The position numbers and the translations under genes were made by a program. Below are positions 1-64,000 of a stretch of 64,000 bases of DNA, in pieces. Under the pieces are notes generated by a model. It was not told the DNA's origin and searched no databases. It was given only the letters and a program-made list of their open reading frames with translations. Source of the stretch: an uncultured Flavobacteriales bacterium (lineage in GTDB: Bacteria > Bacteroidota > Bacteroidia > Flavobacteriales_G > Salibacteraceae); contig CALCCE010000238.1 in the NCBI GenBank assembly GCA_937899835.1, positions 1-64,000 of the forward strand, written 5' to 3'. How positions within the stretch are numbered: the first letter of the stretch is position 1; each line of letters starts with the position of its first letter.

Positions 1-640
1 ACCTGGAGATGACCTGTTGCCCCAGGCAGTCGATTACTCTTGTTAGTCAGTCGGGGCGGCATGAAGCTATTGCCGAACCTAAAGGTCAGGACTGGGTAGG
101 TCAATGCCTTAATTTTAATCTACCGTTGGCAAGACGCGGGTATAGGGCAAGGGTTGTGTGGGAAATGCTTAAAAAACACTTAATTCTTAGCGGAGACCAT
201 ATCCCCAAAGCGATAAGGGCAACTTGTGCTTATTTGCCTTCTGCTTCAAGGAAGAAAAAGTAAAAATGCCAATGGGGTATTCCATTAAAAAGGCATTTCA
301 ATGGTGATTTAAAAACGTTTTTGGCAACGGTTCTTACCGCTATTGCAACCCCGCCGATTGACCGACATCCAAATAGAAACGGGTGCAGTTTTGAAACCAG
401 GCATTGCCCCTTTGCAATACGTGCTGAAGAAAAATCAATCCCGTCGAAGACAACTTAGCACCACTACAAAACGTCTGTTTAAAAGAACCAGGAGATGAAA
501 AAGCGTTGTTTTTTGTCTCCCTCAAATGGCTTACACCACTTGAAGGAAACGGCAATAAAAAGCAAAAAGAAATTGAGTTATAGAAGCTATTTGAAGCACC
601 AGTTGGGCAAAGCCTGAATTGGAAAACCATTGCAACGATT
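1..640. other. Left-edge stretch without a supportable gene
   Basis: No convincing gene is visible. An 84-codon frame at 9-263 on the plus strand has no recognisable domain, and short frames around 430-582 end at stops in all phases; one of them (stop near 582) has protein-like composition but matches no family I recognise. A nested inverted repeat lies at 264-298: the outer arms are AAATGCC (264-270) and GGCATTT (292-298), the inner arms AATGG (271-275) and CCATT (282-286). It has no T-run, so it is not a clear terminator. The stretch may hold the 3' remains of a decayed gene or the long leader of the response regulator that starts at 641. Confidence 0.4.
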
Positions 641-1342
641 ATGACCCGTAACCCCACAAATGGCCACCTGTTGGTGGCGGAAGATGACCCGATTACTGCC
701 CAGCTCCTGCAAAAACACCTTGGGGCTGCCGGATACCAGATCATCATGTCCACAAATGGGCGCGATGCGATGGATACTCTTGGAACTCGGGAAATCGATC
801 TGTGTCTGTTGAACATGCACCTTCCTCAGATGGAAGACCTGGCCTTGACTCAGGCCATTCGAAAGTCGGACCGGGTGATTCCCATTGTGTTTCTATCTGC
901 CCGAACTACTCCTGAATCCAAGCTCAGAGGTTTCCGATTTGGGTGTGATGATTATGTTGCAAAACCGTTCAACATCAAAGAGTTGCTGTGGCGCATTCAA
1001 GTCATTTTGCAGCGCATTCACCAACAGGTAGTGCAGGCAGACCCCGAATTGCTGCGTTTGGGAAAATTTTTGTTTCAACCTGTAGAGCGCACTCTCAGCT
1101 GGGACCAGCAATCGCACCGACTAAGCGCGAAAGAAGCCAACCTGCTCCAGCTTTTTTGTGATGCCCGAGGCGATGCTGTACCCCGGGATCGCATTCTGGA
1201 AAACGTATGGGGCCGGAGCGACTATTTCACTTCCAAAAGCCTGGACGTATACCTTACCCGCTTGCGGAAATTGCTCCGAGCCGATGAAAGCCTGGTGTTA
1301 CAAAACATCCATGGTTTTGGGTACAAGTTGATTCAGCGCTGA
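641..1342 (+). CDS. OmpR-type response regulator with Asn in place of the phosphoacceptor Asp
   Basis: A 233-residue protein with an N-terminal receiver domain (about 9-125) and a C-terminal winged-helix DNA-binding domain of the OmpR/PhoB type (about 137-232, ending in the usual YLTRLRKLL and GFGYKL stretches). The acidic pair (Asp15, Asp16), the Ser before Ala (FLSAR) and the Lys of AKPF are present. The residue that normally accepts the phosphate is Asn58 (codon aac in LLNMHLP), so canonical Asp phosphorylation should not be possible. It is therefore probably a pseudo-receiver that signals by protein contact or is locked in one state. It is convergent with the EPS operon end at 1353 (only 10 bp between), and no partner kinase is next to it. 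The DNA-binding assignment is firm; its targets are unknown. Confidence 0.9.
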   Translation: MTRNPTNGHLLVAEDDPITAQLLQKHLGAAGYQIIMSTNGRDAMDTLGTREIDLCLLNMHLPQMEDLALTQAIRKSDRVIPIVFLSARTTPESKLRGFRFGCDDYVAKPFNIKELLWRIQVILQRIHQQVVQADPELLRLGKFLFQPVERTLSWDQQSHRLSAKEANLLQLFCDARGDAVPRDRILENVWGRSDYFTSKSLDVYLTRLRKLLRADESLVLQNIHGFGYKLIQR

Positions 1343-1352
1343 TAAGGCGCAA

Positions 1353-2408
1353 CTACTCCCGCACCTCTTTCCGTTTCCAAGCTGAAGCTACTCCAAGCTG
1401 ATACAAGCGGACGCGGTGCACCAATTGCACGAAAATTACGCCTGAAATAAAGAGTGCGGCCAAAATCCAATTGGGATAGGTATAGGCACTGTATACGGCC
1501 ACAGCAAAAAATGAGATTTGCAGACCAAGTAAAGTGAGCGTAACCATGCCTTGGGCCATGCCCAAATCGAGCAAACGGTGGTGCAAGTGATTTTTATCGG
1601 CACTAAAAGGCGACTTTCGGTGCCACAAGCGCACCATCACCACCCGAATGACATCAAAAACGGGCAACCAAAACAAACCGATCAACAGCACCTCATAAGA
1701 AATGCCGGGTAAGTTGGCCTGCGTTTCGGGTTGCAACAACCGCATGCCCATCAGGCCCAATAAAAATCCGATCGACAACGAACCAGCGTCACCCATAAAA
1801 ATGCGTGCCGGATGCCAGTTGAACCGCAAAAAGCCCAGCAGGCCACCAGCCAGCGCGAAAGACAGTAAGGCATAGCTACTATCGCCGGCCAGGATAAAGA
1901 CCATGCCAAAGCAAAGCGACATGCTCAGTCCCAAAGTTCCGGCTAAACCATCCAGCCCATCGATCAGATTGTAGGCATTGGAAAAGGCCACCAAGATCAA
2001 TAGGGCACAACCGTATTGCAACACAGGATGGAGGCTATCGACACCCCACAAACCTCCAAAACCCGGTAACGCATTGCCTTGGAAAACTACCATGGCCGCT
2101 GCCATGAGTTGCAGCAACAATTTCATCTTTGGTGAAAGTCCCAGCCGATCGTCATACCACCCGACTAAGGTGAGCAGTAGCAGGGCCATGCCCGTGAAAG
2201 GAAGCTCGAAAAAAGTGAATGTCAAAGGCAACAGCATAATTCCCAATCCTCCACTGGTGGGCACCGGGCGGTGGTGAACGGAGCGTTCTACCGGTTCGTC
2301 TACCCACTTGAAGTGGAAACTCAAGCGGATCAAAATGGGCAACAACAGCAAGGTGCATCCCAGCCCAAGCGCAAGCATAAAAAGCAATTGAAAGTGAAAA
2401 GTGATCAT
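1353..2408 (-). CDS. WecA/MraY-family polyprenyl-phosphate sugar-1-phosphate transferase
   Basis: A 351-residue polytopic membrane protein of glycosyltransferase family 4. It contains the family's cytoplasmic motifs: the Asp pair in GWYDDRLG (86-87), NLIDGLDGLAG (147-157), FMGDAGS (204-210) and the HLHHRL histidine motif (274-279). Enzymes of this family move a sugar-1-phosphate, often GlcNAc-1-P, from its UDP donor to undecaprenyl phosphate and so start assembly of a lipid-linked glycan. It is the last gene of the 9408-1353 operon and lies 12 bp behind a glycosyltransferase. In a Wzx/Wzy-type EPS locus it would supply the initiating step. The HLHH motif favours the WecA/TagO branch over the peptidoglycan enzyme MraY; the actual sugar cannot be read from the sequence. 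Confidence 0.92.
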   Translation of the reverse strand: MITFHFQLLFMLALGLGCTLLLLPILIRLSFHFKWVDEPVERSVHHRPVPTSGGLGIMLLPLTFTFFELPFTGMALLLLTLVGWYDDRLGLSPKMKLLLQLMAAAMVVFQGNALPGFGGLWGVDSLHPVLQYGCALLILVAFSNAYNLIDGLDGLAGTLGLSMSLCFGMVFILAGDSSYALLSFALAGGLLGFLRFNWHPARIFMGDAGSLSIGFLLGLMGMRLLQPETQANLPGISYEVLLIGLFWLPVFDVIRVVMVRLWHRKSPFSADKNHLHHRLLDLGMAQGMVTLTLLGLQISFFAVAVYSAYTYPNWILAALFISGVIFVQLVHRVRLYQLGVASAWKRKEVRE

Positions 2409-2420
2409 AGCGCGAAGGGT

Positions 2421-3623
2421 TTAACTTTCGTAAAAAGTGCGTACATTTTTGAGGTGGCCAAGGCCACCAGAAGCCAACAGTTCCGATTGCAGGCGACTTA
2501 GCGAAGCCAACACATTTTTCTTGGAATAGCTGTAGTCAAAAGCAAAGACCAATCGCTTGTATTTGCCCGCTACAATCGCCCAGGTGTAGCGTTTTTGAGC
2601 CAGGGCAACCATGCGGTTTCCGTTGGCCCGAAAATCGCGGTAATGCCAGTGTTGCAATTGTTTCGACAAGTCCTGGGCATTTTTGAAGTAAAAGGCTTGG
2701 TTGTCAGTAGTACTCCGGTTGTAGCTTACATCAAAAGCCAGCACCGGTAAGCCAAGGTACATCGCCTCCACCAAGGAAGGATTGGTGCCTCCCGCACTGT
2801 GGCCGTGGATGTATACAAAGCAGTTGGAGCGCAATTCGTCCAATGCCCTTTGGTCATAAATAGGAGGGAGCAAATGTAGGTTGGGTACCCGGCGGTATTT
2901 TTCCAGCAGTTGTTGGCCATAGGCACTGGCTTGCCAATTTCCTACCAACACCAGGGGCATATCCTCACATTGTTCAAAGGCGGCCAATACTTCATGAATG
3001 TTATTTTCAGGCTCAATGCGGCATACTTTGAAAGCGTAAGGCTTCTGCGTAAAAGGGTACTGAGCCTTGGTTTCCCTGGAAAGGGCTACGCGCTGGGTAT
3101 GATCTCCACCGTAGGCGATCATGTGGCTCAGGGTTTTGTACTGAATCGCTGTGTAGCGCTTGATTTGGTCGTTGTCGGCTACATCTGCATGGGAAAAACG
3201 CACCGCCAGTCGCTCCGACCAGCGCAAAAAACGCTTGGCAAGGGGCGACCATTTTTGCCGTCTCCACTCCAACCCATCAATGTTGACAATGATCTTTTTG
3301 CGGGTAAACCACCGCAGAAACGGAACCATAACGCCACCGGAAACCCCCAACACAATAAAAGTGTCGGCCACGAACAGAGCGTGAAGCATCGACACCAGGT
3401 CGTAGAGGATACTTTGTACTCCGTTGGCATTAAAAGGCAAGTACACCAGCCGGGCACCTTCCCAAGTGGAGACGCGATCTTGCTTCGGGTAGTAGTTTTT
3501 GCTGCAATAAACCGTTAGCGCAAACGTACCCTTCCATTGTTTTACCAGTTGGTGGGCCAAGGTTTCGAAACCTCCGTATTTTCCAGGCACTCCCGCGGTG
3601 CCGATGATGGCAATTCGTTTCAT
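2421..3623 (-). CDS. Glycosyltransferase with DUF1972 N-terminal domain
   Basis: A 400-residue protein starting with MKRIAIIGTAGVPGKYGGFE, the signature of the DUF1972 domain found at the N-terminus of some rhamnosyltransferase-like GT4 enzymes. The C-terminal half shows the GT-B donor-site pattern: a Gly-rich HGHSAGGTNPSLVEAM stretch with the conserved Glu, followed by LGLPVLAFDV. It is predicted to be cytoplasmic and to add a sugar from a nucleotide-sugar donor to the lipid-linked EPS precursor. It sits between another glycosyltransferase gene (48 bp upstream) and the WecA-like gene (12 bp downstream), clearly in one operon. Donor and acceptor are unknown. Confidence 0.88.
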   Translation of the reverse strand: MKRIAIIGTAGVPGKYGGFETLAHQLVKQWKGTFALTVYCSKNYYPKQDRVSTWEGARLVYLPFNANGVQSILYDLVSMLHALFVADTFIVLGVSGGVMVPFLRWFTRKKIIVNIDGLEWRRQKWSPLAKRFLRWSERLAVRFSHADVADNDQIKRYTAIQYKTLSHMIAYGGDHTQRVALSRETKAQYPFTQKPYAFKVCRIEPENNIHEVLAAFEQCEDMPLVLVGNWQASAYGQQLLEKYRRVPNLHLLPPIYDQRALDELRSNCFVYIHGHSAGGTNPSLVEAMYLGLPVLAFDVSYNRSTTDNQAFYFKNAQDLSKQLQHWHYRDFRANGNRMVALAQKRYTWAIVAGKYKRLVFAFDYSYSKKNVLASLSRLQSELLASGGLGHLKNVRTFYES

Positions 3624-3671
3624 GTCTACTCTTATTGCGATTTGTGGACCACTTTGGTAAGTTGCTGGTAT

Positions 3672-4832
3672 TTAGGCTTTTGTTGCGTTAGCCAACCAGG
3701 ATGCTGTTTGGTTTTTGGAGAGGGTTCCAAAATGTGGAATTGATGGCGGGGTGCTCAAAAGTGCCTCCACCGCCTTTGCCTGCGTTTTTGGATGAAACCG
3801 CATGGCGGTTTCAATGGCGTTCTCTGAGTAAAACTGGCATAAAAAAGGCCGTTTGGATAGGCGCTGAACCGCCAGTTTCAACTCCAGGTGGTTTTTGGAA
3901 TCAATCGATCTTCCGTTGTACCCGTCTTCAATAAATTCCGCAGGTCCGCCTACCGGTGGCCCGATCACCGGAACTCCAAACAGCATGGCTTCCAGCAAGG
4001 TGAGGCCAAAGGTTTCTACCCAGGCATCGGTATGCGAAAGGTTGAGCACCAGGTCGGCTTGCTTGTAGAAGGGCACCACATCCTTTTGACCCGGCAGCCA
4101 ATGAAGGTTCTCGGGCATAGCCTTATCAGAGAAATAAGTGCTGGCATCAGCTTCACTGGCATTCAACACCAAAGTAAAACGCACCTCAGGCAAACTCCTG
4201 GCCAGTTGGAGGTATTCCGGGATGCCTTTATAATCTTTGAGCGAACACAGCATCAATACTTCAAACTGGTCCTTACGTGTGTCGCGGTAATGGAAAAGTT
4301 TCGCTTTATCTGCCATTTCTGGTGAAAAAGCATTGTAAATGACCTGCGACCGAACATCTTGCAGGGGCTCCGTTTGGTGAAGGTATTCCGAAACGTAGAT
4401 GGCCTCATCGGCACACCATTCGGCTACCTTTTTCAGCAACCATTTCAAGGCCAGGGGGCGAATGGAAGTTTCATGAAGGTGGTAAACGACCCGCAATCCA
4501 AGTAACTTTCCTGCCAGAGCTGCCCCAAAAGGCAGTAAAGTGTTGACGTAGAAAGTAGCCTCCCGGTGGCGGTAGTGCCACATCACATGACTGAACATCC
4601 AGACCTGGGCCCACAAGAACAACAACAAGGTGAGCAACTTTTGTCCGCTATGGCGATAAGGTACCTGATGCATCTCTACATCGGTGAGTTGCGATAAAAA
4701 ACCGTTTCCGGCACTGGTATACACCGCTACATCCTTTTCGGAGCGGTTGAGGTTTTGAATGATTTGGCTCAACACCCGTGGGCTGCCGCTAAAATCATTG
4801 AGCAAGTGGAAGAAGACGATGGACTGAGGCAT
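3672..4832 (-). CDS. Glycosyltransferase family 4 protein
   Basis: A 386-residue GT-B fold glycosyltransferase. The open frame extends further upstream, but the ATG at 4832 starts the recognisable protein (MPQSIVFFHLLNDFSGSPR). The donor-binding segment DAWVETFGLTLLEAMLFGVPVIG, which carries the Glu of the E-x7-E-type motif, is followed by a Gly-rich loop (PPVGGPAEFI). The start overlaps the end of the upstream glycosyltransferase gene by 38 bp, suggesting translational coupling. It probably adds one residue of the EPS repeat unit at the cytoplasmic face; the sugar is not predictable. Confidence 0.87.
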   Translation of the reverse strand: MPQSIVFFHLLNDFSGSPRVLSQIIQNLNRSEKDVAVYTSAGNGFLSQLTDVEMHQVPYRHSGQKLLTLLLFLWAQVWMFSHVMWHYRHREATFYVNTLLPFGAALAGKLLGLRVVYHLHETSIRPLALKWLLKKVAEWCADEAIYVSEYLHQTEPLQDVRSQVIYNAFSPEMADKAKLFHYRDTRKDQFEVLMLCSLKDYKGIPEYLQLARSLPEVRFTLVLNASEADASTYFSDKAMPENLHWLPGQKDVVPFYKQADLVLNLSHTDAWVETFGLTLLEAMLFGVPVIGPPVGGPAEFIEDGYNGRSIDSKNHLELKLAVQRLSKRPFLCQFYSENAIETAMRFHPKTQAKAVEALLSTPPSIPHFGTLSKNQTASWLANATKA

Positions 4833-6063
4833 GGCTAAAGAATACTTGGTTATAAATACGTTGCAGGTGACGGCCTTTGGCCGTCCAGTTGAAGCGCTCT
4901 TCGAAGCGTTCGCGAGCATGAGTACCCATTTTTCTGCGCAGGTATGGGTTTTGATGCAGGTTCAGCAGCGCTTCGGCAAAAGACTTTACCGAGGTGGAAT
5001 AATTCCCGTAGGGAATTTGAAAAGCACATTGCGAGTTGGTGAGTTCTCCCGGTCCCGGGTTGTTGAAACAGACTACTGGCAAACGGTAGGAAAGGGCTTC
5101 CGCCACCACCATGCCCGCCCCTTCGTGAGAAGGAAAGAGAAAAACGGCGGCATTGGTATAGCGCTGTGTCAGCTCCGAACGTTCCATCCAGGGGACGAAC
5201 TCTACCTGGCCAGCCACACCTTCCATAAAGGCAATGCCTTGCAGGCGTTTTTTCTCCGGGCCATCTCCAATAATGGTCAGCTTGCTGCCTATTTTTTCCT
5301 GTGGCGAAAGGCGGTGAAAAAAGGCGGCAAAAGCGCGAATGGTAACGTCAAAACCTTTGAGTGGAACCAGGCGCCCCACCGACAACACTTCAAATCCGGT
5401 AGCGTGGTTAATTCCTGGGTCTTCCACCCATTCGGTGCCAACAGAAGGGAGCAAGTGCTGTTTGTCGCTTACTTGAGGAAGCTTTTGAGCCACACTTCGG
5501 TTCATGCTCAACACGCGGTTGGCCTTGCGCACGGTCAACAACAAGAAGGGGTCGAAACGCCAAAACCAGTTTTTGATCATCCAACGGGTGCGGTCCATCC
5601 ACCACGCACGAAAACCGTAAACGGGTAAAATGAATTCACGCGGTACCTTGGGATGGTGCCCGATAGGGCCCCAAATCAAAGGTTTGCCCAACAACCAAAG
5701 GAAAGAAGGGGTCCAATCGTTGTGAAAGTTGAGGTGGTGGGCCAAATCAAATTGATATTGTCTGCGCCACACCATCAAGGGCAAAAACACCTGCCAAAGC
5801 AAGTAATACAGCAGTGCACCACGGCTGCCCTTTTTCCAAAAACGCATCCAGTAAGGCAGGTCGTAATACGCCCAGGTTACCGATTGGCAGGCATGATCAG
5901 GATGTGCTTCGAGGAATTTTTCAATCGCAGGACGGTTGTTTTTGCGGGTCACTGCAATGATGTTTTGATGGAGGGCTGCTTGATGGATAAAATTCCAGCC
6001 CATGCCATCTTCCGAGCCCTTGTAAGGGTTGACGGCGTATGCGGTAAGCAATATGGTTTTCAT
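4795..6063 (-). CDS. Glycosyltransferase family 4 protein
   Basis: A 422-residue GT-B glycosyltransferase. The start is placed at the ATG at 6063 (MKTILLTAYAVNPYKGSEDG), because the N-terminal Gly-containing loop begins there, and the longer frame upstream runs antisense-like through the acyltransferase gene. The C-terminal domain shows VGRLVPLKGFD, the usual start of the donor domain, and the FPSHEGAGMVVAEAL donor-binding segment. It lies 11 bp behind the acyltransferase gene in the same operon. The role is the same class as its neighbours: assembly of the EPS repeat unit on undecaprenyl pyrophosphate. Donor unknown. Confidence 0.87.
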   Translation of the reverse strand: MKTILLTAYAVNPYKGSEDGMGWNFIHQAALHQNIIAVTRKNNRPAIEKFLEAHPDHACQSVTWAYYDLPYWMRFWKKGSRGALLYYLLWQVFLPLMVWRRQYQFDLAHHLNFHNDWTPSFLWLLGKPLIWGPIGHHPKVPREFILPVYGFRAWWMDRTRWMIKNWFWRFDPFLLLTVRKANRVLSMNRSVAQKLPQVSDKQHLLPSVGTEWVEDPGINHATGFEVLSVGRLVPLKGFDVTIRAFAAFFHRLSPQEKIGSKLTIIGDGPEKKRLQGIAFMEGVAGQVEFVPWMERSELTQRYTNAAVFLFPSHEGAGMVVAEALSYRLPVVCFNNPGPGELTNSQCAFQIPYGNYSTSVKSFAEALLNLHQNPYLRRKMGTHARERFEERFNWTAKGRHLQRIYNQVFFSHASVHRLLPLAQ

Positions 6064-6074
6064 AAGCATAAGTT

Positions 6075-6782
6075 TTAAGCGGCTTTGATTTGCCCTTTGG
6101 TAGCGGCAATCACTTTGGCCGGCACTCCGGCTGCCACTGAATGAGCCGGTATGCTGCGGGTCACCACCGCACCGGCGGCAATCACACATCCTTCGCCAAC
6201 GGTTACCCCATCGAGCAAAGTGACTTTGGAGCCGATCCAGCAATTGGCTCCGACCTTAATCCCTTTGCGGGTTACCCCTTGATGGCGAATCGCCAGGCTT
6301 GAATCCTGATAATGGTGGTTTTCGGGATGGCAGCTGAAGTACTGACCGATAATGCATTCGTCTCCGATTTCGAGTCCACCGGCTCCGCCGAGGTAGGCAA
6401 ACTCTCCAATGCCCACGTGGTTGCCAATGGTGATGTGGCTGCCCAGCTCTTGAAATGAAGTAGAGATCACCACCCGGCTGTGGGCACCAATGCCCACATT
6501 GTCGCCCATTTGCAGCAAGCCGGTTCCCAATCCACTGAGGTACACCTGGTCTTCGAGCTTTACTTGCTTTCCCCAACGGATGTTGTGGCGGCAAAAAAAG
6601 CGTACGCCTTTTCCCAACATCATGGCTTTGGGTTGGCGGCCGGTGAGTAAGAGGCGCAGGCCACGCAGGCGGGCCATTCCTTTGTCCAAAATCAAGGCCC
6701 ACAACACCTGGCCGTCCACCGCAGAGTCAAATCGAAACTGCGGGTTGCGGAACCGAATCAATATTTCAAGTAGTGTTTTCAT
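6075..6782 (-). CDS. Left-handed beta-helix (hexapeptide) acyltransferase
   Basis: A 235-residue protein with many isoleucine-patch hexapeptide repeats between about 75 and 225 (for example IGNHVGIGEFAYLG, IGDECIIGQ, IKVGANCWIGSKVTLLDGVTVGEGCVIAAGAVV) and the typical C-terminal VAAGVPAKVIA. The His-rich stretch SCHPENHHY contains a likely catalytic His for acyl transfer from acetyl- or acyl-CoA. In this operon it most likely O-acetylates a sugar of the exopolysaccharide. It sits 13 bp behind the 870-residue fusion gene. The acyl group and acceptor are inferred only from the context. Confidence 0.88.
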   Translation of the reverse strand: MKTLLEILIRFRNPQFRFDSAVDGQVLWALILDKGMARLRGLRLLLTGRQPKAMMLGKGVRFFCRHNIRWGKQVKLEDQVYLSGLGTGLLQMGDNVGIGAHSRVVISTSFQELGSHITIGNHVGIGEFAYLGGAGGLEIGDECIIGQYFSCHPENHHYQDSSLAIRHQGVTRKGIKVGANCWIGSKVTLLDGVTVGEGCVIAAGAVVTRSIPAHSVAAGVPAKVIAATKGQIKAA

Positions 6783-6795
6783 AATGTGTTGACAG

Positions 6796-9408
6796 TTAGG
6801 CAGCTTTTTGAATTACCTGCATGATTTGTTGGAGGGTTTGCTGGCGATCGATGTTGCGGAAATGGTGGTAAGCTGCTTTCACCTTTCGATTGGCCAATTC
6901 GCTGAAAAGCTGGCGGTACCCTTGATTGAGTAAACTGATCTCTTTGGGGCGCAACTCTTGCTTGCGTTGGTAAATCACTGGCGTAGGAGCCGTGAGCAAA
7001 ATGTTGACCTCCGGTTCACGCAAAAAGCGGTAGAGGCTGCGCACCATCTTGCGGTTCAGCACCAGGTTGCTACGGCGGGCATCGTTGATGAAATCGAAAT
7101 AGTAGCGGTCGAAGATCACCGTGGTGCCCCAGAGGTTGTAGCGCAGCCACACGTAGAATTGACCGATTAGGTAATCGGAAAAATAGTAGGCGAAACGCAG
7201 TAGCGAACCGATTTTACTTTGGTTGCCACCCTGGCGGGGAAGCGTGTTGGCAGCTTTTTGCTCTGCTGCTTTTTTTCCGTAGCGGTAGCTGCTCAAAATC
7301 GGTAGTAGCGAAGGACGATGGCGCAACAGCACCACCTTTTGGCGAAAGCGCTTTTCCAACTCGTGTTGCAAATCGTTGATCATGGTAGACTTGCCCACGC
7401 CGTCTACGCCGGTAAAAGTGATGGTTTGTCCCGTGCTGCCCTTCAATTGACGAACGAGGTCAAGCAAATAGCGCAGGTGGTGCAGGAGCCCTTGAATTCC
7501 TGAATTCATGGCGCTTTGGCGCAACAGCTGGCATTCATATTGCTTTTGGGCTGGGCTATAGGCGAAATAGCTGGCCAACGATAAGGTGATTTGTCGGTAC
7601 CTGCGATCCATGAACTGGTGGATGCGGTTGCGCTTTTCTACCGGCAGGTTTAAGAAGTACTGTTGGTAATGCTCCGGCAAATCGCTGCCGTTGAGTTGAT
7701 AAAACAAGTAGCAATACAAGAAATTACACAGTGGACAAGCGACACGAATTCCCTCCGCATTGACCTCCGCTGTTTTCAATACCCGGTCGGCGGGAATCAT
7801 TTCCAGATGCTTGCGCTTAAAACGGGTCAGCAGATCCAATTGAAGGAAGGCACCGTCTTTTAGATAAATACCTACCTGAGTAAGGTAAGAGAGGCGCTTT
7901 ACCTGCATTTTGCTCACCGAGGAATGCGTTTCAAGAAATTGTAAGGTGGAAGCAATGGAAGCCGGGAGCACCAGAATGTCTAAATCAGAATGGGCAGAAA
8001 GTGCGTGAACTGGCCCGCTGATGTGCTTCATCAAAGCGTAGTCGCTGCCTTGCAATTCCGAAAAGAGGTCCTGGATCAAAGCCGGACGCAATGGAGCCTG
8101 AGCAACGGTGGGAAGTGCATCACGCAGAGCCGCCTGCCACACCCGCATCAGCCAGTTTACCTGCTGGTGCAGTTCCTCCTGTTGGGTGTATACCCAGAGG
8201 TAATGGGCCAGGTGCTGGAACAAAAAGAGACGGTAGTGCAGATCAACATCAATGCGGTATTGGGCCACCATGGCCTGCACACTCGGCTGCGACAACAGTT
8301 GGTCCACTTGTGTTTTAATGCTTTCAAAATCGGAACGGTGGAGCAGTACCCCTGCCTGAAAAATAAAGTGAAACAGGTCGAACAATACCGGAGCATCCCT
8401 TTGACTCAGTTCCCAGTCGTAGGCCTGTAAGCCATCTTTGGATACAAAGCAATTCCAGGGAGTGAAATCTCCGTGAGACAAGGAAGTCAAGTGCAGGTCC
8501 TCACCAGAAAAGGAGTCGGCCAATTGACGGAGCTGTTGAATCATTGGGCGACCTCCAAGAGGATTCGCAGCGCGTTCTAAAAGCGATAGGCGGTCCATTG
8601 CCAGCTGGTAGGCATCAGATGCCTTTAAAGGATGTGCCGCTAAGGTTTGCTGCGTCCAGTTTGCCCAGGCAGTAAAGTGAGGCCCACTCAAGGTGCCTCT
8701 ACTCTTGGTTCCTTTCGTTTTAACCGATTCGAGGCCCAATACACCCGCCTCGCGCCAGCGCACGGTAGGTACGGTGAGGTTTTCTATTTGCAGGTGGTGC
8801 AGGCGATGCAAGGTTTTGCTTTCTTGCCCCAGCAGTTGCACGGCTTTGGGAGTCAAGCCAATTTTGAAGAAACAGGGAACCGTACCAGCCTTTTCGGCTG
8901 CCAACACTGCCTTGCGGTTGGGGCCGGGTGTACCGGTGAAGATGCCGTAACTGGAATAACCCTTGGTCAACCGATCGATGGCCAAAGCTTCCTGATGCAC
9001 TACCGTGAAGCTTCCGGAAACCACCAAGGCGGAAAGTCGAAGGCGAAAAGCCCATTCAATGCTTTTTGCAATGATTTTTCCACGGAGAGAACTGGTGGAG
9101 TAAGTCTTCAAAAAACTGGCACTACGGCTACCGGCCGGAAAAATCCAACGGATGGAACCGTCAGGGTTGCAGATGTAGGAAAAATGACTGATCTGATGAC
9201 CTAAGGGCAACACGGCCGGCATTTCCCCCAGAATGGACAAGCCGGAAAAAAGACCTGCCTCCGGTACTTGTTCTTTGTTAGAAAAACAAATTCCGAAGGC
9301 AGGATAGGGGGCCTGAGGGGCAGGCAGCTCTAGCTGTCCGATGGATCCGGGAGCTTGGAGTAAGTCTTGAATCAGTTGTAGGTCTTGGGCAGTTATTCTG
9401 GTTTTCAT
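6796..9408 (-). CDS. 870-residue fusion: APH/choline-kinase-like, nucleotidyltransferase-like and thymidylate-kinase-like domains
   Basis: Three modules can be read. (1) Residues about 130-420 resemble aminoglycoside/choline-type phosphotransferases: the catalytic loop is LSHGDFTPWNCF (His312-Gly-Asp314, Asn319), followed by the metal-binding YDWELSQRD (Asp331). (2) Residues about 450-550 contain DLDILVLP (475-482) and a later QLDLL (523-527), resembling the Asp-x-Asp catalytic pattern of nucleotidyltransferases. (3) Residues about 660-865 are a P-loop kinase of the thymidylate-kinase type with Walker A GVDGVGKST (667-675), FDRYYFDF (about 766-773) and a C-terminal LTAP..IYQRK segment. It is the first gene of the second EPS operon, behind a sigma-54-like promoter. 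A role in making or modifying a sugar or polyol precursor is a guess; the substrate is unknown. Confidence 0.8.
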   Translation of the reverse strand: MKTRITAQDLQLIQDLLQAPGSIGQLELPAPQAPYPAFGICFSNKEQVPEAGLFSGLSILGEMPAVLPLGHQISHFSYICNPDGSIRWIFPAGSRSASFLKTYSTSSLRGKIIAKSIEWAFRLRLSALVVSGSFTVVHQEALAIDRLTKGYSSYGIFTGTPGPNRKAVLAAEKAGTVPCFFKIGLTPKAVQLLGQESKTLHRLHHLQIENLTVPTVRWREAGVLGLESVKTKGTKSRGTLSGPHFTAWANWTQQTLAAHPLKASDAYQLAMDRLSLLERAANPLGGRPMIQQLRQLADSFSGEDLHLTSLSHGDFTPWNCFVSKDGLQAYDWELSQRDAPVLFDLFHFIFQAGVLLHRSDFESIKTQVDQLLSQPSVQAMVAQYRIDVDLHYRLFLFQHLAHYLWVYTQQEELHQQVNWLMRVWQAALRDALPTVAQAPLRPALIQDLFSELQGSDYALMKHISGPVHALSAHSDLDILVLPASIASTLQFLETHSSVSKMQVKRLSYLTQVGIYLKDGAFLQLDLLTRFKRKHLEMIPADRVLKTAEVNAEGIRVACPLCNFLYCYLFYQLNGSDLPEHYQQYFLNLPVEKRNRIHQFMDRRYRQITLSLASYFAYSPAQKQYECQLLRQSAMNSGIQGLLHHLRYLLDLVRQLKGSTGQTITFTGVDGVGKSTMINDLQHELEKRFRQKVVLLRHRPSLLPILSSYRYGKKAAEQKAANTLPRQGGNQSKIGSLLRFAYYFSDYLIGQFYVWLRYNLWGTTVIFDRYYFDFINDARRSNLVLNRKMVRSLYRFLREPEVNILLTAPTPVIYQRKQELRPKEISLLNQGYRQLFSELANRKVKAAYHHFRNIDRQQTLQQIMQVIQKAA

Positions 9409-9437
9409 AAAGCAATGTCTTCGATTGCTGAGGTATA

Positions 9438-9454
9438 GGCCAGAAGTGTACCAA
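9438..9454 (-). promoter_or_regulatory. Sigma-54-like promoter of the second EPS operon
   Basis: On the minus strand the sequence is TTGGTACACTTCTGGCC. The GG and GC doublets are separated by exactly 10 bases, as in the sigma-54 consensus TGGCAC-N5-TTGC. It ends 29 bp upstream of the start codon at 9408, and the shared 15-bp inverted repeat lies about 83 bp further upstream. The match is to the core doublets only; expression data are needed to confirm it. Confidence 0.55.
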
Positions 9455-9536
9455 GTTGAGTTTTCTACATAAGTTGCTGATAATGAGCGGTTAAATAGTT
9501 TTGTATTTTGGACTATTGTTTGAAAAATGGATTGGT

Positions 9537-9551
9537 GTCCATAATTTGGAA
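9537..9551. promoter_or_regulatory. Shared 15-bp inverted-repeat operator, EPS operon 2
   Basis: GTCCATAATTTGGAA on the plus strand (TTCCAAATTATGGAC on the minus strand) is one mismatch from a perfect TTCCA-N5-TGGAA inverted repeat. It ends 2 bp before the galE stop codon. It belongs to a set of five such sites in this window, all upstream of genes of the EPS/sensor cluster. Its distance from the predicted -24 element (about 83 bp) is typical of an enhancer site for a sigma-54 activator. Confidence 0.6.
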
Positions 9552-9553
9552 TA

Positions 9554-10573
9554 TCAGGAAGCTGCCTTCAATTGCCACCGGTAAGCATCTTCCAACGCCA
9601 AAGCAAAGCTTCTTTCGGCCTTCCAGTTCAATACTTCTTGCGCCCGGTCTACATTGGCCCAAATGGCTGGAACATCTCCGTTTCTTCGTGGGCCAAACTG
9701 ATAGGGCAGAGCCTTACCAGAAATTTCTTCGAAAGTGGTTACCGCGTTCCACACACTTACGCCACGGCCGGTCCCCAGGTTAAAGGTTTCAACCCCAGGA
9801 TCTGAAGCCCGGAGCAAATGCTGCAAACAGGCTACGTGTGCTTCAGCCAGGTCCATTACGTGAATGAAATCCCGAATGCAGGTGCCGTCGGGCGTATTGT
9901 AGTTGTTTCCAAAAATGGTAAGCTGTTGCCGCATGCCGACTGCCGTTTGTGTGATGTAGGGCACCAGGTTGGAAGGGGCACCCAAAGGAGCTTCACCAAT
10001 CAAACCACTGGGGTGTGCACCCACCGGGTTGAAATAGCGCAACAAGGCCGGACGTATGGCGGCACCACTGGTCACCAGGTCGCGCAGGTATTGCTCCCCT
10101 TGCAGTTTGGTGTTGCCGTAAGGATTGGTGGGAGGACTGAGTGGCGTGTTTTCGTTCACTGGAAGCTCTACCGGCTGACCATAGACCGTGGCCGAGGAAC
10201 TGAACACCAGGTTGGGAATATCAAACTCTTGCATCACCTCAGCAACCGTCCAGAGAGCATTCAGGTTATTTTGATAGTAACGCCCCGGTTGCAAGATGGA
10301 TTCGGCCACCGATTTGAGGGCCGCAAAATGAATGACTCCTTTCAGGTCTTTTTCCGACTCAAAAATCATCCGCATGGCCCTGCGATCGGTACAATCGGCT
10401 CGATAGAACTTTACGTCTCTGCCGGTGATGCCCTTTAAGCGCTCCAACATATCAGGGTTGGCATTGCTAAAGTTGTCGACAATGATCGGTTCTAGCCCGT
10501 TTTCAAGGAGGGCAACAATTGTATGTGAGCCAATGTATCCAGCTCCGCCGGTGACTAAAATTTTATTAGGCAT
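9554..10573 (-). CDS. galE: UDP-glucose 4-epimerase
   Basis: A 339-residue extended short-chain dehydrogenase. The NAD-binding Rossmann motif GGAGYIGSH is at 9-17, the Ser-rich catalytic SSSATVYG at 125-132, and the Tyr152-x3-Lys156 pair lies in NPYGNTK. The length matches GalE (about 338 residues). It interconverts UDP-glucose and UDP-galactose and would supply a nucleotide-sugar donor for the EPS glycosyltransferases. It is the last gene of the 17756-9554 operon and overlaps the upstream Wzy-like gene by 8 bp. Confidence 0.96.
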   Translation of the reverse strand: MPNKILVTGGAGYIGSHTIVALLENGLEPIIVDNFSNANPDMLERLKGITGRDVKFYRADCTDRRAMRMIFESEKDLKGVIHFAALKSVAESILQPGRYYQNNLNALWTVAEVMQEFDIPNLVFSSSATVYGQPVELPVNENTPLSPPTNPYGNTKLQGEQYLRDLVTSGAAIRPALLRYFNPVGAHPSGLIGEAPLGAPSNLVPYITQTAVGMRQQLTIFGNNYNTPDGTCIRDFIHVMDLAEAHVACLQHLLRASDPGVETFNLGTGRGVSVWNAVTTFEEISGKALPYQFGPRRNGDVPAIWANVDRAQEVLNWKAERSFALALEDAYRWQLKAAS

Positions 10574-11855
10574 GTTTCAGTTGTTTTGTCCACCGCTGGT
10601 GCGCGATGCGTTGTTTCAAGGCTGCTTTCCGGTCCAATTGGGTCCGAAGTTGCATGACCGGGAAAAAGAAAATCAGTTGGTAAAACAGGATGCCGAAGTT
10701 GGTTTCTCCGAAAATCCCGAATTCGGTAAAAGAGTTGATCAAAAGAGGAATCATCACTGCTGCAAAGAGCAAGCGATGGGGGCGAAGGCTTTGCCGCAAA
10801 CCGGCCACCATGGCGGTAGCAAGTTGTGAAATGGCTATTACAAAGCCGATCCAGCCCAAATTCATCAATACTTGAATAAAAGTGTTGTGCGTCATTTTAC
10901 CAGCATACGTATGAACGGACTGAAAGGCTTCAGTATAAGCGATTCTCATGAAGCCAAATCCTAACCACGGCTCTTTGGGTAAGCCCTCAGTGAGCAGAGC
11001 TTTCCAAAAAGGAAGCCGCCCGGTCATGCTCATCACCTCTTCCAGATCGCCTGCTTTGATAAAAATGAGTTGAATAATGAAAGGAATGCTCACGATCATG
11101 GCTCCATAAATCACCACTTTCATGCGGTTGGAAAGGTGATTTTGAGCCACCAGGCTCACCACAAGTAAGGCCGCAATCATAGAGGAGCGAGAACCCGTTA
11201 GTACCAACACCAAACCGGCGGCCAATACTTGAAACCAAAGGCCAGGCTTTGATTTGCGGGCTAGTTCCAAAGCGCTTGCGGCCAGGCCGACTACTGCCAT
11301 CATGCCCAGTTCATTGGGGTTCATGAAATAGCCGCCCAGGCGGGCTACTTCACCGCCGTGGGTGAGTCGGTAAAAATCATCGGGAGCAATGATCCAGCCA
11401 CCGATAAAAATCAATACAATGCCATGAATGGCTTTCCCGAGCATCCGACTCAAACGAATTGGGCTTTCGGGGTAGTGATGGCGGATCACCAAAATAGTTT
11501 TGAGGTAAATCCAAACAAATACCAAACTTTCGGAGGTCATGAACCATTGCAACAGCGAGTATCCCGGATTGGTAGACCACAACAAGGAAGCTACCCCTAA
11601 AAACAGGTATACCCCGTAAAGCAACATTGGCCATACTGCACGTACATGAATCGGAAACGAGAGGCCACGAATTTGAAGCTGACGGTACAGTAGAAATGCG
11701 CCACCAGTAGCTCCCATGCGTAGTAAAATTTTGACTCCACGGGTAATGGTAATGTTTTCCGATACGGTGAAGTAGCCACCGATCTTCAACAAGAGCAGTA
11801 CCACCATCCAGAAAGCAATGCGCTTAAGCCAGGTATGAACCGCTTGTTCAGTCAT
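10566..11855 (-). CDS. O-antigen ligase/polymerase-like (Wzy-type) membrane protein
   Basis: A 429-residue hydrophobic protein with about ten to twelve membrane spans. The long periplasmic-type loop near the C-terminal half contains KEPWLGFGFMRIAY and HTYAGKMTHNTFIQVLMNLGWIG, which fits the O-antigen ligase (Wzy_C) pattern G-x-G...H-N-x-x-x-x. Within an operon that has Wza-, Wzc- and Wzx-like genes it most likely polymerises the undecaprenyl-linked repeat units at the periplasmic side. It overlaps the upstream glycosyltransferase and the downstream galE by 8 bp each. Polymerase versus ligase cannot be settled from sequence alone; the context favours polymerase. Confidence 0.85.
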   Translation of the reverse strand: MTEQAVHTWLKRIAFWMVVLLLLKIGGYFTVSENITITRGVKILLRMGATGGAFLLYRQLQIRGLSFPIHVRAVWPMLLYGVYLFLGVASLLWSTNPGYSLLQWFMTSESLVFVWIYLKTILVIRHHYPESPIRLSRMLGKAIHGIVLIFIGGWIIAPDDFYRLTHGGEVARLGGYFMNPNELGMMAVVGLAASALELARKSKPGLWFQVLAAGLVLVLTGSRSSMIAALLVVSLVAQNHLSNRMKVVIYGAMIVSIPFIIQLIFIKAGDLEEVMSMTGRLPFWKALLTEGLPKEPWLGFGFMRIAYTEAFQSVHTYAGKMTHNTFIQVLMNLGWIGFVIAISQLATAMVAGLRQSLRPHRLLFAAVMIPLLINSFTEFGIFGETNFGILFYQLIFFFPVMQLRTQLDRKAALKQRIAHQRWTKQLKHA

Positions 11856-12963
11856 TGTAAATGTGGATTAACTCCTGAGAAATTTGTTTCCACGAAAAGC
11901 GGCTGGCTACCATCAAACGACCGTTTTGCCCTTTCTTCTTCAAGTCTCCCGTTGTTTTATCTTCCAGAATTTCGAAACAAGCTTTATGGATGCTTTCGCA
12001 GGTATTGGATTGCAATACATAGCCCGCTTGGGAACCGGCAACTGCTTCTGCAAGATTGGTGGCTTCACTGACTACTACAGGCAGGGCCAACCCTGAAGCT
12101 TCCAGTACTGCGGTAGGAAGCCCCTCGTAACGCGAGGGATGAAAAAAAGCGTCACTGTTGGCCAGAAGGTTTAGTTTTTCCTCTCCAAATCGAGCTCCCC
12201 AAAATACCACCTGGTTGGCAATGCCCAGTTCGGTCGCCATAGCCTCCAATTCCTGGCGATCGGGCCCATCACCAATCAACCACAGTTGCCCTTTGCCGGA
12301 TGCTTTGAAGAAGGAGGAAAAACCACGGAGTAACAGGTCCAGCCCTTTTACTTTGGTTTTTAAACGGCCACAGAAGCTAAAAACAGGGCCTTCTGTGGAG
12401 CCAATGGCTTCGAACTTAAATTGTAAGTCTTCGAGGTTTTGTCCGTTGGGCACCAATACTTTGGCTGCAGTGATCGGCAATTGATGGCTCGATTCCAATT
12501 CGCTTTTTCCAATCAGATGAAGCGCCTTGGCATGGTTGACCATACTGCGCTCAAAACAGTTGAAATACAAGGTTTTGCGTAAACTACTTTTGGAAAGAGC
12601 AGCGTGGTTGTAGCTGCCGTGCGGGGTAAAGATGAAACGAAGGTTCAAACGCACCAGCCATTTGTGCAAAGCGAAAAAAGCTGGAATGAAACCACCGTGA
12701 AGGTGAAAAACTGTGGTAGGGTTCACTTCGTGTAATGCTTTGATCAGTTGGCCATCTACTTTAAAAGGGTTGCGGTGCGCCTGAAAAAAGCGAATTGGGT
12801 AGCAGCGTGCTACCGTAGGCGCTTCAGGGCTGGGGGTAATGCCCCAAACAGCCACTTGTTCGCCCAGTTGGTGCTGTGAGCGCGCCAACTCATTCACCAC
12901 TTTATTTACCCCGTTGGCGCGGTTGGGGTTGGCTTTACCGAGAAGAATGTGAACGATAGGCAT
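11848..12963 (-). CDS. Glycosyltransferase family 4 protein
   Basis: A 371-residue GT-B glycosyltransferase. The start is placed at ATG 12963 (MPIVHILLGKANPNRANGVNKVV), whose Gly-Val loop is the usual acceptor-domain start; this overlaps the flippase gene by 29 bp. The donor domain shows FCGRLKTKVKGLD, LIGDGPDRQELEA and the FFHPSRYEGLPTAVLEASGLALPVV donor-site segment with its conserved Glu residues. It is expected to act in the cytoplasm on the lipid-linked EPS precursor. It is the only glycosyltransferase in the first EPS operon; three others are in the second. Confidence 0.9.
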   Translation of the reverse strand: MPIVHILLGKANPNRANGVNKVVNELARSQHQLGEQVAVWGITPSPEAPTVARCYPIRFFQAHRNPFKVDGQLIKALHEVNPTTVFHLHGGFIPAFFALHKWLVRLNLRFIFTPHGSYNHAALSKSSLRKTLYFNCFERSMVNHAKALHLIGKSELESSHQLPITAAKVLVPNGQNLEDLQFKFEAIGSTEGPVFSFCGRLKTKVKGLDLLLRGFSSFFKASGKGQLWLIGDGPDRQELEAMATELGIANQVVFWGARFGEEKLNLLANSDAFFHPSRYEGLPTAVLEASGLALPVVVSEATNLAEAVAGSQAGYVLQSNTCESIHKACFEILEDKTTGDLKKKGQNGRLMVASRFSWKQISQELIHIYND

Positions 12964-14197
12964 GGGAAGTGAGGTGTTGGCCCAATTGGTGACGAAGTGG
13001 CCAGCAATAGGCGGTGAGTAATAAAATTTGACTACCGGCCAGCCCCAAAAGCACTCCCGTAGTTCCAAATGCTGTAACGATTGGAGTGGCGAGCATGAAG
13101 CCGAGCAGGGCATTCATTACATATCCAATGAAGAGAATTTTGGTCTGTTGCAAAGCGCGCAGGGTGATTCTTAAGGGGGTACCCAGTGCCACCAACACAT
13201 AAATGGCGCAGTAGCCTCTAAGCAAATTCGCGTATCCTGTGTGCTCGGTTCCAAAAACCAGCGTTAAAATCTGGGGAGCGGCCAGAAAAAGCAACAACAA
13301 GAAAGCCCCACATCCCAACCAAAGCATCCGGCTGGCCTTGAGCATAAAATGCATCAAACCGTGGCGGCCGTCACTTTCTAATACCTTGGCCGCAGGGGCC
13401 GGAATTTGATTCTCGAACGCCAGAAACAACACGTGGAGCAGTCCCACTAATTGCTGTGCCATGCGCAGGGCACCAAGGGCGGCTGGCCCTAAGACTGTAC
13501 CGGCTGCAATGAGGAAAAAATTTCCGGAAAACCATTGGAGCAGTGCCGTACCCGCCAACCAACCGGTATACTGTCGTTGGGCCCACATCTCTTCCAATAC
13601 CACTTTGGGGCTTATCCAATGCAGCGGACCCAGGAGCGTTGGCAAAAGGGGAATACTGTAAGCTAACACCAAAAAGTAGCAGACTTGATAGAGTTGAAAA
13701 TCGTTTTGTGCGGTGAAGTAACCCAACCCACCAAGCACAATACCGGTAGCCGTTGCATCCAGTAAAAAGGCGCGTTGGGGCCGTTGTTGTGCAAAAGCAC
13801 GTTTGCGGTAATAATCGTGGAGCAGGTAGGCAATCGCTGTAGCTCCACAAAGAGCCGGAGGAAGGTTTATCCACCACCCAAGAACCGCGCAAAGGATACC
13901 GCCAAGAAGCGCCAGTAAAACGGCTTGACCGTCCAGTATTTGTAAGCCCTTTTTCGACTCTGAAACTGGTTGAACTGGCCAAAGGTGTTGCAGAGGAGCC
14001 ACCACCAAGGCTTGCAAAAAGCTGGAAGCGACCTGCACACCCATCCAAAGCAGCACGTAGCGGCCGTAGCCATCGAGTCCCAGGCTGCGCACCAGGGCAA
14101 TGCCCAGTAAAAAATTAGTGCCGCTCACCAAGGCCTGATCTCCCAACGAGATCAGTCGTGCGCCCTGCTGGTTCCATATGTTCAGTAGGCGGTTCAT
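12935..14197 (-). CDS. Polysaccharide flippase (Wzx/MATE-like)
   Basis: A 420-residue protein with about twelve hydrophobic segments, the size and pattern of Wzx/RfbX-type lipid-linked oligosaccharide flippases (MVF/MATE clan). The start is set at ATG 14197 (MNRLLNIWNQQGARLISLGDQ), which forms an ATGA overlap with the stop of the Wzc-like gene. The N-terminal stretch, about one amphipathic segment followed by SGTNFLLGIALVRSLGLDGYG, is characteristic of the family. It would move the undecaprenyl-linked EPS repeat unit across the inner membrane, upstream of the Wzy-like polymerase. Confidence 0.85.
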   Translation of the reverse strand: MNRLLNIWNQQGARLISLGDQALVSGTNFLLGIALVRSLGLDGYGRYVLLWMGVQVASSFLQALVVAPLQHLWPVQPVSESKKGLQILDGQAVLLALLGGILCAVLGWWINLPPALCGATAIAYLLHDYYRKRAFAQQRPQRAFLLDATATGIVLGGLGYFTAQNDFQLYQVCYFLVLAYSIPLLPTLLGPLHWISPKVVLEEMWAQRQYTGWLAGTALLQWFSGNFFLIAAGTVLGPAALGALRMAQQLVGLLHVLFLAFENQIPAPAAKVLESDGRHGLMHFMLKASRMLWLGCGAFLLLLFLAAPQILTLVFGTEHTGYANLLRGYCAIYVLVALGTPLRITLRALQQTKILFIGYVMNALLGFMLATPIVTAFGTTGVLLGLAGSQILLLTAYCWPLRHQLGQHLTSHAYRSHSSR

Positions 14198-16494
14198 CTC
14201 AAGTAAGTATTGAGGTAATGGCCCAATTGTCCACGCCAGGTAGCGAAAGGACGGTGAACGCGATAGCTGCTGCTGACGAACCGACCGTTGTAACTGGTGG
14301 CGCGGTGTACGCCGTTGAGCACCAGATGAACATTTTCTAATGCATACTCTTCGCAAAGCAGATCGGGCTGCATGGCCACTGAAGAAGGAGTTTTGCCTGC
14401 GCGCAACACATACAGAGTAGTGTCGGCCATCCGCATCAAACCAATGGTATCGGGCACCGAAACGGTAGCGGGAGTATCCAGCAAAATGAGATCGAATTCG
14501 GAGCGCCATTGTTGCAACCAGCTACCCAAACGGTCTTCGGTCAGCAAGGTGAGGGGCGAACCCTCGGCCAATCCAGCCGGAAGGCGGTGCACGCCATTTT
14601 TTATCGAAATGGGCAGCTCAGCTTGTGCCGTTTCCAGCAATACTTGCGCAAGGTTGGGGTAGAGCGCTTTTTCGGTGGATTGGCGCAGGTTACAATCGAC
14701 CAGCAATACCTTCTTGCCTTCGCGGGTATAGGCCTCGGCCAACCCTTGTGCAATGCTGGTTTTTCCTTCTCCGTTTACCGAAGAGGTGACGGCCACCACC
14801 GCTGATTGCTCTACTCTTCCGCGAAAGCGCAGGCTTGCGGCCAATTGCGCAAACTCTTCTTCGGCCTCATTGGCTTGTTTCGAAAGATCGCGAACGATTC
14901 CAAGTACCGAGAGCGCACTCAGGCGTTCCAACGATTCCCTGCTTTTAGGAGATTGGCGCAGCGCTTGACGCAAGGCAATGAATCCGATACTTACCAGCAA
15001 GGAGAGAAAGACCGATACTCCATAAATAAGCGCCCCTACCGGAGTAACTGGTTTTTCACTGGCCAAGGCCGGCTCTATAATTCGGTGGAAAGACAAATTA
15101 GCCGCAGTGGCAATGGAGGCTTCCGAGCGCTTCTCGCTCAAAAATCGGTAGAGGTTTTGCTGCAACTGAAATTCGCGTTCCAGCACAATCAGTTCCTTTT
15201 CTTTGGTAGGTAAGTCGTCGAACTCAGTAGAGGCAATGGCAATGGTTTTCTCTATCTCAGAGCGCTGGAAGCGGATATCGCGCAAAGAGTTGGCGATGCC
15301 TTCGCGCAGGTAATTGAGAATGTCGGTGATTTTATCGTCCACCACGGTGATGAACTCGTGATCGTTGGTGTAGCGCAGGGAAAGGTCTTTCTTTTCGTCC
15401 TCCAGGCGCTTCAGTTTTTTCATCAATTCGGTGAAAAGCAAGTCGCCAAAGGCGTCAAATTGTGGCGCCAACTGACCAATTTCACGGTCTTCCTGGTCCA
15501 GGTATTGGTTCAAGCTGTCCAAAGCAGCTTCGCGCATTTCCAGGTTCACCAATTGCAATTTGAGTTGAGCCAATTTGCGCAAGCCAGTTTCCGTTTCCTG
15601 GCGGGTGTTGATGATTTTGTTTTGCAACCGGTAGTGCTCCAGAGCGTATTCGGCGTTTTCCAACTTTTTTGCCGTTTCAGCCAGTTGCTTATCGATAAAA
15701 CCTGTAGTACGGTTGGCCGCATCTGAGCGTACCTGTACATAGTCATTTACATACGTTTCTGCTACAGCATTGACGAAATCTGCGGCTTTTTGAGGCACTG
15801 CCTCCCGGATAGAAAGCTGCACGACAGCAATGTCTTTGTCGACAGGCACCACATCCAGTTGGTCTGAGAAGTGGCGCAACAAGCTGGCTTTTGAGTGCAC
15901 TGTGAAATAATAATCGTCCAGTAAATGGTAGTTTTTGCGAGTAGCCAGAAATGCTTCATTGCGTTGGAGTTGAAAACGGAGTCCGGGCGCTACTAACCAC
16001 TCGTCAAAGCGCCCTTCCAAGTCCGGCATAGATTGGTTCTCCGCGAGGCGCACCTCGAACTTTTCGTTGGAGATTACTCTGATTTGTAAGGTTTGGCTTT
16101 TATCCAGGAAACTAACGCTGCTATCGATCTTGACCAGGAAAGGCGAATCACCGTACAATTCTTGGTCGTGCAATTGTCCTTTGCGGAAATAAGAGATACC
16201 AAAAGGCACAAGCTCCAATGCCTGATCCAATACCGCAGCTGACCGCAATACTTCAACCTCCGTTTGAATGTGGTTGCTCTGCGTGAATACATCAAAATCG
16301 CGGTACAGGTTGGAGGCTCCGAAGCCAAGGTCGTGATCGTCGAGTTTTAGTTTGGCAGTGCTTTCAAACAAAGGGGTGGTGTAGCGCAAGTAGCGGGTGG
16401 AGAAAAACAAGGCCAAAGCCACAGCAGTGATGATGACGGGCAAGCCCTTGATGTAGGGAAGCATTTGTTTTTTGATGCTTTGTGGATCGAGCAT
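14194..16494 (-). CDS. Wzc-like polysaccharide co-polymerase with BY-kinase domain
   Basis: A 766-residue protein. There is a membrane segment at about 17-35, a Wzz-type periplasmic region with a long coiled coil (about 255-460), and a second membrane segment at about 485-509. A cytoplasmic bacterial tyrosine-kinase domain follows, with Walker A SSVNGEGKTS (571-580), Walker A' VLLVDCNLRQ (596-605) and Walker B ILLDTPA (670-676). Four C-terminal tyrosines (735, 744, 760, 764) form a likely autophosphorylation cluster. The usual A' motif has Asp-x-Asp; here the second Asp is Asn602. Wzc controls polymer length and coordinates export with Wza by cycles of autophosphorylation. It follows the Wza-like gene by 6 bp. 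No phosphatase is in the operon; an LMW-PTP gene lies at 44009-44482. Confidence 0.93.
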   Translation of the reverse strand: MLDPQSIKKQMLPYIKGLPVIITAVALALFFSTRYLRYTTPLFESTAKLKLDDHDLGFGASNLYRDFDVFTQSNHIQTEVEVLRSAAVLDQALELVPFGISYFRKGQLHDQELYGDSPFLVKIDSSVSFLDKSQTLQIRVISNEKFEVRLAENQSMPDLEGRFDEWLVAPGLRFQLQRNEAFLATRKNYHLLDDYYFTVHSKASLLRHFSDQLDVVPVDKDIAVVQLSIREAVPQKAADFVNAVAETYVNDYVQVRSDAANRTTGFIDKQLAETAKKLENAEYALEHYRLQNKIINTRQETETGLRKLAQLKLQLVNLEMREAALDSLNQYLDQEDREIGQLAPQFDAFGDLLFTELMKKLKRLEDEKKDLSLRYTNDHEFITVVDDKITDILNYLREGIANSLRDIRFQRSEIEKTIAIASTEFDDLPTKEKELIVLEREFQLQQNLYRFLSEKRSEASIATAANLSFHRIIEPALASEKPVTPVGALIYGVSVFLSLLVSIGFIALRQALRQSPKSRESLERLSALSVLGIVRDLSKQANEAEEEFAQLAASLRFRGRVEQSAVVAVTSSVNGEGKTSIAQGLAEAYTREGKKVLLVDCNLRQSTEKALYPNLAQVLLETAQAELPISIKNGVHRLPAGLAEGSPLTLLTEDRLGSWLQQWRSEFDLILLDTPATVSVPDTIGLMRMADTTLYVLRAGKTPSSVAMQPDLLCEEYALENVHLVLNGVHRATSYNGRFVSSSYRVHRPFATWRGQLGHYLNTYLR

Positions 16495-16500
16495 GATGGA

Positions 16501-17262
16501 TCAGTTGATCAGTGAAAGAATGATGGCAACGGCCGTTATGGCGCTGGTGAAAGGAATGAGGGTAGGTGCCTTTTTGTCAAACATTTTTCCGCGCCTTGGC
16601 GGGATGTAAATCACATCTCCGTTTTTCATCCAGAGGGGAAGTTGACGCAATTGGTCAGAAGCCCTTAGGTCGAGCTCCAGCTCAACGGTTTGGTCTCCGC
16701 GCAGGCGCACCAGGCGCACCGAAGACAAATCGGCATAGTCGTTAAAACCGCCAGCCTTGCCCAATACTTCCAGCAAGTGGTGGTGCTCCTTTTCCAGTAA
16801 AAAAGTACCCGGGTCGCGCACTTCACCCAACACGGTTACCTCGCGGTTGAGCACTTTGACACTGATGATTGGATCTACGATGAAACGACCGTAAATGGTT
16901 TTCAGCGTGTCTTCAGCCTCGCGACAGGTCATACCAGCTACCGCAATTCGGCCAATCTTGGGCAGGGTAATCTGCCCGTTGGGGTCTACCATTACCCACT
17001 TGCCGTAAACTTCGTTGGAGTTGTAGATGCCGAACACGGAGCCAATACTCAAATCATCGTGCCCCCAAATGCTGAAGCTCACCTTGTCGTCAGTGGCCAA
17101 ACGGTAGGCCATGGTCGTATCGCTCCATGCTTGGAGGAGGCTGTCGTTTATCGGGTCGTGCTTTTCCGACTGGTAAAGGCGTTGCGTGCCGCAACTGGCC
17201 AGTAGGCAGAGCAGGATAAAACCCAGTGTCAGAGGAAGATAACGGTGGTTGGAAAGCAGCAT
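16501..17262 (-). CDS. Wza-like polysaccharide export outer-membrane lipoprotein
   Basis: A 253-residue protein with a lipoprotein signal peptide (lipobox LASC, Cys24). A Poly_export domain (about 55-135; KVSFSIWGHDDLS, VDPNGQITLPKIGRIAVAGMT) is followed by one SLBB domain (about 140-215; VTVLGEVRDPGTF), and a hydrophobic C-terminal segment (about 234-252) could be the amphipathic helix of the outer-membrane ring. It forms the export channel for the polysaccharide with the Wzc-like protein encoded 6 bp downstream. It is shorter than E. coli Wza (379 residues), having one SLBB unit, which is common in this phylum. Confidence 0.92.
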   Translation of the reverse strand: MLLSNHRYLPLTLGFILLCLLASCGTQRLYQSEKHDPINDSLLQAWSDTTMAYRLATDDKVSFSIWGHDDLSIGSVFGIYNSNEVYGKWVMVDPNGQITLPKIGRIAVAGMTCREAEDTLKTIYGRFIVDPIISVKVLNREVTVLGEVRDPGTFLLEKEHHHLLEVLGKAGGFNDYADLSSVRLVRLRGDQTVELELDLRASDQLRQLPLWMKNGDVIYIPPRRGKMFDKKAPTLIPFTSAITAVAIILSLIN

Positions 17263-17273
17263 CAGACAGGAGG

Positions 17274-17756
17274 TTATAATTGAATCAGTAGGGCGGTGGT
17301 AGTGGCAATCAAGGCCGTCATGGTGCCGATCAGCGCCCAGCGCATCAGTTGCATCTTGCGTTGCTGCTCTTGTGCCATGGCCCAGAAGTGCTGCACCTTT
17401 TGCAAGTTGCTTTTCAAGCGAATAATGGTTCGGTCGTCCTTGGTGAGGTAGTCAAAAGCGCCAAAACGCAAGGTGTTGACCGCCACCTCTAAGTCCTCTT
17501 GTCCGGAAAGGACAATCACTTGAATGTCCGGATCGAATGCCTTGATCTGCTTAAGAATTTCAATGCCGCTCATGCTGCCCAATTGGTGGTCGAGTACCAC
17601 CACAGCCGGCATTCGGTACAGGTTTTCCATGCAAGTTTCTCCGGTAGAAAAAGCCTCTATAACGAAAGGTTCTTCAGCCAATGCCTCGGAGAGGTAGTTG
17701 CGGTAGAAAGAGTTGTCTTCTACAATAAATAAGCTTGGCATTTCGGTCGGTCTCAT
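17274..17756 (-). CDS. Membrane-anchored single-domain response regulator
   Basis: A 160-residue protein made of one receiver domain (about 7-120) and one C-terminal hydrophobic segment (about 138-158), with a short basic linker between. Asp of VVVLDHQLG is the phosphoacceptor and Lys of LTKDD is the conserved lysine. There is no output domain. It is the first gene of the EPS operon, 11 bp before the Wza-like gene, behind a sigma-54-like promoter. The receiver closely resembles that of the sigma-54 regulator at 22737-24095: both share FIVEDN, SGQED and a KDD after the conserved Lys. An alternative ATG at 17741 would remove five residues. A role as a membrane-located phosphate sink or a switch acting on the EPS machinery is inference. 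Confidence 0.88.
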   Translation of the reverse strand: MRPTEMPSLFIVEDNSFYRNYLSEALAEEPFVIEAFSTGETCMENLYRMPAVVVLDHQLGSMSGIEILKQIKAFDPDIQVIVLSGQEDLEVAVNTLRFGAFDYLTKDDRTIIRLKSNLQKVQHFWAMAQEQQRKMQLMRWALIGTMTALIATTTALLIQL

Positions 17757-17782
17757 GAGAATCAGGTATTTGATTCCCTATA

Positions 17783-17798
17783 TGCCTATACCGTTCCA
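17783..17798 (-). promoter_or_regulatory. Sigma-54-like promoter of the first EPS operon
   Basis: On the minus strand the sequence is TGGAACGGTATAGGCA. It matches the sigma-54 consensus TGGCACG-N4-TTGCW at TGG, ACG and GCA, with the exact 10-base spacing between GG and GC. It lies 27 bp upstream of the start codon at 17756. This is the best sigma-54-like match in the window. Confidence 0.65.
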
Positions 17799-17862
17799 AA
17801 CTGGATTTGGAGTATAAGTGTCTGTAAAGCAGTATTTTGTGATTTAATTGGAATGGTGGAAT

Positions 17863-17877
17863 TTCCAATTTATGGAA
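17863..17877. promoter_or_regulatory. Shared 15-bp inverted-repeat operator, EPS operon 1
   Basis: TTCCAATTTATGGAA is a perfect TTCCA-N5-TGGAA inverted repeat, 65 bp upstream of the predicted -24 region. Extra half-sites (TTGGAA, GGAATTTCC) lie just before it at about 17848-17866, so more than one dimer could bind. See the other copies at 9537, 22693, 24216 and 24245. Confidence 0.65.
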
Positions 17878-17903
17878 ACCGATTTGGTTTCTGGAAGAGG
17901 AGA

Positions 17904-20900
17904 TCAAGCCAAATAGGCTTCCCGAAGGGAGGCAATAACCCGATGAACCGATTTTTGGAAACGAGAAAAATGCAGTTGTGTCTCCTCCGGCTCATAGTCT
18001 GTGCAATTTTCCAATTGGCGCACCACCTCCGACATGCCTTCAATGCGCATCGTGTCGATACTTGGTTTTAGGCTGTGTGCGGCTTGTTGTACTTGCTGCC
18101 AGTTTTCGTCGGCGATTCCCTTGGCAATAAGGTCGAGATCGGCCGGCGTATCTTCCACAAAAATGCGGATCATGCGCAGTAAAAAAGTTTCGTTGCCACC
18201 GGCCATCTTTTTCAATTGCTCCACCGAATAGTTCACCGGACCATCAGATACGGGGAGTGGTTTATTTTCAGCTTTAGTTGGTAGCTCGGGTATGGTTTCT
18301 TCACTGGCAGGAGACATCAATACAGAAGCAATGGCTGCATGAAGGTCTTCAGGATCAAAGGGTTTGGTGAGGTAGCCGTTCATGCCTGCCTCCAGGCAAC
18401 GCTCCTGATCGCCCTTCATAGCATTGGCGCTGAGGCCGACAATGGGAATGTCCAGTTTCAATTCTTTGCGGATGATTTCGGTGGCTTCTAATCCGCCCAT
18501 TACAGGCATTTGCAGGTCCATCAACACCAAATCATACTGCGTTTTAGAAAGCTGTTGCAGGGCCATTTCACCGTTTTCTACTGCATCTGAACTGATGCCC
18601 AGCCCTTCGAGGGTGCCAGTAGCCACCACCTGATTCATGTGGTTGTCTTCTACCAATAGCACATGTTTTCCTTTCACATCCATGGTGATTTTAGCTTTTT
18701 GAGCTCCGGGCAAATCAACAGCTTTGCCAATTTTCAAACCAATTTCAAAAGCAAAGGTGCTACCAAGGCCCTCCTCACTGGTCACGGCCAGCTCGCCACC
18801 CATCAATCGTATGAGTTTTCGACTAATGGCCAGGCCCAAACCCGTACCCCCGGATCGGCGGGTAGTACCGGGGTCTGCCTGGGTGAAACTGTCGAAGATC
18901 TTTTCCAATTTGTCCGGTGGAATTCCGATACCGGTATCCTTTACTTCAAACCGAACGTGGCTGTAAGAAGCATTTGATTCCAGCACCCGGCAGGCCACTT
19001 GAATATTTCCTTTTTCGGTAAACTTCAAACTGTTGCTAATCAGATTGAGCATTACTTGTTTTAACCGTAGTGGATCACCTATAAAAACCGTTTCAGGTAA
19101 CGTATCGGTATCCAAAATCAGTGAAAGGCCTTTTTCTTCTGCTCGGTAACCCAAACCATCTTCCAACTCTTTGAGCAGTTGGTTCAATTGAAAGCCGATG
19201 TTCTCTACTTCCATTTTGTCGGCCTCAATCTTGCTAAAATCCAAAATCTCGTTGATGATGTGCAACAAGTGATTGGCTGAATCCTGAATGGCCCCCATGC
19301 GGTTGAGCTGGTGCTGGCTGAGTTCAGTTGCTTTCAGCAAACGCGACAAGCCGATAATAGCATTGAGCGGAGTGCGAATTTCGTGGCTCATGTTGGCCAG
19401 AAACATTTCTTTGGTGCGCACCGATTCTTCGGCCCGCTGGCGGGCCTCAATCAACTCTAATTGAGTTCTTTTTCGTGCAGAAATGTCGTTAATGAAAGCA
19501 CTGAAAATCGTTTTTCCGTTGATATGCAAAGGCGAAATGCTAATTTCTACTGGAAATTCGTCCCCGCTTTTGCGCAATGCGGTCAATTCAATACGCTGGT
19601 TCAACACCGGACCAAAACCTGTCTTGATGTACCGTTTCATGCCATCGCTGTGCCCATTCCGGTGCTGGTGTGGAATAATAGTAGTGGTAAGCGATTGTCC
19701 TATGGCCTCCTCAGCCGACCATTGAAAGATCTTTTCTGCCTGTGCATTCCAATGGGTGATGATGCCATTGTCGTCAATGGTAACCACCGCATCCAAGGAG
19801 GTATTGATCACCTGTCGGGTAAACGCTTCGCTCTCCTGCAATGCCAATTCTACCTCTCTACGCGTGGTGATGTCTCGGGCAACCGCTGAAAAACCCGCTA
19901 CTTTCTGGTCTTTCAAGTGCAATTGCACCCTTTGTCCCAACCAAAGTAGTTTTCCTGTTTTTGTTTTGATGCGAAACTCGAAATAGGAACTGGGCTTGCG
20001 CTGGCTAAATTGTTCGTAATAATACTCTTGGGTCTCCTCAAAGTCTTCCACTGCGAGCAAGTCTACAAAGTTCATTTCCAGCAATTCTTCTTCCGAAAAA
20101 CCAGTGAGCTTTACTGCGATGGGGTTGACATAGGTGAAGTTGCCTTTAAAATCAGCGTTGTAAATAATATCGCCGGCGTCTTCTACCAACGCGCGATAGC
20201 GGTTCTCACTTTCCTGCAAGGCGGCTTCGGCATTGCGCCTTTCGGTAATGTCGAGTGCGTACAGGTTAAAATAGCCCGACTCCTGAAAGTAGGTGGCGGA
20301 GAAAAGAAAGCAACGGTCGCCTACAAATAATAAGCGCTCTTTTTGATGCGCTTCCGACAAGAGCACTAATACATCGTGTGGCAGAGTCTGATCAATTTTT
20401 ACCTGCCAGTGGTCCAACAAAAGTTTACTCTTCTGGTTGGCGTAGAGCAATCGTCCCTCCGGCGAAACCCGCAAAACGGGGGAGGGGTTCTCATCCGGAA
20501 AACGTGCCAGGCTCAGAATCTCAGCTTCTGTTTCCTTCTGGCGGGTGATGTCGCTCACCAGCCCAATCGTGCCGATAGGTGTTCCATTGTGGTCTACGTG
20601 AGGAGAAGCCGTTATTCGGCTGTGCCAGGGCGTACCGTCCTTTCGATATTGCACCACCTCATAGGTAGCTCTTTGTCCCAGCAGTCGATTTTCTAAGTGT
20701 TCCTTGAATTTTGGCCATTCTGACCGCGGTAAAAAAAGCTCGTAGGCCCGACGGCCGCTCATCTCGTCAATGCTGTAGCCACAGAGTTCAGACATTTGCT
20801 GATTGGCGAATAGGATTTCATCTGCTTTACCGGTAATGATCAAGCCTTCATTCAGATTCTCTACCAAGGACCGGTATTGCCGGTCGCGTTCGCGCAACAA

Positions 20901-21455
20901 CTGCTGCGCTACCAACTTTTCTTCTGCATCGGTAATGGAACGCTCGTGATACAAACAGGCCGAAAGCGAAGTGGCAAATTTGCCCATTACCGACTGCAAT
21001 TTGTTGAGGTCGAGTTGGGTAAAGCCTTCTTTGTTGGCAGTAGTCAGTTTTAGAAAGCCAACGGCCGGCAGGTAAAATACAATCAGTAAGCTTTCTTTCC
21101 CTTTCTTCTCGGTTCGGTAGTCTTCGTATTCGGGTAGCTGAGAGCTAATGATCCACGAAGATTCGTTGGCCAATTTTTTACTCAGGGGATGCCCCGAACC
21201 AATCTCCCGTAAACCTGCTTGCCGCTCGGGGCTGGCAAAGGCCATGTGGTAGCCACCGGTAGGGCGGCTTTTGCCGATGCTCAATTCATTGTGTAGCCAA
21301 ACCGCACCATAATCGAGGTTGAGGCGGGCAAGTAATAAATGAACAAATTGGGTACAGTTCTCCCGCAAGTCAAGCGATTGACCTATACCCAACGCCAATT
21401 CATACAGCAGGGAAATGTCTTTTAATATCTCAAGGTGCTGCTCCGTTTTTTTCAT
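17904..21455 (-). CDS. Hybrid sensor histidine kinase: GAF, four PAS, HisKA, HATPase, receiver, HPt
   Basis: A 1183-residue cytoplasmic protein without clear membrane segments. Domains in order: GAF-like (about 15-165), PAS (190-305, 315-405, 415-530, 540-660), HisKA with His691 in MSHEIRTPLNAI, HATPase_c (N-box about 804-812, DTGIGIP at 840-846, GTGLGL at 870-875), a receiver with Asp980 (LVLMDLQMP), and an HPt domain with His1127 in AAHSLKPSI. The chain can run a full His-Asp-His relay and hand phosphate to a separate receiver. The nearest candidates are the sigma-54 regulator encoded just upstream and the membrane-anchored receiver encoded just downstream. It overlaps the FIST gene by 26 bp, so the FIST protein is the probable sensory partner. 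Confidence 0.95.
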   Translation of the reverse strand: MKKTEQHLEILKDISLLYELALGIGQSLDLRENCTQFVHLLLARLNLDYGAVWLHNELSIGKSRPTGGYHMAFASPERQAGLREIGSGHPLSKKLANESSWIISSQLPEYEDYRTEKKGKESLLIVFYLPAVGFLKLTTANKEGFTQLDLNKLQSVMGKFATSLSACLYHERSITDAEEKLVAQQLLRERDRQYRSLVENLNEGLIITGKADEILFANQQMSELCGYSIDEMSGRRAYELFLPRSEWPKFKEHLENRLLGQRATYEVVQYRKDGTPWHSRITASPHVDHNGTPIGTIGLVSDITRQKETEAEILSLARFPDENPSPVLRVSPEGRLLYANQKSKLLLDHWQVKIDQTLPHDVLVLLSEAHQKERLLFVGDRCFLFSATYFQESGYFNLYALDITERRNAEAALQESENRYRALVEDAGDIIYNADFKGNFTYVNPIAVKLTGFSEEELLEMNFVDLLAVEDFEETQEYYYEQFSQRKPSSYFEFRIKTKTGKLLWLGQRVQLHLKDQKVAGFSAVARDITTRREVELALQESEAFTRQVINTSLDAVVTIDDNGIITHWNAQAEKIFQWSAEEAIGQSLTTTIIPHQHRNGHSDGMKRYIKTGFGPVLNQRIELTALRKSGDEFPVEISISPLHINGKTIFSAFINDISARKRTQLELIEARQRAEESVRTKEMFLANMSHEIRTPLNAIIGLSRLLKATELSQHQLNRMGAIQDSANHLLHIINEILDFSKIEADKMEVENIGFQLNQLLKELEDGLGYRAEEKGLSLILDTDTLPETVFIGDPLRLKQVMLNLISNSLKFTEKGNIQVACRVLESNASYSHVRFEVKDTGIGIPPDKLEKIFDSFTQADPGTTRRSGGTGLGLAISRKLIRLMGGELAVTSEEGLGSTFAFEIGLKIGKAVDLPGAQKAKITMDVKGKHVLLVEDNHMNQVVATGTLEGLGISSDAVENGEMALQQLSKTQYDLVLMDLQMPVMGGLEATEIIRKELKLDIPIVGLSANAMKGDQERCLEAGMNGYLTKPFDPEDLHAAIASVLMSPASEETIPELPTKAENKPLPVSDGPVNYSVEQLKKMAGGNETFLLRMIRIFVEDTPADLDLIAKGIADENWQQVQQAAHSLKPSIDTMRIEGMSEVVRQLENCTDYEPEETQLHFSRFQKSVHRVIASLREAYLA

Positions 21456-22563
21456 AGAGAAGTCCCATCACAATCGTTTTGTTGAAGAATTCGAGGAGCC
21501 CATGACCGTTGGAAGAAATCTCTCCCAGAGTCAGGGCTCCTTCATTCATTAATGGGGGGGTGGTTTGGGGCAGGTTTTGCTGCACAGCAGCGAGCTCTTT
21601 ATGGAAATCGTCTTCCAGGAACAATACCCTGGAAATACAATCGAATATCAAACAATCTTTTACCGTACCGGCATTTTCCGACTGGCAATCGCGGGCGGCC
21701 TGAGCGGCCGCTGCTATGAGCGATTCCGGTTTTCCTTCCAGTACATTTATAATGGTGTTTTCGGGTACTTCACCCACACAAATCAATTCACCTTTGTCGT
21801 TCACCGCAATAGGATCACGTACTACCGCCTCTGCATTCACCTTGGTCATTCCAAAGGGAAAACCTTTGGAAGTATCGAAAAAAGCCTCTTCTCTCAGGGC
21901 TTCACCCGTGTGTTGCTCTACCACTTCGCGGTAAATATCAAAGGCTTTGTTCCAGTTGAGTTCGCGAATTACGTTGGCCTCAGTAGAAGTAGCTACGAGC
22001 GGTCCGTAGATGTCTTTCCATCCGTGACGAACGCCCAATTCCGCGTGGCAATCTAAATAGGTGATAATAGCCGCATCTTTCAAAATGCCTTGCGCAGTAA
22101 TCAAACACGGAGCTTGCTCAAGGCTAATGGAACCAGCTCCACCGCCCAAATATTTGACCGTACGGCCTAATTGATCAAAAACCTGACTGAGAAAATGGCT
22201 GATGTTTGAAGTTAACCCATCGACCAATACCAATGCGGTTCCTTCTTCATCTTGGCCCTCTTCGGTATATGGAGGCAATTGAAATGTAGGTTGGGAAGAG
22301 ATTTTTTCCAAAATTTGGATTGGTCCCTTACAGCTAAACTGCTTTAAAACGAGTCCTTCGTCATAAGCGCCTAAGCCGCTAACCACTTGGGGAAACAAGC
22401 CACCAAAGAAAGAAATTTGCAATTCAAGAAATAATTGACGCAGCCTGTCTGCGTGCTGGTGGTCTTTTTCGGCAAGAAACAACACCCAAACATCGTTTGA
22501 TGCGGCAGGTTGTTCCTCGATTTGCTTTCGAATCGCTTGTATGTCGATTTGTGCGTGATACAT
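21430..22563 (-). CDS. FIST-domain sensory protein
   Basis: A 377-residue protein with the FIST_N/FIST_C architecture: GGLFPQVV and YLGGGAGSISL in the N-terminal half, then the FIST_C region with GFPFGMTKVNAEAVVRDPIAVNDKGELICVGEVPENT and CLIFDCISRVLFL. FIST domains are thought to sense small ligands such as amino acids and often pair with signal-transduction proteins. The ATG at 22563 is chosen. A longer frame would begin with TTG at 22698, overlap the operator at 22693 and add 45 residues that do not look like the family. It overlaps the hybrid kinase gene by 26 bp. The ligand is unknown. Confidence 0.88.
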   Translation of the reverse strand: MYHAQIDIQAIRKQIEEQPAASNDVWVLFLAEKDHQHADRLRQLFLELQISFFGGLFPQVVSGLGAYDEGLVLKQFSCKGPIQILEKISSQPTFQLPPYTEEGQDEEGTALVLVDGLTSNISHFLSQVFDQLGRTVKYLGGGAGSISLEQAPCLITAQGILKDAAIITYLDCHAELGVRHGWKDIYGPLVATSTEANVIRELNWNKAFDIYREVVEQHTGEALREEAFFDTSKGFPFGMTKVNAEAVVRDPIAVNDKGELICVGEVPENTIINVLEGKPESLIAAAAQAARDCQSENAGTVKDCLIFDCISRVLFLEDDFHKELAAVQQNLPQTTPPLMNEGALTLGEISSNGHGLLEFFNKTIVMGLLYEKNGAAP

Positions 22564-22593
22564 GTGAGCAGCGTGAGTTTGAGTGGCCAGAGT

Positions 22594-22609
22594 TTCAAAT
22601 TTTATACCT
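22594..22609 (-). promoter_or_regulatory. Possible weak sigma-54-like promoter of the FIST/kinase operon
   Basis: The minus-strand sequence AGGTATAAAATTTGAA keeps the GG doublet and the TTG of the -12 element, but has GA where GC is expected. It lies 30 bp before the ATG at 22563 and about 84 bp downstream of the shared inverted repeat, the same geometry as at the EPS operons. It is offered mainly because of that geometry. A stretch at 22664-22679 (TAGTACAAAATTTGCA) has a better -12 but lies too close to the operator. Confidence 0.3.
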
Positions 22610-22692
22610 AAGGAATAAACTCTGCTCAACTGACTCTCAAGGCTGATTATTGGCGGATGGTGCTGCAAATTTTGTACTATTAATGGAAAATA

Positions 22693-22707
22693 TTCCAAAA
22701 AATGGAA
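22693..22707. promoter_or_regulatory. Shared 15-bp inverted-repeat operator, FIST operon
   Basis: TTCCAAAAAATGGAA is a perfect TTCCA-N5-TGGAA repeat, 130 bp upstream of the FIST start codon. An overlapping second inverted repeat, TGGAA-AATA-TTCCA (22684-22697), adjoins it. Confidence 0.62.
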
Positions 22708-22736
22708 GAATGTTGGTAGCTACCAAAAGGTTGAAC

Positions 22737-24095
22737 TCAATCCAATTCTCCCTCCTTCAGCATTTGGTAAATTTTAGATTTTCCAATCCCCAACTTCTGA
22801 CTCACCGTCATCACGTTTTCTTCATACTTCTTGAGAAAGTGTTTGATAATTTTTCGATTGTATTCCTTGAGCGTGGTTTCTTCCAGCAGAAAGTCGGAAA
22901 GAGAGTTGTTGGACCGAAAAGAAATGGCATCTCCATCGATTTCATCACTATCAGCCATGGCTACCGCCAGCTCGGTCACCGCTTTGAGTTCGCGCACGTT
23001 GCCCGGCCATGCATATTTCAACAGTTTGTTGCGTGCTTCTTTAGACAGGGAGAGCTTTTCCAAACGGTTTTCTTTGCAAAAGGCATCCACAAAGTGCTTG
23101 GCCAACAAAAGAATATCGTTCCCCCGTTCGCGCAAGGGTGGTAATTCAATTGGCAAACCCAGCAATCGATAATACAAGTCTTCTCGAAAATTGCCCTTTT
23201 TCACCTCTTCAGAAAGATCGCGGTGGGTAGCGACAATTACCCGGGCATTTACCTTTACTGCCTGGCTACCCCCAATGCGAACCACCTCGCGTTCTTGCAG
23301 TACCCTCAAAAGCTTGGCCTGTACGTTGATGTCCATTTCACCGATCTCATCCAAAAAGATGGTACCCCCGGCAGCTTGCTCGAATTTGCCTACCCGACGA
23401 GATACGGCTCCGGTAAATGCTCCTTTTTCGTGCCCGAAAAGCTCACTTTCGATCAGCTCTTTAGGAATAGCAGCTACATTCACCGCCACAAAAGGCTTTT
23501 TGGCGGTAGCCGAATTGTAATGAATGGCCTTGGCTACCAATTCTTTTCCTGTTCCTGTTTCACCGTGAATGGTGGCCGTAATGTTGAGTCGAGCCGCCTT
23601 TTCCATGATTTTAAATACCCTTTTGATGGCCGGGCTGTTGCCTTTAATGCTGCTATCAAAATCGTATTTTGCGGCTACCTCTTCGCGTAAGGTTTCCAAC
23701 TCATCCTGCAAATCTTTGCGTTCCCGAATCTTCAATATGGTATTCCATACCTTTTCAGTAGTGTCGTCATCTTTTACAATGTAGTCATACACACCTTCTT
23801 TTAGCAGGTTAACCACCGTTGAAATGTCCTCCTGTCCAGAAATGATGACCACCGGAATCCGTGAATTGATGGCCTTAATTTGTTTAAAAACCTTATCACC
23901 GGTTCCATCGGGCAAACTAAAGTCCAGTGTGATCACATCGGGTTTTTCGTGCAATTGGTCCAGGCATTCCCGGGCACTTTCAAATCGTTTCACCACATAG
24001 TCGGGGTTGAGGCTAAGGTGGTGTTCCAGCATTTCGCCGTACCAGCGGTTGTCTTCTACTATGAAAATTTTGTAGCCTTCACTCGTTTGGGCCAT
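22737..24095 (-). CDS. NtrC-family sigma-54-dependent response regulator
   Basis: A 452-residue protein with three domains. The receiver (about 9-125) has phosphoacceptor Asp58 (VITLDFSLP) and Lys108. The AAA+ sigma-54 activation domain (about 149-375) has Walker A GETGTGKE (178-185), the sigma-54-contact loop GAFTGA (225-230), Walker B GGTIFLDE (243-250) and WPGNVREL (about 363-370). A Fis-type helix-turn-helix lies at the C-terminus (about 428-447). All catalytic motifs are intact. Its receiver is a close relative of the membrane-anchored receiver at 17274-17756. It is a single-gene unit just upstream of the FIST/kinase operon, with two copies of the shared inverted repeat in its own upstream region, so autoregulation is plausible. 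It is the obvious candidate to bind all five sites. Confidence 0.96.
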   Translation of the reverse strand: MAQTSEGYKIFIVEDNRWYGEMLEHHLSLNPDYVVKRFESARECLDQLHEKPDVITLDFSLPDGTGDKVFKQIKAINSRIPVVIISGQEDISTVVNLLKEGVYDYIVKDDDTTEKVWNTILKIRERKDLQDELETLREEVAAKYDFDSSIKGNSPAIKRVFKIMEKAARLNITATIHGETGTGKELVAKAIHYNSATAKKPFVAVNVAAIPKELIESELFGHEKGAFTGAVSRRVGKFEQAAGGTIFLDEIGEMDINVQAKLLRVLQEREVVRIGGSQAVKVNARVIVATHRDLSEEVKKGNFREDLYYRLLGLPIELPPLRERGNDILLLAKHFVDAFCKENRLEKLSLSKEARNKLLKYAWPGNVRELKAVTELAVAMADSDEIDGDAISFRSNNSLSDFLLEETTLKEYNRKIIKHFLKKYEENVMTVSQKLGIGKSKIYQMLKEGELD

Positions 24096-24129
24096 AGCAT
24101 TTTTTTATTGGCGACCAGTGGTTGTGTGA

Positions 24130-24145
24130 AACAAGCACCAATCCG
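24130..24145 (-). promoter_or_regulatory. Possible weak sigma-54-like promoter of the regulator gene
   Basis: The minus-strand sequence CGGATTGGTGCTTGTT has GG, 10 bases, then GT, with TTG at the -12 position. It is one base from the core doublet pattern and lies 34 bp before the start codon at 24095. Weak on its own; it is listed because its position matches the other three. Confidence 0.25.
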
Positions 24146-24215
24146 ATTGATTCCTTGGTAAAAGGATTGAATGGGTTGAATAAGTAGAGAGGGGGGAAAG
24201 CTAATGTATACAATT

Positions 24216-24230
24216 TTCCATAATTCAGAA
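24216..24230. promoter_or_regulatory. Shared operator, degenerate copy upstream of the regulator
   Basis: TTCCATAATTCAGAA on the plus strand reads TTCTGAATTATGGAA on the minus strand. One half-site is perfect and the other has two changes. The central AATTATGGA matches the site at 9537-9551 exactly. It lies about 71 bp upstream of the weak promoter at 24130. Confidence 0.45.
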
Positions 24231-24244
24231 ATTAAATCTCTTTG

Positions 24245-24259
24245 GTCCGAAAAATGGAA
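24245..24259. promoter_or_regulatory. Shared operator, degenerate copy upstream of the regulator
   Basis: GTCCGAAAAATGGAA keeps one perfect half-site (ATGGAA) and the A-rich centre of the site at 22693; the other half has two changes. Its centre lies 29 bp from that of the previous copy (nearly three helical turns), so two dimers could sit on nearly the same face of the DNA. Confidence 0.45.
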
Positions 24260-24745
24260 TGTTTCCACCTGGGCGTCTCCTTATTATATATTTGATTAAC
24301 AGTGGATTATGGTTGTGGCAACTACTTCTGATCGGATTTAGAACTGATTGCAACAGTCTTTTTTACCGATTTATACCATAAATGTTACCACATTAAGGGT
24401 ATGCCATGGTGCATTGCCGCCTTTTACCCTTGAGAAATTGAATTACAATCGGCTGCTTGGGTCCAGGTAACTCAATTGGTTGGGAAATCAATTACGGGAG
24501 CTCCAATCAAATGAAAAAAATCAGCCTACTTGAAGAACGCTGCCTAAATGGAAAGATAAAGGCAGGCGCTACTTGGTCCTGAAACGAGGGCAGTGAGTTC
24601 GAAATCGTAAGATGGAATCGTTCTGGTAAGACCAGCATCAATAGCGATGGATGGCTCCATTAAAAATCGTAAACTGGATCGAGTTCCAATGGAAAGGTAT
24701 TTTCCGGTAAAAACGCGAAACTCAAGAGGATTCCCGGAGGCATAG

Positions 24746-24788
24746 TTATCAACATTGTTAATAACTCCTGTTCATATTGTGTGAATAA
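24746..24788. other. Cluster of DnaA-box-like 9-mers (possible replication origin element)
   Basis: Three sequences resemble the DnaA box TTATCCACA. TTATCAACA (24746-24754, plus, one mismatch) and TGTTAATAA (24756-24764, minus strand reads TTATTAACA, two mismatches) face each other one base apart and form an almost perfect 21-bp palindrome. TGTGAATAA (24780-24788, minus reads TTATTCACA, one mismatch) follows. The gap is non-coding and divergent, and recF (6 kb away) and dnaA (20 kb away) are in the window. The palindrome could instead be an operator; no AT-rich unwinding element is obvious. Confidence 0.35.
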
Positions 24789-24863
24789 GCTTAAGCTAAA
24801 AAACTTGTATTCAGAAGATTATGGTAGTAATATTGATCAACAAGCAAGGGATAAAAGGCAAGC

Positions 24864-24891
24864 TTGCCACTAAGAAAGATGCCAGTGGCAA
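24864..24891. other. Stem-loop in the non-coding gap
   Basis: TTGCCACT (24864-24871) pairs perfectly with AGTGGCAA (24884-24891) around a 12-base loop. The left arm overlaps the 12-bp palindrome GGCAAGCTTGCC at 24857-24868, so two alternative hairpins are possible. No T-run follows. Confidence 0.4.
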
Positions 24892-25079
24892 CTTTCGGTA
24901 AGCGTCACAGTTTCCCGAGCGTTCTTTGAACAATTGGTAGGCTAATTTGCCTGAATGATGATGGGAGACTGAAGGTTGGGATAAAACCTGATCCGAAGTA
25001 ATCTTACCTCGTCAAGCTTTTGTTTTCGAACAAGAACTGAGGATCAGAAAGCAGGTAATGAAGTTCAGTAACACTACCC

Positions 25080-25311
25080 CTTATCCCGCCCTGGATGCGG
25101 GCTTCTCGAAGCAAATTCGGGGCGTAGCTCTAAACCAGCAAGGAGTTCGATTGTACCTTCGGGTAAAGTTGAATCTTCTGGATGAGGAAAAGTCGACTTC
25201 GGTCGCGCAGGTGCCAATGGATTTGCCACAATAACACCAGCTTGTTGCTTTGCCGCACCACGGTGCACAAAGTCAAATGGGGATACTCGATAGGGTGTCC
25301 CCATTTTTTTT
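25080..25311 (+). ncRNA. Candidate structured small RNA ending in an intrinsic terminator
   Basis: The plus strand carries successive hairpins: CCCGC/GCGGG (25085-25101), GCTTC/GAAGC (25101-25112), and a nested hairpin with outer arms CTTTG/CAAAG (25248-25272) and inner arms GCACC/GGTGC (25255-25266), followed directly by the terminator hairpin. No coding frame on this strand explains the terminator. The 5' end is a guess and no promoter was identified. A minus-strand 117-codon frame crosses the stretch but has no recognisable domain. Confidence 0.3.
25276..25311 (+). terminator. Intrinsic terminator upstream of the dikinase gene
   Basis: AATGGGGA (25276-25283) pairs with TCCCCATT (25298-25305), and ACTC pairs with GGGT inside it around a GATA loop. 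The stem runs into eight T residues in a row. It ends 48 bp before the start codon at 25360, and the next possible promoter element (TATCTTTA, about 25322) lies after it, so it separates the dikinase gene from any transcript initiated in the gap. Confidence 0.75.
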
Positions 25312-25359
25312 ACCCATTTGCTATCTTTAGGAGCGTTCCCCAATTGCCCCACTGTGCAC

Positions 25360-27297
25360 ATGCTTCGGTACCGATGGTTTTTGTTTGCTTCCCTTGCCGT
25401 GTTGCTGTTGGTTTTAGTAGGGCTCAATTGGCCCCGTGAAGGAAGCAGCTACCTTACCCAATTGAAGAGCCGGGTAGAGTACAACAACTTCAAAGGGCCG
25501 CCTCTATCCAACAAATACAGCCAAATGGAATCGCTCAAGGTAGTATATGACCTTAGGCGTAAAAAGTTGTATTTCATCAATTCTACCCGCTACAAATACC
25601 ATTATTTCTTTTGTCAGATGGTGTTGGGCAACCGGCAAGACAACCACGAGTTCAACCAACGGAACTACACCGATACCACCCACCGTCAATACCTGTTGGG
25701 CAATCTCAACTATTTCCGACCGCTACAGCAATACCTCCTCGAGTTTTCAGTGGCCGACAACATTTCAGCCCATCAGGTAGCGGACCTACATGCCGCTTTG
25801 ATAAAACATTCTTTTTTGAACCCAACGGAATTGGCGGTGCTGTTACACACCGAAAACCTTCGCAAACGCTTTGAAAGCTCAGGGATCCAACTGCCCCACT
25901 TCACCCCACAAGAAATCTATGTTGGCCAGCAGTATCAGGCGGTACAAAAAGGCGAATGTTATGGCTATCTCCGAAAAATAGCGCCCGAGGAAGCCGGAAC
26001 TGTCAAAGTGCAAAAGCGCGACATTGTTTGGCTCAACGGTCCGGCAGATGCGCTTTCACCAGCTGCTGGTGTCATCTCTTCCGAATTTCAAACACCCCTT
26101 AGCCACCTGACCCTACTTTGTAAAAACCGGCAAACGCCCATGCTCGTTCATCGCGATTCAGGCCATGATTCTTTACTGCAGGCATTGGAGGGTAAGTTGA
26201 TCTATATGAAGGTGTTGCAGGATACTTTTGTGGTGCGGGAGGCCACCGTGGAGAAGGCCAGTAAATTCTGGGAAAAACACCAAGTCTCTACTGTGAAACT
26301 CAAGGCCGACCTGCGTGTCACCACCTTGGTGGATTTGGAAAATATCAACCACAAATCGGTGAAGTGGGTAGGAGGAAAAGCAGCCAATTTCGGTGAGTTA
26401 CAGCACATTCAAGTAAAAGACGGTCCAGCCATCCGTTTGCCGGAAGGCGCTTTTGCCATTCCTTTTTATTTCTATCAGCAACATTTGCAACAACACGGTC
26501 TCGATTTGGTCCTCGATTCAATCCTACTTCGGTATGCGCAAAATCAAGACCGAATTCAATTGGAAAAAGAACTCCGGGGTGTTCGCAATGCTATCCGTTC
26601 AGCGGCATTGGACAGTACTTTTTTGGAAATGGTAGAAAATCGCATCCGCGAAAATGGATGGTTGCGCATGCGTTTTCGTTCCTCCACCAACGCCGAAGAC
26701 ATTGCCGGATTCAATGGTGCCGGATTGTACCGCTCCAAAACCGGCATTCCCGGAGATGCCAAAAAAAGTGTAGAGGTGGCCATCAAAAGAGTTTGGGCCA
26801 GTTTGTGGCGCACCAATGCGTTTTTGGAGCGGGAATACTTTCAAATGGATCAAAGAACTGCCAAGATGGGCATTTTGGTGCACCGGTCTTTTCCCGATGA
26901 AACCGCTAACGGGGTGGCCATCACCAAAAATCTTTACCGGGACAATTTTTATGGCTTTGTGATCAATGTACAGGCCGGAGAATCAAGTGTTGTTGCTCCT
27001 GATTCTGGCATTACCTGCGATCAGATCATTTGCTATTCAGACAATGAGGTGGCTTTTTTCAACCGCAAACAGATTGTTGAATACATCACCCGCTCCAACT
27101 TGCAGGAGCAACCGGTGCTCACGGCAGCTGAAGTGGTTGTACTCACACGACAACTGGCGGCCATCAAATCCCACTTCTACAACCGGGTATTCATCAAAAA
27201 AGGCACTTACGAAAACTTTGGGATGGACGTAGAGTTCAAAGTGTATGGTCCCGATCGAAAGATTTACATCAAGCAAGCTCGCTTGTTTGTTCAGTAA
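25360..27297 (+). CDS. Membrane-anchored PEP-synthase/glucan-water-dikinase-like protein
   Basis: A 645-residue protein with an N-terminal hydrophobic segment (about 4-22), so probably an anchored or exported protein. A swivelling phosphohistidine-like domain comes first (about 215-290), with His249 in TPLSHLTLLCKNRQTPM. A PPDK_N-type ATP-binding domain follows (about 330-640), with GGKAANFGEL (338-347), LPEGAFAIP, RMRFRSSTNAEDIAGFNGAG and a C-terminal EF-VYG-IYIKQAR segment. The His domain precedes the nucleotide domain, as in plant glucan water dikinase and unlike PEP synthase; the PEP-binding barrel is absent. The start is ATG 25360; an upstream in-frame start at 25318 would add 14 residues that look non-coding. 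The substrate is unknown. Confidence 0.8.
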   Translation: MLRYRWFLFASLAVLLLVLVGLNWPREGSSYLTQLKSRVEYNNFKGPPLSNKYSQMESLKVVYDLRRKKLYFINSTRYKYHYFFCQMVLGNRQDNHEFNQRNYTDTTHRQYLLGNLNYFRPLQQYLLEFSVADNISAHQVADLHAALIKHSFLNPTELAVLLHTENLRKRFESSGIQLPHFTPQEIYVGQQYQAVQKGECYGYLRKIAPEEAGTVKVQKRDIVWLNGPADALSPAAGVISSEFQTPLSHLTLLCKNRQTPMLVHRDSGHDSLLQALEGKLIYMKVLQDTFVVREATVEKASKFWEKHQVSTVKLKADLRVTTLVDLENINHKSVKWVGGKAANFGELQHIQVKDGPAIRLPEGAFAIPFYFYQQHLQQHGLDLVLDSILLRYAQNQDRIQLEKELRGVRNAIRSAALDSTFLEMVENRIRENGWLRMRFRSSTNAEDIAGFNGAGLYRSKTGIPGDAKKSVEVAIKRVWASLWRTNAFLEREYFQMDQRTAKMGILVHRSFPDETANGVAITKNLYRDNFYGFVINVQAGESSVVAPDSGITCDQIICYSDNEVAFFNRKQIVEYITRSNLQEQPVLTAAEVVVLTRQLAAIKSHFYNRVFIKKGTYENFGMDVEFKVYGPDRKIYIKQARLFVQ

Positions 27298-27361
27298 GAA
27301 TCTGAACATATGTTATCGTTTTTAAGCTGTGGCCTGAGCCATCTTTGTAGCAAACTGTTGC

Positions 27362-28129
27362 ATGTCTGTCTTTATCGAGATTTTAAGGGAGCGCAATTCG
27401 GTCCTGTTCTGGTTCAGCCTCCTCAACCTATTGACCAGCTTGGTATTATTGGTCCTGGCCGGGTTAAAGCCCTTTGAATTTGGAGGCACCAACGCTTGGT
27501 TCAAACCGCTAAAATTCGCCCTTTCCACTACTATATTATGTGGTTCACTGGCATGGTACAGTGGATATTTGCAAGCCGGCAAAGGGTTGGCGATTGCCAC
27601 CTGGGTTATTGTCATCACTTTAGGCTTTGAAGTAGTTTACATCACCCTGCAAGCTGCGAAAGGACAAGCCTCACATTTCAACCTCACTACTCCGTTCAAT
27701 GCTTTTATGTTTTCGCTTATGGGGGCGGCTGCTACAGCGGCCACTTTGGCGGTGGCCTACTTGGGATGGCAATTGATGCAGCAACCTGCGGCAATTCTAC
27801 CCGATCACTACACCTGGGCATTGCGCATCGGTTTTGTGTTGTTTGTTGTTTTTTCCTTTCAGGGATTTTTGATGGGCAGCCGTTTAGCACATGGTGTAGG
27901 AGGCGCAGACGGAGGTGCTGGTCTGTATTTTTTAAACTGGAGCCTCAGTCATGGCGATTTGCGCATTGCCCATTTCATTGGAATGCATGCCTTACAAATC
28001 CTCCCTTTACTGGCGTGGTTTGTCTTCAAAAACTTAAAATTGACTTTGGCTGCGGGCGTGCTCTATGGACTGTTAGCCGTGTTTGTGTTGTTTCAAGCAC
28101 TCCGGGGAAACTCTTTGGTAAACTTTTGA
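27362..28129 (+). CDS. Polytopic membrane protein of unknown function
   Basis: A 255-residue protein with about seven hydrophobic segments separated by short loops. Conserved-looking polar positions include the FEFGGTNAWFKPLKFALS stretch near residues 38-55, FEVVYITLQAAKGQASHFN near 98-116, and HFIGMHALQILPL near 205-217. No enzymatic motif is visible. It starts 64 bp after the dikinase gene, and CATCTTTG (27339-27346) is one mismatch from the Bacteroidota -7 element, so it may be transcribed separately. It is convergent with the DUF2079 gene at 28163. I recognise the overall pattern as a conserved uncharacterised family but cannot name a function. Confidence 0.8.
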   Translation: MSVFIEILRERNSVLFWFSLLNLLTSLVLLVLAGLKPFEFGGTNAWFKPLKFALSTTILCGSLAWYSGYLQAGKGLAIATWVIVITLGFEVVYITLQAAKGQASHFNLTTPFNAFMFSLMGAAATAATLAVAYLGWQLMQQPAAILPDHYTWALRIGFVLFVVFSFQGFLMGSRLAHGVGGADGGAGLYFLNWSLSHGDLRIAHFIGMHALQILPLLAWFVFKNLKLTLAAGVLYGLLAVFVLFQALRGNSLVNF

Positions 28130-28162
28130 AAGCGGAGCGAACCTAAGCGATGTAGTGGTTGC

Positions 28163-29611
28163 TTATTGACGTTTCAGCAATGTAATGGCTTCACTGTTGT
28201 GCAACACTTCCCATTCCGATGATTTCATCAAGGCACCAGTGAGTGCAGTAAATTGCTCCGGTTCCATGGGGTAAGGGTTTTCAACGGATGAAAACACCAG
28301 GTATTCCGCTTCTTGAATGGTAGGAAATTGATAGACAGTATCCCGCCAGGCGAGGTGAGGCAGGAAGGGAGACTGCACACTGACAACTGCTTCAGGAGGA
28401 ATGTTTTTTAGTTGTTCTCTAACTGCTTCAATATCGTAATTGCGTTGGTAATGCCGGGCCTGATAAAAGCGAATGCGCGATTTATCGGTATGCATCACCG
28501 TTTGGTCCATGGTGCGAAAGGTGGCAATGGCAGCCAAGAGCACCAAACTTGGGGCCAGCCACTTTTGCCATTTTAGCGAGGGTAGGGCCTTTACAACTGA
28601 AAATAGACCGATGGTTAGCACCGGGGCATATTCAATGCTGTATTGCCCGGTAATGCCCCACATGTGGTAGTTGTCGTGAAACAACTTTTGAAAATAGATG
28701 GGCACCAGCATGAGCAAAAATTGTGGCTTCCTGATCAACAAAGGCAAACCCGAAACCAACAGCAACAAATGCAGTTCCAGTTTCACAAAGTCTCCGTCTA
28801 CCGCTCCGGTGTGGTTGGTAAACAAGGTGGTAAAAGCTTCGATGGGATGGGTGGTCAAATACACAATTGCCTCAGAAAACCCATCGCCCAAGGTACTGTA
28901 TTTGAAGTGTGGATAATGACCACTGCTGGCGAAAGCAGGCATGATCAAACCCACTACAGCTACAAAGAAAAGTCCGGAGGCCAGAGCGCTCAACAAGCCG
29001 AAATTTCGAAGTGGGGCCTGCTTTCGGTGGAGCCATGCAAACCCCAAACCGAGAAAAGCGGCCCAAAGGGCCATGTTTTCTTTGGCGACTAATATCAGCA
29101 GCAGCAGTCCTGCGGCTTTCCACCACCGGCCTTTTTCGGCGTATAGAAATAGCCATGGAACCAAACAGGCAGCTACAACATTGCTGTGATAGTCGTAGGC
29201 CAGGGCAGAAAAAACACCGAAAAACAACCAGAAAAATGCTGCGGCATAAACCGGGAGAAAGCGCTGTTGGTCCTGGTTTCTGAAATATTGAAACACTCCC
29301 CAGCCGCCCAGGAGCAATCCTAAAATTTGAGCGATCAAGAGGGTGTAGCTACCGAAAATCCAGGCCAGGGGAGACAAGGCAGGCAAATAAAGGTCGAAAT
29401 GATCAGCAAGCAGGTTTTCCCGTTCCGTTTTTAAAATACCGCTGTCGTTCCATTGAAAATGGGCATAATCGTAAAGGGCATGGTGGTAGGCCCCCAAGTC
29501 GAGCGCATAAGTGCGAAACTGGTAATGATTCACCAGGGAGGTGAGGCCATAGATTAGCCCGAAAAGCAACATGAGCACCCGGAAATAGCGAAGCGGAGCA
29601 GAGCTATTCAT
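28163..29611 (-). CDS. DUF2079-family polytopic membrane protein
   Basis: A 482-residue protein with about ten to twelve hydrophobic segments. The segment NLLADHFDLYLPALSPLAWIFGSYTLLIAQ matches the hallmark of DUF2079 proteins, and LGAYHHALYDYAHF is the expected first loop. The family is related to membrane glycosyltransferases of the GT-C type, but no activity is established. The ATG at 29611 is preferred over a GTG two codons upstream. Nothing in the neighbourhood gives a role; the ribH gene 62 bp upstream is on the same strand. Confidence 0.83.
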   Translation of the reverse strand: MNSSAPLRYFRVLMLLFGLIYGLTSLVNHYQFRTYALDLGAYHHALYDYAHFQWNDSGILKTERENLLADHFDLYLPALSPLAWIFGSYTLLIAQILGLLLGGWGVFQYFRNQDQQRFLPVYAAAFFWLFFGVFSALAYDYHSNVVAACLVPWLFLYAEKGRWWKAAGLLLLILVAKENMALWAAFLGLGFAWLHRKQAPLRNFGLLSALASGLFFVAVVGLIMPAFASSGHYPHFKYSTLGDGFSEAIVYLTTHPIEAFTTLFTNHTGAVDGDFVKLELHLLLLVSGLPLLIRKPQFLLMLVPIYFQKLFHDNYHMWGITGQYSIEYAPVLTIGLFSVVKALPSLKWQKWLAPSLVLLAAIATFRTMDQTVMHTDKSRIRFYQARHYQRNYDIEAVREQLKNIPPEAVVSVQSPFLPHLAWRDTVYQFPTIQEAEYLVFSSVENPYPMEPEQFTALTGALMKSSEWEVLHNSEAITLLKRQ

Positions 29612-29673
29612 AATCACGGCATGAAGCTACAAAGAAAGTAGGTGAGAAGAACCGTGTGGAAGGAGGCGGGGAA

Positions 29674-30189
29674 TTACAAAGAAGAGCGGAACACCCGTTG
29701 TTCCAGGTTGTTTTGCAAGGCGACCATCTTAATGGCCGTCACGGCTGCCTCATCGCCTTTGTTACCGTGCCTGCCGCCAGATCGATCTTTGGCTTGTTGC
29801 AGGTTGTCGTCGGTGAGTACCCCGAATACCACCGGAAGGTGATAAGCTAAGCCAACATCTTTGATGCCCTGCGATACTGCCTGACAAACAAAATCAAAAT
29901 GGCTGGTTTCTCCGCGAATGACCGAGCCCAGGCAAATCACAGCATCCACATTGCTGGATTCCAACACCAGTTGGGCACCGAAAGGCAATTCGTAGCTTCC
30001 TGGAACATGGTGAACCAAAATATCGTCGGGAGCTGCACCATGACGTTGCAAGGTGGCAATGGCGCCTTCAGCTAAAGCGGAAGTAATGGCGTGGTTCCAT
30101 TCAGAAACCACAACACCGAAACGCATACCGGTAGCCTCCGGCACAGATTCGTAATCGTAGTCGGAAAGGTTTTGGTTTGCGGTAGCCAT
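29674..30189 (-). CDS. ribH: 6,7-dimethyl-8-ribityllumazine synthase
   Basis: A 171-residue protein. It contains the substrate loop SEWNHAIT, VPGSYELPF, the catalytic-His region GETSHFDFV, and the C-terminal FGVLTDDNLQQAKDRSGGRHGNKG, all typical of lumazine synthase. It condenses 5-amino-6-ribitylaminouracil with 3,4-dihydroxy-2-butanone 4-phosphate in riboflavin synthesis. It follows the TPR-protein gene by 13 bp and is probably co-transcribed with it. ribD is in a separate operon at 51088-52131. Confidence 0.96.
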   Translation of the reverse strand: MATANQNLSDYDYESVPEATGMRFGVVVSEWNHAITSALAEGAIATLQRHGAAPDDILVHHVPGSYELPFGAQLVLESSNVDAVICLGSVIRGETSHFDFVCQAVSQGIKDVGLAYHLPVVFGVLTDDNLQQAKDRSGGRHGNKGDEAAVTAIKMVALQNNLEQRVFRSSL

Positions 30190-30202
30190 GTGCTATGGGA
30201 GC

Positions 30203-30871
30203 TTAGGAGGCAGAAACCCGGGCGATATTCCGGTCGATTTCCTGTGCTTCGCTCGATTGAGGATAGTCGTACTTAATACGCTCGTAAGCCTTCAGAGCAT
30301 CTTCCTGACGGTTTAGCTCAGTAAATACATCACCCGCTTTTTTCAAGAAGCGTGGTGCAGTGAGTTCGTTTTTAGATTGCCCGGCAGCTTTGAGGTAGTA
30401 TTCTACCGCTTTTTCGGGCTGTCCCAATTGGTAGTGGGCGTCTCCCATCAATCCGATGGCAGTTGGCCCCACCATGTTGTCGCCACCGCTGAAAGCACCA
30501 AGGTAGTCGAGAGCCGCTTCGTATTGTCCGGACTTCATGTAAATCACTCCTACATAGTAGTTGGAAAGGTTGGCTGCTTTGGTGCCACTGTAGTTGTCGA
30601 TAATATCGAAGAAACCAGGATATTGCCCATCACCTTGCAAGGCGAGGTCCAGCGAATCCATGAAGAAATATTCTTCGGCTTTCCAAATGGCTTGTCCGGC
30701 ATCTTCCTCCCTGGGATCGGCATAAAACACCGTGTAAAGCATGTAAATGGCGACAATGCCCAAAACAGCACCCAGAACGATGGAGAGCTTCTTTTGATTC
30801 TCAATCAAAAACGACTCGGTTTTCGATACTACTTCTTCTACGTCGATCGAGTCTTCTTTTTCCTTTGCCAT
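30203..30871 (-). CDS. Membrane-anchored tetratricopeptide-repeat protein
   Basis: A 222-residue protein with a charged N-terminus, one membrane segment (about 32-53) and several TPR-like helical hairpins across 80-215 (for example GYIYMKSGQYEAALDYLGAF-type units and AIGLMGDAHYQLGQPEKAVEYYLKAA). The layout resembles YfgM-type proteins, which sit at the inner membrane and help envelope protein folding; that function is not shown here. It is the first gene of a unit with ribH and diverges from recF. Confidence 0.8.
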   Translation of the reverse strand: MAKEKEDSIDVEEVVSKTESFLIENQKKLSIVLGAVLGIVAIYMLYTVFYADPREEDAGQAIWKAEEYFFMDSLDLALQGDGQYPGFFDIIDNYSGTKAANLSNYYVGVIYMKSGQYEAALDYLGAFSGGDNMVGPTAIGLMGDAHYQLGQPEKAVEYYLKAAGQSKNELTAPRFLKKAGDVFTELNRQEDALKAYERIKYDYPQSSEAQEIDRNIARVSAS

Positions 30872-30907
30872 TGGAGTAGGTTGTGGAGTACGTTGATTTT
30901 AAGCCTG

Positions 30908-30915
30908 CAAATATA
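30908..30915 (-). promoter_or_regulatory. Bacteroidota -7 element of the TPR/ribH unit
   Basis: The minus strand reads TATATTTG, a match to TAnnTTTG, 36 bp before the start codon at 30871. No clear -33 TTTG was found. Confidence 0.4.
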
Positions 30916-30965
30916 ACGGTTTTTTCCTTCAAGATGCCGCTGAAGCAAAGAGCGGAAAAATCGGC

Positions 30966-30973
30966 TACTTTTG
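30966..30973 (+). promoter_or_regulatory. Bacteroidota -7 element of recF
   Basis: TACTTTTG matches TAnnTTTG and lies only 8 bp before the recF ATG at 30982. A start site about 7 nt downstream would give an almost leaderless mRNA. Confidence 0.5.
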
Positions 30974-30981
30974 CAAGACAC

Positions 30982-32121
30982 ATGACGGCAAAAAAACTGC
31001 ACCTGCAACAGCTCACCTTAGTTAACTTTAAAAACTATGTGGAGGCCGAGCTTTCTTTTTCTCCGCAGGTCAATTGCTTTGTAGGCAACAACGGTGAAGG
31101 CAAAACCAACCTGTTGGATGCCATTTACTATCTCTCGTTTTGCAAAAGCTATTTCAACCCGATCGATAGCCAAAACATTCGGCACAACGAAGCTTTTCTG
31201 CTGATTCAAGGCAATTTTGAGAAAGGCGAGCAGCACGAAAAAATTCATTGCGGCATCAAAAGAGGGCAGAAAAAGCAGTTTCGGAGAAACAAAAAAGAGT
31301 ATACCCGGTTGGCCGATCACATCGGTTTACTGCCTTTGGTGATGGTTTCACCGGCCGACATCAACCTGGTGTATGAAGGCAGTGAAGTTCGACGGAAATT
31401 TATCGACGGGGTGGTTTCTCAGTTCAACAAAGCCTACCTCGACGACCTGTTACAATACATCCGGGTACTGAGCCATCGCAATGCATTGCTGAAACAATTT
31501 GCGCAACAGCGCATGTTCGATGCCACCAGCCTCGAATTGTGGGACATGCAGTTGGATGAATTTGGCAGCCGCATCTACCAGCACCGCAAAGCCTTTCTCA
31601 ACGATTTTATCCCCCTTTTCAGGGAACACTACACCAAACTGTCGGAAGGACGCGAAGTGCCCGATTTGGAGTACCAAAGTAAACTTGCCGGTGCTTCTTT
31701 GTTAGAATTGTTGGAACAAGCGCGCGAAAAAGACCGTGTGGTGCAATACACCACGGTTGGCATCCACAAAGACGACCTCGTTTTTCGACTGGGGGATTAC
31801 CCCATCAAAAAATTCGGTTCTCAGGGGCAGCAAAAGTCTTATTTGATTGCGCTTAAACTGGCCCAATACGATTATATCCGGCAGCAAAAAGAAACCACCC
31901 CGTTATTGTTGCTCGACGATATTTTTGATAAGCTGGATGCCCATCGGGTAAAAGCACTCATGAACCGGGTGAGCTCCGGAAGCTTTGGCCAGATTTTTAT
32001 TACCGACACCGACCGGGAACGCCTCGATCGGCTTTTTGCTGATATTGATATTGATTGCCGCATTTTCAATATTGTTGAAGGCCAGGCGCAACACCAAACT
32101 GCTGAGAACCATGGAGCGTAA
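30982..32121 (+). CDS. recF: DNA replication and repair protein RecF
   Basis: A 379-residue SMC-like ATPase. Walker A is GNNGEGKTN (35-43), the signature is KSYLIALKLAQ, and Walker B is LLLLDDIFDKLD near the C-terminus. The start is placed at ATG 30982 (MTAKKLHLQQLTLVNFKNY), where the family begins; the frame continues upstream without homology. RecF works with RecO and RecR to load RecA at gaps. The downstream DUF721 gene overlaps by 11 bp, a common arrangement in Bacteroidota. Confidence 0.96.
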   Translation: MTAKKLHLQQLTLVNFKNYVEAELSFSPQVNCFVGNNGEGKTNLLDAIYYLSFCKSYFNPIDSQNIRHNEAFLLIQGNFEKGEQHEKIHCGIKRGQKKQFRRNKKEYTRLADHIGLLPLVMVSPADINLVYEGSEVRRKFIDGVVSQFNKAYLDDLLQYIRVLSHRNALLKQFAQQRMFDATSLELWDMQLDEFGSRIYQHRKAFLNDFIPLFREHYTKLSEGREVPDLEYQSKLAGASLLELLEQAREKDRVVQYTTVGIHKDDLVFRLGDYPIKKFGSQGQQKSYLIALKLAQYDYIRQQKETTPLLLLDDIFDKLDAHRVKALMNRVSSGSFGQIFITDTDRERLDRLFADIDIDCRIFNIVEGQAQHQTAENHGA

Positions 32122-32404
32122 TTCCAACCAGGAGAGCCTCGGTGAGGTCATTCGCAAGCTTATTGATTCCTACGGCTTGCAAAACAAGCTCTCTGAAGTA
32201 CAATTGGTGAAAGCCTGGGAAGAGGTGGTAGGCGCTTCGATTGCCCGGCATACCACAGAGATCTACGTGAAAAATGGCACCCTGTTTTTGCGCCTTGACT
32301 CCTCCGTATTGCGTGAAGAGTTGAGCTACGGCAAAGACCGTATTTTAGAATTGGTCAACGGCTTTGCCGGAAGAACCTGGGTAACGGAGGTGGTCATTCG
32401 CTGA
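32111..32404 (+). CDS. DUF721 domain-containing protein
   Basis: A 97-residue protein starting at ATG 32111 (MERNSNQESLGEVIRKLID), inside the end of recF. It shows the DUF721 pattern LVKAWEEVVGASIARHTTEIYVKNGTLFLRLDSSVLREELSYGKDRIL. The family (also DciA-related in other phyla) is linked to replication or nucleic-acid binding, and its coupling to recF supports such a role. DciA is a helicase loader in many bacteria lacking DnaC; whether this short protein does that is inference. Confidence 0.88.
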   Translation: MERNSNQESLGEVIRKLIDSYGLQNKLSEVQLVKAWEEVVGASIARHTTEIYVKNGTLFLRLDSSVLREELSYGKDRILELVNGFAGRTWVTEVVIR

Positions 32405-32470
32405 TCCATTGTTTGAGAGATCGCTTAATATGGATTTTTCTTAGTCCATACCAACAAATTTTCAATTGAC

Positions 32471-32510
32471 TGACCGGCTATTTGTAGAGCGGTCAAAGCT
32501 ATTACCTTTG
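32471..32510 (+). promoter_or_regulatory. Promoter and overlapping inverted repeat of the ECF sigma gene
   Basis: TTTG (32481-32484) and TACCTTTG (32503-32510) form a Bacteroidota-type promoter with an 18-bp spacer, 19 bp before the ATG at 32530. TGACCG (32471-32476) and CGGTCA (32490-32495) form an inverted repeat spanning the -33 element, so a bound protein would block or steer the polymerase. A weaker hairpin, TATGGA/TCCATA, lies upstream at 32429-32450. Confidence 0.5.
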
Positions 32511-32529
32511 CTGGCACCCATCCATTGGC

Positions 32530-33102
32530 ATGGAAGCCGCTCAACTGCTACAACAATTACGCTTAGGAGACGAAAAAGCGTTTGAAACGATTTTTCGACA
32601 GCATTATCCCATGCTTTGCCGTTTTGCAGGTCGCTTTTTGAACGATGCAGAAAGTGCGGAAGAGGCCGTACAAGAGGTGATGGTGAAGGTGTGGGAAAAA
32701 CGCGAACAACTCGAAATCGCTACCAGCCTAAAGTCGTATCTGTTTGGCGCAGTGCACAAGCATTGCCTCAATTGGATCAAACACGATCAGGTAAAAGCCC
32801 GCTACCGGCAAGAAACCCTGGCTACCGCTCCCTTGGCTGAAGCACCAGATGGATTCGCCTCCGAATTGGAGCAACAAATTTCTCGGGCCATTCAAAAACT
32901 TCCGGAGGAACGCAGAAAAGTGTTTTTGCTGAGTCGGGAAGAAGGTCTGAAATACCGGGAAATCGCCGATAAACTGGGCATTAGTATCAAAACTGTAGAA
33001 AATCAAATGGGTAAAGCTTTGCGCTTCCTTCGGGAAGAACTGCAAGATTACCTGGTGTGGGTAGGCGTTGGTCTTTACCTGCTTTTAAAAAATTTAGGAT
33101 AG
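32530..33102 (+). CDS. ECF sigma factor (FecI/RpoE-like)
   Basis: A 190-residue sigma-70-family factor with region 2 (about 10-80; FRQHYPMLCRFAGRFL, AEEAVQEVMVKVWEKRE) and region 4 (about 115-170; LPEERRKVFLLSREEGLKYREIADKLGISIKTVENQMGKALRFLR). It belongs to the Bacteroidota-expanded group that is usually followed by a FecR anti-sigma and a TonB receptor. Here FecR follows after 38 bp, and then an STN-domain protein that is not a TonB receptor. The hydrophobic tail (VWVGVGLYLLLKNLG) is slightly unusual. Confidence 0.93.
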   Translation: MEAAQLLQQLRLGDEKAFETIFRQHYPMLCRFAGRFLNDAESAEEAVQEVMVKVWEKREQLEIATSLKSYLFGAVHKHCLNWIKHDQVKARYRQETLATAPLAEAPDGFASELEQQISRAIQKLPEERRKVFLLSREEGLKYREIADKLGISIKTVENQMGKALRFLREELQDYLVWVGVGLYLLLKNLG

Positions 33103-33140
33103 GAATAGGGGAAAGCCCCAACTGAATTGTCATCATAGAA

Positions 33141-34115
33141 GTGAACGCCGAGCAACAACCCATCGATTACGCCTTGTTGGCAAGCTACCTGGCTGGTGAA
33201 GCTACTGCCGAACAGCAGCAGGAAGTAGAGGCCTGGCGCGATGCTGATCCCGCTAATGCTGAGGAACTGGAAAAGCTCGGTAGGCTCTGGTGGGAAGCAG
33301 GTACTGCTGCTGTTGAAGCCACCGTAGATGTGGATGCAGCATGGCAAAAGGTGCAGGCAAGAACCATAGGTGAGCCCATGGCCAAAGTGATTCCTCTTTG
33401 GCGAAAGCCAGCGGTATGGAGCGTTGCAGCCAGTCTGTTGCTTCTATTGATGGCTTGGTGGGCGTGGCCAGAAACCGCCAACGAGGTGTTGGTGGCTCAA
33501 AACCAAGCGGTGAATACCACCTTGGATGATGGCTCTGCCGTTTCGCTAAACGTGGGATCGAAGTTGGAAATCACTGAAATGAACGAGGGTTTGCGGCAGG
33601 TGAAACTCGAAGGAGAAGCCTATTTTGAGGTAGCTCCCGACCAGGCGCGGCCTTTTGTGATCGATGCGGGTCCAATGGAGGTAAAAGTGCTCGGCACCTC
33701 TTTCGAGGTAGAGGCCTTTCCAGCAAGCGACAGCTTGTTTGTTGCTGTCGTCTCCGGGCGTGTTCAAGTGGATGCTTATGGCCAACAAGTGGTGCTGAGT
33801 GCCGGACAGCGGGCACAATTGAGCCGCACTACCGAAAAACTGCTGCAAAGCAATACCACCGATACCAATACCCTCTTTTGGAAAACCGGCACCCTGGTCT
33901 TTTCCCGCACCGAACTGGCTCAGGTGGTGAAGGTGCTCAACAAATGCTACAAAGTAGACATTCAGCTGGCCAACCCAACGCTGAAAACCTGCTCGGTCAC
34001 CAGCACCTTTAGCCACAAAACCATTGATGAAGTACTCGAAGTGTTGACTGCTCTGTTCGATTTAGAAGTAGCACAACAACAAAATCAGTATATCCTTACC
34101 GGTGATGGGTGTTAA
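33141..34115 (+). CDS. FecR-family anti-sigma factor
   Basis: A 324-residue protein starting with GTG at 33141. The N-terminal cytoplasmic part (about 1-90) contains YLAGEATAEQQQEVEAWRDADPANAEEL, typical of FecR. One membrane span (about 92-110; VWSVAASLLLLLMAWWAW) follows, then the periplasmic FecR domain (about 115-215; TTLDDGSAVSLNVGSKLEI, VKLEGEAYFEVAPDQARPFVIDAG) and a C-terminal DUF4974 domain (about 250-320). It would hold the upstream sigma factor inactive until a periplasmic signal arrives, presumably through the STN domain of the next protein, whose gene overlaps by 11 bp. Confidence 0.93.
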   Translation: MNAEQQPIDYALLASYLAGEATAEQQQEVEAWRDADPANAEELEKLGRLWWEAGTAAVEATVDVDAAWQKVQARTIGEPMAKVIPLWRKPAVWSVAASLLLLLMAWWAWPETANEVLVAQNQAVNTTLDDGSAVSLNVGSKLEITEMNEGLRQVKLEGEAYFEVAPDQARPFVIDAGPMEVKVLGTSFEVEAFPASDSLFVAVVSGRVQVDAYGQQVVLSAGQRAQLSRTTEKLLQSNTTDTNTLFWKTGTLVFSRTELAQVVKVLNKCYKVDIQLANPTLKTCSVTSTFSHKTIDEVLEVLTALFDLEVAQQQNQYILTGDGC

Positions 34116-36078
34116 CCGTAGCTACATCCTTTCTTTTAGAGCCGTTTGTCTCAGCCTCCTCTTATTTTTTGGCATAGCTGCTAAAGCGCAAAACCGCTTT
34201 GCCGAACGCCCCATTTCACTGCAATTAAAGCAAGTAACACTGGAAGAAGCCCTTTTTGAAGTAGGGCAGGCCGGCGGCTTTGAATTGGCCTACAACCCCA
34301 GTCGTTTTCCCGTAGATAGTTTGCTCAACCTAACGGTAGAACGCATAGCGGCCGGCAAAGTGGTGCGGCAGCTGCTGGGCAACAACATCAGCATGGTGCA
34401 GAGCGGCCAGCACCTGGTCATTCGTTTGAAAAAACCATCAGGATCCGGGCGTTTGCCCAAAAATCGCTACGTCATCAAAGGAGTAATTGTCAACCAGCAA
34501 ACGGGCAAGGTGGTGAGCAACGCCACCGTGTACGATGTAGATCGGCTCTATTCTGCACTCACCGATGCTCAGGGCTATTATGAGTTAGAGGTAAATTCCC
34601 GAGCTCCGGTATTGGGTTTAACGGTGACTAAAAATGCCTTTTTAGATACGCTAATCCTCATAGAGCCACAGCCCAATTTAAAATTGGACGTTCAATTACG
34701 GCCCAAAGAACCACTGCCTGACAAGATGCCGATGAAGGCCGTAGCCCCAGATGCTTTCCCCGCAACCCGGGTAGATGAACTGGCCTTAGTACGTCTTTGG
34801 ACCACAGACGAGGTACGCCTACAAGCGCAAAACCGCAGTTATTTAGAACCTCGTTTGGGACAAATATCAGTCCTCCCGGGGGTAGGATCAAACCGGTTGA
34901 TGAGTGGAGCGGTAGAAAATACGGTTTCGTTCAACCTGTTGTCGGGCTACTCTGGTGGCCTCAACGGCATCGAAGTAGGCGGTTTGGTCAACATCTTGCG
35001 GGAGGACATGATTGGTGTGCAGGTAGGCGGATGGGCCAATGTGGTAGGAGGAAAGATATCGGGCCTACAGGTGGGGGGCTTGTACAACCGGGGGCGCAAA
35101 GATGTGCACGGCATTCAGGTTGGCGGCTTATTCAACACCACCGGAGGTTCTGTAAAAGGAATGCAAATCGGCGGTTTGTTCAACTTAACGGAAGGGGCGG
35201 TTCGAGGGTTTCAGGTGGGAGGATTGTTCAATCAAACCCAGGGAGCAGTGCAGGGATTTCAGATTGGCGGCTTGTTCAACTACAGTGGGAGCAATGTGAA
35301 AGTCATGCAAATCGGTGGCTTGTTCAATATGGGTGAAAATGTGGGAGGCATCCAATTGGCCGGTTTGTTCAATCAGGTGGAAGGCGCGGTAGGTGGGTTG
35401 CAGGTTGCCGGCCTCTACAACGAAGCCGATAGTGTCGGCATGTTGCAACTTTCGGGGCTGGTGAATCAGGCGCGTACCATTCGTGGCCTGCAATTGGCTG
35501 GTTTGGTCAATGTAGCCAAAAAGGTAGAAGGTTCTCAACTATCGATCATTAACATTTCAGATACGGTTACCGGAGTAGCCTTTGGCTTTTTGAGCATCGC
35601 GCGGCACGGTTATCACGCCCTTGAGTTTTCTACCGATGATATTTTGTTCGCCAACCTCCACCTAAAGCTCGGGGGAAACCACCGCATTTACAACCAGTTT
35701 AGTGTGGGCATACGGCCCTTTGAAACCAACAAGCCCATTACGGGAATTGGCTATGGCTTGGGTACACTTTTCCCTTTAAAGGATGCTGAATGGTGGGGAA
35801 GAGTAGAGCTTTCTACCCATCATCTGTCCAGAAACAGCCTGTTCGATACCGATTTTCAACTCCTCAACCGCATTCGACCCGCATTGGTGTGGCGGCCCAG
35901 GCCGCATTGGGATGTTTCGTTGGGACCAGCCATCAACGTCATTGTTTATGACCCTGTAGAATCACAAGACCGTGAATGGTTGAATGATTTGGGGGCACGA
36001 TGGATGGGGCGCGATTCCCAATTCAACGTTATTCGCTTGTGGGGAAGCGCTCAAGCCGGAATAGCCTGGAATTTTTAA
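34105..36078 (+). CDS. STN-domain outer-membrane protein with 13 short G-L-N repeats
   Basis: About 657 residues. A signal peptide (SLLLFFGIAAKAQ) is followed by an STN domain (about 32-108), as in TonB receptors that signal to FecR, and a carboxypeptidase-regulatory-like beta-sandwich (about 123-200). Thirteen tandem 15-16-residue repeats (about 289-484) follow, with core G-x-Q-[VIL]-[GA]-G-L-[FYV]-N, and then a C-terminal stretch (about 505-657) ending in Phe that looks like outer-membrane strands. There is no plug domain and no long 22-strand barrel, so it is not a normal TonB-dependent transporter. The ATG at 34105 is used; a GTG one codon earlier is possible. The repeats resemble GLQ-type surface repeats of spirochaete lipoproteins; function unknown. 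Confidence 0.82.
   Translation: MGVNRSYILSFRAVCLSLLLFFGIAAKAQNRFAERPISLQLKQVTLEEALFEVGQAGGFELAYNPSRFPVDSLLNLTVERIAAGKVVRQLLGNNISMVQSGQHLVIRLKKPSGSGRLPKNRYVIKGVIVNQQTGKVVSNATVYDVDRLYSALTDAQGYYELEVNSRAPVLGLTVTKNAFLDTLILIEPQPNLKLDVQLRPKEPLPDKMPMKAVAPDAFPATRVDELALVRLWTTDEVRLQAQNRSYLEPRLGQISVLPGVGSNRLMSGAVENTVSFNLLSGYSGGLNGIEVGGLVNILREDMIGVQVGGWANVVGGKISGLQVGGLYNRGRKDVHGIQVGGLFNTTGGSVKGMQIGGLFNLTEGAVRGFQVGGLFNQTQGAVQGFQIGGLFNYSGSNVKVMQIGGLFNMGENVGGIQLAGLFNQVEGAVGGLQVAGLYNEADSVGMLQLSGLVNQARTIRGLQLAGLVNVAKKVEGSQLSIINISDTVTGVAFGFLSIARHGYHALEFSTDDILFANLHLKLGGNHRIYNQFSVGIRPFETNKPITGIGYGLGTLFPLKDAEWWGRVELSTHHLSRNSLFDTDFQLLNRIRPALVWRPRPHWDVSLGPAINVIVYDPVESQDREWLNDLGARWMGRDSQFNVIRLWGSAQAGIAWNF
34969..35556 (+). 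repeat. Thirteen tandem units of about 48 bp encoding G-x-Q-V-G-G-L-F-N repeats
   Basis: The eight-residue core (IEVGGLVN, VQVGGWAN, LQVGGLYN, IQVGGLFN and so on) recurs at a strict 16-residue step for the first eight units, then at 15-16-residue steps for the last five, the last unit (SQLSIINI) being degenerate. The DNA units have diverged, so this is an old repeat kept by selection on the protein. A regular period of this size suggests a beta-solenoid or a stacked strand-turn fold. Confidence 0.85.
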
Positions 36079-36740
36079 GCGGGGCGGTGCGCAGCTACTG
36101 CGAGACCAAACATCAAATGTTCTTTTTCGTCTACTTTGCGCACGACTTCTTCATTCAAAAAGTAGCCCGTGTTTTCAAAGCCGGCCTCCATCAGTTTCGT
36201 TTCCAACTCTTCTGCTTCAAACAACTGAAAACCGTGTTGAACCGTAGGCAAGTCTTTGACCGCAAATTTAGGCCGAAGGCCAATCACCAGGCGTCCGCCG
36301 GGTTGCAGCACCCGGTACAATTCTTTTAGCCCCGCTAAGGTATCCGGCCAGAAATAAACGGTGTTGATGGTAACAATGCGGTCAAAACTGGCTTCCTGAA
36401 AAGGCAATTCCATCAAATTGCCTTCTTGTAGTTGAAGCTCACCGGCTTCCAATGCACTGCGGTTGTTGGCGCGCGCCAATTCCACCATAGTTGCGCTGTA
36501 GTCAATGCCCGAATAGTGAAGGTCAGCCACTTGCTTACGCCACCTCGGAATGTGACTGCCATTGCCAAAACCAATTTCGAGCAGCCGCTCAGAAGCCTTG
36601 CAAAATAAAGCTTCAAAAGACAAATCGATCAAAGGGGCATTCCAAAGCTCCATGTGCTCTGCCACCTGGGTGCCTAATGCACCATTCGGCTGCCGAAGCT
36701 GCTGTGCCAGCTCTTTGTAAGAGGGTTGATCCTGAGCCAT
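36075..36740 (-). CDS. Class I SAM-dependent methyltransferase
   Basis: A 221-residue protein with the Rossmann-type motifs: RLLEIGFGNGSHIP (motif I), GIDYSATMVELA (motif II), ASFDRIVTINTVYFW (motif IV/V) and YRVLQPGGRLVIGLR. This is the UbiE/Methyltransf_11 type. The ATG at 36740 is preferred over a TTG five codons upstream. TATTTTTG (36744-36751, minus strand) directly precedes it. The acceptor is unknown. It is convergent with, and overlaps by 4 bp, the STN-protein gene. Confidence 0.88.
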   Translation of the reverse strand: MAQDQPSYKELAQQLRQPNGALGTQVAEHMELWNAPLIDLSFEALFCKASERLLEIGFGNGSHIPRWRKQVADLHYSGIDYSATMVELARANNRSALEAGELQLQEGNLMELPFQEASFDRIVTINTVYFWPDTLAGLKELYRVLQPGGRLVIGLRPKFAVKDLPTVQHGFQLFEAEELETKLMEAGFENTGYFLNEEVVRKVDEKEHLMFGLAVAAHRPA

Positions 36741-36868
36741 ATTCAAAAATAGCAAACATCACTCAGGGAACCCGAAAGCCTCTTAATTAAAAGAAATGCA
36801 CTTAAAACTTCATCCGTTTTTTTAGAACGTTTTTAGAATCTCTACGTAAAGTAACGCAACCCAGTATC

Positions 36869-39619
36869 ATGTCAGTGTTAAGTGAAAATGCACAAGCTTT
36901 GCTCCAAAAGCTGGAGCGAAGCATTGATAGCGGTGCCCTTGAATCGGCAAAAACGCAATTGAAGCAACTGAAGGAGAGCCTCGATGCCCCTCAACCTGAT
37001 TTCAATTTACCTCCGGTCGATGCCATTTTTCAGGAGCTCCCCTGGGCTTTGTTGGTGCACGATGGTACTCAAATCCTATTTGCCAATGAAGCCGCACTAC
37101 ACCTGCTCGGCAACCGCACCTTAGGTGAAATCAACTGCAAGCCAGTTTGGCAATACATTTTACCTGATCAGGAAAATAAGTGGAAGGTGAGGCTTCGCTG
37201 GGTAGACATGTCTACCGGGCCGATGCCTTGGCGAGAAAGCTATGTTTATCCGGCTCCTGGGGTAGAATACAAAGTAGATGGCCTGACCCAAAAACTGGAT
37301 GCCTCCGATAGTGCTCACTACATGGAGGTGTTGCACCCCTACGATTGGGATAAGAAGTGGAAACGTTGGTCCAGTGAAACCGAACAACGATTTGCCCGCT
37401 TGTTCGAGAGTTCGCCTCTGGCCATTTCCATGAACAATATGGAAGGAGAGTACCTGGAGGTGAATGATGCTTTTGTATCCATGTTTGGATATTCAGAAGA
37501 CGAATTGCTTCAAATGAACTTTGGGGACATCACCCACCCTGATGATTTAGAGGTGGACCGCGATTTGACCCAACAATTGTTTTTGGGAGAAATTGGTTAT
37601 TTCCAAATGCGGAAACGCTTCTTCCACAAGGATGGAACAGAAGTCTGGGGCCACCTCACTGCTACTTTGATCAAAAATGAACACGGGGTGCCATTGTACG
37701 GCATTGGAATGATCGAAAATGTTACCGGCCGCATTGAGGTTGAAGAAAACCTGAGGCGCAATGAAAAGTACCTCGCTAACATCCTCAACAGCCCTACAAA
37801 CCTGATCGTTTATTCCCTGGATAGTGATTACTGTTATATGGCTTTCAATGAAAACCATCGGAAGGAGATCCAGGCCGTTTACGGCAAAGCCATTGCTGAA
37901 GGGGATAGTTTTCTCGACTTACATACCGATCCCGACGAGCGCCAGCGGCTACAAGTTATTCTCGACCGGGTTCTTCGTGGTGAAGAAACCACGATTATGG
38001 AGGAAGGTAAAAATAGCCTTGGTCCTAACCGAAAAGTATACGAAGAGGTGTATCACCCCATTCGCAGCGCATCCGGAGAAATTGAGGGGATTACGGTTTT
38101 TGTGCAGGACATCACCGCCAGTAGAAAAAACGAAATGTTGGTGGCGGAAAGTCAGCAAATGCTGCAGTCCATTAACGAAAACATTCGGGAGGGGATTTAT
38201 AGAAGCCTCCCAGACAAAGGCCTGGTGTACGCCAATCCTGCGTTTGTTCAAATGTTTGGCTACGATTCGATTGAAGACTTACTGCAGTCTCGAACAACCA
38301 ATCTGTATGCGAATCCGGAAGAGCGACAAAGGTGGGTGGAGCGCCTGTTGAAAGACAAAAAAGTAAACAACGAAGAAGCCCGGTTCCAGCGCAAAGATGG
38401 CACCCCGTTTTGGGGATTGTTTACCTGCACCTTGCACGAAACCAAGGATGGCAAAATTGTGATTGATGGCGCCATTCGGGACATTACGCAACAAAAAGAA
38501 ACCGAGTCTACCATTCGGGAAACCGAACTCATGCTGGGCCACATAAGCCGCAACATCAACGAAGCCATTTACCGAAGCTCGAAAGAAGGCGGCCTGCGCT
38601 ACATCAACGAAACCTTTGTAGAGATGTTTGGCTACGATTCTAAAGCAGAGGTGATGGAGCTCGATCCCGGAATGTTGTATTACGATCCGAGCGACCGTGA
38701 AAATCTGGGAAACCTGCTACGGGCGGAAAAAGAACTGAGCAATATTGAAATACGCTTTCGCAAAAAAGACGGATCCTTTTTCTGGGGTTTGTTAAGTTCC
38801 ATTGAGACGAATAGTCCGAAGGGTGTCTTTTTCGACGGGGCGATACGTGACATCACCATTCAAAAAGACATTCAGCACGAGCTAAAAAATGCCAAGGAGC
38901 TTGCCGAACAGATGAACCAATTGAAAACGGAATTCCTGGCCAATATGAGTCATGAGATCCGAACGCCTATCAACGGTATTATAGGATTGGCAGAAATCAT
39001 GGAAGACGAATTCCGCGACAACGAATTACTGGGCAATTACACCAGCATGTTGAAGCAAAGTGGTCGCCGATTGCTCAATACCATTACCAGTATCCTCGAT
39101 TTGTCTAAAATGGAATCGGAACGCCTGGATGTCCAGCTTTCTGACGTGAAGGTGAGCGGAGTATTGGAAGAAATGCTGCCTACCTTGAAAGTGTTGTCCG
39201 ACCGCAAAGGGCTCCTCTTGGAATGGCACAATGAAGCTGCTGGTGCAATAGTTCAGATCGACCGGCAAGTCCTGGAACAAATATTCAACAACCTGATTGG
39301 GAATGCCATCAAGTTTACCCAAAAGGGATCGGTATCCATTTTGACCAAGGTGGCCGAACAACAAGAAGAATGCCTGTGGCAATGTACAGTGACAGACACT
39401 GGAGTGGGCATCAGCGAAGAATTTTTACCACACTTGTTTTCTTCCTTTCAACAAGAGAGCAAAGGAATCAACCGAAAGTTTGAAGGCACCGGTTTAGGAC
39501 TCGCCATCGTGAAACGGTATTTGGAGATGTATGGTGGTACCATTCACGTAGAAAGTAAAAAAGGAAAGGGAAGCAGTTTTGAAATTCGACTCCCCCTTGC
39601 AAACGTAGAAGACTTATGA
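36869..39619 (+). CDS. Five-PAS sensor histidine kinase
   Basis: A 916-residue soluble kinase. A short N-terminal coiled coil is followed by five PAS units (about 50-155, 170-290, 300-420, 430-545, 555-670), HisKA with His695 in MSHEIRTPINGI, and HATPase_c (FNNLIGNAIKF, DTGVGIS, GTGLGLAIVKRY). The fourth and fifth PAS units are close copies of each other (for example EGIYRS versus EAIYRS and MFGYDSIED versus MFGYDSKAE). There is no receiver in the same chain; a separate receiver is encoded next with an ATGA overlap. Signal unknown; PAS domains commonly bind haem, flavin or small metabolites. Confidence 0.95.
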   Translation: MSVLSENAQALLQKLERSIDSGALESAKTQLKQLKESLDAPQPDFNLPPVDAIFQELPWALLVHDGTQILFANEAALHLLGNRTLGEINCKPVWQYILPDQENKWKVRLRWVDMSTGPMPWRESYVYPAPGVEYKVDGLTQKLDASDSAHYMEVLHPYDWDKKWKRWSSETEQRFARLFESSPLAISMNNMEGEYLEVNDAFVSMFGYSEDELLQMNFGDITHPDDLEVDRDLTQQLFLGEIGYFQMRKRFFHKDGTEVWGHLTATLIKNEHGVPLYGIGMIENVTGRIEVEENLRRNEKYLANILNSPTNLIVYSLDSDYCYMAFNENHRKEIQAVYGKAIAEGDSFLDLHTDPDERQRLQVILDRVLRGEETTIMEEGKNSLGPNRKVYEEVYHPIRSASGEIEGITVFVQDITASRKNEMLVAESQQMLQSINENIREGIYRSLPDKGLVYANPAFVQMFGYDSIEDLLQSRTTNLYANPEERQRWVERLLKDKKVNNEEARFQRKDGTPFWGLFTCTLHETKDGKIVIDGAIRDITQQKETESTIRETELMLGHISRNINEAIYRSSKEGGLRYINETFVEMFGYDSKAEVMELDPGMLYYDPSDRENLGNLLRAEKELSNIEIRFRKKDGSFFWGLLSSIETNSPKGVFFDGAIRDITIQKDIQHELKNAKELAEQMNQLKTEFLANMSHEIRTPINGIIGLAEIMEDEFRDNELLGNYTSMLKQSGRRLLNTITSILDLSKMESERLDVQLSDVKVSGVLEEMLPTLKVLSDRKGLLLEWHNEAAGAIVQIDRQVLEQIFNNLIGNAIKFTQKGSVSILTKVAEQQEECLWQCTVTDTGVGISEEFLPHLFSSFQQESKGINRKFEGTGLGLAIVKRYLEMYGGTIHVESKKGKGSSFEIRLPLANVEDL

Positions 39620-40032
39620 CCCCAACCGTTTACCCTGCACACATTCTGTTAGTAGAAGACGATGCCATCAACTTGTTTGTGGCCAGGAAACTGCTGGGCA
39701 AACACCACCAGATAGAAAGCGCGGTAAACCATCGGGAAGCCTTTCAGCTATTGGAGCTTCAGAATTTTGATGTGATCTTGTTGGACATCAATTTGGGAGG
39801 CGATTCTCTGGACGGTGTAGCCATATTGCGACACATTCGACAGCGCTATCCAGAGTGGAACGTCCCGGTATTTGCCGTTACTTCATATGCCATGTCCGAA
39901 GACCGGGTAAAATACCTCAAGGCGGGTTTCGACCGCTATTTTCCCAAACCCATCAACCGTTTCGAAATTCTGAATGCTATAGAAGAAGAGCTCTTCAAAG
40001 CCAGAAATCAAAAAAAGCGCGGAGTAGGTTGA
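39616..40032 (+). CDS. Single-domain response regulator
   Basis: A 138-residue CheY-like receiver with the acidic pair (VEDDAIN), phosphoacceptor Asp57 (ILLDINLGG), Thr of VTSYAM and Lys of FPKPI. No output domain. It overlaps the five-PAS kinase gene by 4 bp, so the two form a pair. It probably accepts phosphate from that kinase and acts by protein contact. Confidence 0.94.
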   Translation: MTPTVYPAHILLVEDDAINLFVARKLLGKHHQIESAVNHREAFQLLELQNFDVILLDINLGGDSLDGVAILRHIRQRYPEWNVPVFAVTSYAMSEDRVKYLKAGFDRYFPKPINRFEILNAIEEELFKARNQKKRGVG

Positions 40033-40060
40033 GGAGTTAGCGGAAGCTCCCATCAACAAA

Positions 40061-40089
40061 AAAGCCGATCCCGGTTGGAATCAGCTTTT
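40061..40089. terminator. Bidirectional terminator between the receiver gene and ndk
   Basis: AAAGCCGATCCC (40061-40072) and GGAATCAGCTTT (40077-40088) form a 12-bp stem with two G-U-type pairs around a GGTT loop. It is flanked by an A-run on the left and a T-run on the right, so it can terminate both convergent transcripts. Confidence 0.7.
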
Positions 40090-40118
40090 CGTATCAGCGG
40101 GTATCGGTGCTAATAAAT

Positions 40119-40538
40119 TTAGGAGCGCTCGAAAGAAGAAAAGAAGAAGTTTCCTTCAATTTGCGCATTGTCATCGCTGTCTGAACCATGAACAGCGTTT
40201 TTAGCTTTTGATTCGGCAAACTCTTTGCGAATGGTGCCATCGGTGGCTTCGCTTGGGTCGGTAGCGCCAATCAGCGCACGAAAATCGGCCACAGCATTGT
40301 CTTTTTCCAAAATGGCAGCCACAATCGGACCTGAAGACATGTACTCCACCAAACTGTTGTAGAAGGGGCGTTCGCGGTGTACCGCATAAAACGTTCCGGC
40401 GGCTTCGGCCGAAAGGCGGGTCTTTTTGAGGGCAACGATTCGGAAACCGGCCTTGTTGATGCGTTCGAGGATGGGACCGATGAGGTTTTGCTCAACCGCT
40501 TCGGGTTTAATCATGGTAAAAGTGATGCTACCAGCCAT
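40119..40538 (-). CDS. ndk: Nucleoside diphosphate kinase
   Basis: A 139-residue protein starting at ATG 40538 ([18 protein letters not shown]). It has the catalytic His motif NAVHGSDS, and [15 protein letters not shown] and [12 protein letters not shown] are conserved. It transfers the gamma-phosphate between NTPs and NDPs. The frame upstream of 40538 has no homology. It diverges from the DHH phosphoesterase gene. Confidence 0.96.
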
Positions 40539-40646
40539 TTTTGGAGTCTTTGTCGGTTTTAATTTTCCCGTGTTCGGGTCTAAAAATCGCTGCGAAATTA
40601 GAGAATTTATCTTGTGGCACCACATAGAGCCCCTACCATTAATTCT

Positions 40647-40654
40647 TAATTTTG
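40647..40654 (+). promoter_or_regulatory. Bacteroidota -7 element of the DHH/FKBP operon
   Basis: TAATTTTG matches TAnnTTTG and ends 4 bp before the TTG start codon used for the DHH gene. Confidence 0.45.
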
Positions 40655-40658
40655 GCAT

Positions 40659-41696
40659 TTGCACAAAATCCTTTCTCATTTGAATTCTGACGACTTCTCA
40701 GCCCTCCGAAACTACCTTTCTGAACCACGTAAGTTGGTGATCACCACCCACCGTTCTCCCGATGGAGACGCCATTGGATCTTCCCTGGGCTTGTACCTGG
40801 CCTTGCACAAAATGGGGCATGAGGTTGCGGTAATTGTGCCCGATGAGTTTCCAGCCTTTTTGGCTTGGATGTCGGGTGCCGAAAGTGTTTTGGTATACGA
40901 AAGCGCACCTTCGAAAGCGCTGCCGGTGTTGCGTGCTGCAGAAATGATTTTTTGCCTCGATTACAATGCCTATCACCGTACTGGTGAGTTGGGGCTGCAC
41001 CTGGAAAGGGCCAATGTGCCCAAAGTATTGATCGATCACCATCAATCCCCCGATGATTTTGCTGCCTACCTGTTGTCGGATACCAGCGCATCTTCCACGG
41101 CACAGCTCATCTACGAGTTTATGGAAGGCATGGAGATGCTGCAATTGCTCGACCGTGAAATTGCCGAATGCCTTTATTCGGGCCTGGTGACCGATACCGG
41201 ATCGTTTCGCTTCAATAGTACCAGCGAACGTACCCATTACATTGCCGCTCAATTGATGAAAACCGGAATGGAAAACCACCTGGTGCACCAGCGCCTGTTC
41301 GACAACAACTCGATCAATCGCTTGCGCTTGTTGGGTTTTTGCCTCAGCGAAAAACTGGTGGTTTTGCCAGAATACAGAACGGCCTACATTGCTTTGACCA
41401 AAAGCGAATTGAAGCGCTTCAATTATAAAAAAGGAGACACGGAAGGCATCGTAAACTACGCTTTGTCGCTGCAAAACATCGTGTTTGCTGCCTTCATCAC
41501 CGAACGGGAACGGGAAATCCGGTTGAGCTTCCGCTCGAAAGATGGCTGGGACGTCAACCGCTTTGCCCGGGCCTATTTCAACGGCGGGGGCCACATTCAT
41601 GCTGCTGGAGGAGCGGCTCAAATTAGCTTAGCCGCCACCCTGGAAAAATTGGAGGGCCACCTTGCTGAACATCAAAGTGAATTGCAAAATGCTTAA
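40659..41696 (+). CDS. DHH-family phosphoesterase (NrnA/Pap-like)
   Basis: A 345-residue protein with the DHH metal-site motifs: [13 protein letters not shown] (30-42), [19 protein letters not shown] and the DHHA1 motif [10 protein letters not shown]. The family degrades nanoRNA (short oligonucleotides, pGpG-type linear dinucleotides) and dephosphorylates pAp. No ATG exists near the N-terminus. TTG at 40659 follows the -7 element by 4 bp; a TTG at 40680 is an alternative. The first FKBP gene overlaps its end by 8 bp. Confidence 0.88.
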
Positions 41697-42207
41697 CCGA
41701 ATAGTGCAAATTGGTGTTGGAGTGCTATTGCTGTTACTGGTCGCTTGCGAATCGGCCCCACCACCGAAAAAAGTACCGCCCAAAGAAGACTTGATCCAGT
41801 ACAACCAGCAGATGGCAAAAAAAGAAGGCCATCAAATAGAAAAGTACATCGAACGCCGGGGGTGGGACATGACGGCAACTGGAACCGGCTTGTATTACCG
41901 CATTTATCAGCGCGGCCAGGGAACTGAAACCGCCAAGGCCGGGCAGCATGCGCTGGTTAATTTTAAGGTTAGCCTTCTGGATGGGTCGGTGGTGTATTCC
42001 TCGAAAGAAAAGGGCGCACAAGAGTTTCTCATCGAGCGCGATGATGTAGAAAGCGGTTTGCACGAAGGCATCAAATACATGCACATTGGCGACAAAGCTA
42101 CCCTCATTTTGCCCTCTCATCGAGCCCATGGCTTGTTGGGCGATCGCAACAAAATTCCGCCCCGAAGTACCGTTATCTACGATTTAGAATTGCTCGAACT
42201 GCGATGA
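41689..42207 (+). CDS. FKBP-type peptidyl-prolyl isomerase lipoprotein (GldI-like)
   Basis: A 172-residue lipoprotein (signal peptide with lipobox LVAC, Cys about 20) with one FKBP domain (about 75-170; NFKVSLLDGSVVYSS, GLHEGIKYMHIGDKATLILPSHRAHG, IPPRSTVIYDLELLEL). The start is ATG 41689; the frame is open nine codons further upstream. In the phylum, GldI, a lipoprotein of this kind, supports gliding and T9SS function, but FKBP lipoproteins are numerous, so the name is not assigned. First of three overlapping FKBP genes. Confidence 0.88.
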   Translation: MLNRIVQIGVGVLLLLLVACESAPPPKKVPPKEDLIQYNQQMAKKEGHQIEKYIERRGWDMTATGTGLYYRIYQRGQGTETAKAGQHALVNFKVSLLDGSVVYSSKEKGAQEFLIERDDVESGLHEGIKYMHIGDKATLILPSHRAHGLLGDRNKIPPRSTVIYDLELLELR

Positions 42208-43046
42208 ACCGGTCAAAAGCCTTTGCATGGAGCCTCCTGGGCTTATGGATGATTTCCCTGGTAGCCTGCCAAGGCGAAACGTATCCGGGATACCGTGAGG
42301 TACGAGGCGGTGGGCATTACAAGCGGCTCACAGTGGGCGATAGCGGCCAACGCTTGAAAAACGGCGACCGTTTCGATCTTCGAATATCCAGTTCTGCCAC
42401 GGATGACTCCATGGCCTGGCAAGGCCAATACCCCCAACAGCAACAATTGGCTTTTTGGCGGGTGTTGAAAATCCTCAATCCAGGCGATTCGGTGTTGGCT
42501 ATCCTCCCCAACGATGAGCTTCCTGATACCTTAAAGCAATACTTTTCGGTGACAGATACTTTGAAGTGCCTCCTGTATTTGAAGCAAATATACACCCCTG
42601 AAACCTGGAAAGCATATCAGGATGAACTCGCGCTAAAAGCCGATGCAGAGCTCAACGAGCAGCAAGCCATGAAACGCTACCTCGATGCCCACCAAATTAC
42701 CGAAGAGCAGCGCTACGGTGGCATCTACATTGTGCCAGTAGAAGAGGGCAGGGGACGCACCGTTGATTCGGGCGACTACGTGGTAGCCCATTACCGGTCC
42801 ATGTTTTTAGACAGCACCGAGTTTGACAACTCCTATGAAGCCGGCAGTCCACTCGAATTTAGGATGGGCAAACCCGATCAGGTACTACCCGGGTTTGCCA
42901 TGGGTATCCGCACCATGCGGCTGGGCAGCAAATCTGTATTTATCATACCTTCACAGCTTGGTTACGGCGAATGGGGCTCCACCACAGGATTGGTTCCGCC
43001 CTACACCACAACCATTTTCGAAGTAGAAGTAATCGCAATCAAATGA
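42204..43046 (+). CDS. FKBP-type peptidyl-prolyl isomerase lipoprotein
   Basis: A 280-residue lipoprotein (lipobox LVAC near residue 22). The N-terminal half (about 25-170) is a divergent FKBP-like or structural region in which RLKNGDRFDLRI and VLKILNPGDSVLAILPND are visible. The C-terminal FKBP domain (about 185-280) is complete (YVVAHYRSMFLDSTEFDNS, VLPGFAMGIRTMRLGSKSVFIIPSQLGYGEWG). Overlaps by 4 bp at both ends with its neighbours, so the three are translated together. Confidence 0.87.
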   Translation: MNRSKAFAWSLLGLWMISLVACQGETYPGYREVRGGGHYKRLTVGDSGQRLKNGDRFDLRISSSATDDSMAWQGQYPQQQQLAFWRVLKILNPGDSVLAILPNDELPDTLKQYFSVTDTLKCLLYLKQIYTPETWKAYQDELALKADAELNEQQAMKRYLDAHQITEEQRYGGIYIVPVEEGRGRTVDSGDYVVAHYRSMFLDSTEFDNSYEAGSPLEFRMGKPDQVLPGFAMGIRTMRLGSKSVFIIPSQLGYGEWGSTTGLVPPYTTTIFEVEVIAIK

Positions 43047-43906
43047 CCCGATTTACCAAAAGCATTTACCTCCTCCTGTTGGTCGGCCTTGCAGCCGCCT
43101 GCAACGCCCCCGAAACCACTGGCAATTCCAACGCTCAAAATACGGATGCCCCCACCGAAGCCGCTCCCGAACAAACGGTTGACGGTTGGGTCACCCTGCC
43201 TTCGGGATTGATGTATAAGATACTCCGCAAGGGGACGGGGCCTAAGCCCTTGCCCGGACAATTGGTTAAGGTGCATTACAAAGGCATTTTGCAAGACCAA
43301 ACCCAATTCGACAGCTCCTACGACCGTGGCCAGCCCATCGCTTTTCCTTTAGGCGAAAATCGGGTAATCCCCTGTTGGGAAGAAGGAATCGCGTTGCTGC
43401 CCGAAGGCTCCAAAGCCTACCTGTTCTGTCCCTCTCGAATGGCCTATCAAGACATAGAACGGCCAGGAATTCCGGCCAATTCCGACCTCACCTTCGAAGT
43501 TGAACTTCTTAAAGTGATGGATGCACCTAAACCATACGATATCACAGGGGTAACACCACAAGTAACCGAAAGCGGAATTGAAATTTACGTGGTAGAAACC
43601 TCAGAGAGTGGCCAGTTTCCACTGCCCGGCCAAAAAGTATCGATGAACTATAGCGGCTACCTCACCAACGGAAACAAATTCGACAGTAACATCAATCATG
43701 GGCGTCCGTTTTCCTTCACCGTTGGACAAGGACAGGTGATCAAAGGATGGGACGAAGCCATTCGCAAACTACAAGTAGGCGAAAAAGCACGTTGGGTCAT
43801 CCCTTCTGAGTTGGCTTATGGAGATGGGGGCTTTGGCAATGTGATTCCGCCGAATGCCAACCTTATATTTGATGTGGAGTTGTTGGAGATCAACGCTGCC
43901 GAATAG
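43043..43906 (+). CDS. Tandem-domain FKBP-type peptidyl-prolyl isomerase lipoprotein
   Basis: A 287-residue lipoprotein (signal peptide, lipobox LAAAC near residue 20) starting at ATG 43043. It has two FKBP domains, about 60-165 and 180-285. The second carries the full catalytic pattern (MNYSGYLTNGNKFDSNIN, GQVIKGWDEAIRKLQVGEKARWVIPSELAYGDGG); the first is more divergent. Last gene of the DHH-FKBP operon. These proteins would act at a membrane surface, the outer membrane being likely for lipoproteins in this phylum. Confidence 0.9.
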   Translation: MTRFTKSIYLLLLVGLAAACNAPETTGNSNAQNTDAPTEAAPEQTVDGWVTLPSGLMYKILRKGTGPKPLPGQLVKVHYKGILQDQTQFDSSYDRGQPIAFPLGENRVIPCWEEGIALLPEGSKAYLFCPSRMAYQDIERPGIPANSDLTFEVELLKVMDAPKPYDITGVTPQVTESGIEIYVVETSESGQFPLPGQKVSMNYSGYLTNGNKFDSNINHGRPFSFTVGQGQVIKGWDEAIRKLQVGEKARWVIPSELAYGDGGFGNVIPPNANLIFDVELLEINAAE

Positions 43907-44008
43907 GTGCTGGAGTGTTGTATTTATCATTGCACTTCAAAAGACCTAAATCTACTTCACAACCCACGTTGAATATTGGATGGAGCTCTTAAATGCTGTA
44001 GAAGCGAC

Positions 44009-44482
44009 TCACACACCATCACTCTTCAGGCGATCCGCCAACACCTCACAGGCGGCATCCAGCATTTGAAACACCCGCTCAAAACCTTCGTCCCCGTTTC
44101 CAAAATAAGGATCGGGAACCGGCCGGTTGCCGCCCGGCTCGCTCAGGTTGAGAATCATATCCACTTTTTGACGGTCTGCCTCATCCCGGGCCATGGCCAG
44201 AATGTTTTGATAGTTGGAGCCATCCATGGCATAGATCAGGTCAAAATCATCAAAATCGTGGGCAGTAAACTGGCGTGCCCTTAAATCAGTAATGTCAATG
44301 CCATGCTGGGCAGCGTTGGCAGTAGAACGTGGATCGGGCTTTTCCCCGGTATGATAGGCAGAAGTTCCGGCAGAATCTACTTCCGCATCCAAGCCCTGTG
44401 TGTTGATTTTATCGCGGAGTAAGCCATTGGCCACTGGCGATCGGCAAATGTTGCCAAGGCAAACCATCAATACTTTTTTCAT
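44009..44482 (-). CDS. Low-molecular-weight protein-tyrosine phosphatase
   Basis: A 157-residue protein starting at ATG 44482 (MKKVLMVCLGNICRSP), with the Cys-x5-Arg loop CLGNICRS (Cys8) and the C-terminal Asp of VPDPYFG as general acid. It follows dnaA by 106 bp on the same strand. In other bacteria this family (Wzb) removes phosphate from Wzc-type tyrosine kinases. The only such kinase in this window is at 14194-16494, so a functional link is possible, but nothing in the local context shows it. Confidence 0.93.
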   Translation of the reverse strand: MKKVLMVCLGNICRSPVANGLLRDKINTQGLDAEVDSAGTSAYHTGEKPDPRSTANAAQHGIDITDLRARQFTAHDFDDFDLIYAMDGSNYQNILAMARDEADRQKVDMILNLSEPGGNRPVPDPYFGNGDEGFERVFQMLDAACEVLADRLKSDGV

Positions 44483-44588
44483 GTCAATTGCTCGTTTTGG
44501 GTAAAGGACGATAAGTGTAAAAACAAAAATAGGAACCGACTGGTGAGTATCGATTCCTATTCCTGTGCGAAAGTGAGTCGGTAGAGAC

Positions 44589-46019
44589 TTACTGAATCGC
44601 AATTTTCTTTTCGAGGTCCTCGATGTATCCGCGGAAACGTTTGTCGGTATCGATCAGGTTGTTCACGGTTTTGCAAGCGTGCAACACTGTAGCGTGATCC
44701 TTACCGCCACAGTGAGCCCCAATGCTTGCCAGAGAAGACTTGGTCAGTTGCTTGGCGAAGAACATCGCAATTTGGCGCGCTTGTACTACCTCACGTTTCC
44801 GGGTTTTCGACTTCAATAGCTCAATCGGAAGGTCAAAATAGTCACACACCACTTTTTGAATGTAGTCGATGGAGACCTCGCGCGCGGTATTTTTCACAAA
44901 CTTATCGATCATCTGTTTGGCCAACTCCAAGGTGATGGCCTTCTTGTTCAACGATGATTGTGCAATGAGCGATATCAGCGCACCTTCCAACTCCCGAATG
45001 TTGGTGGTGATGCTGTAGGCAAGGTATTCCACTACTTCCTTAGGCAGGTCGATGCCCTCGGTATACATTTTCTTTTCGAGGATGGCAATGCGGGTTTCCA
45101 AAGAAGGCACCTGCAAGTCGGCAGAGAGACCCCATTTGAAACGAGACAACAAGCGCTGTTCCATGCCCTGCATTTCAACCGGTGGCTTGTCGGAAGTAAG
45201 TACCAGTTGCTTGCCGGTTTGGTGCAAATGGTTGAAGATGTGGAAAAACACATCTTGTGTCTTCTCCTTGCCCGCGAAGAATTGCACATCGTCAATAATC
45301 AATACATCGATCATTTGATAGAAGTGCACAAAATCGTTTTGATTGTTGTTGCGGACCGCCTCAATGAACTGGTGGGTAAACTTCTCTGACGAAACGTAGA
45401 GTACCGTTTTCCCGGGATGGTTGTTTTTGATCTCAATCCCAATGGCGTGCGCAAGGTGGGTTTTGCCCAAACCGACACCTCCATAAATGAGCAATGGGTT
45501 GAAAGCCGTTCCTCCTGGCTTACTGGCTACCGCAAATCCGGCCGAACGGGCCAAACGGTTGCAATCGCCTTCCACAAAGTTTTCGAAGGAGTAGTTGGGA
45601 TTCAGTTGTGAATCTACAATCACCTTTTTCAGCCCGGGAATGATAAATGGATTCTTAATGGTCTTCGAACCAATGTCCAGGGGCATGGATACCGACCGGT
45701 TTTTCACTGCATTCCGGTTGGTCGTAGGAATCTTTACCGTGTAAGGTTTGGTGCTGCTGAAGTTGTTCTCCATAATGATGGAGTATTCCAACTTACCCTC
45801 CGAGCCCAATTCCTTTTTAATGGTCTTCTTCAATAAGGTGATGTAGTGTTCTTCAAGCCACTCGTAGAAAAATTGACTGGGTACTTGGATGGTCAGCACG
45901 TTGTCTTTCAACTTGATAGGAATGATGGGTTCAAACCAAGTTTTGTAACTCTGCAAACTGACGTTATCCTTGATTACCTCCAGGCAGTTTTTCCAAACTT
46001 TTTCGTGTGGTTTTGTCAT
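44589..46019 (-). CDS. dnaA: Chromosomal replication initiator DnaA
   Basis: A 476-residue protein. It has the N-terminal domain I (1-90), a short linker, an AAA+ domain (about 140-360) with Walker A GGVGLGKTH (180-188) and Walker B LIIDDVQFF (240-248), and the C-terminal domain IV with the DNA-binding signature GGKDHATVLHACKTV. All motifs are intact. dnaN and recF do not follow it; recF lies at 31 kb and the LMW-PTP gene is next. The upstream 633-bp region is non-coding. Confidence 0.97.
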   Translation of the reverse strand: MTKPHEKVWKNCLEVIKDNVSLQSYKTWFEPIIPIKLKDNVLTIQVPSQFFYEWLEEHYITLLKKTIKKELGSEGKLEYSIIMENNFSSTKPYTVKIPTTNRNAVKNRSVSMPLDIGSKTIKNPFIIPGLKKVIVDSQLNPNYSFENFVEGDCNRLARSAGFAVASKPGGTAFNPLLIYGGVGLGKTHLAHAIGIEIKNNHPGKTVLYVSSEKFTHQFIEAVRNNNQNDFVHFYQMIDVLIIDDVQFFAGKEKTQDVFFHIFNHLHQTGKQLVLTSDKPPVEMQGMEQRLLSRFKWGLSADLQVPSLETRIAILEKKMYTEGIDLPKEVVEYLAYSITTNIRELEGALISLIAQSSLNKKAITLELAKQMIDKFVKNTAREVSIDYIQKVVCDYFDLPIELLKSKTRKREVVQARQIAMFFAKQLTKSSLASIGAHCGGKDHATVLHACKTVNNLIDTDKRFRGYIEDLEKKIAIQ

Positions 46020-46652
46020 TACAATGGAGCAAATAAGAGTTTATTCTACATAAAGATTACATAGACAAAAAGAGAGACGAAGTACGAAGGTTTTTACGCT
46101 TCCCGTAGGTGCAGCAAGAAATGCTTCCCTTGGCTGCAAAGTGGAGCAAATATTTTAATAAAAAAGTGAAAAAAAAAATCCCTCCGGGCTTGATTAATTG
46201 AAAAATTTATATGCCTCGAAAACAGACAGGAGACGCCGTTTTTGCCAGCCCGTTTTAAGGGGCTGGAAATGTGCAGTTTGGAAAAATGCAAATCCAATTT
46301 GCCGAAGCTCTAAAATTACAGCGATTTGATGTTAATGTGCTGTAAATTAGATTATTGAAGGTGTTTTTAGGGTAATCCTGAGTGGTGTTTTAATCAGAAT
46401 TTTCGTGTAGAAAGTAAGTCAAAAAAATTACCCAAGCAACAGAACTTTTTAACCAATTCCTTCCTTTTATACTGTTCATAACCGCTCTCCATTTCACCGT
46501 GTAGAAGAGGTTTTCAACAACGCTACACAAGACTTCCAAAATGTGCTCATAGCAACACCGGTTGGTAGCTTCGAATTCCTGTTAAATCGAACGGTATTTT
46601 CCACATCCGACCAGCGGTTCAAAAGCACTAACTTTGACCAAAAGATTTGACC
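46020..46652. other. AT-rich non-coding region between dnaA and a divergent thioesterase gene
   Basis: No gene is visible. An A/T-rich stretch lies at about 46150-46215. DnaA-box-like sequences are few and poor: TTTTCCACA (46598-46606, one mismatch), TTTTCAACA (46511-46519, two mismatches) and TGTTCATAA (46473-46481, two mismatches on the other strand). Such regions beside dnaA often hold oriC or a dnaA autoregulatory region; the evidence here is weaker than for the gap at 24260-25359. GC skew across the chromosome would decide between them. Confidence 0.5.
46629..46636 (+). promoter_or_regulatory. Bacteroidota -7 element of the thioesterase gene
   Basis: TAACTTTG matches TAnnTTTG, 16 bp before the ATG at 46653. 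Confidence 0.45.
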
Positions 46653-47063
46653 ATGTTCGAAACCGAACATCGACTCAGGGTTCGGTACTCCGAAACCGAC
46701 AAAATGGGCTTCGTTTATTATGGCCACTACGCCACCTATTTTGAAGTAGCCAGAGTAGAAGCATTGCGCGAGTTAGGAATCCGATATGCCGACCTGGAAG
46801 ACCGGGGAATCATTCTCCCGGTAGCGGAATATAAGGTGAGGTACCACAAGCCCGCACATTACGATGAAGAAATCAGAATTGTGACCCGGGTAAATGGTCT
46901 TCCTCGGGCCAGTATTGTCTTCCATTACAAAGCATTCAATGCCCGGAACGACCTGCTCACCACCGCCACTACCGTATTGGTTTTTGTGGATGCCGCTTCC
47001 CGGAGGCCCATGCGGGCACCCGATGATGTCTTAGAAGCCATGCGGAAGCACAACTTAAGCTGA
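46653..47063 (+). CDS. YbgC/4-hydroxybenzoyl-CoA-type acyl-CoA thioesterase
   Basis: A 136-residue hotdog-fold protein. The N-terminal RYSETDKMGFVYYGHYATYFEVARVEAL is the family signature, with the catalytic Asp in ETDKMG and the His after YYG. The family hydrolyses small or branched acyl-CoA thioesters. The ATG at 46653 is used; a TTG two codons earlier is possible. Its neighbours do not indicate a pathway. Confidence 0.92.
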   Translation: MFETEHRLRVRYSETDKMGFVYYGHYATYFEVARVEALRELGIRYADLEDRGIILPVAEYKVRYHKPAHYDEEIRIVTRVNGLPRASIVFHYKAFNARNDLLTTATTVLVFVDAASRRPMRAPDDVLEAMRKHNLS

Positions 47064-47115
47064 GGTTAACCTTGCGGTAACCTTCCGTTTTTGACAATTG
47101 GGGTTCTTTGCACTC

Positions 47116-47781
47116 ATGAAATCGTTGTTTGCCGAGTTTACAGGAACTTGCTTGCTGGTGTTGGTGGGTACCGGGGCCATTGTGATCAATGACGAGTTCG
47201 AAGGTGTCGTGACCCATCTGGGTATATCCATTGCCTTTGGGGGCATTGTAACCGCCATGATCTTTGCTTTCATCAAAGTATCGGGAGCACACCTCAATCC
47301 GGGTGTTACACTTGGAATGGTGCTGCGCAAGCAAATGCCTTTCAGCCAGTTTTTACCCTATGTAGCGGCACAGTGTAGCGGTGCAATCGTAGCCAGTGCG
47401 TTTTTGGCGCTGCTGTTTCCCAATCACCCACATTTGGGTGCTACCCAAATTAGTGTGCATTGGCCCTCAGGGTTGCTGGTAGAAACCGCCATGTCCTTTT
47501 TGTTGTTTCTTGGTATTCTTTGGGTAGCCTTTGAAGCGCGGCCCAAAACCTGGAAAATTGCATTAGTGGTAGGAGCTATCGTAGGGATAGAGGCATTTTT
47601 CGGAGGTCCGCTCACCGGAGCTTCCATGAATCCAGCCCGTTCGTTAGGCCCGGCACTGCTTTCCGGTACCTGGAACCATTTTTGGATTTATTTGGTAGGG
47701 CCTTTTGCAGGAATGACCTTAGCTGCTTTTGCCTGCCCATACTTGCGGGTTTCTAGTTCCTGCTGCGAAGAAGGCTGCTAA
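47116..47781 (+). CDS. Aquaporin / MIP-family channel
   Basis: A 221-residue protein with six membrane spans and the two MIP half-helix motifs: SGAHLNPGVTLG in the first half and GASMNPARSLGPAL in the second. The first motif is NPG instead of the usual NPA; the second is canonical. The length (221) and the Arg of the second motif fit water- or small-solute channels of the AqpZ type. The C-terminus ends in an unusual Cys-rich CCEEGC. The start is ATG 47116. Confidence 0.9.
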   Translation: MKSLFAEFTGTCLLVLVGTGAIVINDEFEGVVTHLGISIAFGGIVTAMIFAFIKVSGAHLNPGVTLGMVLRKQMPFSQFLPYVAAQCSGAIVASAFLALLFPNHPHLGATQISVHWPSGLLVETAMSFLLFLGILWVAFEARPKTWKIALVVGAIVGIEAFFGGPLTGASMNPARSLGPALLSGTWNHFWIYLVGPFAGMTLAAFACPYLRVSSSCCEEGC

Positions 47782-47787
47782 TGCCGC

Positions 47788-49614
47788 TTAACGGTTCGAA
47801 ACCAATTTAAAGGTGCGTTGGTAGCCGTTCCAACGGGCAGTCACTAAATAAATCCCATTGGGTAGGGTGCCATTTTCCAGCCGTAGGCGTTGTTGTTGGT
47901 GCCATTCCATGGATTGCATCACACGGCCTTGCAGGTCGGCGATTTCCAACAAACCAGATACCGGCTGCCCAAAGTGGAGAAAAGCATCTTCACCATTGAA
48001 AGTATAACCGTAGCTGTTTTGCAATTCTACCGCTGATGAGCGTTCATTTTCTGATACTCCAACGGTGCAGAACTCCAAAAGACCACGCTGGTTAAAGCGG
48101 TCGCAGATTTGGATGCGGTGGGCGCCATTGTAGAGCAGTTCATCCGCTTGCACATAAAGCAAGGCAGCTTGTGCCATAGTCATTTGAGCAGTGTAACCAA
48201 ACAAAGACTCTAACAAAATTCGATCGGCTTTTTCACGTCCAATATCGTCTTGAATTTGCATGATGGTCGCCGACCAGATGTCAGCATCGGTGTAGATGTT
48301 GTTTACAATATCGTTGGGGTAGGTCTTGCTGCTGACAGCAACCCGACCGTTCCAAAACTCGTTGTGGCCGTCCCAGTTGAAAACATCGTTGAAATTGAAG
48401 CTGCTCAGTGCCCTTGAGTAAGAAGCAGCCAAATAGTCTCCCAGCGCCTCGTCTAAGGCATTGCGCTGGGTACCCAAATTCGTACCAGGAGCGGCACTGT
48501 TGGAAATGGCATGACCGTATTCGTGAATGATGACATCGGCATCTTCAGCATCGTCTACACCGCCTTCGCCAAACGTAAGCCTCGGAGGATTGGCCGAAGC
48601 GTTGAAACTGCTTTGGTCAGCACCGTTAAACCCGTGGGCATCCACATGAATTTGATAATCGACCAGGTTGTTGAATCCCAAGCTGCGCAGGTACAATTGG
48701 TATTCGGTAATGTGGTAGAGCACCATCACATCTTCAAAACCATCTTCACCGCGAGTGAAAGAAAAATTGGGAGTGGGTGAGGTGGCCGGTAAAATGTTGG
48801 GCGAACTAAAGTCGCGTACCTGGATGAAATCGTTTTCCAACACGTATTCACTTCCGTTGTAGGTCACATCCAGAGTAACGGCAATGCGTTCGTTGTTGAT
48901 CAACGTATAGTTGCTATCGCCACGATCGGTATAAGGAGCACCATAACCAACACTGGCCGTGGTGAGTGGGTCTGGTGAAAACACCATGCCGGTAGCCGGG
49001 GTGTCCACCACAACATGGGGAGAACAAGCATAAACCAGTCGGTCGCGTTCCATCAGTACCTCTCCTGAAGCGCCTAAGATGAGTTCTTCATAGTCACCGG
49101 TTTCGCTTCCCCAAGTGGCTTTCAAAGCCGGAACGAGCCGTTCTTCTACTGGCCACCATACAGCTTCGGTTTCTACAAACTCAATGGTTGCTTCTTTATC
49201 GTTTAGCAGTGCATGGGCCAAAGCGGCATCTGGAAATTCGGGCGCTGTGGTCACTTCATAAAACAAGCGATGGTGAAAGATAGAGACGATGTTGCCTTCA
49301 AAGTCTGTATTCACCTTGATTTGAGAGCCGTAAACCGGTTTGCCTAAAACAGTTTGCCGGTAGAGGTAGTGGTTGCCGGTGAGGCTTTTACGAGTCGACC
49401 GTAAGTCGAGGCCTTGCTCGGTAGTTTGACCATTTAAAAAACGGGTTTTCAAGTAATCTTTCAACTCGGTTTCGGTAAAATCTTTGCCGAGATAAACAGT
49501 CTCAAAAACGGCCTCTGGAGCTCTTTCGGTGAAGTTCTGGCCCTGTGTATGGAAACATACCAAGCCGAAGACAAAACAAACTACCGCAGAAAGGGATAAA
49601 CGAACGGGAAACAT
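47788..49614 (-). CDS. M36 (fungalysin-type) metallopeptidase with T9SS sorting domain
   Basis: A 608-residue secreted protease. A signal peptide (MFPVRLSLSAVVCFVFGLVC) is followed by an FTP-like propeptide (about 40-200), then a catalytic domain with the zinc motif HEYGH (364-368) and the third ligand Glu389 in LDEALGDY. The C-terminal domain (about 530-608) has the type A T9SS pattern (GLLEIADLQGRVMQSM, LPNGIYLVTARWNGYQRTFKL). It is expected to be exported by the T9SS after folding and activation. It is convergent with the aquaporin gene (6 bp between). Confidence 0.93.
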   Translation of the reverse strand: MFPVRLSLSAVVCFVFGLVCFHTQGQNFTERAPEAVFETVYLGKDFTETELKDYLKTRFLNGQTTEQGLDLRSTRKSLTGNHYLYRQTVLGKPVYGSQIKVNTDFEGNIVSIFHHRLFYEVTTAPEFPDAALAHALLNDKEATIEFVETEAVWWPVEERLVPALKATWGSETGDYEELILGASGEVLMERDRLVYACSPHVVVDTPATGMVFSPDPLTTASVGYGAPYTDRGDSNYTLINNERIAVTLDVTYNGSEYVLENDFIQVRDFSSPNILPATSPTPNFSFTRGEDGFEDVMVLYHITEYQLYLRSLGFNNLVDYQIHVDAHGFNGADQSSFNASANPPRLTFGEGGVDDAEDADVIIHEYGHAISNSAAPGTNLGTQRNALDEALGDYLAASYSRALSSFNFNDVFNWDGHNEFWNGRVAVSSKTYPNDIVNNIYTDADIWSATIMQIQDDIGREKADRILLESLFGYTAQMTMAQAALLYVQADELLYNGAHRIQICDRFNQRGLLEFCTVGVSENERSSAVELQNSYGYTFNGEDAFLHFGQPVSGLLEIADLQGRVMQSMEWHQQQRLRLENGTLPNGIYLVTARWNGYQRTFKLVSNR

Positions 49615-49622
49615 AAACGGGG

Positions 49623-50237
49623 CTAAGCAAGGGTTTCTACTTGCAAGTTAGCGATTTGTTGCAAGCGCTTCAACACCTTCTGCGAACGATTCTTACGGAC
49701 CCAAATGCGCAACTGGCAACTGGCAGCAAATTCAGGCGACTGCACGTCGATGTTTTCCTCCCGCAAAATTCGCATCACTCCGCTCATTTGAGCGTAGTCA
49801 AACAGCAAAAGAAAGTCTATCCCCATCACTTTGGTTTCCACCTGAGCCGCGTTCAAGGCCAAACGAGCACTTTCCCGGTAGGCTTGAATCAAGCCACCTA
49901 CGCCCAATTTGACGCCACCAAAATACCTGACCACCACTACCAAACAGTTGGTAAGCTCGTGACCTGTTATTTGATTTAAAATGGGTTTGCCGGCCGAGTT
50001 GGCGGGCTCTCCTGCATCGTTGGCACGGGTAGTTTTGCCATCGTTGCCCAATACGTAGGCGTAGCAAACGTGCCGGGAAGTGTGGTGCTCCTGGCGCAAA
50101 CGTTCCAATTCAGCTTTCACTGCCGTTTCATCAGGAGTATGCAGCGCGTAACTGTAAAACTTGCTGCCTTTTTCTTTGAACAATCCTTCGCCCGGTTCGC
50201 TCAGGGTAAGGTAGGTGTCTTTCTCCGGGCCGCTCAT
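49623..50237 (-). CDS. YigZ/IMPACT-family protein
   Basis: A 204-residue protein with the N-terminal UPF0029 (IMPACT) domain: KGSKFYSYALHTPDE, HHTSRHVCYAYVLG, NDAGEPANSAGKPIL, VVVRYFGGVKLGVGGLIQAYRESARLAL. It has a C-terminal DUF1949-type ferredoxin-like domain. The molecular role of the bacterial family is not established. It overlaps the transporter gene by 4 bp in the ribD operon, with the protease gene 8 bp downstream. Confidence 0.92.
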   Translation of the reverse strand: MSGPEKDTYLTLSEPGEGLFKEKGSKFYSYALHTPDETAVKAELERLRQEHHTSRHVCYAYVLGNDGKTTRANDAGEPANSAGKPILNQITGHELTNCLVVVVRYFGGVKLGVGGLIQAYRESARLALNAAQVETKVMGIDFLLLFDYAQMSGVMRILREENIDVQSPEFAASCQLRIWVRKNRSQKVLKRLQQIANLQVETLA

Positions 50238-51091
50238 GCAAACCAGCTTAATAGCACAATTCCAAAGACGGAAACTCCTATGCCTATGGCGCTACCAGTA
50301 GAAAGTTTCTCCCCAAATAACAGCCTTCCGCCCAAAACCGAAACGATCACCACGCCAATGTTGTTGATGGGAAAAAGCACCGAGCTTTGGAAGCCGCTTT
50401 GCTCCAGGGCTTTAATGATCAGGTAGATGGAAAAGTAATTCGGCACTCCCAACACGATGCCCCAAATCAGGTTTTTGCGCGTAAATCGGATGTTGTTGGT
50501 GAAAAACAAATAGATCAACCCCAAAACACCGGCCACCAAAAAAATACTTGGAATAAACGTCAGCATCGCCACATCCGAAGTGAGGTAATGGTGTTGGACA
50601 TATTTAATCAAGGTGTCAATCAAGCCCGAACCCATGAAGAGCACCAGCGGGAGCCAATAGTCGTTGGTTTCGATCCGCAAATTAGACGAAGGACGGGAAG
50701 TCAACCAAACCCCGAGCAGGGCAGTGAGGATGCCGGCAATCTTTCCCACCGTAATGGCATCATCATACAACCAAAAAGCAATGCCGACCGGCACGGCCAC
50801 CGACATTTTATTCGCTACGGAAGCTACTGAAACCGATATGCGTTGGGCCGTCAAGCCCAAAACATTGAACAACGAAATGAACAAGATGCCCAAAATAAGG
50901 GCCATCCAGCGCCAATCGGCGGCCCAGGGTTCGGCCGATAAGTACTCAGGATGAACCAACAAACCGGTGATAAAAGCGGCAAAATAATTCACCACAATCG
51001 CCTGGCGGTTGTCCACTCCACGAATGTCGAACCACTTGAATACGAAAAACAGCAGGGCAGAGGTAAGGATGCTGAAGGCCAAAAAAATCAT
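50234..51091 (-). CDS. EamA-family (DMT) transporter
   Basis: A 285-residue protein with about ten membrane spans arranged as two repeats of five, typical of EamA/DMT permeases (for example MSVAVPVGIAFWLYDDAITVGKIAGILTALLGVWL). Substrates of the family vary (amino acids, nucleotides, sugars, riboflavin in some). It overlaps both ribD and the YigZ gene by 4 bp. The link with ribD is suggestive but not diagnostic of a flavin-related role. Confidence 0.86.
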   Translation of the reverse strand: MIFLAFSILTSALLFFVFKWFDIRGVDNRQAIVVNYFAAFITGLLVHPEYLSAEPWAADWRWMALILGILFISLFNVLGLTAQRISVSVASVANKMSVAVPVGIAFWLYDDAITVGKIAGILTALLGVWLTSRPSSNLRIETNDYWLPLVLFMGSGLIDTLIKYVQHHYLTSDVAMLTFIPSIFLVAGVLGLIYLFFTNNIRFTRKNLIWGIVLGVPNYFSIYLIIKALEQSGFQSSVLFPINNIGVVIVSVLGGRLLFGEKLSTGSAIGIGVSVFGIVLLSWFA

Positions 51092-52131
51092 ACTTCTGCT
51101 TTATAAAAGGTAAAACAGCGGTCTTTTCCCACTTGATGCACTTGATGCGCTTTCCCGGGAAGGGTTGGCGCTGGTACACCGCTGCCAATCAACTTTTCAG
51201 CTTGCCAAACGCGCGCTTCGTCCCAAAGCCCTTCCAACAGCAGCTGCTGGTGAATAGTAGCTCCGCCCTCCACCAGTATCGATTGAATGTTTTGCGCGTA
51301 CAGTTGGTCCATCACCTCTGCCAGCGTTGCTGTTGGTGAGGTTGGCATCCATTCTACCGCATCGCTTTTCGGTTGGTTAGCGCTAAATACCATCGTACGA
51401 ACAGAGCCATCCATGAGGTACAAATCAACCGGCAACTTGCCAGAGCGGTCAAGCACAAGGCGTACCGGAGAATTACCACTCCATCGGCGAACGTCCAATC
51501 GAGGGTTGTCGAGTAAGGCAGTGCCGCTACCGATTAGTATTCCGGCCTCTTGACTGCGCCATTGATGTACCCAGCGCTGGCTCTCTTTTCCCGAAATCGC
51601 CAAAGGTTTTTGTTGGGTAGCCGTGTTGCGGTGCCAATCGATGAAACCGTCAGCGCTTTGCGCCCATTTCAATATAATATAAGGCCTTTTGTGGGTATGA
51701 AAAGTGAAAAATCGGCGGTTGAGGTGGGCACCTTCTTGTTCCATAACACTGGTAGTGACTTCAATGCCCGCCTCTTTTAATTTGGCAATGCCGCGCCCAT
51801 CTACTTGGGCAAAAGGATCGCGGTTGGCCATCACCACCCTTTTAAGACGGTGCTGCACAATCAAGTCGGCACAAGGGGGAGTTTTGCCAAAATGAGCGCA
51901 AGGTTCCAGGTTGACGTAAATGGTTGCTTCAGATAGCAGTTCCTTATGCTTCACCGAGGCAATGGCATTCACCTCAGCGTGGGGCCCACCACATTGTTGA
52001 TGGTATCCTTCCCCGATAATGCTGTTGTTGTGCACCACCACACTACCCACCAGGGGGTTGGGCGCAGCCCGTCCGGTTCCCATCGCAGCCAGTTGCAGGC
52101 AGCGCTTCATAAAGTGCCGGTCTTGTTCCAT
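51088..52131 (-). CDS. ribD: Bifunctional riboflavin deaminase/reductase
   Basis: A 347-residue protein. The N-terminal deaminase domain has the zinc motif HAE (about 51-53) and PCAHFGKTPPC (about 77-87). The C-terminal reductase domain begins at about 150, with RPYIILKWAQSADGFI and VEGGATIHQQLL. It deaminates and then reduces 2,5-diamino-6-ribosylamino-4-pyrimidinone 5'-phosphate in riboflavin synthesis. The ATG at 52131 is preferred over a GTG at 52137. First gene of a ribD-EamA-YigZ operon. The promoter faces prmC. Confidence 0.95.
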   Translation of the reverse strand: MEQDRHFMKRCLQLAAMGTGRAAPNPLVGSVVVHNNSIIGEGYHQQCGGPHAEVNAIASVKHKELLSEATIYVNLEPCAHFGKTPPCADLIVQHRLKRVVMANRDPFAQVDGRGIAKLKEAGIEVTTSVMEQEGAHLNRRFFTFHTHKRPYIILKWAQSADGFIDWHRNTATQQKPLAISGKESQRWVHQWRSQEAGILIGSGTALLDNPRLDVRRWSGNSPVRLVLDRSGKLPVDLYLMDGSVRTMVFSANQPKSDAVEWMPTSPTATLAEVMDQLYAQNIQSILVEGGATIHQQLLLEGLWDEARVWQAEKLIGSGVPAPTLPGKAHQVHQVGKDRCFTFYKAEV

Positions 52132-52160
52132 TGTCACGCTTCGAAGGGGAATTAACGGGC

Positions 52161-52188
52161 CAAAAGTAAGTCATTTTACCTACTTTTG
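52161..52188. promoter_or_regulatory. Overlapping divergent -7 elements of ribD and prmC
   Basis: CAAAAGTA (52161-52168, TACTTTTG on the minus strand) serves ribD, and TACTTTTG (52181-52188, plus strand) serves prmC. They form a perfect 8-bp inverted repeat with a 12-bp spacer. Each promoter's -33 region would fall on or beyond the other's -7 element, so one polymerase should exclude the other. The plus-strand element ends 6 bp before the prmC GTG start. Confidence 0.55.
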
Positions 52189-52194
52189 ATCACC

Positions 52195-53079
52195 GTGAAT
52201 CTGGCCAAAAACACCTTGGGAGCAATGGAAAAGCAATTTGTGCATTCCCTTACCAATCGGCACGAGTCTCGCGAGGCGCAGGCCATGTTTCGGCATGCGG
52301 TGGATCACTTGTTGCAACTTTCACCCGCCCAGCTTTTGCTGGCCAAAGAACAGCGACTTTCCGAATCAGAAATTTTAAGCTTTCAAGGCATTCTTCAAGG
52401 TTTGTCCGATGGTAAACCGTTGCAATACTTATTGGGAGAAGTGGTGTTTGATGCGCTGCACTTAAAAGTAGATGAGCGGGTGCTTATTCCTCGACCAGAA
52501 ACGGAAGAGTTGGTAGACTACGTCGACCAACACCTCCAACATCATTTTGCCCGGGGTGCCTCAGTATTGGACTTGGGTACCGGAAGCGGATGCATCGCCC
52601 TTGGAGTGAAACAACGCTATCCCAAAGCCGTAGTGCACGGTATGGATGTCTCCCCAAATGCGCTGGAATTGGCACGGCAAAATGCTGTGGATAATCAACT
52701 GGAAGTCGACTTTTTTCAGGGAAACTTACTTACTGGTGAAGGACTTAAAAATAGAGGCCCTTACGATCTTTTGGTGAGCAACCCACCCTATGTTCCACAA
52801 TCGGAAGGGGAAAACATGGCACCCCATGTGTTGGACCATGAACCGCATTTAGCTTTATTTGTTCCCGAGGATGATCCTTTGATCTTTTATCGGCGTATCC
52901 TAGAACTATCGGAAAGTTTGCTCAAAGAAGGCGGATGGGTATTTTTCGAAATCCATGCTTCATTAGGCCAGGCGATGGTCCATTTGCTGGAAACTGTAAA
53001 AAGATGGGATGCTATCGAGTTAAAGCAAGACCTTAGTGGACACGACCGAATGATCTGGGCTCAAAAAAATCAGGACTGA
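52195..53079 (+). CDS. prmC: Release-factor glutamine methyltransferase PrmC
   Basis: A 294-residue protein with an N-terminal helical domain (about 1-90), a methyltransferase domain with SAM motif LDLGTGSGCIALGV, and the catalytic NPPY in LLVSNPPYVPQ, as expected for N5-glutamine methylation of RF1/RF2. The GTG at 52195, 6 bp after the -7 element, is taken as the start of a near-leaderless message; an ATG at 52225 is the alternative and would shorten the N-terminal helix. Confidence 0.93.
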   Translation: MNLAKNTLGAMEKQFVHSLTNRHESREAQAMFRHAVDHLLQLSPAQLLLAKEQRLSESEILSFQGILQGLSDGKPLQYLLGEVVFDALHLKVDERVLIPRPETEELVDYVDQHLQHHFARGASVLDLGTGSGCIALGVKQRYPKAVVHGMDVSPNALELARQNAVDNQLEVDFFQGNLLTGEGLKNRGPYDLLVSNPPYVPQSEGENMAPHVLDHEPHLALFVPEDDPLIFYRRILELSESLLKEGGWVFFEIHASLGQAMVHLLETVKRWDAIELKQDLSGHDRMIWAQKNQD

Positions 53080-53085
53080 GCAAAC

Positions 53086-53910
53086 ATGAAACACCTACTA
53101 TTTTCTGTATTCCTACTGTTGTTGAGCGGATTTTCATGGGGACAATATGCCACCGGAAATCGAACATCAACCTTTCCTGGCTGGTCATTGAATTCGTCTC
53201 GCCAAATTATGGCACGCAGTACCTCACCTTATTGGCTACAGGCAGATTCTACCAAAAAAGGCTGTAGCGAAGCTTGTGGCGCTCAAGGTTGCCTGCTCAA
53301 TACCAAAGTATTGGCTTCTTTCGATACCCGATTCTCCCAGTTCGAAGGGGAGTTTGTGCGTTTGAATGGATTCAGATTGGGTTTGGATGTAGCCAAAGCC
53401 TTCCGATTTGGTGTTAGTGGATATTGGCAACGTAGAAAAATTGACCTTGATCCCATTGCCATGGATCCTCCATTACAGGATACTTTGCGCACCTTTAACT
53501 TTCAATACTTTGCGTTCTTTTCTGAGTTTATTCTTTACCAGGATTTTAAATGGGAATTGAGTTTGCCGATTGCTTTTGGTGTTGGCCCAAGGGTATTTGA
53601 GTACCGCATTAATGAAGATGGGCCCGTGTTGCGAAAAGACAGCCGCGACATTGGTTTGGCCACCATTAGCGTGGATGGCCACTTTCGAGTGGTTCCCTGG
53701 GTGGCTCTTGGTGCTGGTTTTGGCTATCGACATGCCTTTGTAAACGAATCTGAAACCCGCGACATCATCAATGAGCCCATTTACTCCATCAAATTAAAAT
53801 TCCTGGTGGGCAACTTCGTGAAGTTTATGTTCTTCCGCTACAAGTTGGAAGAAGAACGCGATGCCTACATTAAAGAGCGGGAAGCACGTCGGCAAGCACG
53901 CCAGAAATAA
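53086..53910 (+). CDS. Secreted, probably outer-membrane beta-rich protein of unknown function
   Basis: A 274-residue protein with a clear signal peptide (MKHLLFSVFLLLLSGFSWGQ). Alternating hydrophobic residues in the central part (for example FRLGLDVAKAFRFGVSGYWQRRK, FAFFSEFILYQDFKWELSLPIAFGVGPRVFEYRI) suggest an outer-membrane barrel. Three cysteines are clustered near residues 50-65 (CSEACGAQGC). A basic, charged tail (KEREARRQARQK) is unusual. It sits 6 bp after prmC and 18 bp before ligA. I do not recognise a family. Confidence 0.75.
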   Translation: MKHLLFSVFLLLLSGFSWGQYATGNRTSTFPGWSLNSSRQIMARSTSPYWLQADSTKKGCSEACGAQGCLLNTKVLASFDTRFSQFEGEFVRLNGFRLGLDVAKAFRFGVSGYWQRRKIDLDPIAMDPPLQDTLRTFNFQYFAFFSEFILYQDFKWELSLPIAFGVGPRVFEYRINEDGPVLRKDSRDIGLATISVDGHFRVVPWVALGAGFGYRHAFVNESETRDIINEPIYSIKLKFLVGNFVKFMFFRYKLEEERDAYIKEREARRQARQK

Positions 53911-55950
<2,040 letters not shown>

Positions 55951-55958
55951 TTGAGGCC

Positions 55959-56519
55959 ATGGCGGGAATTCAAGAACAAATCGGAACATGGATGCTGAAG
56001 CGGGACTACCGCAAGCACAAAAGAAAGAAGCAAGGCAAAAACCTGCAGGAGGCCAACAAAGTAGCCGTATTGTTCCAGGCGAAAGATGAAGAAACCTACA
56101 AAACGGTTCGAAAGTATGTACGCTTCCTCAAAGAAGAAGGCATCAAAAAGGTGTTGGTACTGGGTTTTATAGATGGCAAAGAGAACCCTTTCTTCCTGCC
56201 TTCTAAACTCGAATTCGACTATTTTAACCGCAAAGACCTCAACCTCTACAAGCTACCCCGATCGGTAGTAGTCAGCAACTTCATTGCTGAGGAATACGAT
56301 ATTTTGATTGACTTGACCGACGGGGCACAACTGGCCCTCACTTATGTATTGGCCCTTTCCAAAGCCCGACTAAAGGTCGGGAGACACCTCCAAGCCCACC
56401 AAGAATACCTTGATTTAATGATTCAGCTGCCAGCATCCGCAGACCTGAACGACTTCTTACCTCACATCAACCCCTACTTAAAAATCTTCAACACCAACCA
56501 ACATGTCGAGCGCGTTTAG
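55959..56519 (+). CDS. DUF6913-family protein
   Basis: A 186-residue soluble protein with a very basic N-terminus (KRDYRKHKRKKQGKN). A Rossmann-like segment VRFLKEEGIKKVLVLGFIDGKENP and the segment SNFIAEEYDILIDLTDG match the DUF6913 family, a Bacteroidota-specific group of unknown function. It lies 8 bp after ligA and overlaps dapA by 17 bp. The overlap with dapA is notable, but no biochemical role is known. Confidence 0.82.
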   Translation: MAGIQEQIGTWMLKRDYRKHKRKKQGKNLQEANKVAVLFQAKDEETYKTVRKYVRFLKEEGIKKVLVLGFIDGKENPFFLPSKLEFDYFNRKDLNLYKLPRSVVVSNFIAEEYDILIDLTDGAQLALTYVLALSKARLKVGRHLQAHQEYLDLMIQLPASADLNDFLPHINPYLKIFNTNQHVERV

Positions 56520-57396
56520 TGGCACCGGAGTAGCCATCGTTACTCCTTTTACAGCCAACGGAAACATAGATTACCAAGGCCTGGAAAGGCTGGTGGAGCA
56601 CCTCATTGCTAACGGTATCGATTATTTGGTGGTGCAAGGCACCACCGGAGAGTCGCCGGTGCTTTCCTCCCAAGAAAAACGGGAGGTACTCGATTTTGTA
56701 ATCGAAGTGAACAAGGGCCGTTTGCCCGTTGTATTGGGCCACGGTGGGAACCACACTGCGGGTATCGTAGCGGGTTTTGAGCAGTTCGATTTTTGCAAAG
56801 TTGATGGTATTCTTTCGGTGAGTCCAGCTTACAACAAACCTACCCAAGAGGGGATTTATCAACACTTTAAGGCGGTAGTGAATGCTTCCCCCGTTCCGGT
56901 GATCCTCTACAACGTACCCGGGCGCACCAGCTCCAACATGTCGGCCGATACGACCTTGCGCCTCTCCCACGATTTCGAAAAGGTAGTGGCCATCAAAGAA
57001 GCTTCCGGCAATCTCGATCAAATTGGCAAGATCATCCGTGAACGCCCCGACAACTTTTTGGTGATTTCGGGCGATGACGCGCTCATCGTACCCCATCTTT
57101 CCATTGGCGGTGATGGCATTATTTCGGTCATTGCCAATGCCTTGCCCGCCGAATTTGGAGGAGTGGTAGCCGCTGGACTAAAAGGTGATTTCGCCACCGC
57201 AAGGCTTGGATTTCATGCCTTGGCCGAACTCATTCCCATGCTCTTCGCCGAAGGCAATCCGGGAGGAGTAAAAGCCGCACTGCAGCATTTGGGCATTTGT
57301 GAAGCACACGTTCGCTTGCCGCTGGTACCGATTTCAGAAGCATTAAGGGGGAGGATCACCGAATTCATTGATCAACTCGGTGAGGATGACGACTAA
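56503..57396 (+). CDS. dapA: 4-hydroxy-tetrahydrodipicolinate synthase
   Basis: A 297-residue protein of the DapA family: TTGES (47-51), the Tyr136 and Arg141 region YNVPGRTS, and the Schiff-base Lys165 in AIKEASGN. It condenses pyruvate and aspartate semialdehyde, the first step of lysine and meso-DAP synthesis. It overlaps the DUF6913 gene. Last gene of the prmC-to-dapA run. Confidence 0.97.
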   Translation: MSSAFSGTGVAIVTPFTANGNIDYQGLERLVEHLIANGIDYLVVQGTTGESPVLSSQEKREVLDFVIEVNKGRLPVVLGHGGNHTAGIVAGFEQFDFCKVDGILSVSPAYNKPTQEGIYQHFKAVVNASPVPVILYNVPGRTSSNMSADTTLRLSHDFEKVVAIKEASGNLDQIGKIIRERPDNFLVISGDDALIVPHLSIGGDGIISVIANALPAEFGGVVAAGLKGDFATARLGFHALAELIPMLFAEGNPGGVKAALQHLGICEAHVRLPLVPISEALRGRITEFIDQLGEDDD

Positions 57397-57402
57397 GACT
57401 AA

Positions 57403-57843
57403 TTACACCCGATAGCCGATTCCAGGCGCAAGCGCCACCTGGCTCTTGGCAAAATGTCCGGTACCGAAGGCCACCTTTTTATTGGTTTCGTTCCAAAGTT
57501 CCGCTTCGGCAATAAACAAGTTGCGGGATTTGAATTTGATGCGCCCCCTGCTGGTCAGTTTTCCTTTTCTGACCGGCCGAAGCAGGTGCAGGTTAAACGT
57601 AGTGGTGAGTACAAACACATCGGGCACAATGCTGTTCACGGCAAAAAAGGCGGCATCGTCCAGCAATTTAAAATAGACCGATCCATGTAAAGCGTTGGCT
57701 GCATGAAAGTAACGGTCGCTGATCGGAAGTGAAATTTCACAGCTTTCATCCGCAATTTCAATGGCCAAACCAGGATAGTGCTCGTGCATGGGTGCTCCGA
57801 GATACATCGCCTCTAATTTGCGATAATGTGCGTCTAAATCCAT
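57403..57843 (-). CDS. PaaI-like hotdog-fold thioesterase
   Basis: A 146-residue hotdog protein. FHAANALHGSVYFKLLDDAAFFAVNS fits the PaaI/DUF4442 thioesterase pattern, in which an HG(G/S) loop and a following Asp line the active site. The function is inferred from fold only. It is convergent with dapA. Confidence 0.8.
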   Translation of the reverse strand: MDLDAHYRKLEAMYLGAPMHEHYPGLAIEIADESCEISLPISDRYFHAANALHGSVYFKLLDDAAFFAVNSIVPDVFVLTTTFNLHLLRPVRKGKLTSRGRIKFKSRNLFIAEAELWNETNKKVAFGTGHFAKSQVALAPGIGYRV

Positions 57844-57872
57844 TTTCTCAATAAAAGGGGACAGGGCAGACC

Positions 57873-59849
57873 TTAGGATTTTTCCAAAGCTTCCAGTTTT
57901 TCACCGGCTTTCTCCCAACGTTCCATGGTGTGTTCCAACTCTTTTTGCAAGTCGGCGTGCTTGTAAATGGCATCCTGACCTTCCGATTTGGCCGAGAAAA
58001 AGTCAGGGTCCTGCATCTTCTTCTCCAGGTCACCAATTTCTTCCTCCAGCTGGGTAATGCGTTTTTCGCAGTTGTGCATCTCGCGCTTCAGTTGGCGCAT
58101 GGCTTTTTCGTGCTCTTTGCGCTCTTTGTAGTTGCGTTTGGTCGCTTTATTGGAAGTGGGCTCCGTTGCTTTTTTAGGCTCCGGCTTCGATTTAGAAGCA
58201 GAAGGCTTGGGCTCCGACTCAAATTGGCGAAAGCTTTCTACTTCGTGATGGTTCAAAAACTCTTTGATGGGCCCCAGGTGCTCTTTGATGCGCTGGTTGC
58301 TGAATTCGTAGGTTTTGTTGGTGAGGCCTTGTAGAAAATCACGGTCGTGTGAAACCACAATTAAAGTGCCGTTGTAATGGATCAAAGCTTGCTTCAATAC
58401 CTCTTTGGCGCTAATGTCCAGGTGGTTAGTTGGCTCATCGAGAATCAATAAGTTCACCGGATGGAGCAACAACTTGGCCAGTGCCAAACGCGATTTTTCA
58501 CCCCCGGAAAGCACTTTCACCCGTTTGTCAACGTCCTCAGGACCAAACAAAAAAGCTCCTAAAAGACCGCGTAGGCGCGCAATGTTGCGCCACTCGCCGG
58601 TGGCGATGTTGTCTACCGTTTCAAAAACCGTTTGTTCGGGGTTGAGGGTGCCTTCCTGGATTTGCGCATAATAGCCCACCTCCACATTGTGGCCGATGGT
58701 CAAGGTGCCGTCAAAACCCTCCTTACCAGTGACCATTTTCACCAAGGTCGATTTGCCTTCACCATTCTTGCCCACAAAAGCCACACGGTCGCCCCGATCA
58801 ATTTCAAATTCGAGGTTTTTCAGCACCAGATTGGGGCCATAAGATTTATCCAGTTCGATGGCTCGAAGAACCGTATCGCCAGAACGAGGAGCCGGAGGAA
58901 AACGGAATTGAATGGCCTGATTGTCCAACTCGTCAAACTCTACCCGCTCCAACTTTTCTAGTTGCTTTATCTTGGATTGTACTTGCTTGGCCTTGGTGTT
59001 TTTGGCACGGAAACGTTCGATAAAGCGCTCTTGCTGCGCAATGTAGCGCTGCTGGTTTTGGTAGGCAGCCATTTGGTTTTGAAAGCGTTCTTCACGCAAA
59101 TCAAAGTACTTGCTGTAGGGCACCTTGTAATCGTAGCAGCGGCCAAAAACAATCTCCACCGTTCGGTTGGTGATGTGGTCCAAAAACATGCGGTCGTGCG
59201 ATACCATCATCAAGGCACCCGGATAGTTTTGAAAAAACTCTTCCAGCCAAATAATGGATTCTATATCGAGGTGGTTGGTAGGTTCATCCAACAGCAGAAG
59301 CGAAGCCACTTGCAGCAGCAACATGCCCAATCCTACCCGCATTTGCCAGCCACCACTAAACTCATTGAAGGGCCGGCTGAAGTCGGCCGAAGAAAATCCC
59401 AGTCCTTTGAGCACCTTTTCGGCTTCGCTTTCCTGCTTTCCACTGCCGATCAATTGCAAACTTTCGTGTTTTTCGGTCAATTGCTGAATCAGTTCACTGT
59501 AAGCTTCTGATTCATAATCAGTGCGGGTTTCCAACTCGTGGTTGATGCCTTCAATTTCTTTTTCCAACCGAATACTTTCCTCAAAAACCGTAAGGGTCTC
59601 GTCCAGAATGGTTTTGGTGGAGGTTACATTGATTTCCTGTGGCAGGTAGCCGATCGTTTTGCCATCCTGAATGGATACAGCGCCCGTATCGGGTTTCCGG
59701 TTGCCAATGATCACGTGCATCAGGGTCGATTTTCCCACTCCGTTTTTACCCACCAAACCGATACGGTCTTTGGGGTTGATCACAAAAGACAGGTCTTTGA
59801 AAAGTTCGCGACCTCCGAAATTGATGCTGATGGCGTCTAAAGATATCAT
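57873..59849 (-). CDS. ABC-F family ATPase (Uup/YdiF-like)
   Basis: A 658-residue protein starting at ATG 59849 (MISLDAISINFGG). It has two ABC domains with Walker A GKNGVGKST and GKNGEGKST, signatures FSGGWQMRV and LSGGEKSRL, and Walker B LLLLDEPTNHLD and LLILDEPTNHLD. A linker is followed by a C-terminal coiled coil (about 530-655; rich in Lys/Glu). There are no membrane segments. Proteins of this group act on ribosomes or on DNA transposition/repair; a resistance role is not implied. Confidence 0.94.
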   Translation of the reverse strand: MISLDAISINFGGRELFKDLSFVINPKDRIGLVGKNGVGKSTLMHVIIGNRKPDTGAVSIQDGKTIGYLPQEINVTSTKTILDETLTVFEESIRLEKEIEGINHELETRTDYESEAYSELIQQLTEKHESLQLIGSGKQESEAEKVLKGLGFSSADFSRPFNEFSGGWQMRVGLGMLLLQVASLLLLDEPTNHLDIESIIWLEEFFQNYPGALMMVSHDRMFLDHITNRTVEIVFGRCYDYKVPYSKYFDLREERFQNQMAAYQNQQRYIAQQERFIERFRAKNTKAKQVQSKIKQLEKLERVEFDELDNQAIQFRFPPAPRSGDTVLRAIELDKSYGPNLVLKNLEFEIDRGDRVAFVGKNGEGKSTLVKMVTGKEGFDGTLTIGHNVEVGYYAQIQEGTLNPEQTVFETVDNIATGEWRNIARLRGLLGAFLFGPEDVDKRVKVLSGGEKSRLALAKLLLHPVNLLILDEPTNHLDISAKEVLKQALIHYNGTLIVVSHDRDFLQGLTNKTYEFSNQRIKEHLGPIKEFLNHHEVESFRQFESEPKPSASKSKPEPKKATEPTSNKATKRNYKERKEHEKAMRQLKREMHNCEKRITQLEEEIGDLEKKMQDPDFFSAKSEGQDAIYKHADLQKELEHTMERWEKAGEKLEALEKS

Positions 59850-59859
59850 GGCAAGACGC

Positions 59860-59867
59860 CAAAAATA
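59860..59867 (-). promoter_or_regulatory. Bacteroidota -7 element of the ABC-F gene
   Basis: The minus strand reads TATTTTTG, a match to TAnnTTTG, 10 bp before the ATG at 59849. Confidence 0.45.
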
Positions 59868-60012
59868 AAGTAAACCGCTTGATGAACAAGGTTTCACTCC
59901 AAGAGAAAGCACCAAGAATGGCTCCTCGAACCCATGTTCTACCAAAGAATGGAGGATGTAAGAATTGAAGGATTCTAATCAGTTTAATCCCGGCCAAAGC
60001 AGGGAGGAAAAC

Positions 60013-60020
60013 TATCTTTG
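60013..60020 (+). promoter_or_regulatory. Bacteroidota -7 element of the nuclease gene
   Basis: TATCTTTG matches TAnnTTTG and ends 4 bp before the ATG at 60025, so a transcript would be almost or completely leaderless. Confidence 0.5.
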
Positions 60021-60024
60021 CTCC

Positions 60025-61662
60025 ATGAAAAGACTTGCCCCCCTTTTAAGCCTTTTTTTCGTTGGTCTCGTTGGAATGGCGCAAAACCTCAGTGTAGATG
60101 TGGCCACCATCAACTACGGTACGGTTTTCGAAAACTTGCCCGACAGTGTACAGGTAACTGTAACGAACACTGCTGATCAAAGCATAGAGGTAACCGACTT
60201 GAAGTTTTTCGAAACCTATGGTCAATTCCCGTTCACGACAACACAAGGAAATTTTACGCTCAGCACCGGCCAAAGCCAATCGTTTTGGGTCAAGTTCACA
60301 CCCGACCACAACGTTATACACAACTCCGAAATGGTTATCGTTACCCGTAAGTCGGGAGCTTTTTCGGTAGATCTGCAAGGCACAGGACGGTATCAATCCA
60401 GCTATTATGCGCCCACCAACGACCTGGAAGAAGAGGCCCTGAAATCGGCACTAAAGACCTTGTTGGCCAACAATTACAACAGCTTGGGCTACAATTCGGC
60501 CCGTGACGAGATGTACATGGTGATCGACAACAAACGGGTGAACGGTCAGGGTACTGCTCAAAATCAATTTGAATCAGTTTACATTGGCGCTACCCTCAAT
60601 GGATACGTTAGCCGGAGCAATGCCCAAAATCAAGGCTACAATACCGAACATACGTTTCCGCAAGGCTTTTTCAGTTCAAATGAACCAGAACGGTCCGACA
60701 TTCATCACCTGTTCATCACCAATGGGGTGGCCAACTCTACCCGTGGCAACGATCCGTTTGGCATTGTGACTACTCCTGGTTGGAGTCAGGGAGGTTCTAA
60801 GCAGGGAGGCGGCACTTTTGAGCCCCGCGATGCTCAAAAGGGGCCTTCGGCACGCGCCATGATGTATTTTGTGACCCGCTATCAGGATTACGCCAACCAC
60901 TTTGCGCCTCAGGAAAACATCTTACGGCAGTGGCACGCTGATTTTCCACCCAACGATATTCAGCGCCAGCGCAACGAGGATATTTTCGCCGTGCAAAACA
61001 ACCGCAACCCCTACATTGACTATCCACAGTTGGTAGACCGTATTACCAATTTGGTGAGCAACTCAGTGGCTCCACAAGCCTTGAGCTTCTACTTAGCGAG
61101 TGACACCGTGCATTTCAACACTTTAGCCATAGGCGATACCGGCTATTTCGATCTGGTATTGGTCAATAATGGCAATCAAGACCTTGTCTTGAGCAACTTT
61201 GCTGCTACACTCACTTTAGATCAAAACTTATTCGGCTTACCAGCAAGCCCGTTGACATTGGTTCCCGGTGAAGACTTGACCCTCAACCTTAAATTTGTGG
61301 CGACCAGTAGCAGTGCGCTCAACACGGTTTTGATGTTCAACCACAACCTGCCGAATTCTCCTGGCGTTTCTTCGGTACCCTTGGTGGGCGATGTGGTAGT
61401 GAATGTCAATGATTGGGTATTGGCACAACCGGGTATTGAAGCTTTTCCGGTTCCTGCTTCTGAGTTGCTTCATTTGAAAAGCACCAAAGCCATTGGTAGG
61501 GTGGTAGTAGCCGACCTTTCTGGCAAGGTGTGGATGCAAGAGCGTGTGCCAGGCACTACCACGCAACTCGATTTGTCTTCCTTGGCCAGTGGCGTTTATT
61601 TCTTGCAGTTTGTCGACCATGCTGCGCAAAAGCCACAACGCATTGTGGTAAGCCGTCAATAG
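60025..61662 (+). CDS. Secreted endonuclease I-family nuclease with T9SS sorting domain
   Basis: A 545-residue protein with a signal peptide (MKRLAPLLSLFFVGLVGMAQ). An ASH/SPD-2-like beta-sandwich (about 25-125) is followed by an endonuclease I (EndA/NucM) domain (about 130-345) with NTEHTFPQ (206-213), DIHHLF (225-230), RGNDPFG and RNEDIFAVQNNRNPYIDYPQ. A second beta-sandwich (about 355-455) follows, then a C-terminal type A T9SS signal (about 470-545; ASGVYFLQFVDHAAQ). Likely a secreted DNase or RNase for nutrient uptake or biofilm DNA. The start is ATG 60025; the frame continues upstream without a signal peptide. Confidence 0.92.
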   Translation: MKRLAPLLSLFFVGLVGMAQNLSVDVATINYGTVFENLPDSVQVTVTNTADQSIEVTDLKFFETYGQFPFTTTQGNFTLSTGQSQSFWVKFTPDHNVIHNSEMVIVTRKSGAFSVDLQGTGRYQSSYYAPTNDLEEEALKSALKTLLANNYNSLGYNSARDEMYMVIDNKRVNGQGTAQNQFESVYIGATLNGYVSRSNAQNQGYNTEHTFPQGFFSSNEPERSDIHHLFITNGVANSTRGNDPFGIVTTPGWSQGGSKQGGGTFEPRDAQKGPSARAMMYFVTRYQDYANHFAPQENILRQWHADFPPNDIQRQRNEDIFAVQNNRNPYIDYPQLVDRITNLVSNSVAPQALSFYLASDTVHFNTLAIGDTGYFDLVLVNNGNQDLVLSNFAATLTLDQNLFGLPASPLTLVPGEDLTLNLKFVATSSSALNTVLMFNHNLPNSPGVSSVPLVGDVVVNVNDWVLAQPGIEAFPVPASELLHLKSTKAIGRVVVADLSGKVWMQERVPGTTTQLDLSSLASGVYFLQFVDHAAQKPQRIVVSRQ

Positions 61663-61688
61663 TGATTTTACTGTTTTTAGAAGAAACG

Positions 61689-61712
61689 GGTTTGCCCGTT
61701 CACAAACCCGGA
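61689..61712 (+). terminator. Hairpin after the nuclease gene (possible terminator)
   Basis: CGGGTTTG (61689-61696) pairs with CAAACCCG (61705-61712) around an 8-base loop, 26 bp after the stop codon. No T-run follows directly; an eight-T run comes at about 61767. It may be a transcript-end stabiliser rather than a true intrinsic terminator. Confidence 0.4.
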
Positions 61713-61812
61713 GTGGCCGCTGGCAGTTCTAACTGTCCGCTGGTAAAATGGGACTGAATACTTGGCTTTTTTTTACGTTTTTACCTTGTTGTAAGAACCC
61801 ACAAGTCAAGAT

Positions 61813-64000
61813 ATGAAGTTGCAAGAACCCCAAGCAAGTGCTTCTAAAACTACTGAAGCCAATGAAGCAGAAGCGCCAACGAATCAAGATTTCATAGTAG
61901 AAACCTCCGAGCGTGTTGGTAGTATTCATATATCTGCCAATATGTTGGAACCCGGCACTACGCTTCAGGTCTCTGATCCTGATACCGGTGTTGTATTTTT
62001 TGACTCTGATCAGGATGCCGTGGACCCATTTATTGGTTTGGAGGTTCCCTTCGAAATTGGAGAAACGCAGCAATTAAAGGTTTCTGCCGAAGGCGGTTTA
62101 TTGTCATCGGAAGTACTGGCCCGGTTTCGAACCGAAATGCGAAAAACCGGCTGGGTGGTAGACCCCTGGCGCAGAAAACGTGACTTGTCGGCTTTAATTG
62201 CGCTCACGCAATTGAGGGCAGATTTTCGTGGCGCAACGCTGGCCAACTTTGGATCAACCGTCGGGTGTGATACGGTGCCTGACGGGGTAGCTTATGAGTT
62301 TTTATTCGAGGCTCCGGGTGGTTTTGCCACGACTACACAAACCACCAGTTTAGCGGGTGACACGAGTCTCGATTATGTATTGGATTTGATTCCCAATGAG
62401 CAGTATTCGGTGCGGGTGAAAGCAAAGGTAGGCGATCATTGGGGCAATTATGGCCCAGCTTATACCATTACCACACCCAATTTGGCCAACACTACCTGGC
62501 TGCGCGATGATTTTCGAAACCAGGAGGTAGGCATGCGACTAAATATGTACGCTAATGGGGTTTCCGGAGTTTCTCAGTACCGCTGGAAAGTGCTTCGGAT
62601 AGAAGACGGTTTCGAAGAAATTATTAACCGATCCAATACTCAGTTTGCCCCGAATTTCCTCGTCAATGAGCGCTATAGCACTACTTACTACTTGAGGGCT
62701 TCCGTCAATCTCGGAGGAAGTTGGACCGATTATGGTCCGGCACGGATGTACCGGACTGAGCCCTTCCCTGATTCGTTTTTGGTGGATGCCTATGTGGGCT
62801 ATCACGAGGATCAAAACGGATATATTTACCGCAACAACGTCACATCAGTTACCTCTTCTCGTTGGGAGTTTGTGGCTACCGATGGCACCTTTACCAAGGT
62901 GCATCAATACAACAGTGGTTCTACGAGGCTGCACAAAGCATGGCCAAGATTACCTTTCGACAAAACCTATACCGTTAGGATTCAAGCCTTAGTGGGTGGG
63001 GTTTGGGGGCCGTTTGGATCTCCACGCACTATTACTTACGGACCGATTCCTAAAACCACCATTTGGGATCAATACGTTGGTTTGCTTCCCGACCAGGGGG
63101 TGTATATAAACGCTTATAATGTTCCAGGTACAGCAGATTATGAGTGGCTTTTTGAGGCCACGGATGGTTCGCATACGGTATCGCGTGAGCGCAACTCTAC
63201 CTCCTACAATTTTTCACCGGGTTGGATGCGGTTGCACATGGGGAAAACCTATGATGTACGAATTAGGGTGCAAGATAATAGTCTTGCTTGGGGTGAGTGG
63301 GGAGACCCCAGACAGATAACCATTGGCGTAGTCACTACCGAACTTGACGCCAGGTGGACCACCAGTGGTGACGGCTTGACACGTCAAAGTACCTACGTTA
63401 CTTGTCGTTATGTAGCCGGAGCAACCAACTATTTTTGGCAATTCGATGCAACCGACAACAGTCACACTGCAAGTCGATTGCGCAATGCAGCAAGCTATAA
63501 CTTTTCTCCTTCCTGGCTTAGACTGCACTATGGGAAAACCTACGATGTGCGTGTAAAAATTGAAAACGCAGGTGTTCTGGGCGACTTTGGCCCCACCCAA
63601 CAGATTTATATTCCGTTTGAATATGCCAAGTTGAGAGATTCGCATGCTGGCTTACAACCCAACCAAAGCAGGTACATCTCCGCTGATCCGGCTTACGGAA
63701 CCGAAAACAATGAATGGCGGTTTACCGCGCATGATGGCACACACACTGTTGATAGATTGCGGAACAGCACTTCGCAAAACTTTTCTATAAGTTGGCTCAG
63801 ACTCCATTATGGTAAGACCTATGATGTTGAGATACGCGTATTCAACGGTGGAGTGTGGCACGATTGGGGCCCCAAAGTGGAAATCATTGTTCCTTTTGAG
63901 TACGCTGAATTGCGTGCCGATTTGGTGGGCATCACTATTCCGACAACCGGTGCTTATCTCTATTCTCAACCCATCTCTTCGGTAGATGCTTCTGAATGGG
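61813..64000 (+). CDS. Partial tandem beta-domain repeat protein without visible signal peptide
   Basis: A frame open from ATG 61813 to the window edge (729 codons, no stop). An in-frame stop at 61792 rules out an upstream start, and the N-terminus (MKLQEPQASASKTTEANEAE) is hydrophilic, so no signal peptide is seen. After about 150 residues come fibronectin type III-like units. The last three complete units carry closely similar L-H-x-G-K-T-Y-D-V motifs at residues 474, 571 and 664, with a related one (LPFDKTYTVRI) at 380, giving spacings of 94, 97 and 93 residues. Each unit also has a WxF-x-A-x-D/H-x-x-H-T strand. The protein may be an adhesin exported by an unusual route, or a cytoplasmic or injection-system structural protein. 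Confidence 0.7.
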   Translation, partial: MKLQEPQASASKTTEANEAEAPTNQDFIVETSERVGSIHISANMLEPGTTLQVSDPDTGVVFFDSDQDAVDPFIGLEVPFEIGETQQLKVSAEGGLLSSEVLARFRTEMRKTGWVVDPWRRKRDLSALIALTQLRADFRGATLANFGSTVGCDTVPDGVAYEFLFEAPGGFATTTQTTSLAGDTSLDYVLDLIPNEQYSVRVKAKVGDHWGNYGPAYTITTPNLANTTWLRDDFRNQEVGMRLNMYANGVSGVSQYRWKVLRIEDGFEEIINRSNTQFAPNFLVNERYSTTYYLRASVNLGGSWTDYGPARMYRTEPFPDSFLVDAYVGYHEDQNGYIYRNNVTSVTSSRWEFVATDGTFTKVHQYNSGSTRLHKAWPRLPFDKTYTVRIQALVGGVWGPFGSPRTITYGPIPKTTIWDQYVGLLPDQGVYINAYNVPGTADYEWLFEATDGSHTVSRERNSTSYNFSPGWMRLHMGKTYDVRIRVQDNSLAWGEWGDPRQITIGVVTTELDARWTTSGDGLTRQSTYVTCRYVAGATNYFWQFDATDNSHTASRLRNAASYNFSPSWLRLHYGKTYDVRVKIENAGVLGDFGPTQQIYIPFEYAKLRDSHAGLQPNQSRYISADPAYGTENNEWRFTAHDGTHTVDRLRNSTSQNFSISWLRLHYGKTYDVEIRVFNGGVWHDWGPKVEIIVPFEYAELRADLVGITIPTTGAYLYSQPISSVDASEW
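62950..63900 (+). repeat. Tandem repeat of about 280-290 bp within the partial repeat protein
   Basis: The conserved K-T-Y-motif block begins at 62950, 63232, 63523 and 63802 (282, 291 and 279 bp apart). The last three copies are very alike in protein sequence (SRERN/SRLRN/DRLRN, then FSPGW/FSPSW/FSISW), indicating expansion by duplication. The array probably continues past the right edge. Confidence 0.75.

Follow-up and report, generated by a model that had tools for sequence, protein, structure and literature searches.

An STN-tagged solenoid-barrel protein as the probable transducer of a FecI/FecR-type signalling system in Bacteroidota

Cell-surface signalling is usually described for TonB-dependent receptors. 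Here we describe a locus that probably encodes a FecI/FecR-type cell-surface signalling system of another kind, one whose transducer, in place of a TonB-dependent receptor, would be a protein that carries an STN and is related to a solenoid-barrel protein from the system's own predicted regulon; we put the probability of this reading at roughly three in four. The window, a stretch of 64,000 nucleotides from an uncultured Flavobacteriales bacterium, carries on its forward strand, in this order, genes for an ECF sigma factor, a FecR protein and a 657-residue STN-repeat protein, the whole set spanning 32530-36078 (Table 1). The gene order and its conservation, the domain composition, the predicted folds and the promoter-like motif with its genomic positions all come directly from computation. 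If the reading is right, signalling would be uncoupled from transport here, with the usual sigma/FecR machinery serving a small solenoid-barrel protein.

Table 1. Features of the sigma-FecR-STN locus in the window
Feature	Position	Strand	Description	Basis
ECF sigma factor gene	32530..33102	+	190 aa, TIGR02985 type	NCBIfam TIGR02985, Pfam Sigma70_r2 and r4_2
Promoter-like motif TAGGGGAAA-N12-TTGTCATC	33106..33134	+	between sigma stop and fecR start	
fecR anti-sigma gene	33141..34115	+	324 aa, GTG start	PF04773, PF16344, PF16220
STN-NTE-solenoid-barrel protein gene	34105..36078	+	657 aa	
STN-like signalling domain	34195..34434	+	residues 31-110	Pfam STN in relatives, AF2 secondary structure, Foldseek
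CarboxypepD_reg / SusC NTE domain	34462..34710	+	residues 120-202	PF13715, 9hfj
Predicted beta-solenoid domain	34846..35601	+	residues 248-499, ~14 turns	AF2, structure comparison
Predicted 8-stranded outer-membrane beta-barrel	35602..36075	+	residues 500-657, C-terminal Phe	AF2, structure comparison

Results

A sigma factor, its anti-sigma and an STN protein

The first two genes are an ECF sigma factor gene and an adjoining gene for a FecR-type membrane anti-sigma. The sigma factor scores 178.7 bits against NCBIfam TIGR02985 (cut-off 126.4), and FecR passes the cut-offs of PF04773 (E 2e-15), PF16344 FecR_C (E 1.4e-12) and PF16220, with a hydrophobic span at about residues 91-109 and FecR_C at residues 252-318. 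The third gene starts within the 3' end of fecR, with an alternative GTG one codon upstream, and its assignment as the outer-membrane partner with an STN domain is supported by the STN matches of 25 of 41 relatives, by the AlphaFold2 (AF2) topology and by the predicted barrel. The trans-envelope signalling layout that a preliminary description had read from the order sigma-FecR-STN is supported.

The genome from which the window comes (6.9 Mb, 98% complete) holds a single FecR and a single protein with an STN domain of this kind, and no alternative transducer was found in it. Its sole Pfam STN match, on contig C102, was considered for the role and rejected, being secretin-like and adjoining pilus or secretion genes.

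Elsewhere in the window, positions 1353-17262 look like a polysaccharide export and synthesis cluster, judged by translations only, with Wza- and Wzc-like proteins, glycosyltransferases, and flippase- and polymerase-like proteins. A RecF-like gene (30883-32121) and a DnaA-like gene (44589-46019) lie 12 kb apart.

An STN and NTE domain without a plug

The AF2 model of the 657-residue protein, built on a 41-sequence alignment, has a mean pLDDT of 88.9 (near 97 in the repeats) and gives the order signal peptide, STN fold (36-108), NTE, short linker, repeat strands (248-499) and barrel (503-656). Residues 36-108 follow the pattern beta-alpha-beta-beta-alpha-beta-beta, and Foldseek matches for this region include the PilQ N0 domain (4ar0). 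PF07660 STN matches 25 of the 41 relatives (best E 5e-10); in the window protein itself the Pfam STN match is sub-threshold, and its PDB profile matches to the STN domains of PilQ and PupA are weak (E 0.2-0.96). The beta-sandwich that had been noticed behind the STN proves to be a CarboxypepD_reg/NTE domain: PF13715 matches 40 of the 41 relatives, and residues 120-202 superpose on the NTE of SusC (9hfj) with Z 11.9 and an r.m.s.d. of 1.9 over 80 aligned residues.

A TonB-dependent transducer would carry a plug (PF07715) and a TonB-dependent barrel. Neither Plug nor TonB barrel profiles of Pfam match any of the 41 relatives at E<0.01, in keeping with the plug-less third protein that had been proposed, and the barrel predicted here has eight strands.

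A predicted beta-solenoid of 16-residue turns

Within the predicted solenoid lie the thirteen G-x-Q-V-G-G-L-F-N repeats of the preliminary description, which held up on closer analysis. They begin at 34969 (residue 289) and extend to about residue 480 at a step of 15-16, as twelve strict repeats and a thirteenth that reads GSQLSIIN. The pattern Q..G..N occurs 11 times in the protein and all 10 steps are 15 or 16, far beyond what 2,000 shuffles produced (at most four occurrences and one such step). The repeats score 28.8 bits against NCBIfam NF047436 (LA_2272 surface repeat; curated cut-off 25), which places them in that family, and the same model matches 35 of the 41 relatives at E<0.01.

Structure prediction of the repeat region, which had been suggested as a check, yields a beta-solenoid with a pLDDT of 92.3 when the domain is predicted alone. 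This isolated domain resembles parallel beta-solenoids, best of all the antifreeze domain 3p4g, an MpAFP-like (RTX) solenoid (Z 20.9, 230 aligned residues, r.m.s.d. 3.4), although the turns here are of 16 residues. No entry in the Foldseek list for the solenoid has an E-value below 0.2 (0.7 for 3p4g), so that we claim only a shape and no homology. Transmembrane strands were considered as another explanation of the repeats and rejected, as the model has a pattern of 7- and 4-residue strands per 16 residues and the isolated domain matches parallel solenoids.

STN-repeat or repeat-only genes are broken by a stop or frameshift in several relatives, often within the solenoid (L051:6606-8259, L060:6450-8504, L062:4976-6211, L063:4606-6037 and L049:3358-4349). 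These breaks could be assembly errors or on-off variation.

A small barrel that would place the repeats in the periplasm

The protein had been taken to have no large barrel, which agrees with the model. It is not supported that there is no barrel at all: a predicted C-terminal barrel of eight AF2 strands, each of 8-15 residues, had been overlooked. Residues 500-657 are predicted to form an OmpA/OprF-like barrel (OprF 4rlc, Z 14.0, r.m.s.d. 3.0, 125 aligned residues; NspA, Z 13.5; OmpA, Z 12.9), a shared predicted fold for which homology is not claimed. A tree of the barrels of STN-bearing and STN-less proteins did not resolve a single origin.

OmpA-like barrels have both termini on the periplasmic side. 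As the solenoid and STN are N-terminal to a barrel of this topology, both are most likely periplasmic in the model, with the repeats not on the surface; the longest predicted loop (615-642) would lie outside the cell. Such a placement fits the role of an STN and argues against the exposed repeat sensor that the preliminary description had favoured. A sensor whose repeats bind an external ligand or surface would accord with the NCBIfam name, surface repeat, but an 8-stranded barrel has no lumen for exporting repeats that precede it, and we regard this alternative as improbable. The full-length model has a pTM of 0.67 and does not fix how solenoid and barrel sit with respect to each other.

The set is conserved across Bacteroidota

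A search with a five-member alignment collected 80 loci, all from Bacteroidota, among them Bacteroidales, Pedobacter, Mucilaginibacter, Niastella, Algoriphagus, Cyclobacterium, Flammeovirga, Flavobacterium and others; a single-protein query of the whole collection had returned zero relatives. FecR lies upstream of 75 of the 78 full-length STN-repeat proteins, a total that counts the one in the window, and sigma as well as FecR accompanies 72, rates that may be biased upwards because the relatives were chosen by full-length similarity. The six exceptions comprise three contig ends, one convergent pair and two loci without the pair. An association of this kind with FecR genes is what the preliminary description had proposed to look for, and neither a lack of it nor a plug, either of which would have spoken against that description, was found. 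Across 42 genomes of the window's order, a full-length STN-repeat protein is present in 14, and FecR occurs in all 14 versus 4 of the 28 others (Fisher p 6e-8).

Could the third gene be an unrelated outer-membrane protein that happens to sit beside a sigma/FecR pair? Repeat-only relatives do occur away from FecR. Against this stand the phylum-wide adjacency, the co-occurrence among genomes and a common promoter-like motif, described below, which together leave chance a very improbable explanation.

Three gene families recur around the system. The first, the repeat-only paralogue, has the solenoid and the barrel and lacks the STN; the second is a TonB-dependent receptor (about 780 residues; NTE and plug, no STN), near the system in 36 loci; and the third is a DUF2807 lipoprotein, beside it in 27. 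The window genome has its paralogue and TonB receptor on a contig other than the window's (C146:11485-15073). Solenoid turn numbers of transducer and paralogue show a weak correlation (rho 0.49, n 44, without correction for phylogeny). On the same contig, upstream of the repeat-only paralogue, a second TonB-receptor-type gene (G000:C146:6056-10316; L166, L017) adjoins a LytS/LytTR-type two-component pair.

A shared promoter-like motif outlines a predicted regulon

Two-box words were enumerated separately upstream of sigma genes and of repeat-only genes, and the top words were the same in both sets (GGGTA-N13-TTGTC and GGTAA-N12-TTGTC). The refined promoter-like motif, TAGGGGTAA-N12-TTGTCATA, is found before sigma or FecR, before the STN-less solenoid-barrel paralogue, and before TonB receptors and DUF2807 lipoproteins. 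Of all sites in the window, the one at 33106, ahead of fecR, scores highest with a matrix derived from related loci, which detects none upstream of sigma. The feedback site likewise lies ahead of fecR in the nearer relatives, beginning 36-43 nt from the gene as it does in the window, and ahead of sigma in others. In the window its downstream, -10-like box ends only about 6 nt from the fecR GTG, which would imply a nearly leaderless transcript and counts against the favoured reading.

Sites of at least 18 bits, in counts made mostly in the matrix's own training loci, precede 30 of 52 repeat-only paralogues (58%), 16 of 34 TonB receptors (47%), 7 of 25 DUF2807 genes (28%) and, before sigma or fecR, 48 of 81 systems (59%), versus 10 of 608 other genes (1.6%); shuffled loci contain none. 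The other 33 of the 81 systems have no site directly before sigma or FecR, which likewise counts against it.

Scanned with at most one mismatch, the whole window genome (6.9 Mb) has exactly three sites. One is the site at 33106, which was part of the matrix. The second (C146:11432) is an exact match about 25 nt ahead of the start codon of the repeat-only paralogue, with the TonB receptor downstream, and the third (C146:29027) lies about 24 nt ahead of a Crp/Fnr-like regulator gene (L165:3081-3677 = G000:C146:29080-29676). Both C146 sites lay outside the training set, as did a distant site in another genome (G008) before a DUF2807-like gene, so named by sequence and not by profile. Across the 42 genomes of the order the motif pattern has 19 sites, versus 1 for a reversed control pattern.

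In another genome (G012, contig C165), which has repeat-only genes and no FecR, an exact motif precedes a short gene (L169:1048-1377) encoding a signal peptide and the apparent last strands of a TonB receptor; it looks like a receptor without its middle.

Discussion

A working model and its rivals

In the model that we favour, the 8-stranded barrel would hold the transducer in the outer membrane and the solenoid, at 16 residues per turn, would cross part of the periplasm. If Fec and Fox are a guide, the STN would bind the C-terminal domain of FecR. This contact would be altered from the barrel, the solenoid or a partner, whether by a ligand or by a changed state there. FecR would then be processed, freeing the sigma factor to transcribe from promoters of the motif type. 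Predicted outputs are fecR with the transducer gene, as feedback, the STN-less paralogue with its TonB receptor, and the Crp-like regulator; in relatives, DUF2807 lipoproteins may be among them. The binding of STN to FecR, the proteolysis of FecR and the recognition of the motif by the sigma factor are carried over from the known Fec and Fox systems. As long as no signal is present, the signalling domain of Fox is bound to the anti-sigma and shields it from proteolysis (PMC11637429).

One rival account has the regulon's TonB receptor (NTE-plug-barrel, no STN) both sense and import, while the STN-solenoid-barrel protein merely relays to FecR in trans. The recurrence of this NTE-bearing receptor family near the system and the motif ahead of nearly half of the receptors scanned are consistent with it, as is the window genome's own receptor, which follows the paralogue under an exact motif. 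Yet in many loci the surrounding 7 kb contain no receptor of this type, it is not obvious why a relay should need its own barrel, and sigma-dependent output of a TonB receptor is no proof of a role in input; we consider this account possible but rather unlikely. Because the predicted regulon holds a plug-bearing TonB receptor, an imported substrate, read indirectly, may nevertheless be the input, where the preliminary description had expected a signal of another kind.

Equally unlikely is a role in which the solenoid and the barrel watch over the outer membrane, or over how much of the paralogue is present in the periplasm, while the task of the regulon is to repair or remodel the envelope. 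In its favour, the transducer, with its STN tag, is related to a protein of the regulon predicted for it, and the weak correlation of turn numbers points the same way. Furthermore, DUF2807 has been classed with the Toastrack domain of phage-shock and Lia envelope-stress systems (PMC11237479); however, DUF2807 proteins have also been described as adhesins (PMC10949514), and the predicted regulon of the window genome contains no known stress gene.

Taking the favoured model beyond this locus, we tentatively suggest, as less probable than not, that these loci form a phylum-wide sigma/FecR class. Its transducer would carry an STN tag and be related to a solenoid-barrel protein under the control of the sigma factor, and by it the cell would read the state of the solenoid proteins in its own outer membrane, with no ligand driven through the sensor by TonB. 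With three predicted sites in a single genome, the regulon lends itself to a direct search for the signal by means of reporters, and the Crp/Fnr-like regulator under the motif, if real, would add a second regulatory layer.

Comparison with known systems

The locus resembles FecI-FecR-FecA and FoxI-FoxR-FoxA in its clustering of a sigma factor, a FecR with FecR_C and an STN-like outer-membrane protein, and in its motif-driven feedback. It differs in that the transducer lacks a plug and a 22-stranded barrel, having a predicted beta-solenoid and a predicted 8-stranded barrel instead, and gives no hint of a part in transport. In FecA-like receptors sensor and output are one, and in a similar way the transducer here is a relative, with an STN tag, of the repeat-only output protein. 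With the SusC/RagA transducers of Bacteroidota (STN-NTE-plug-barrel) it shares the succession of STN and NTE, whereas their plug and large barrel are absent.

The repeat unit is common to LA_2272 (NF047436), a model that covers the repeat only, with no STN, FecR partner or barrel. No paper on the LA_2272 repeat was found in the open-licence literature, and the linkage to sigma and FecR would give this repeat its first functional context. Nor did we find the present architecture described there, in searches on the repeat, TonB-independent signalling and ECF groups.

The closest parallel is VreA (PA0674) of the PUMA3/Vre system of Pseudomonas aeruginosa, an STN-like protein without a TonB-receptor barrel encoded beside a sigma factor and an anti-sigma (PMC2729926). 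It is the sole exception to TonB-receptor transducers that we found in the open-licence literature, and a partial precedent: the protein described here likewise pairs an STN with a neighbouring sigma/anti-sigma and lacks a TonB-receptor barrel. VreA, however, is small and mostly soluble in the periplasm, with a TolA/TonB-like C-terminal domain (PMC2729926), whereas in the present protein the STN is followed by an NTE, a predicted solenoid and a predicted outer-membrane barrel that compares with OprF at Z 14.
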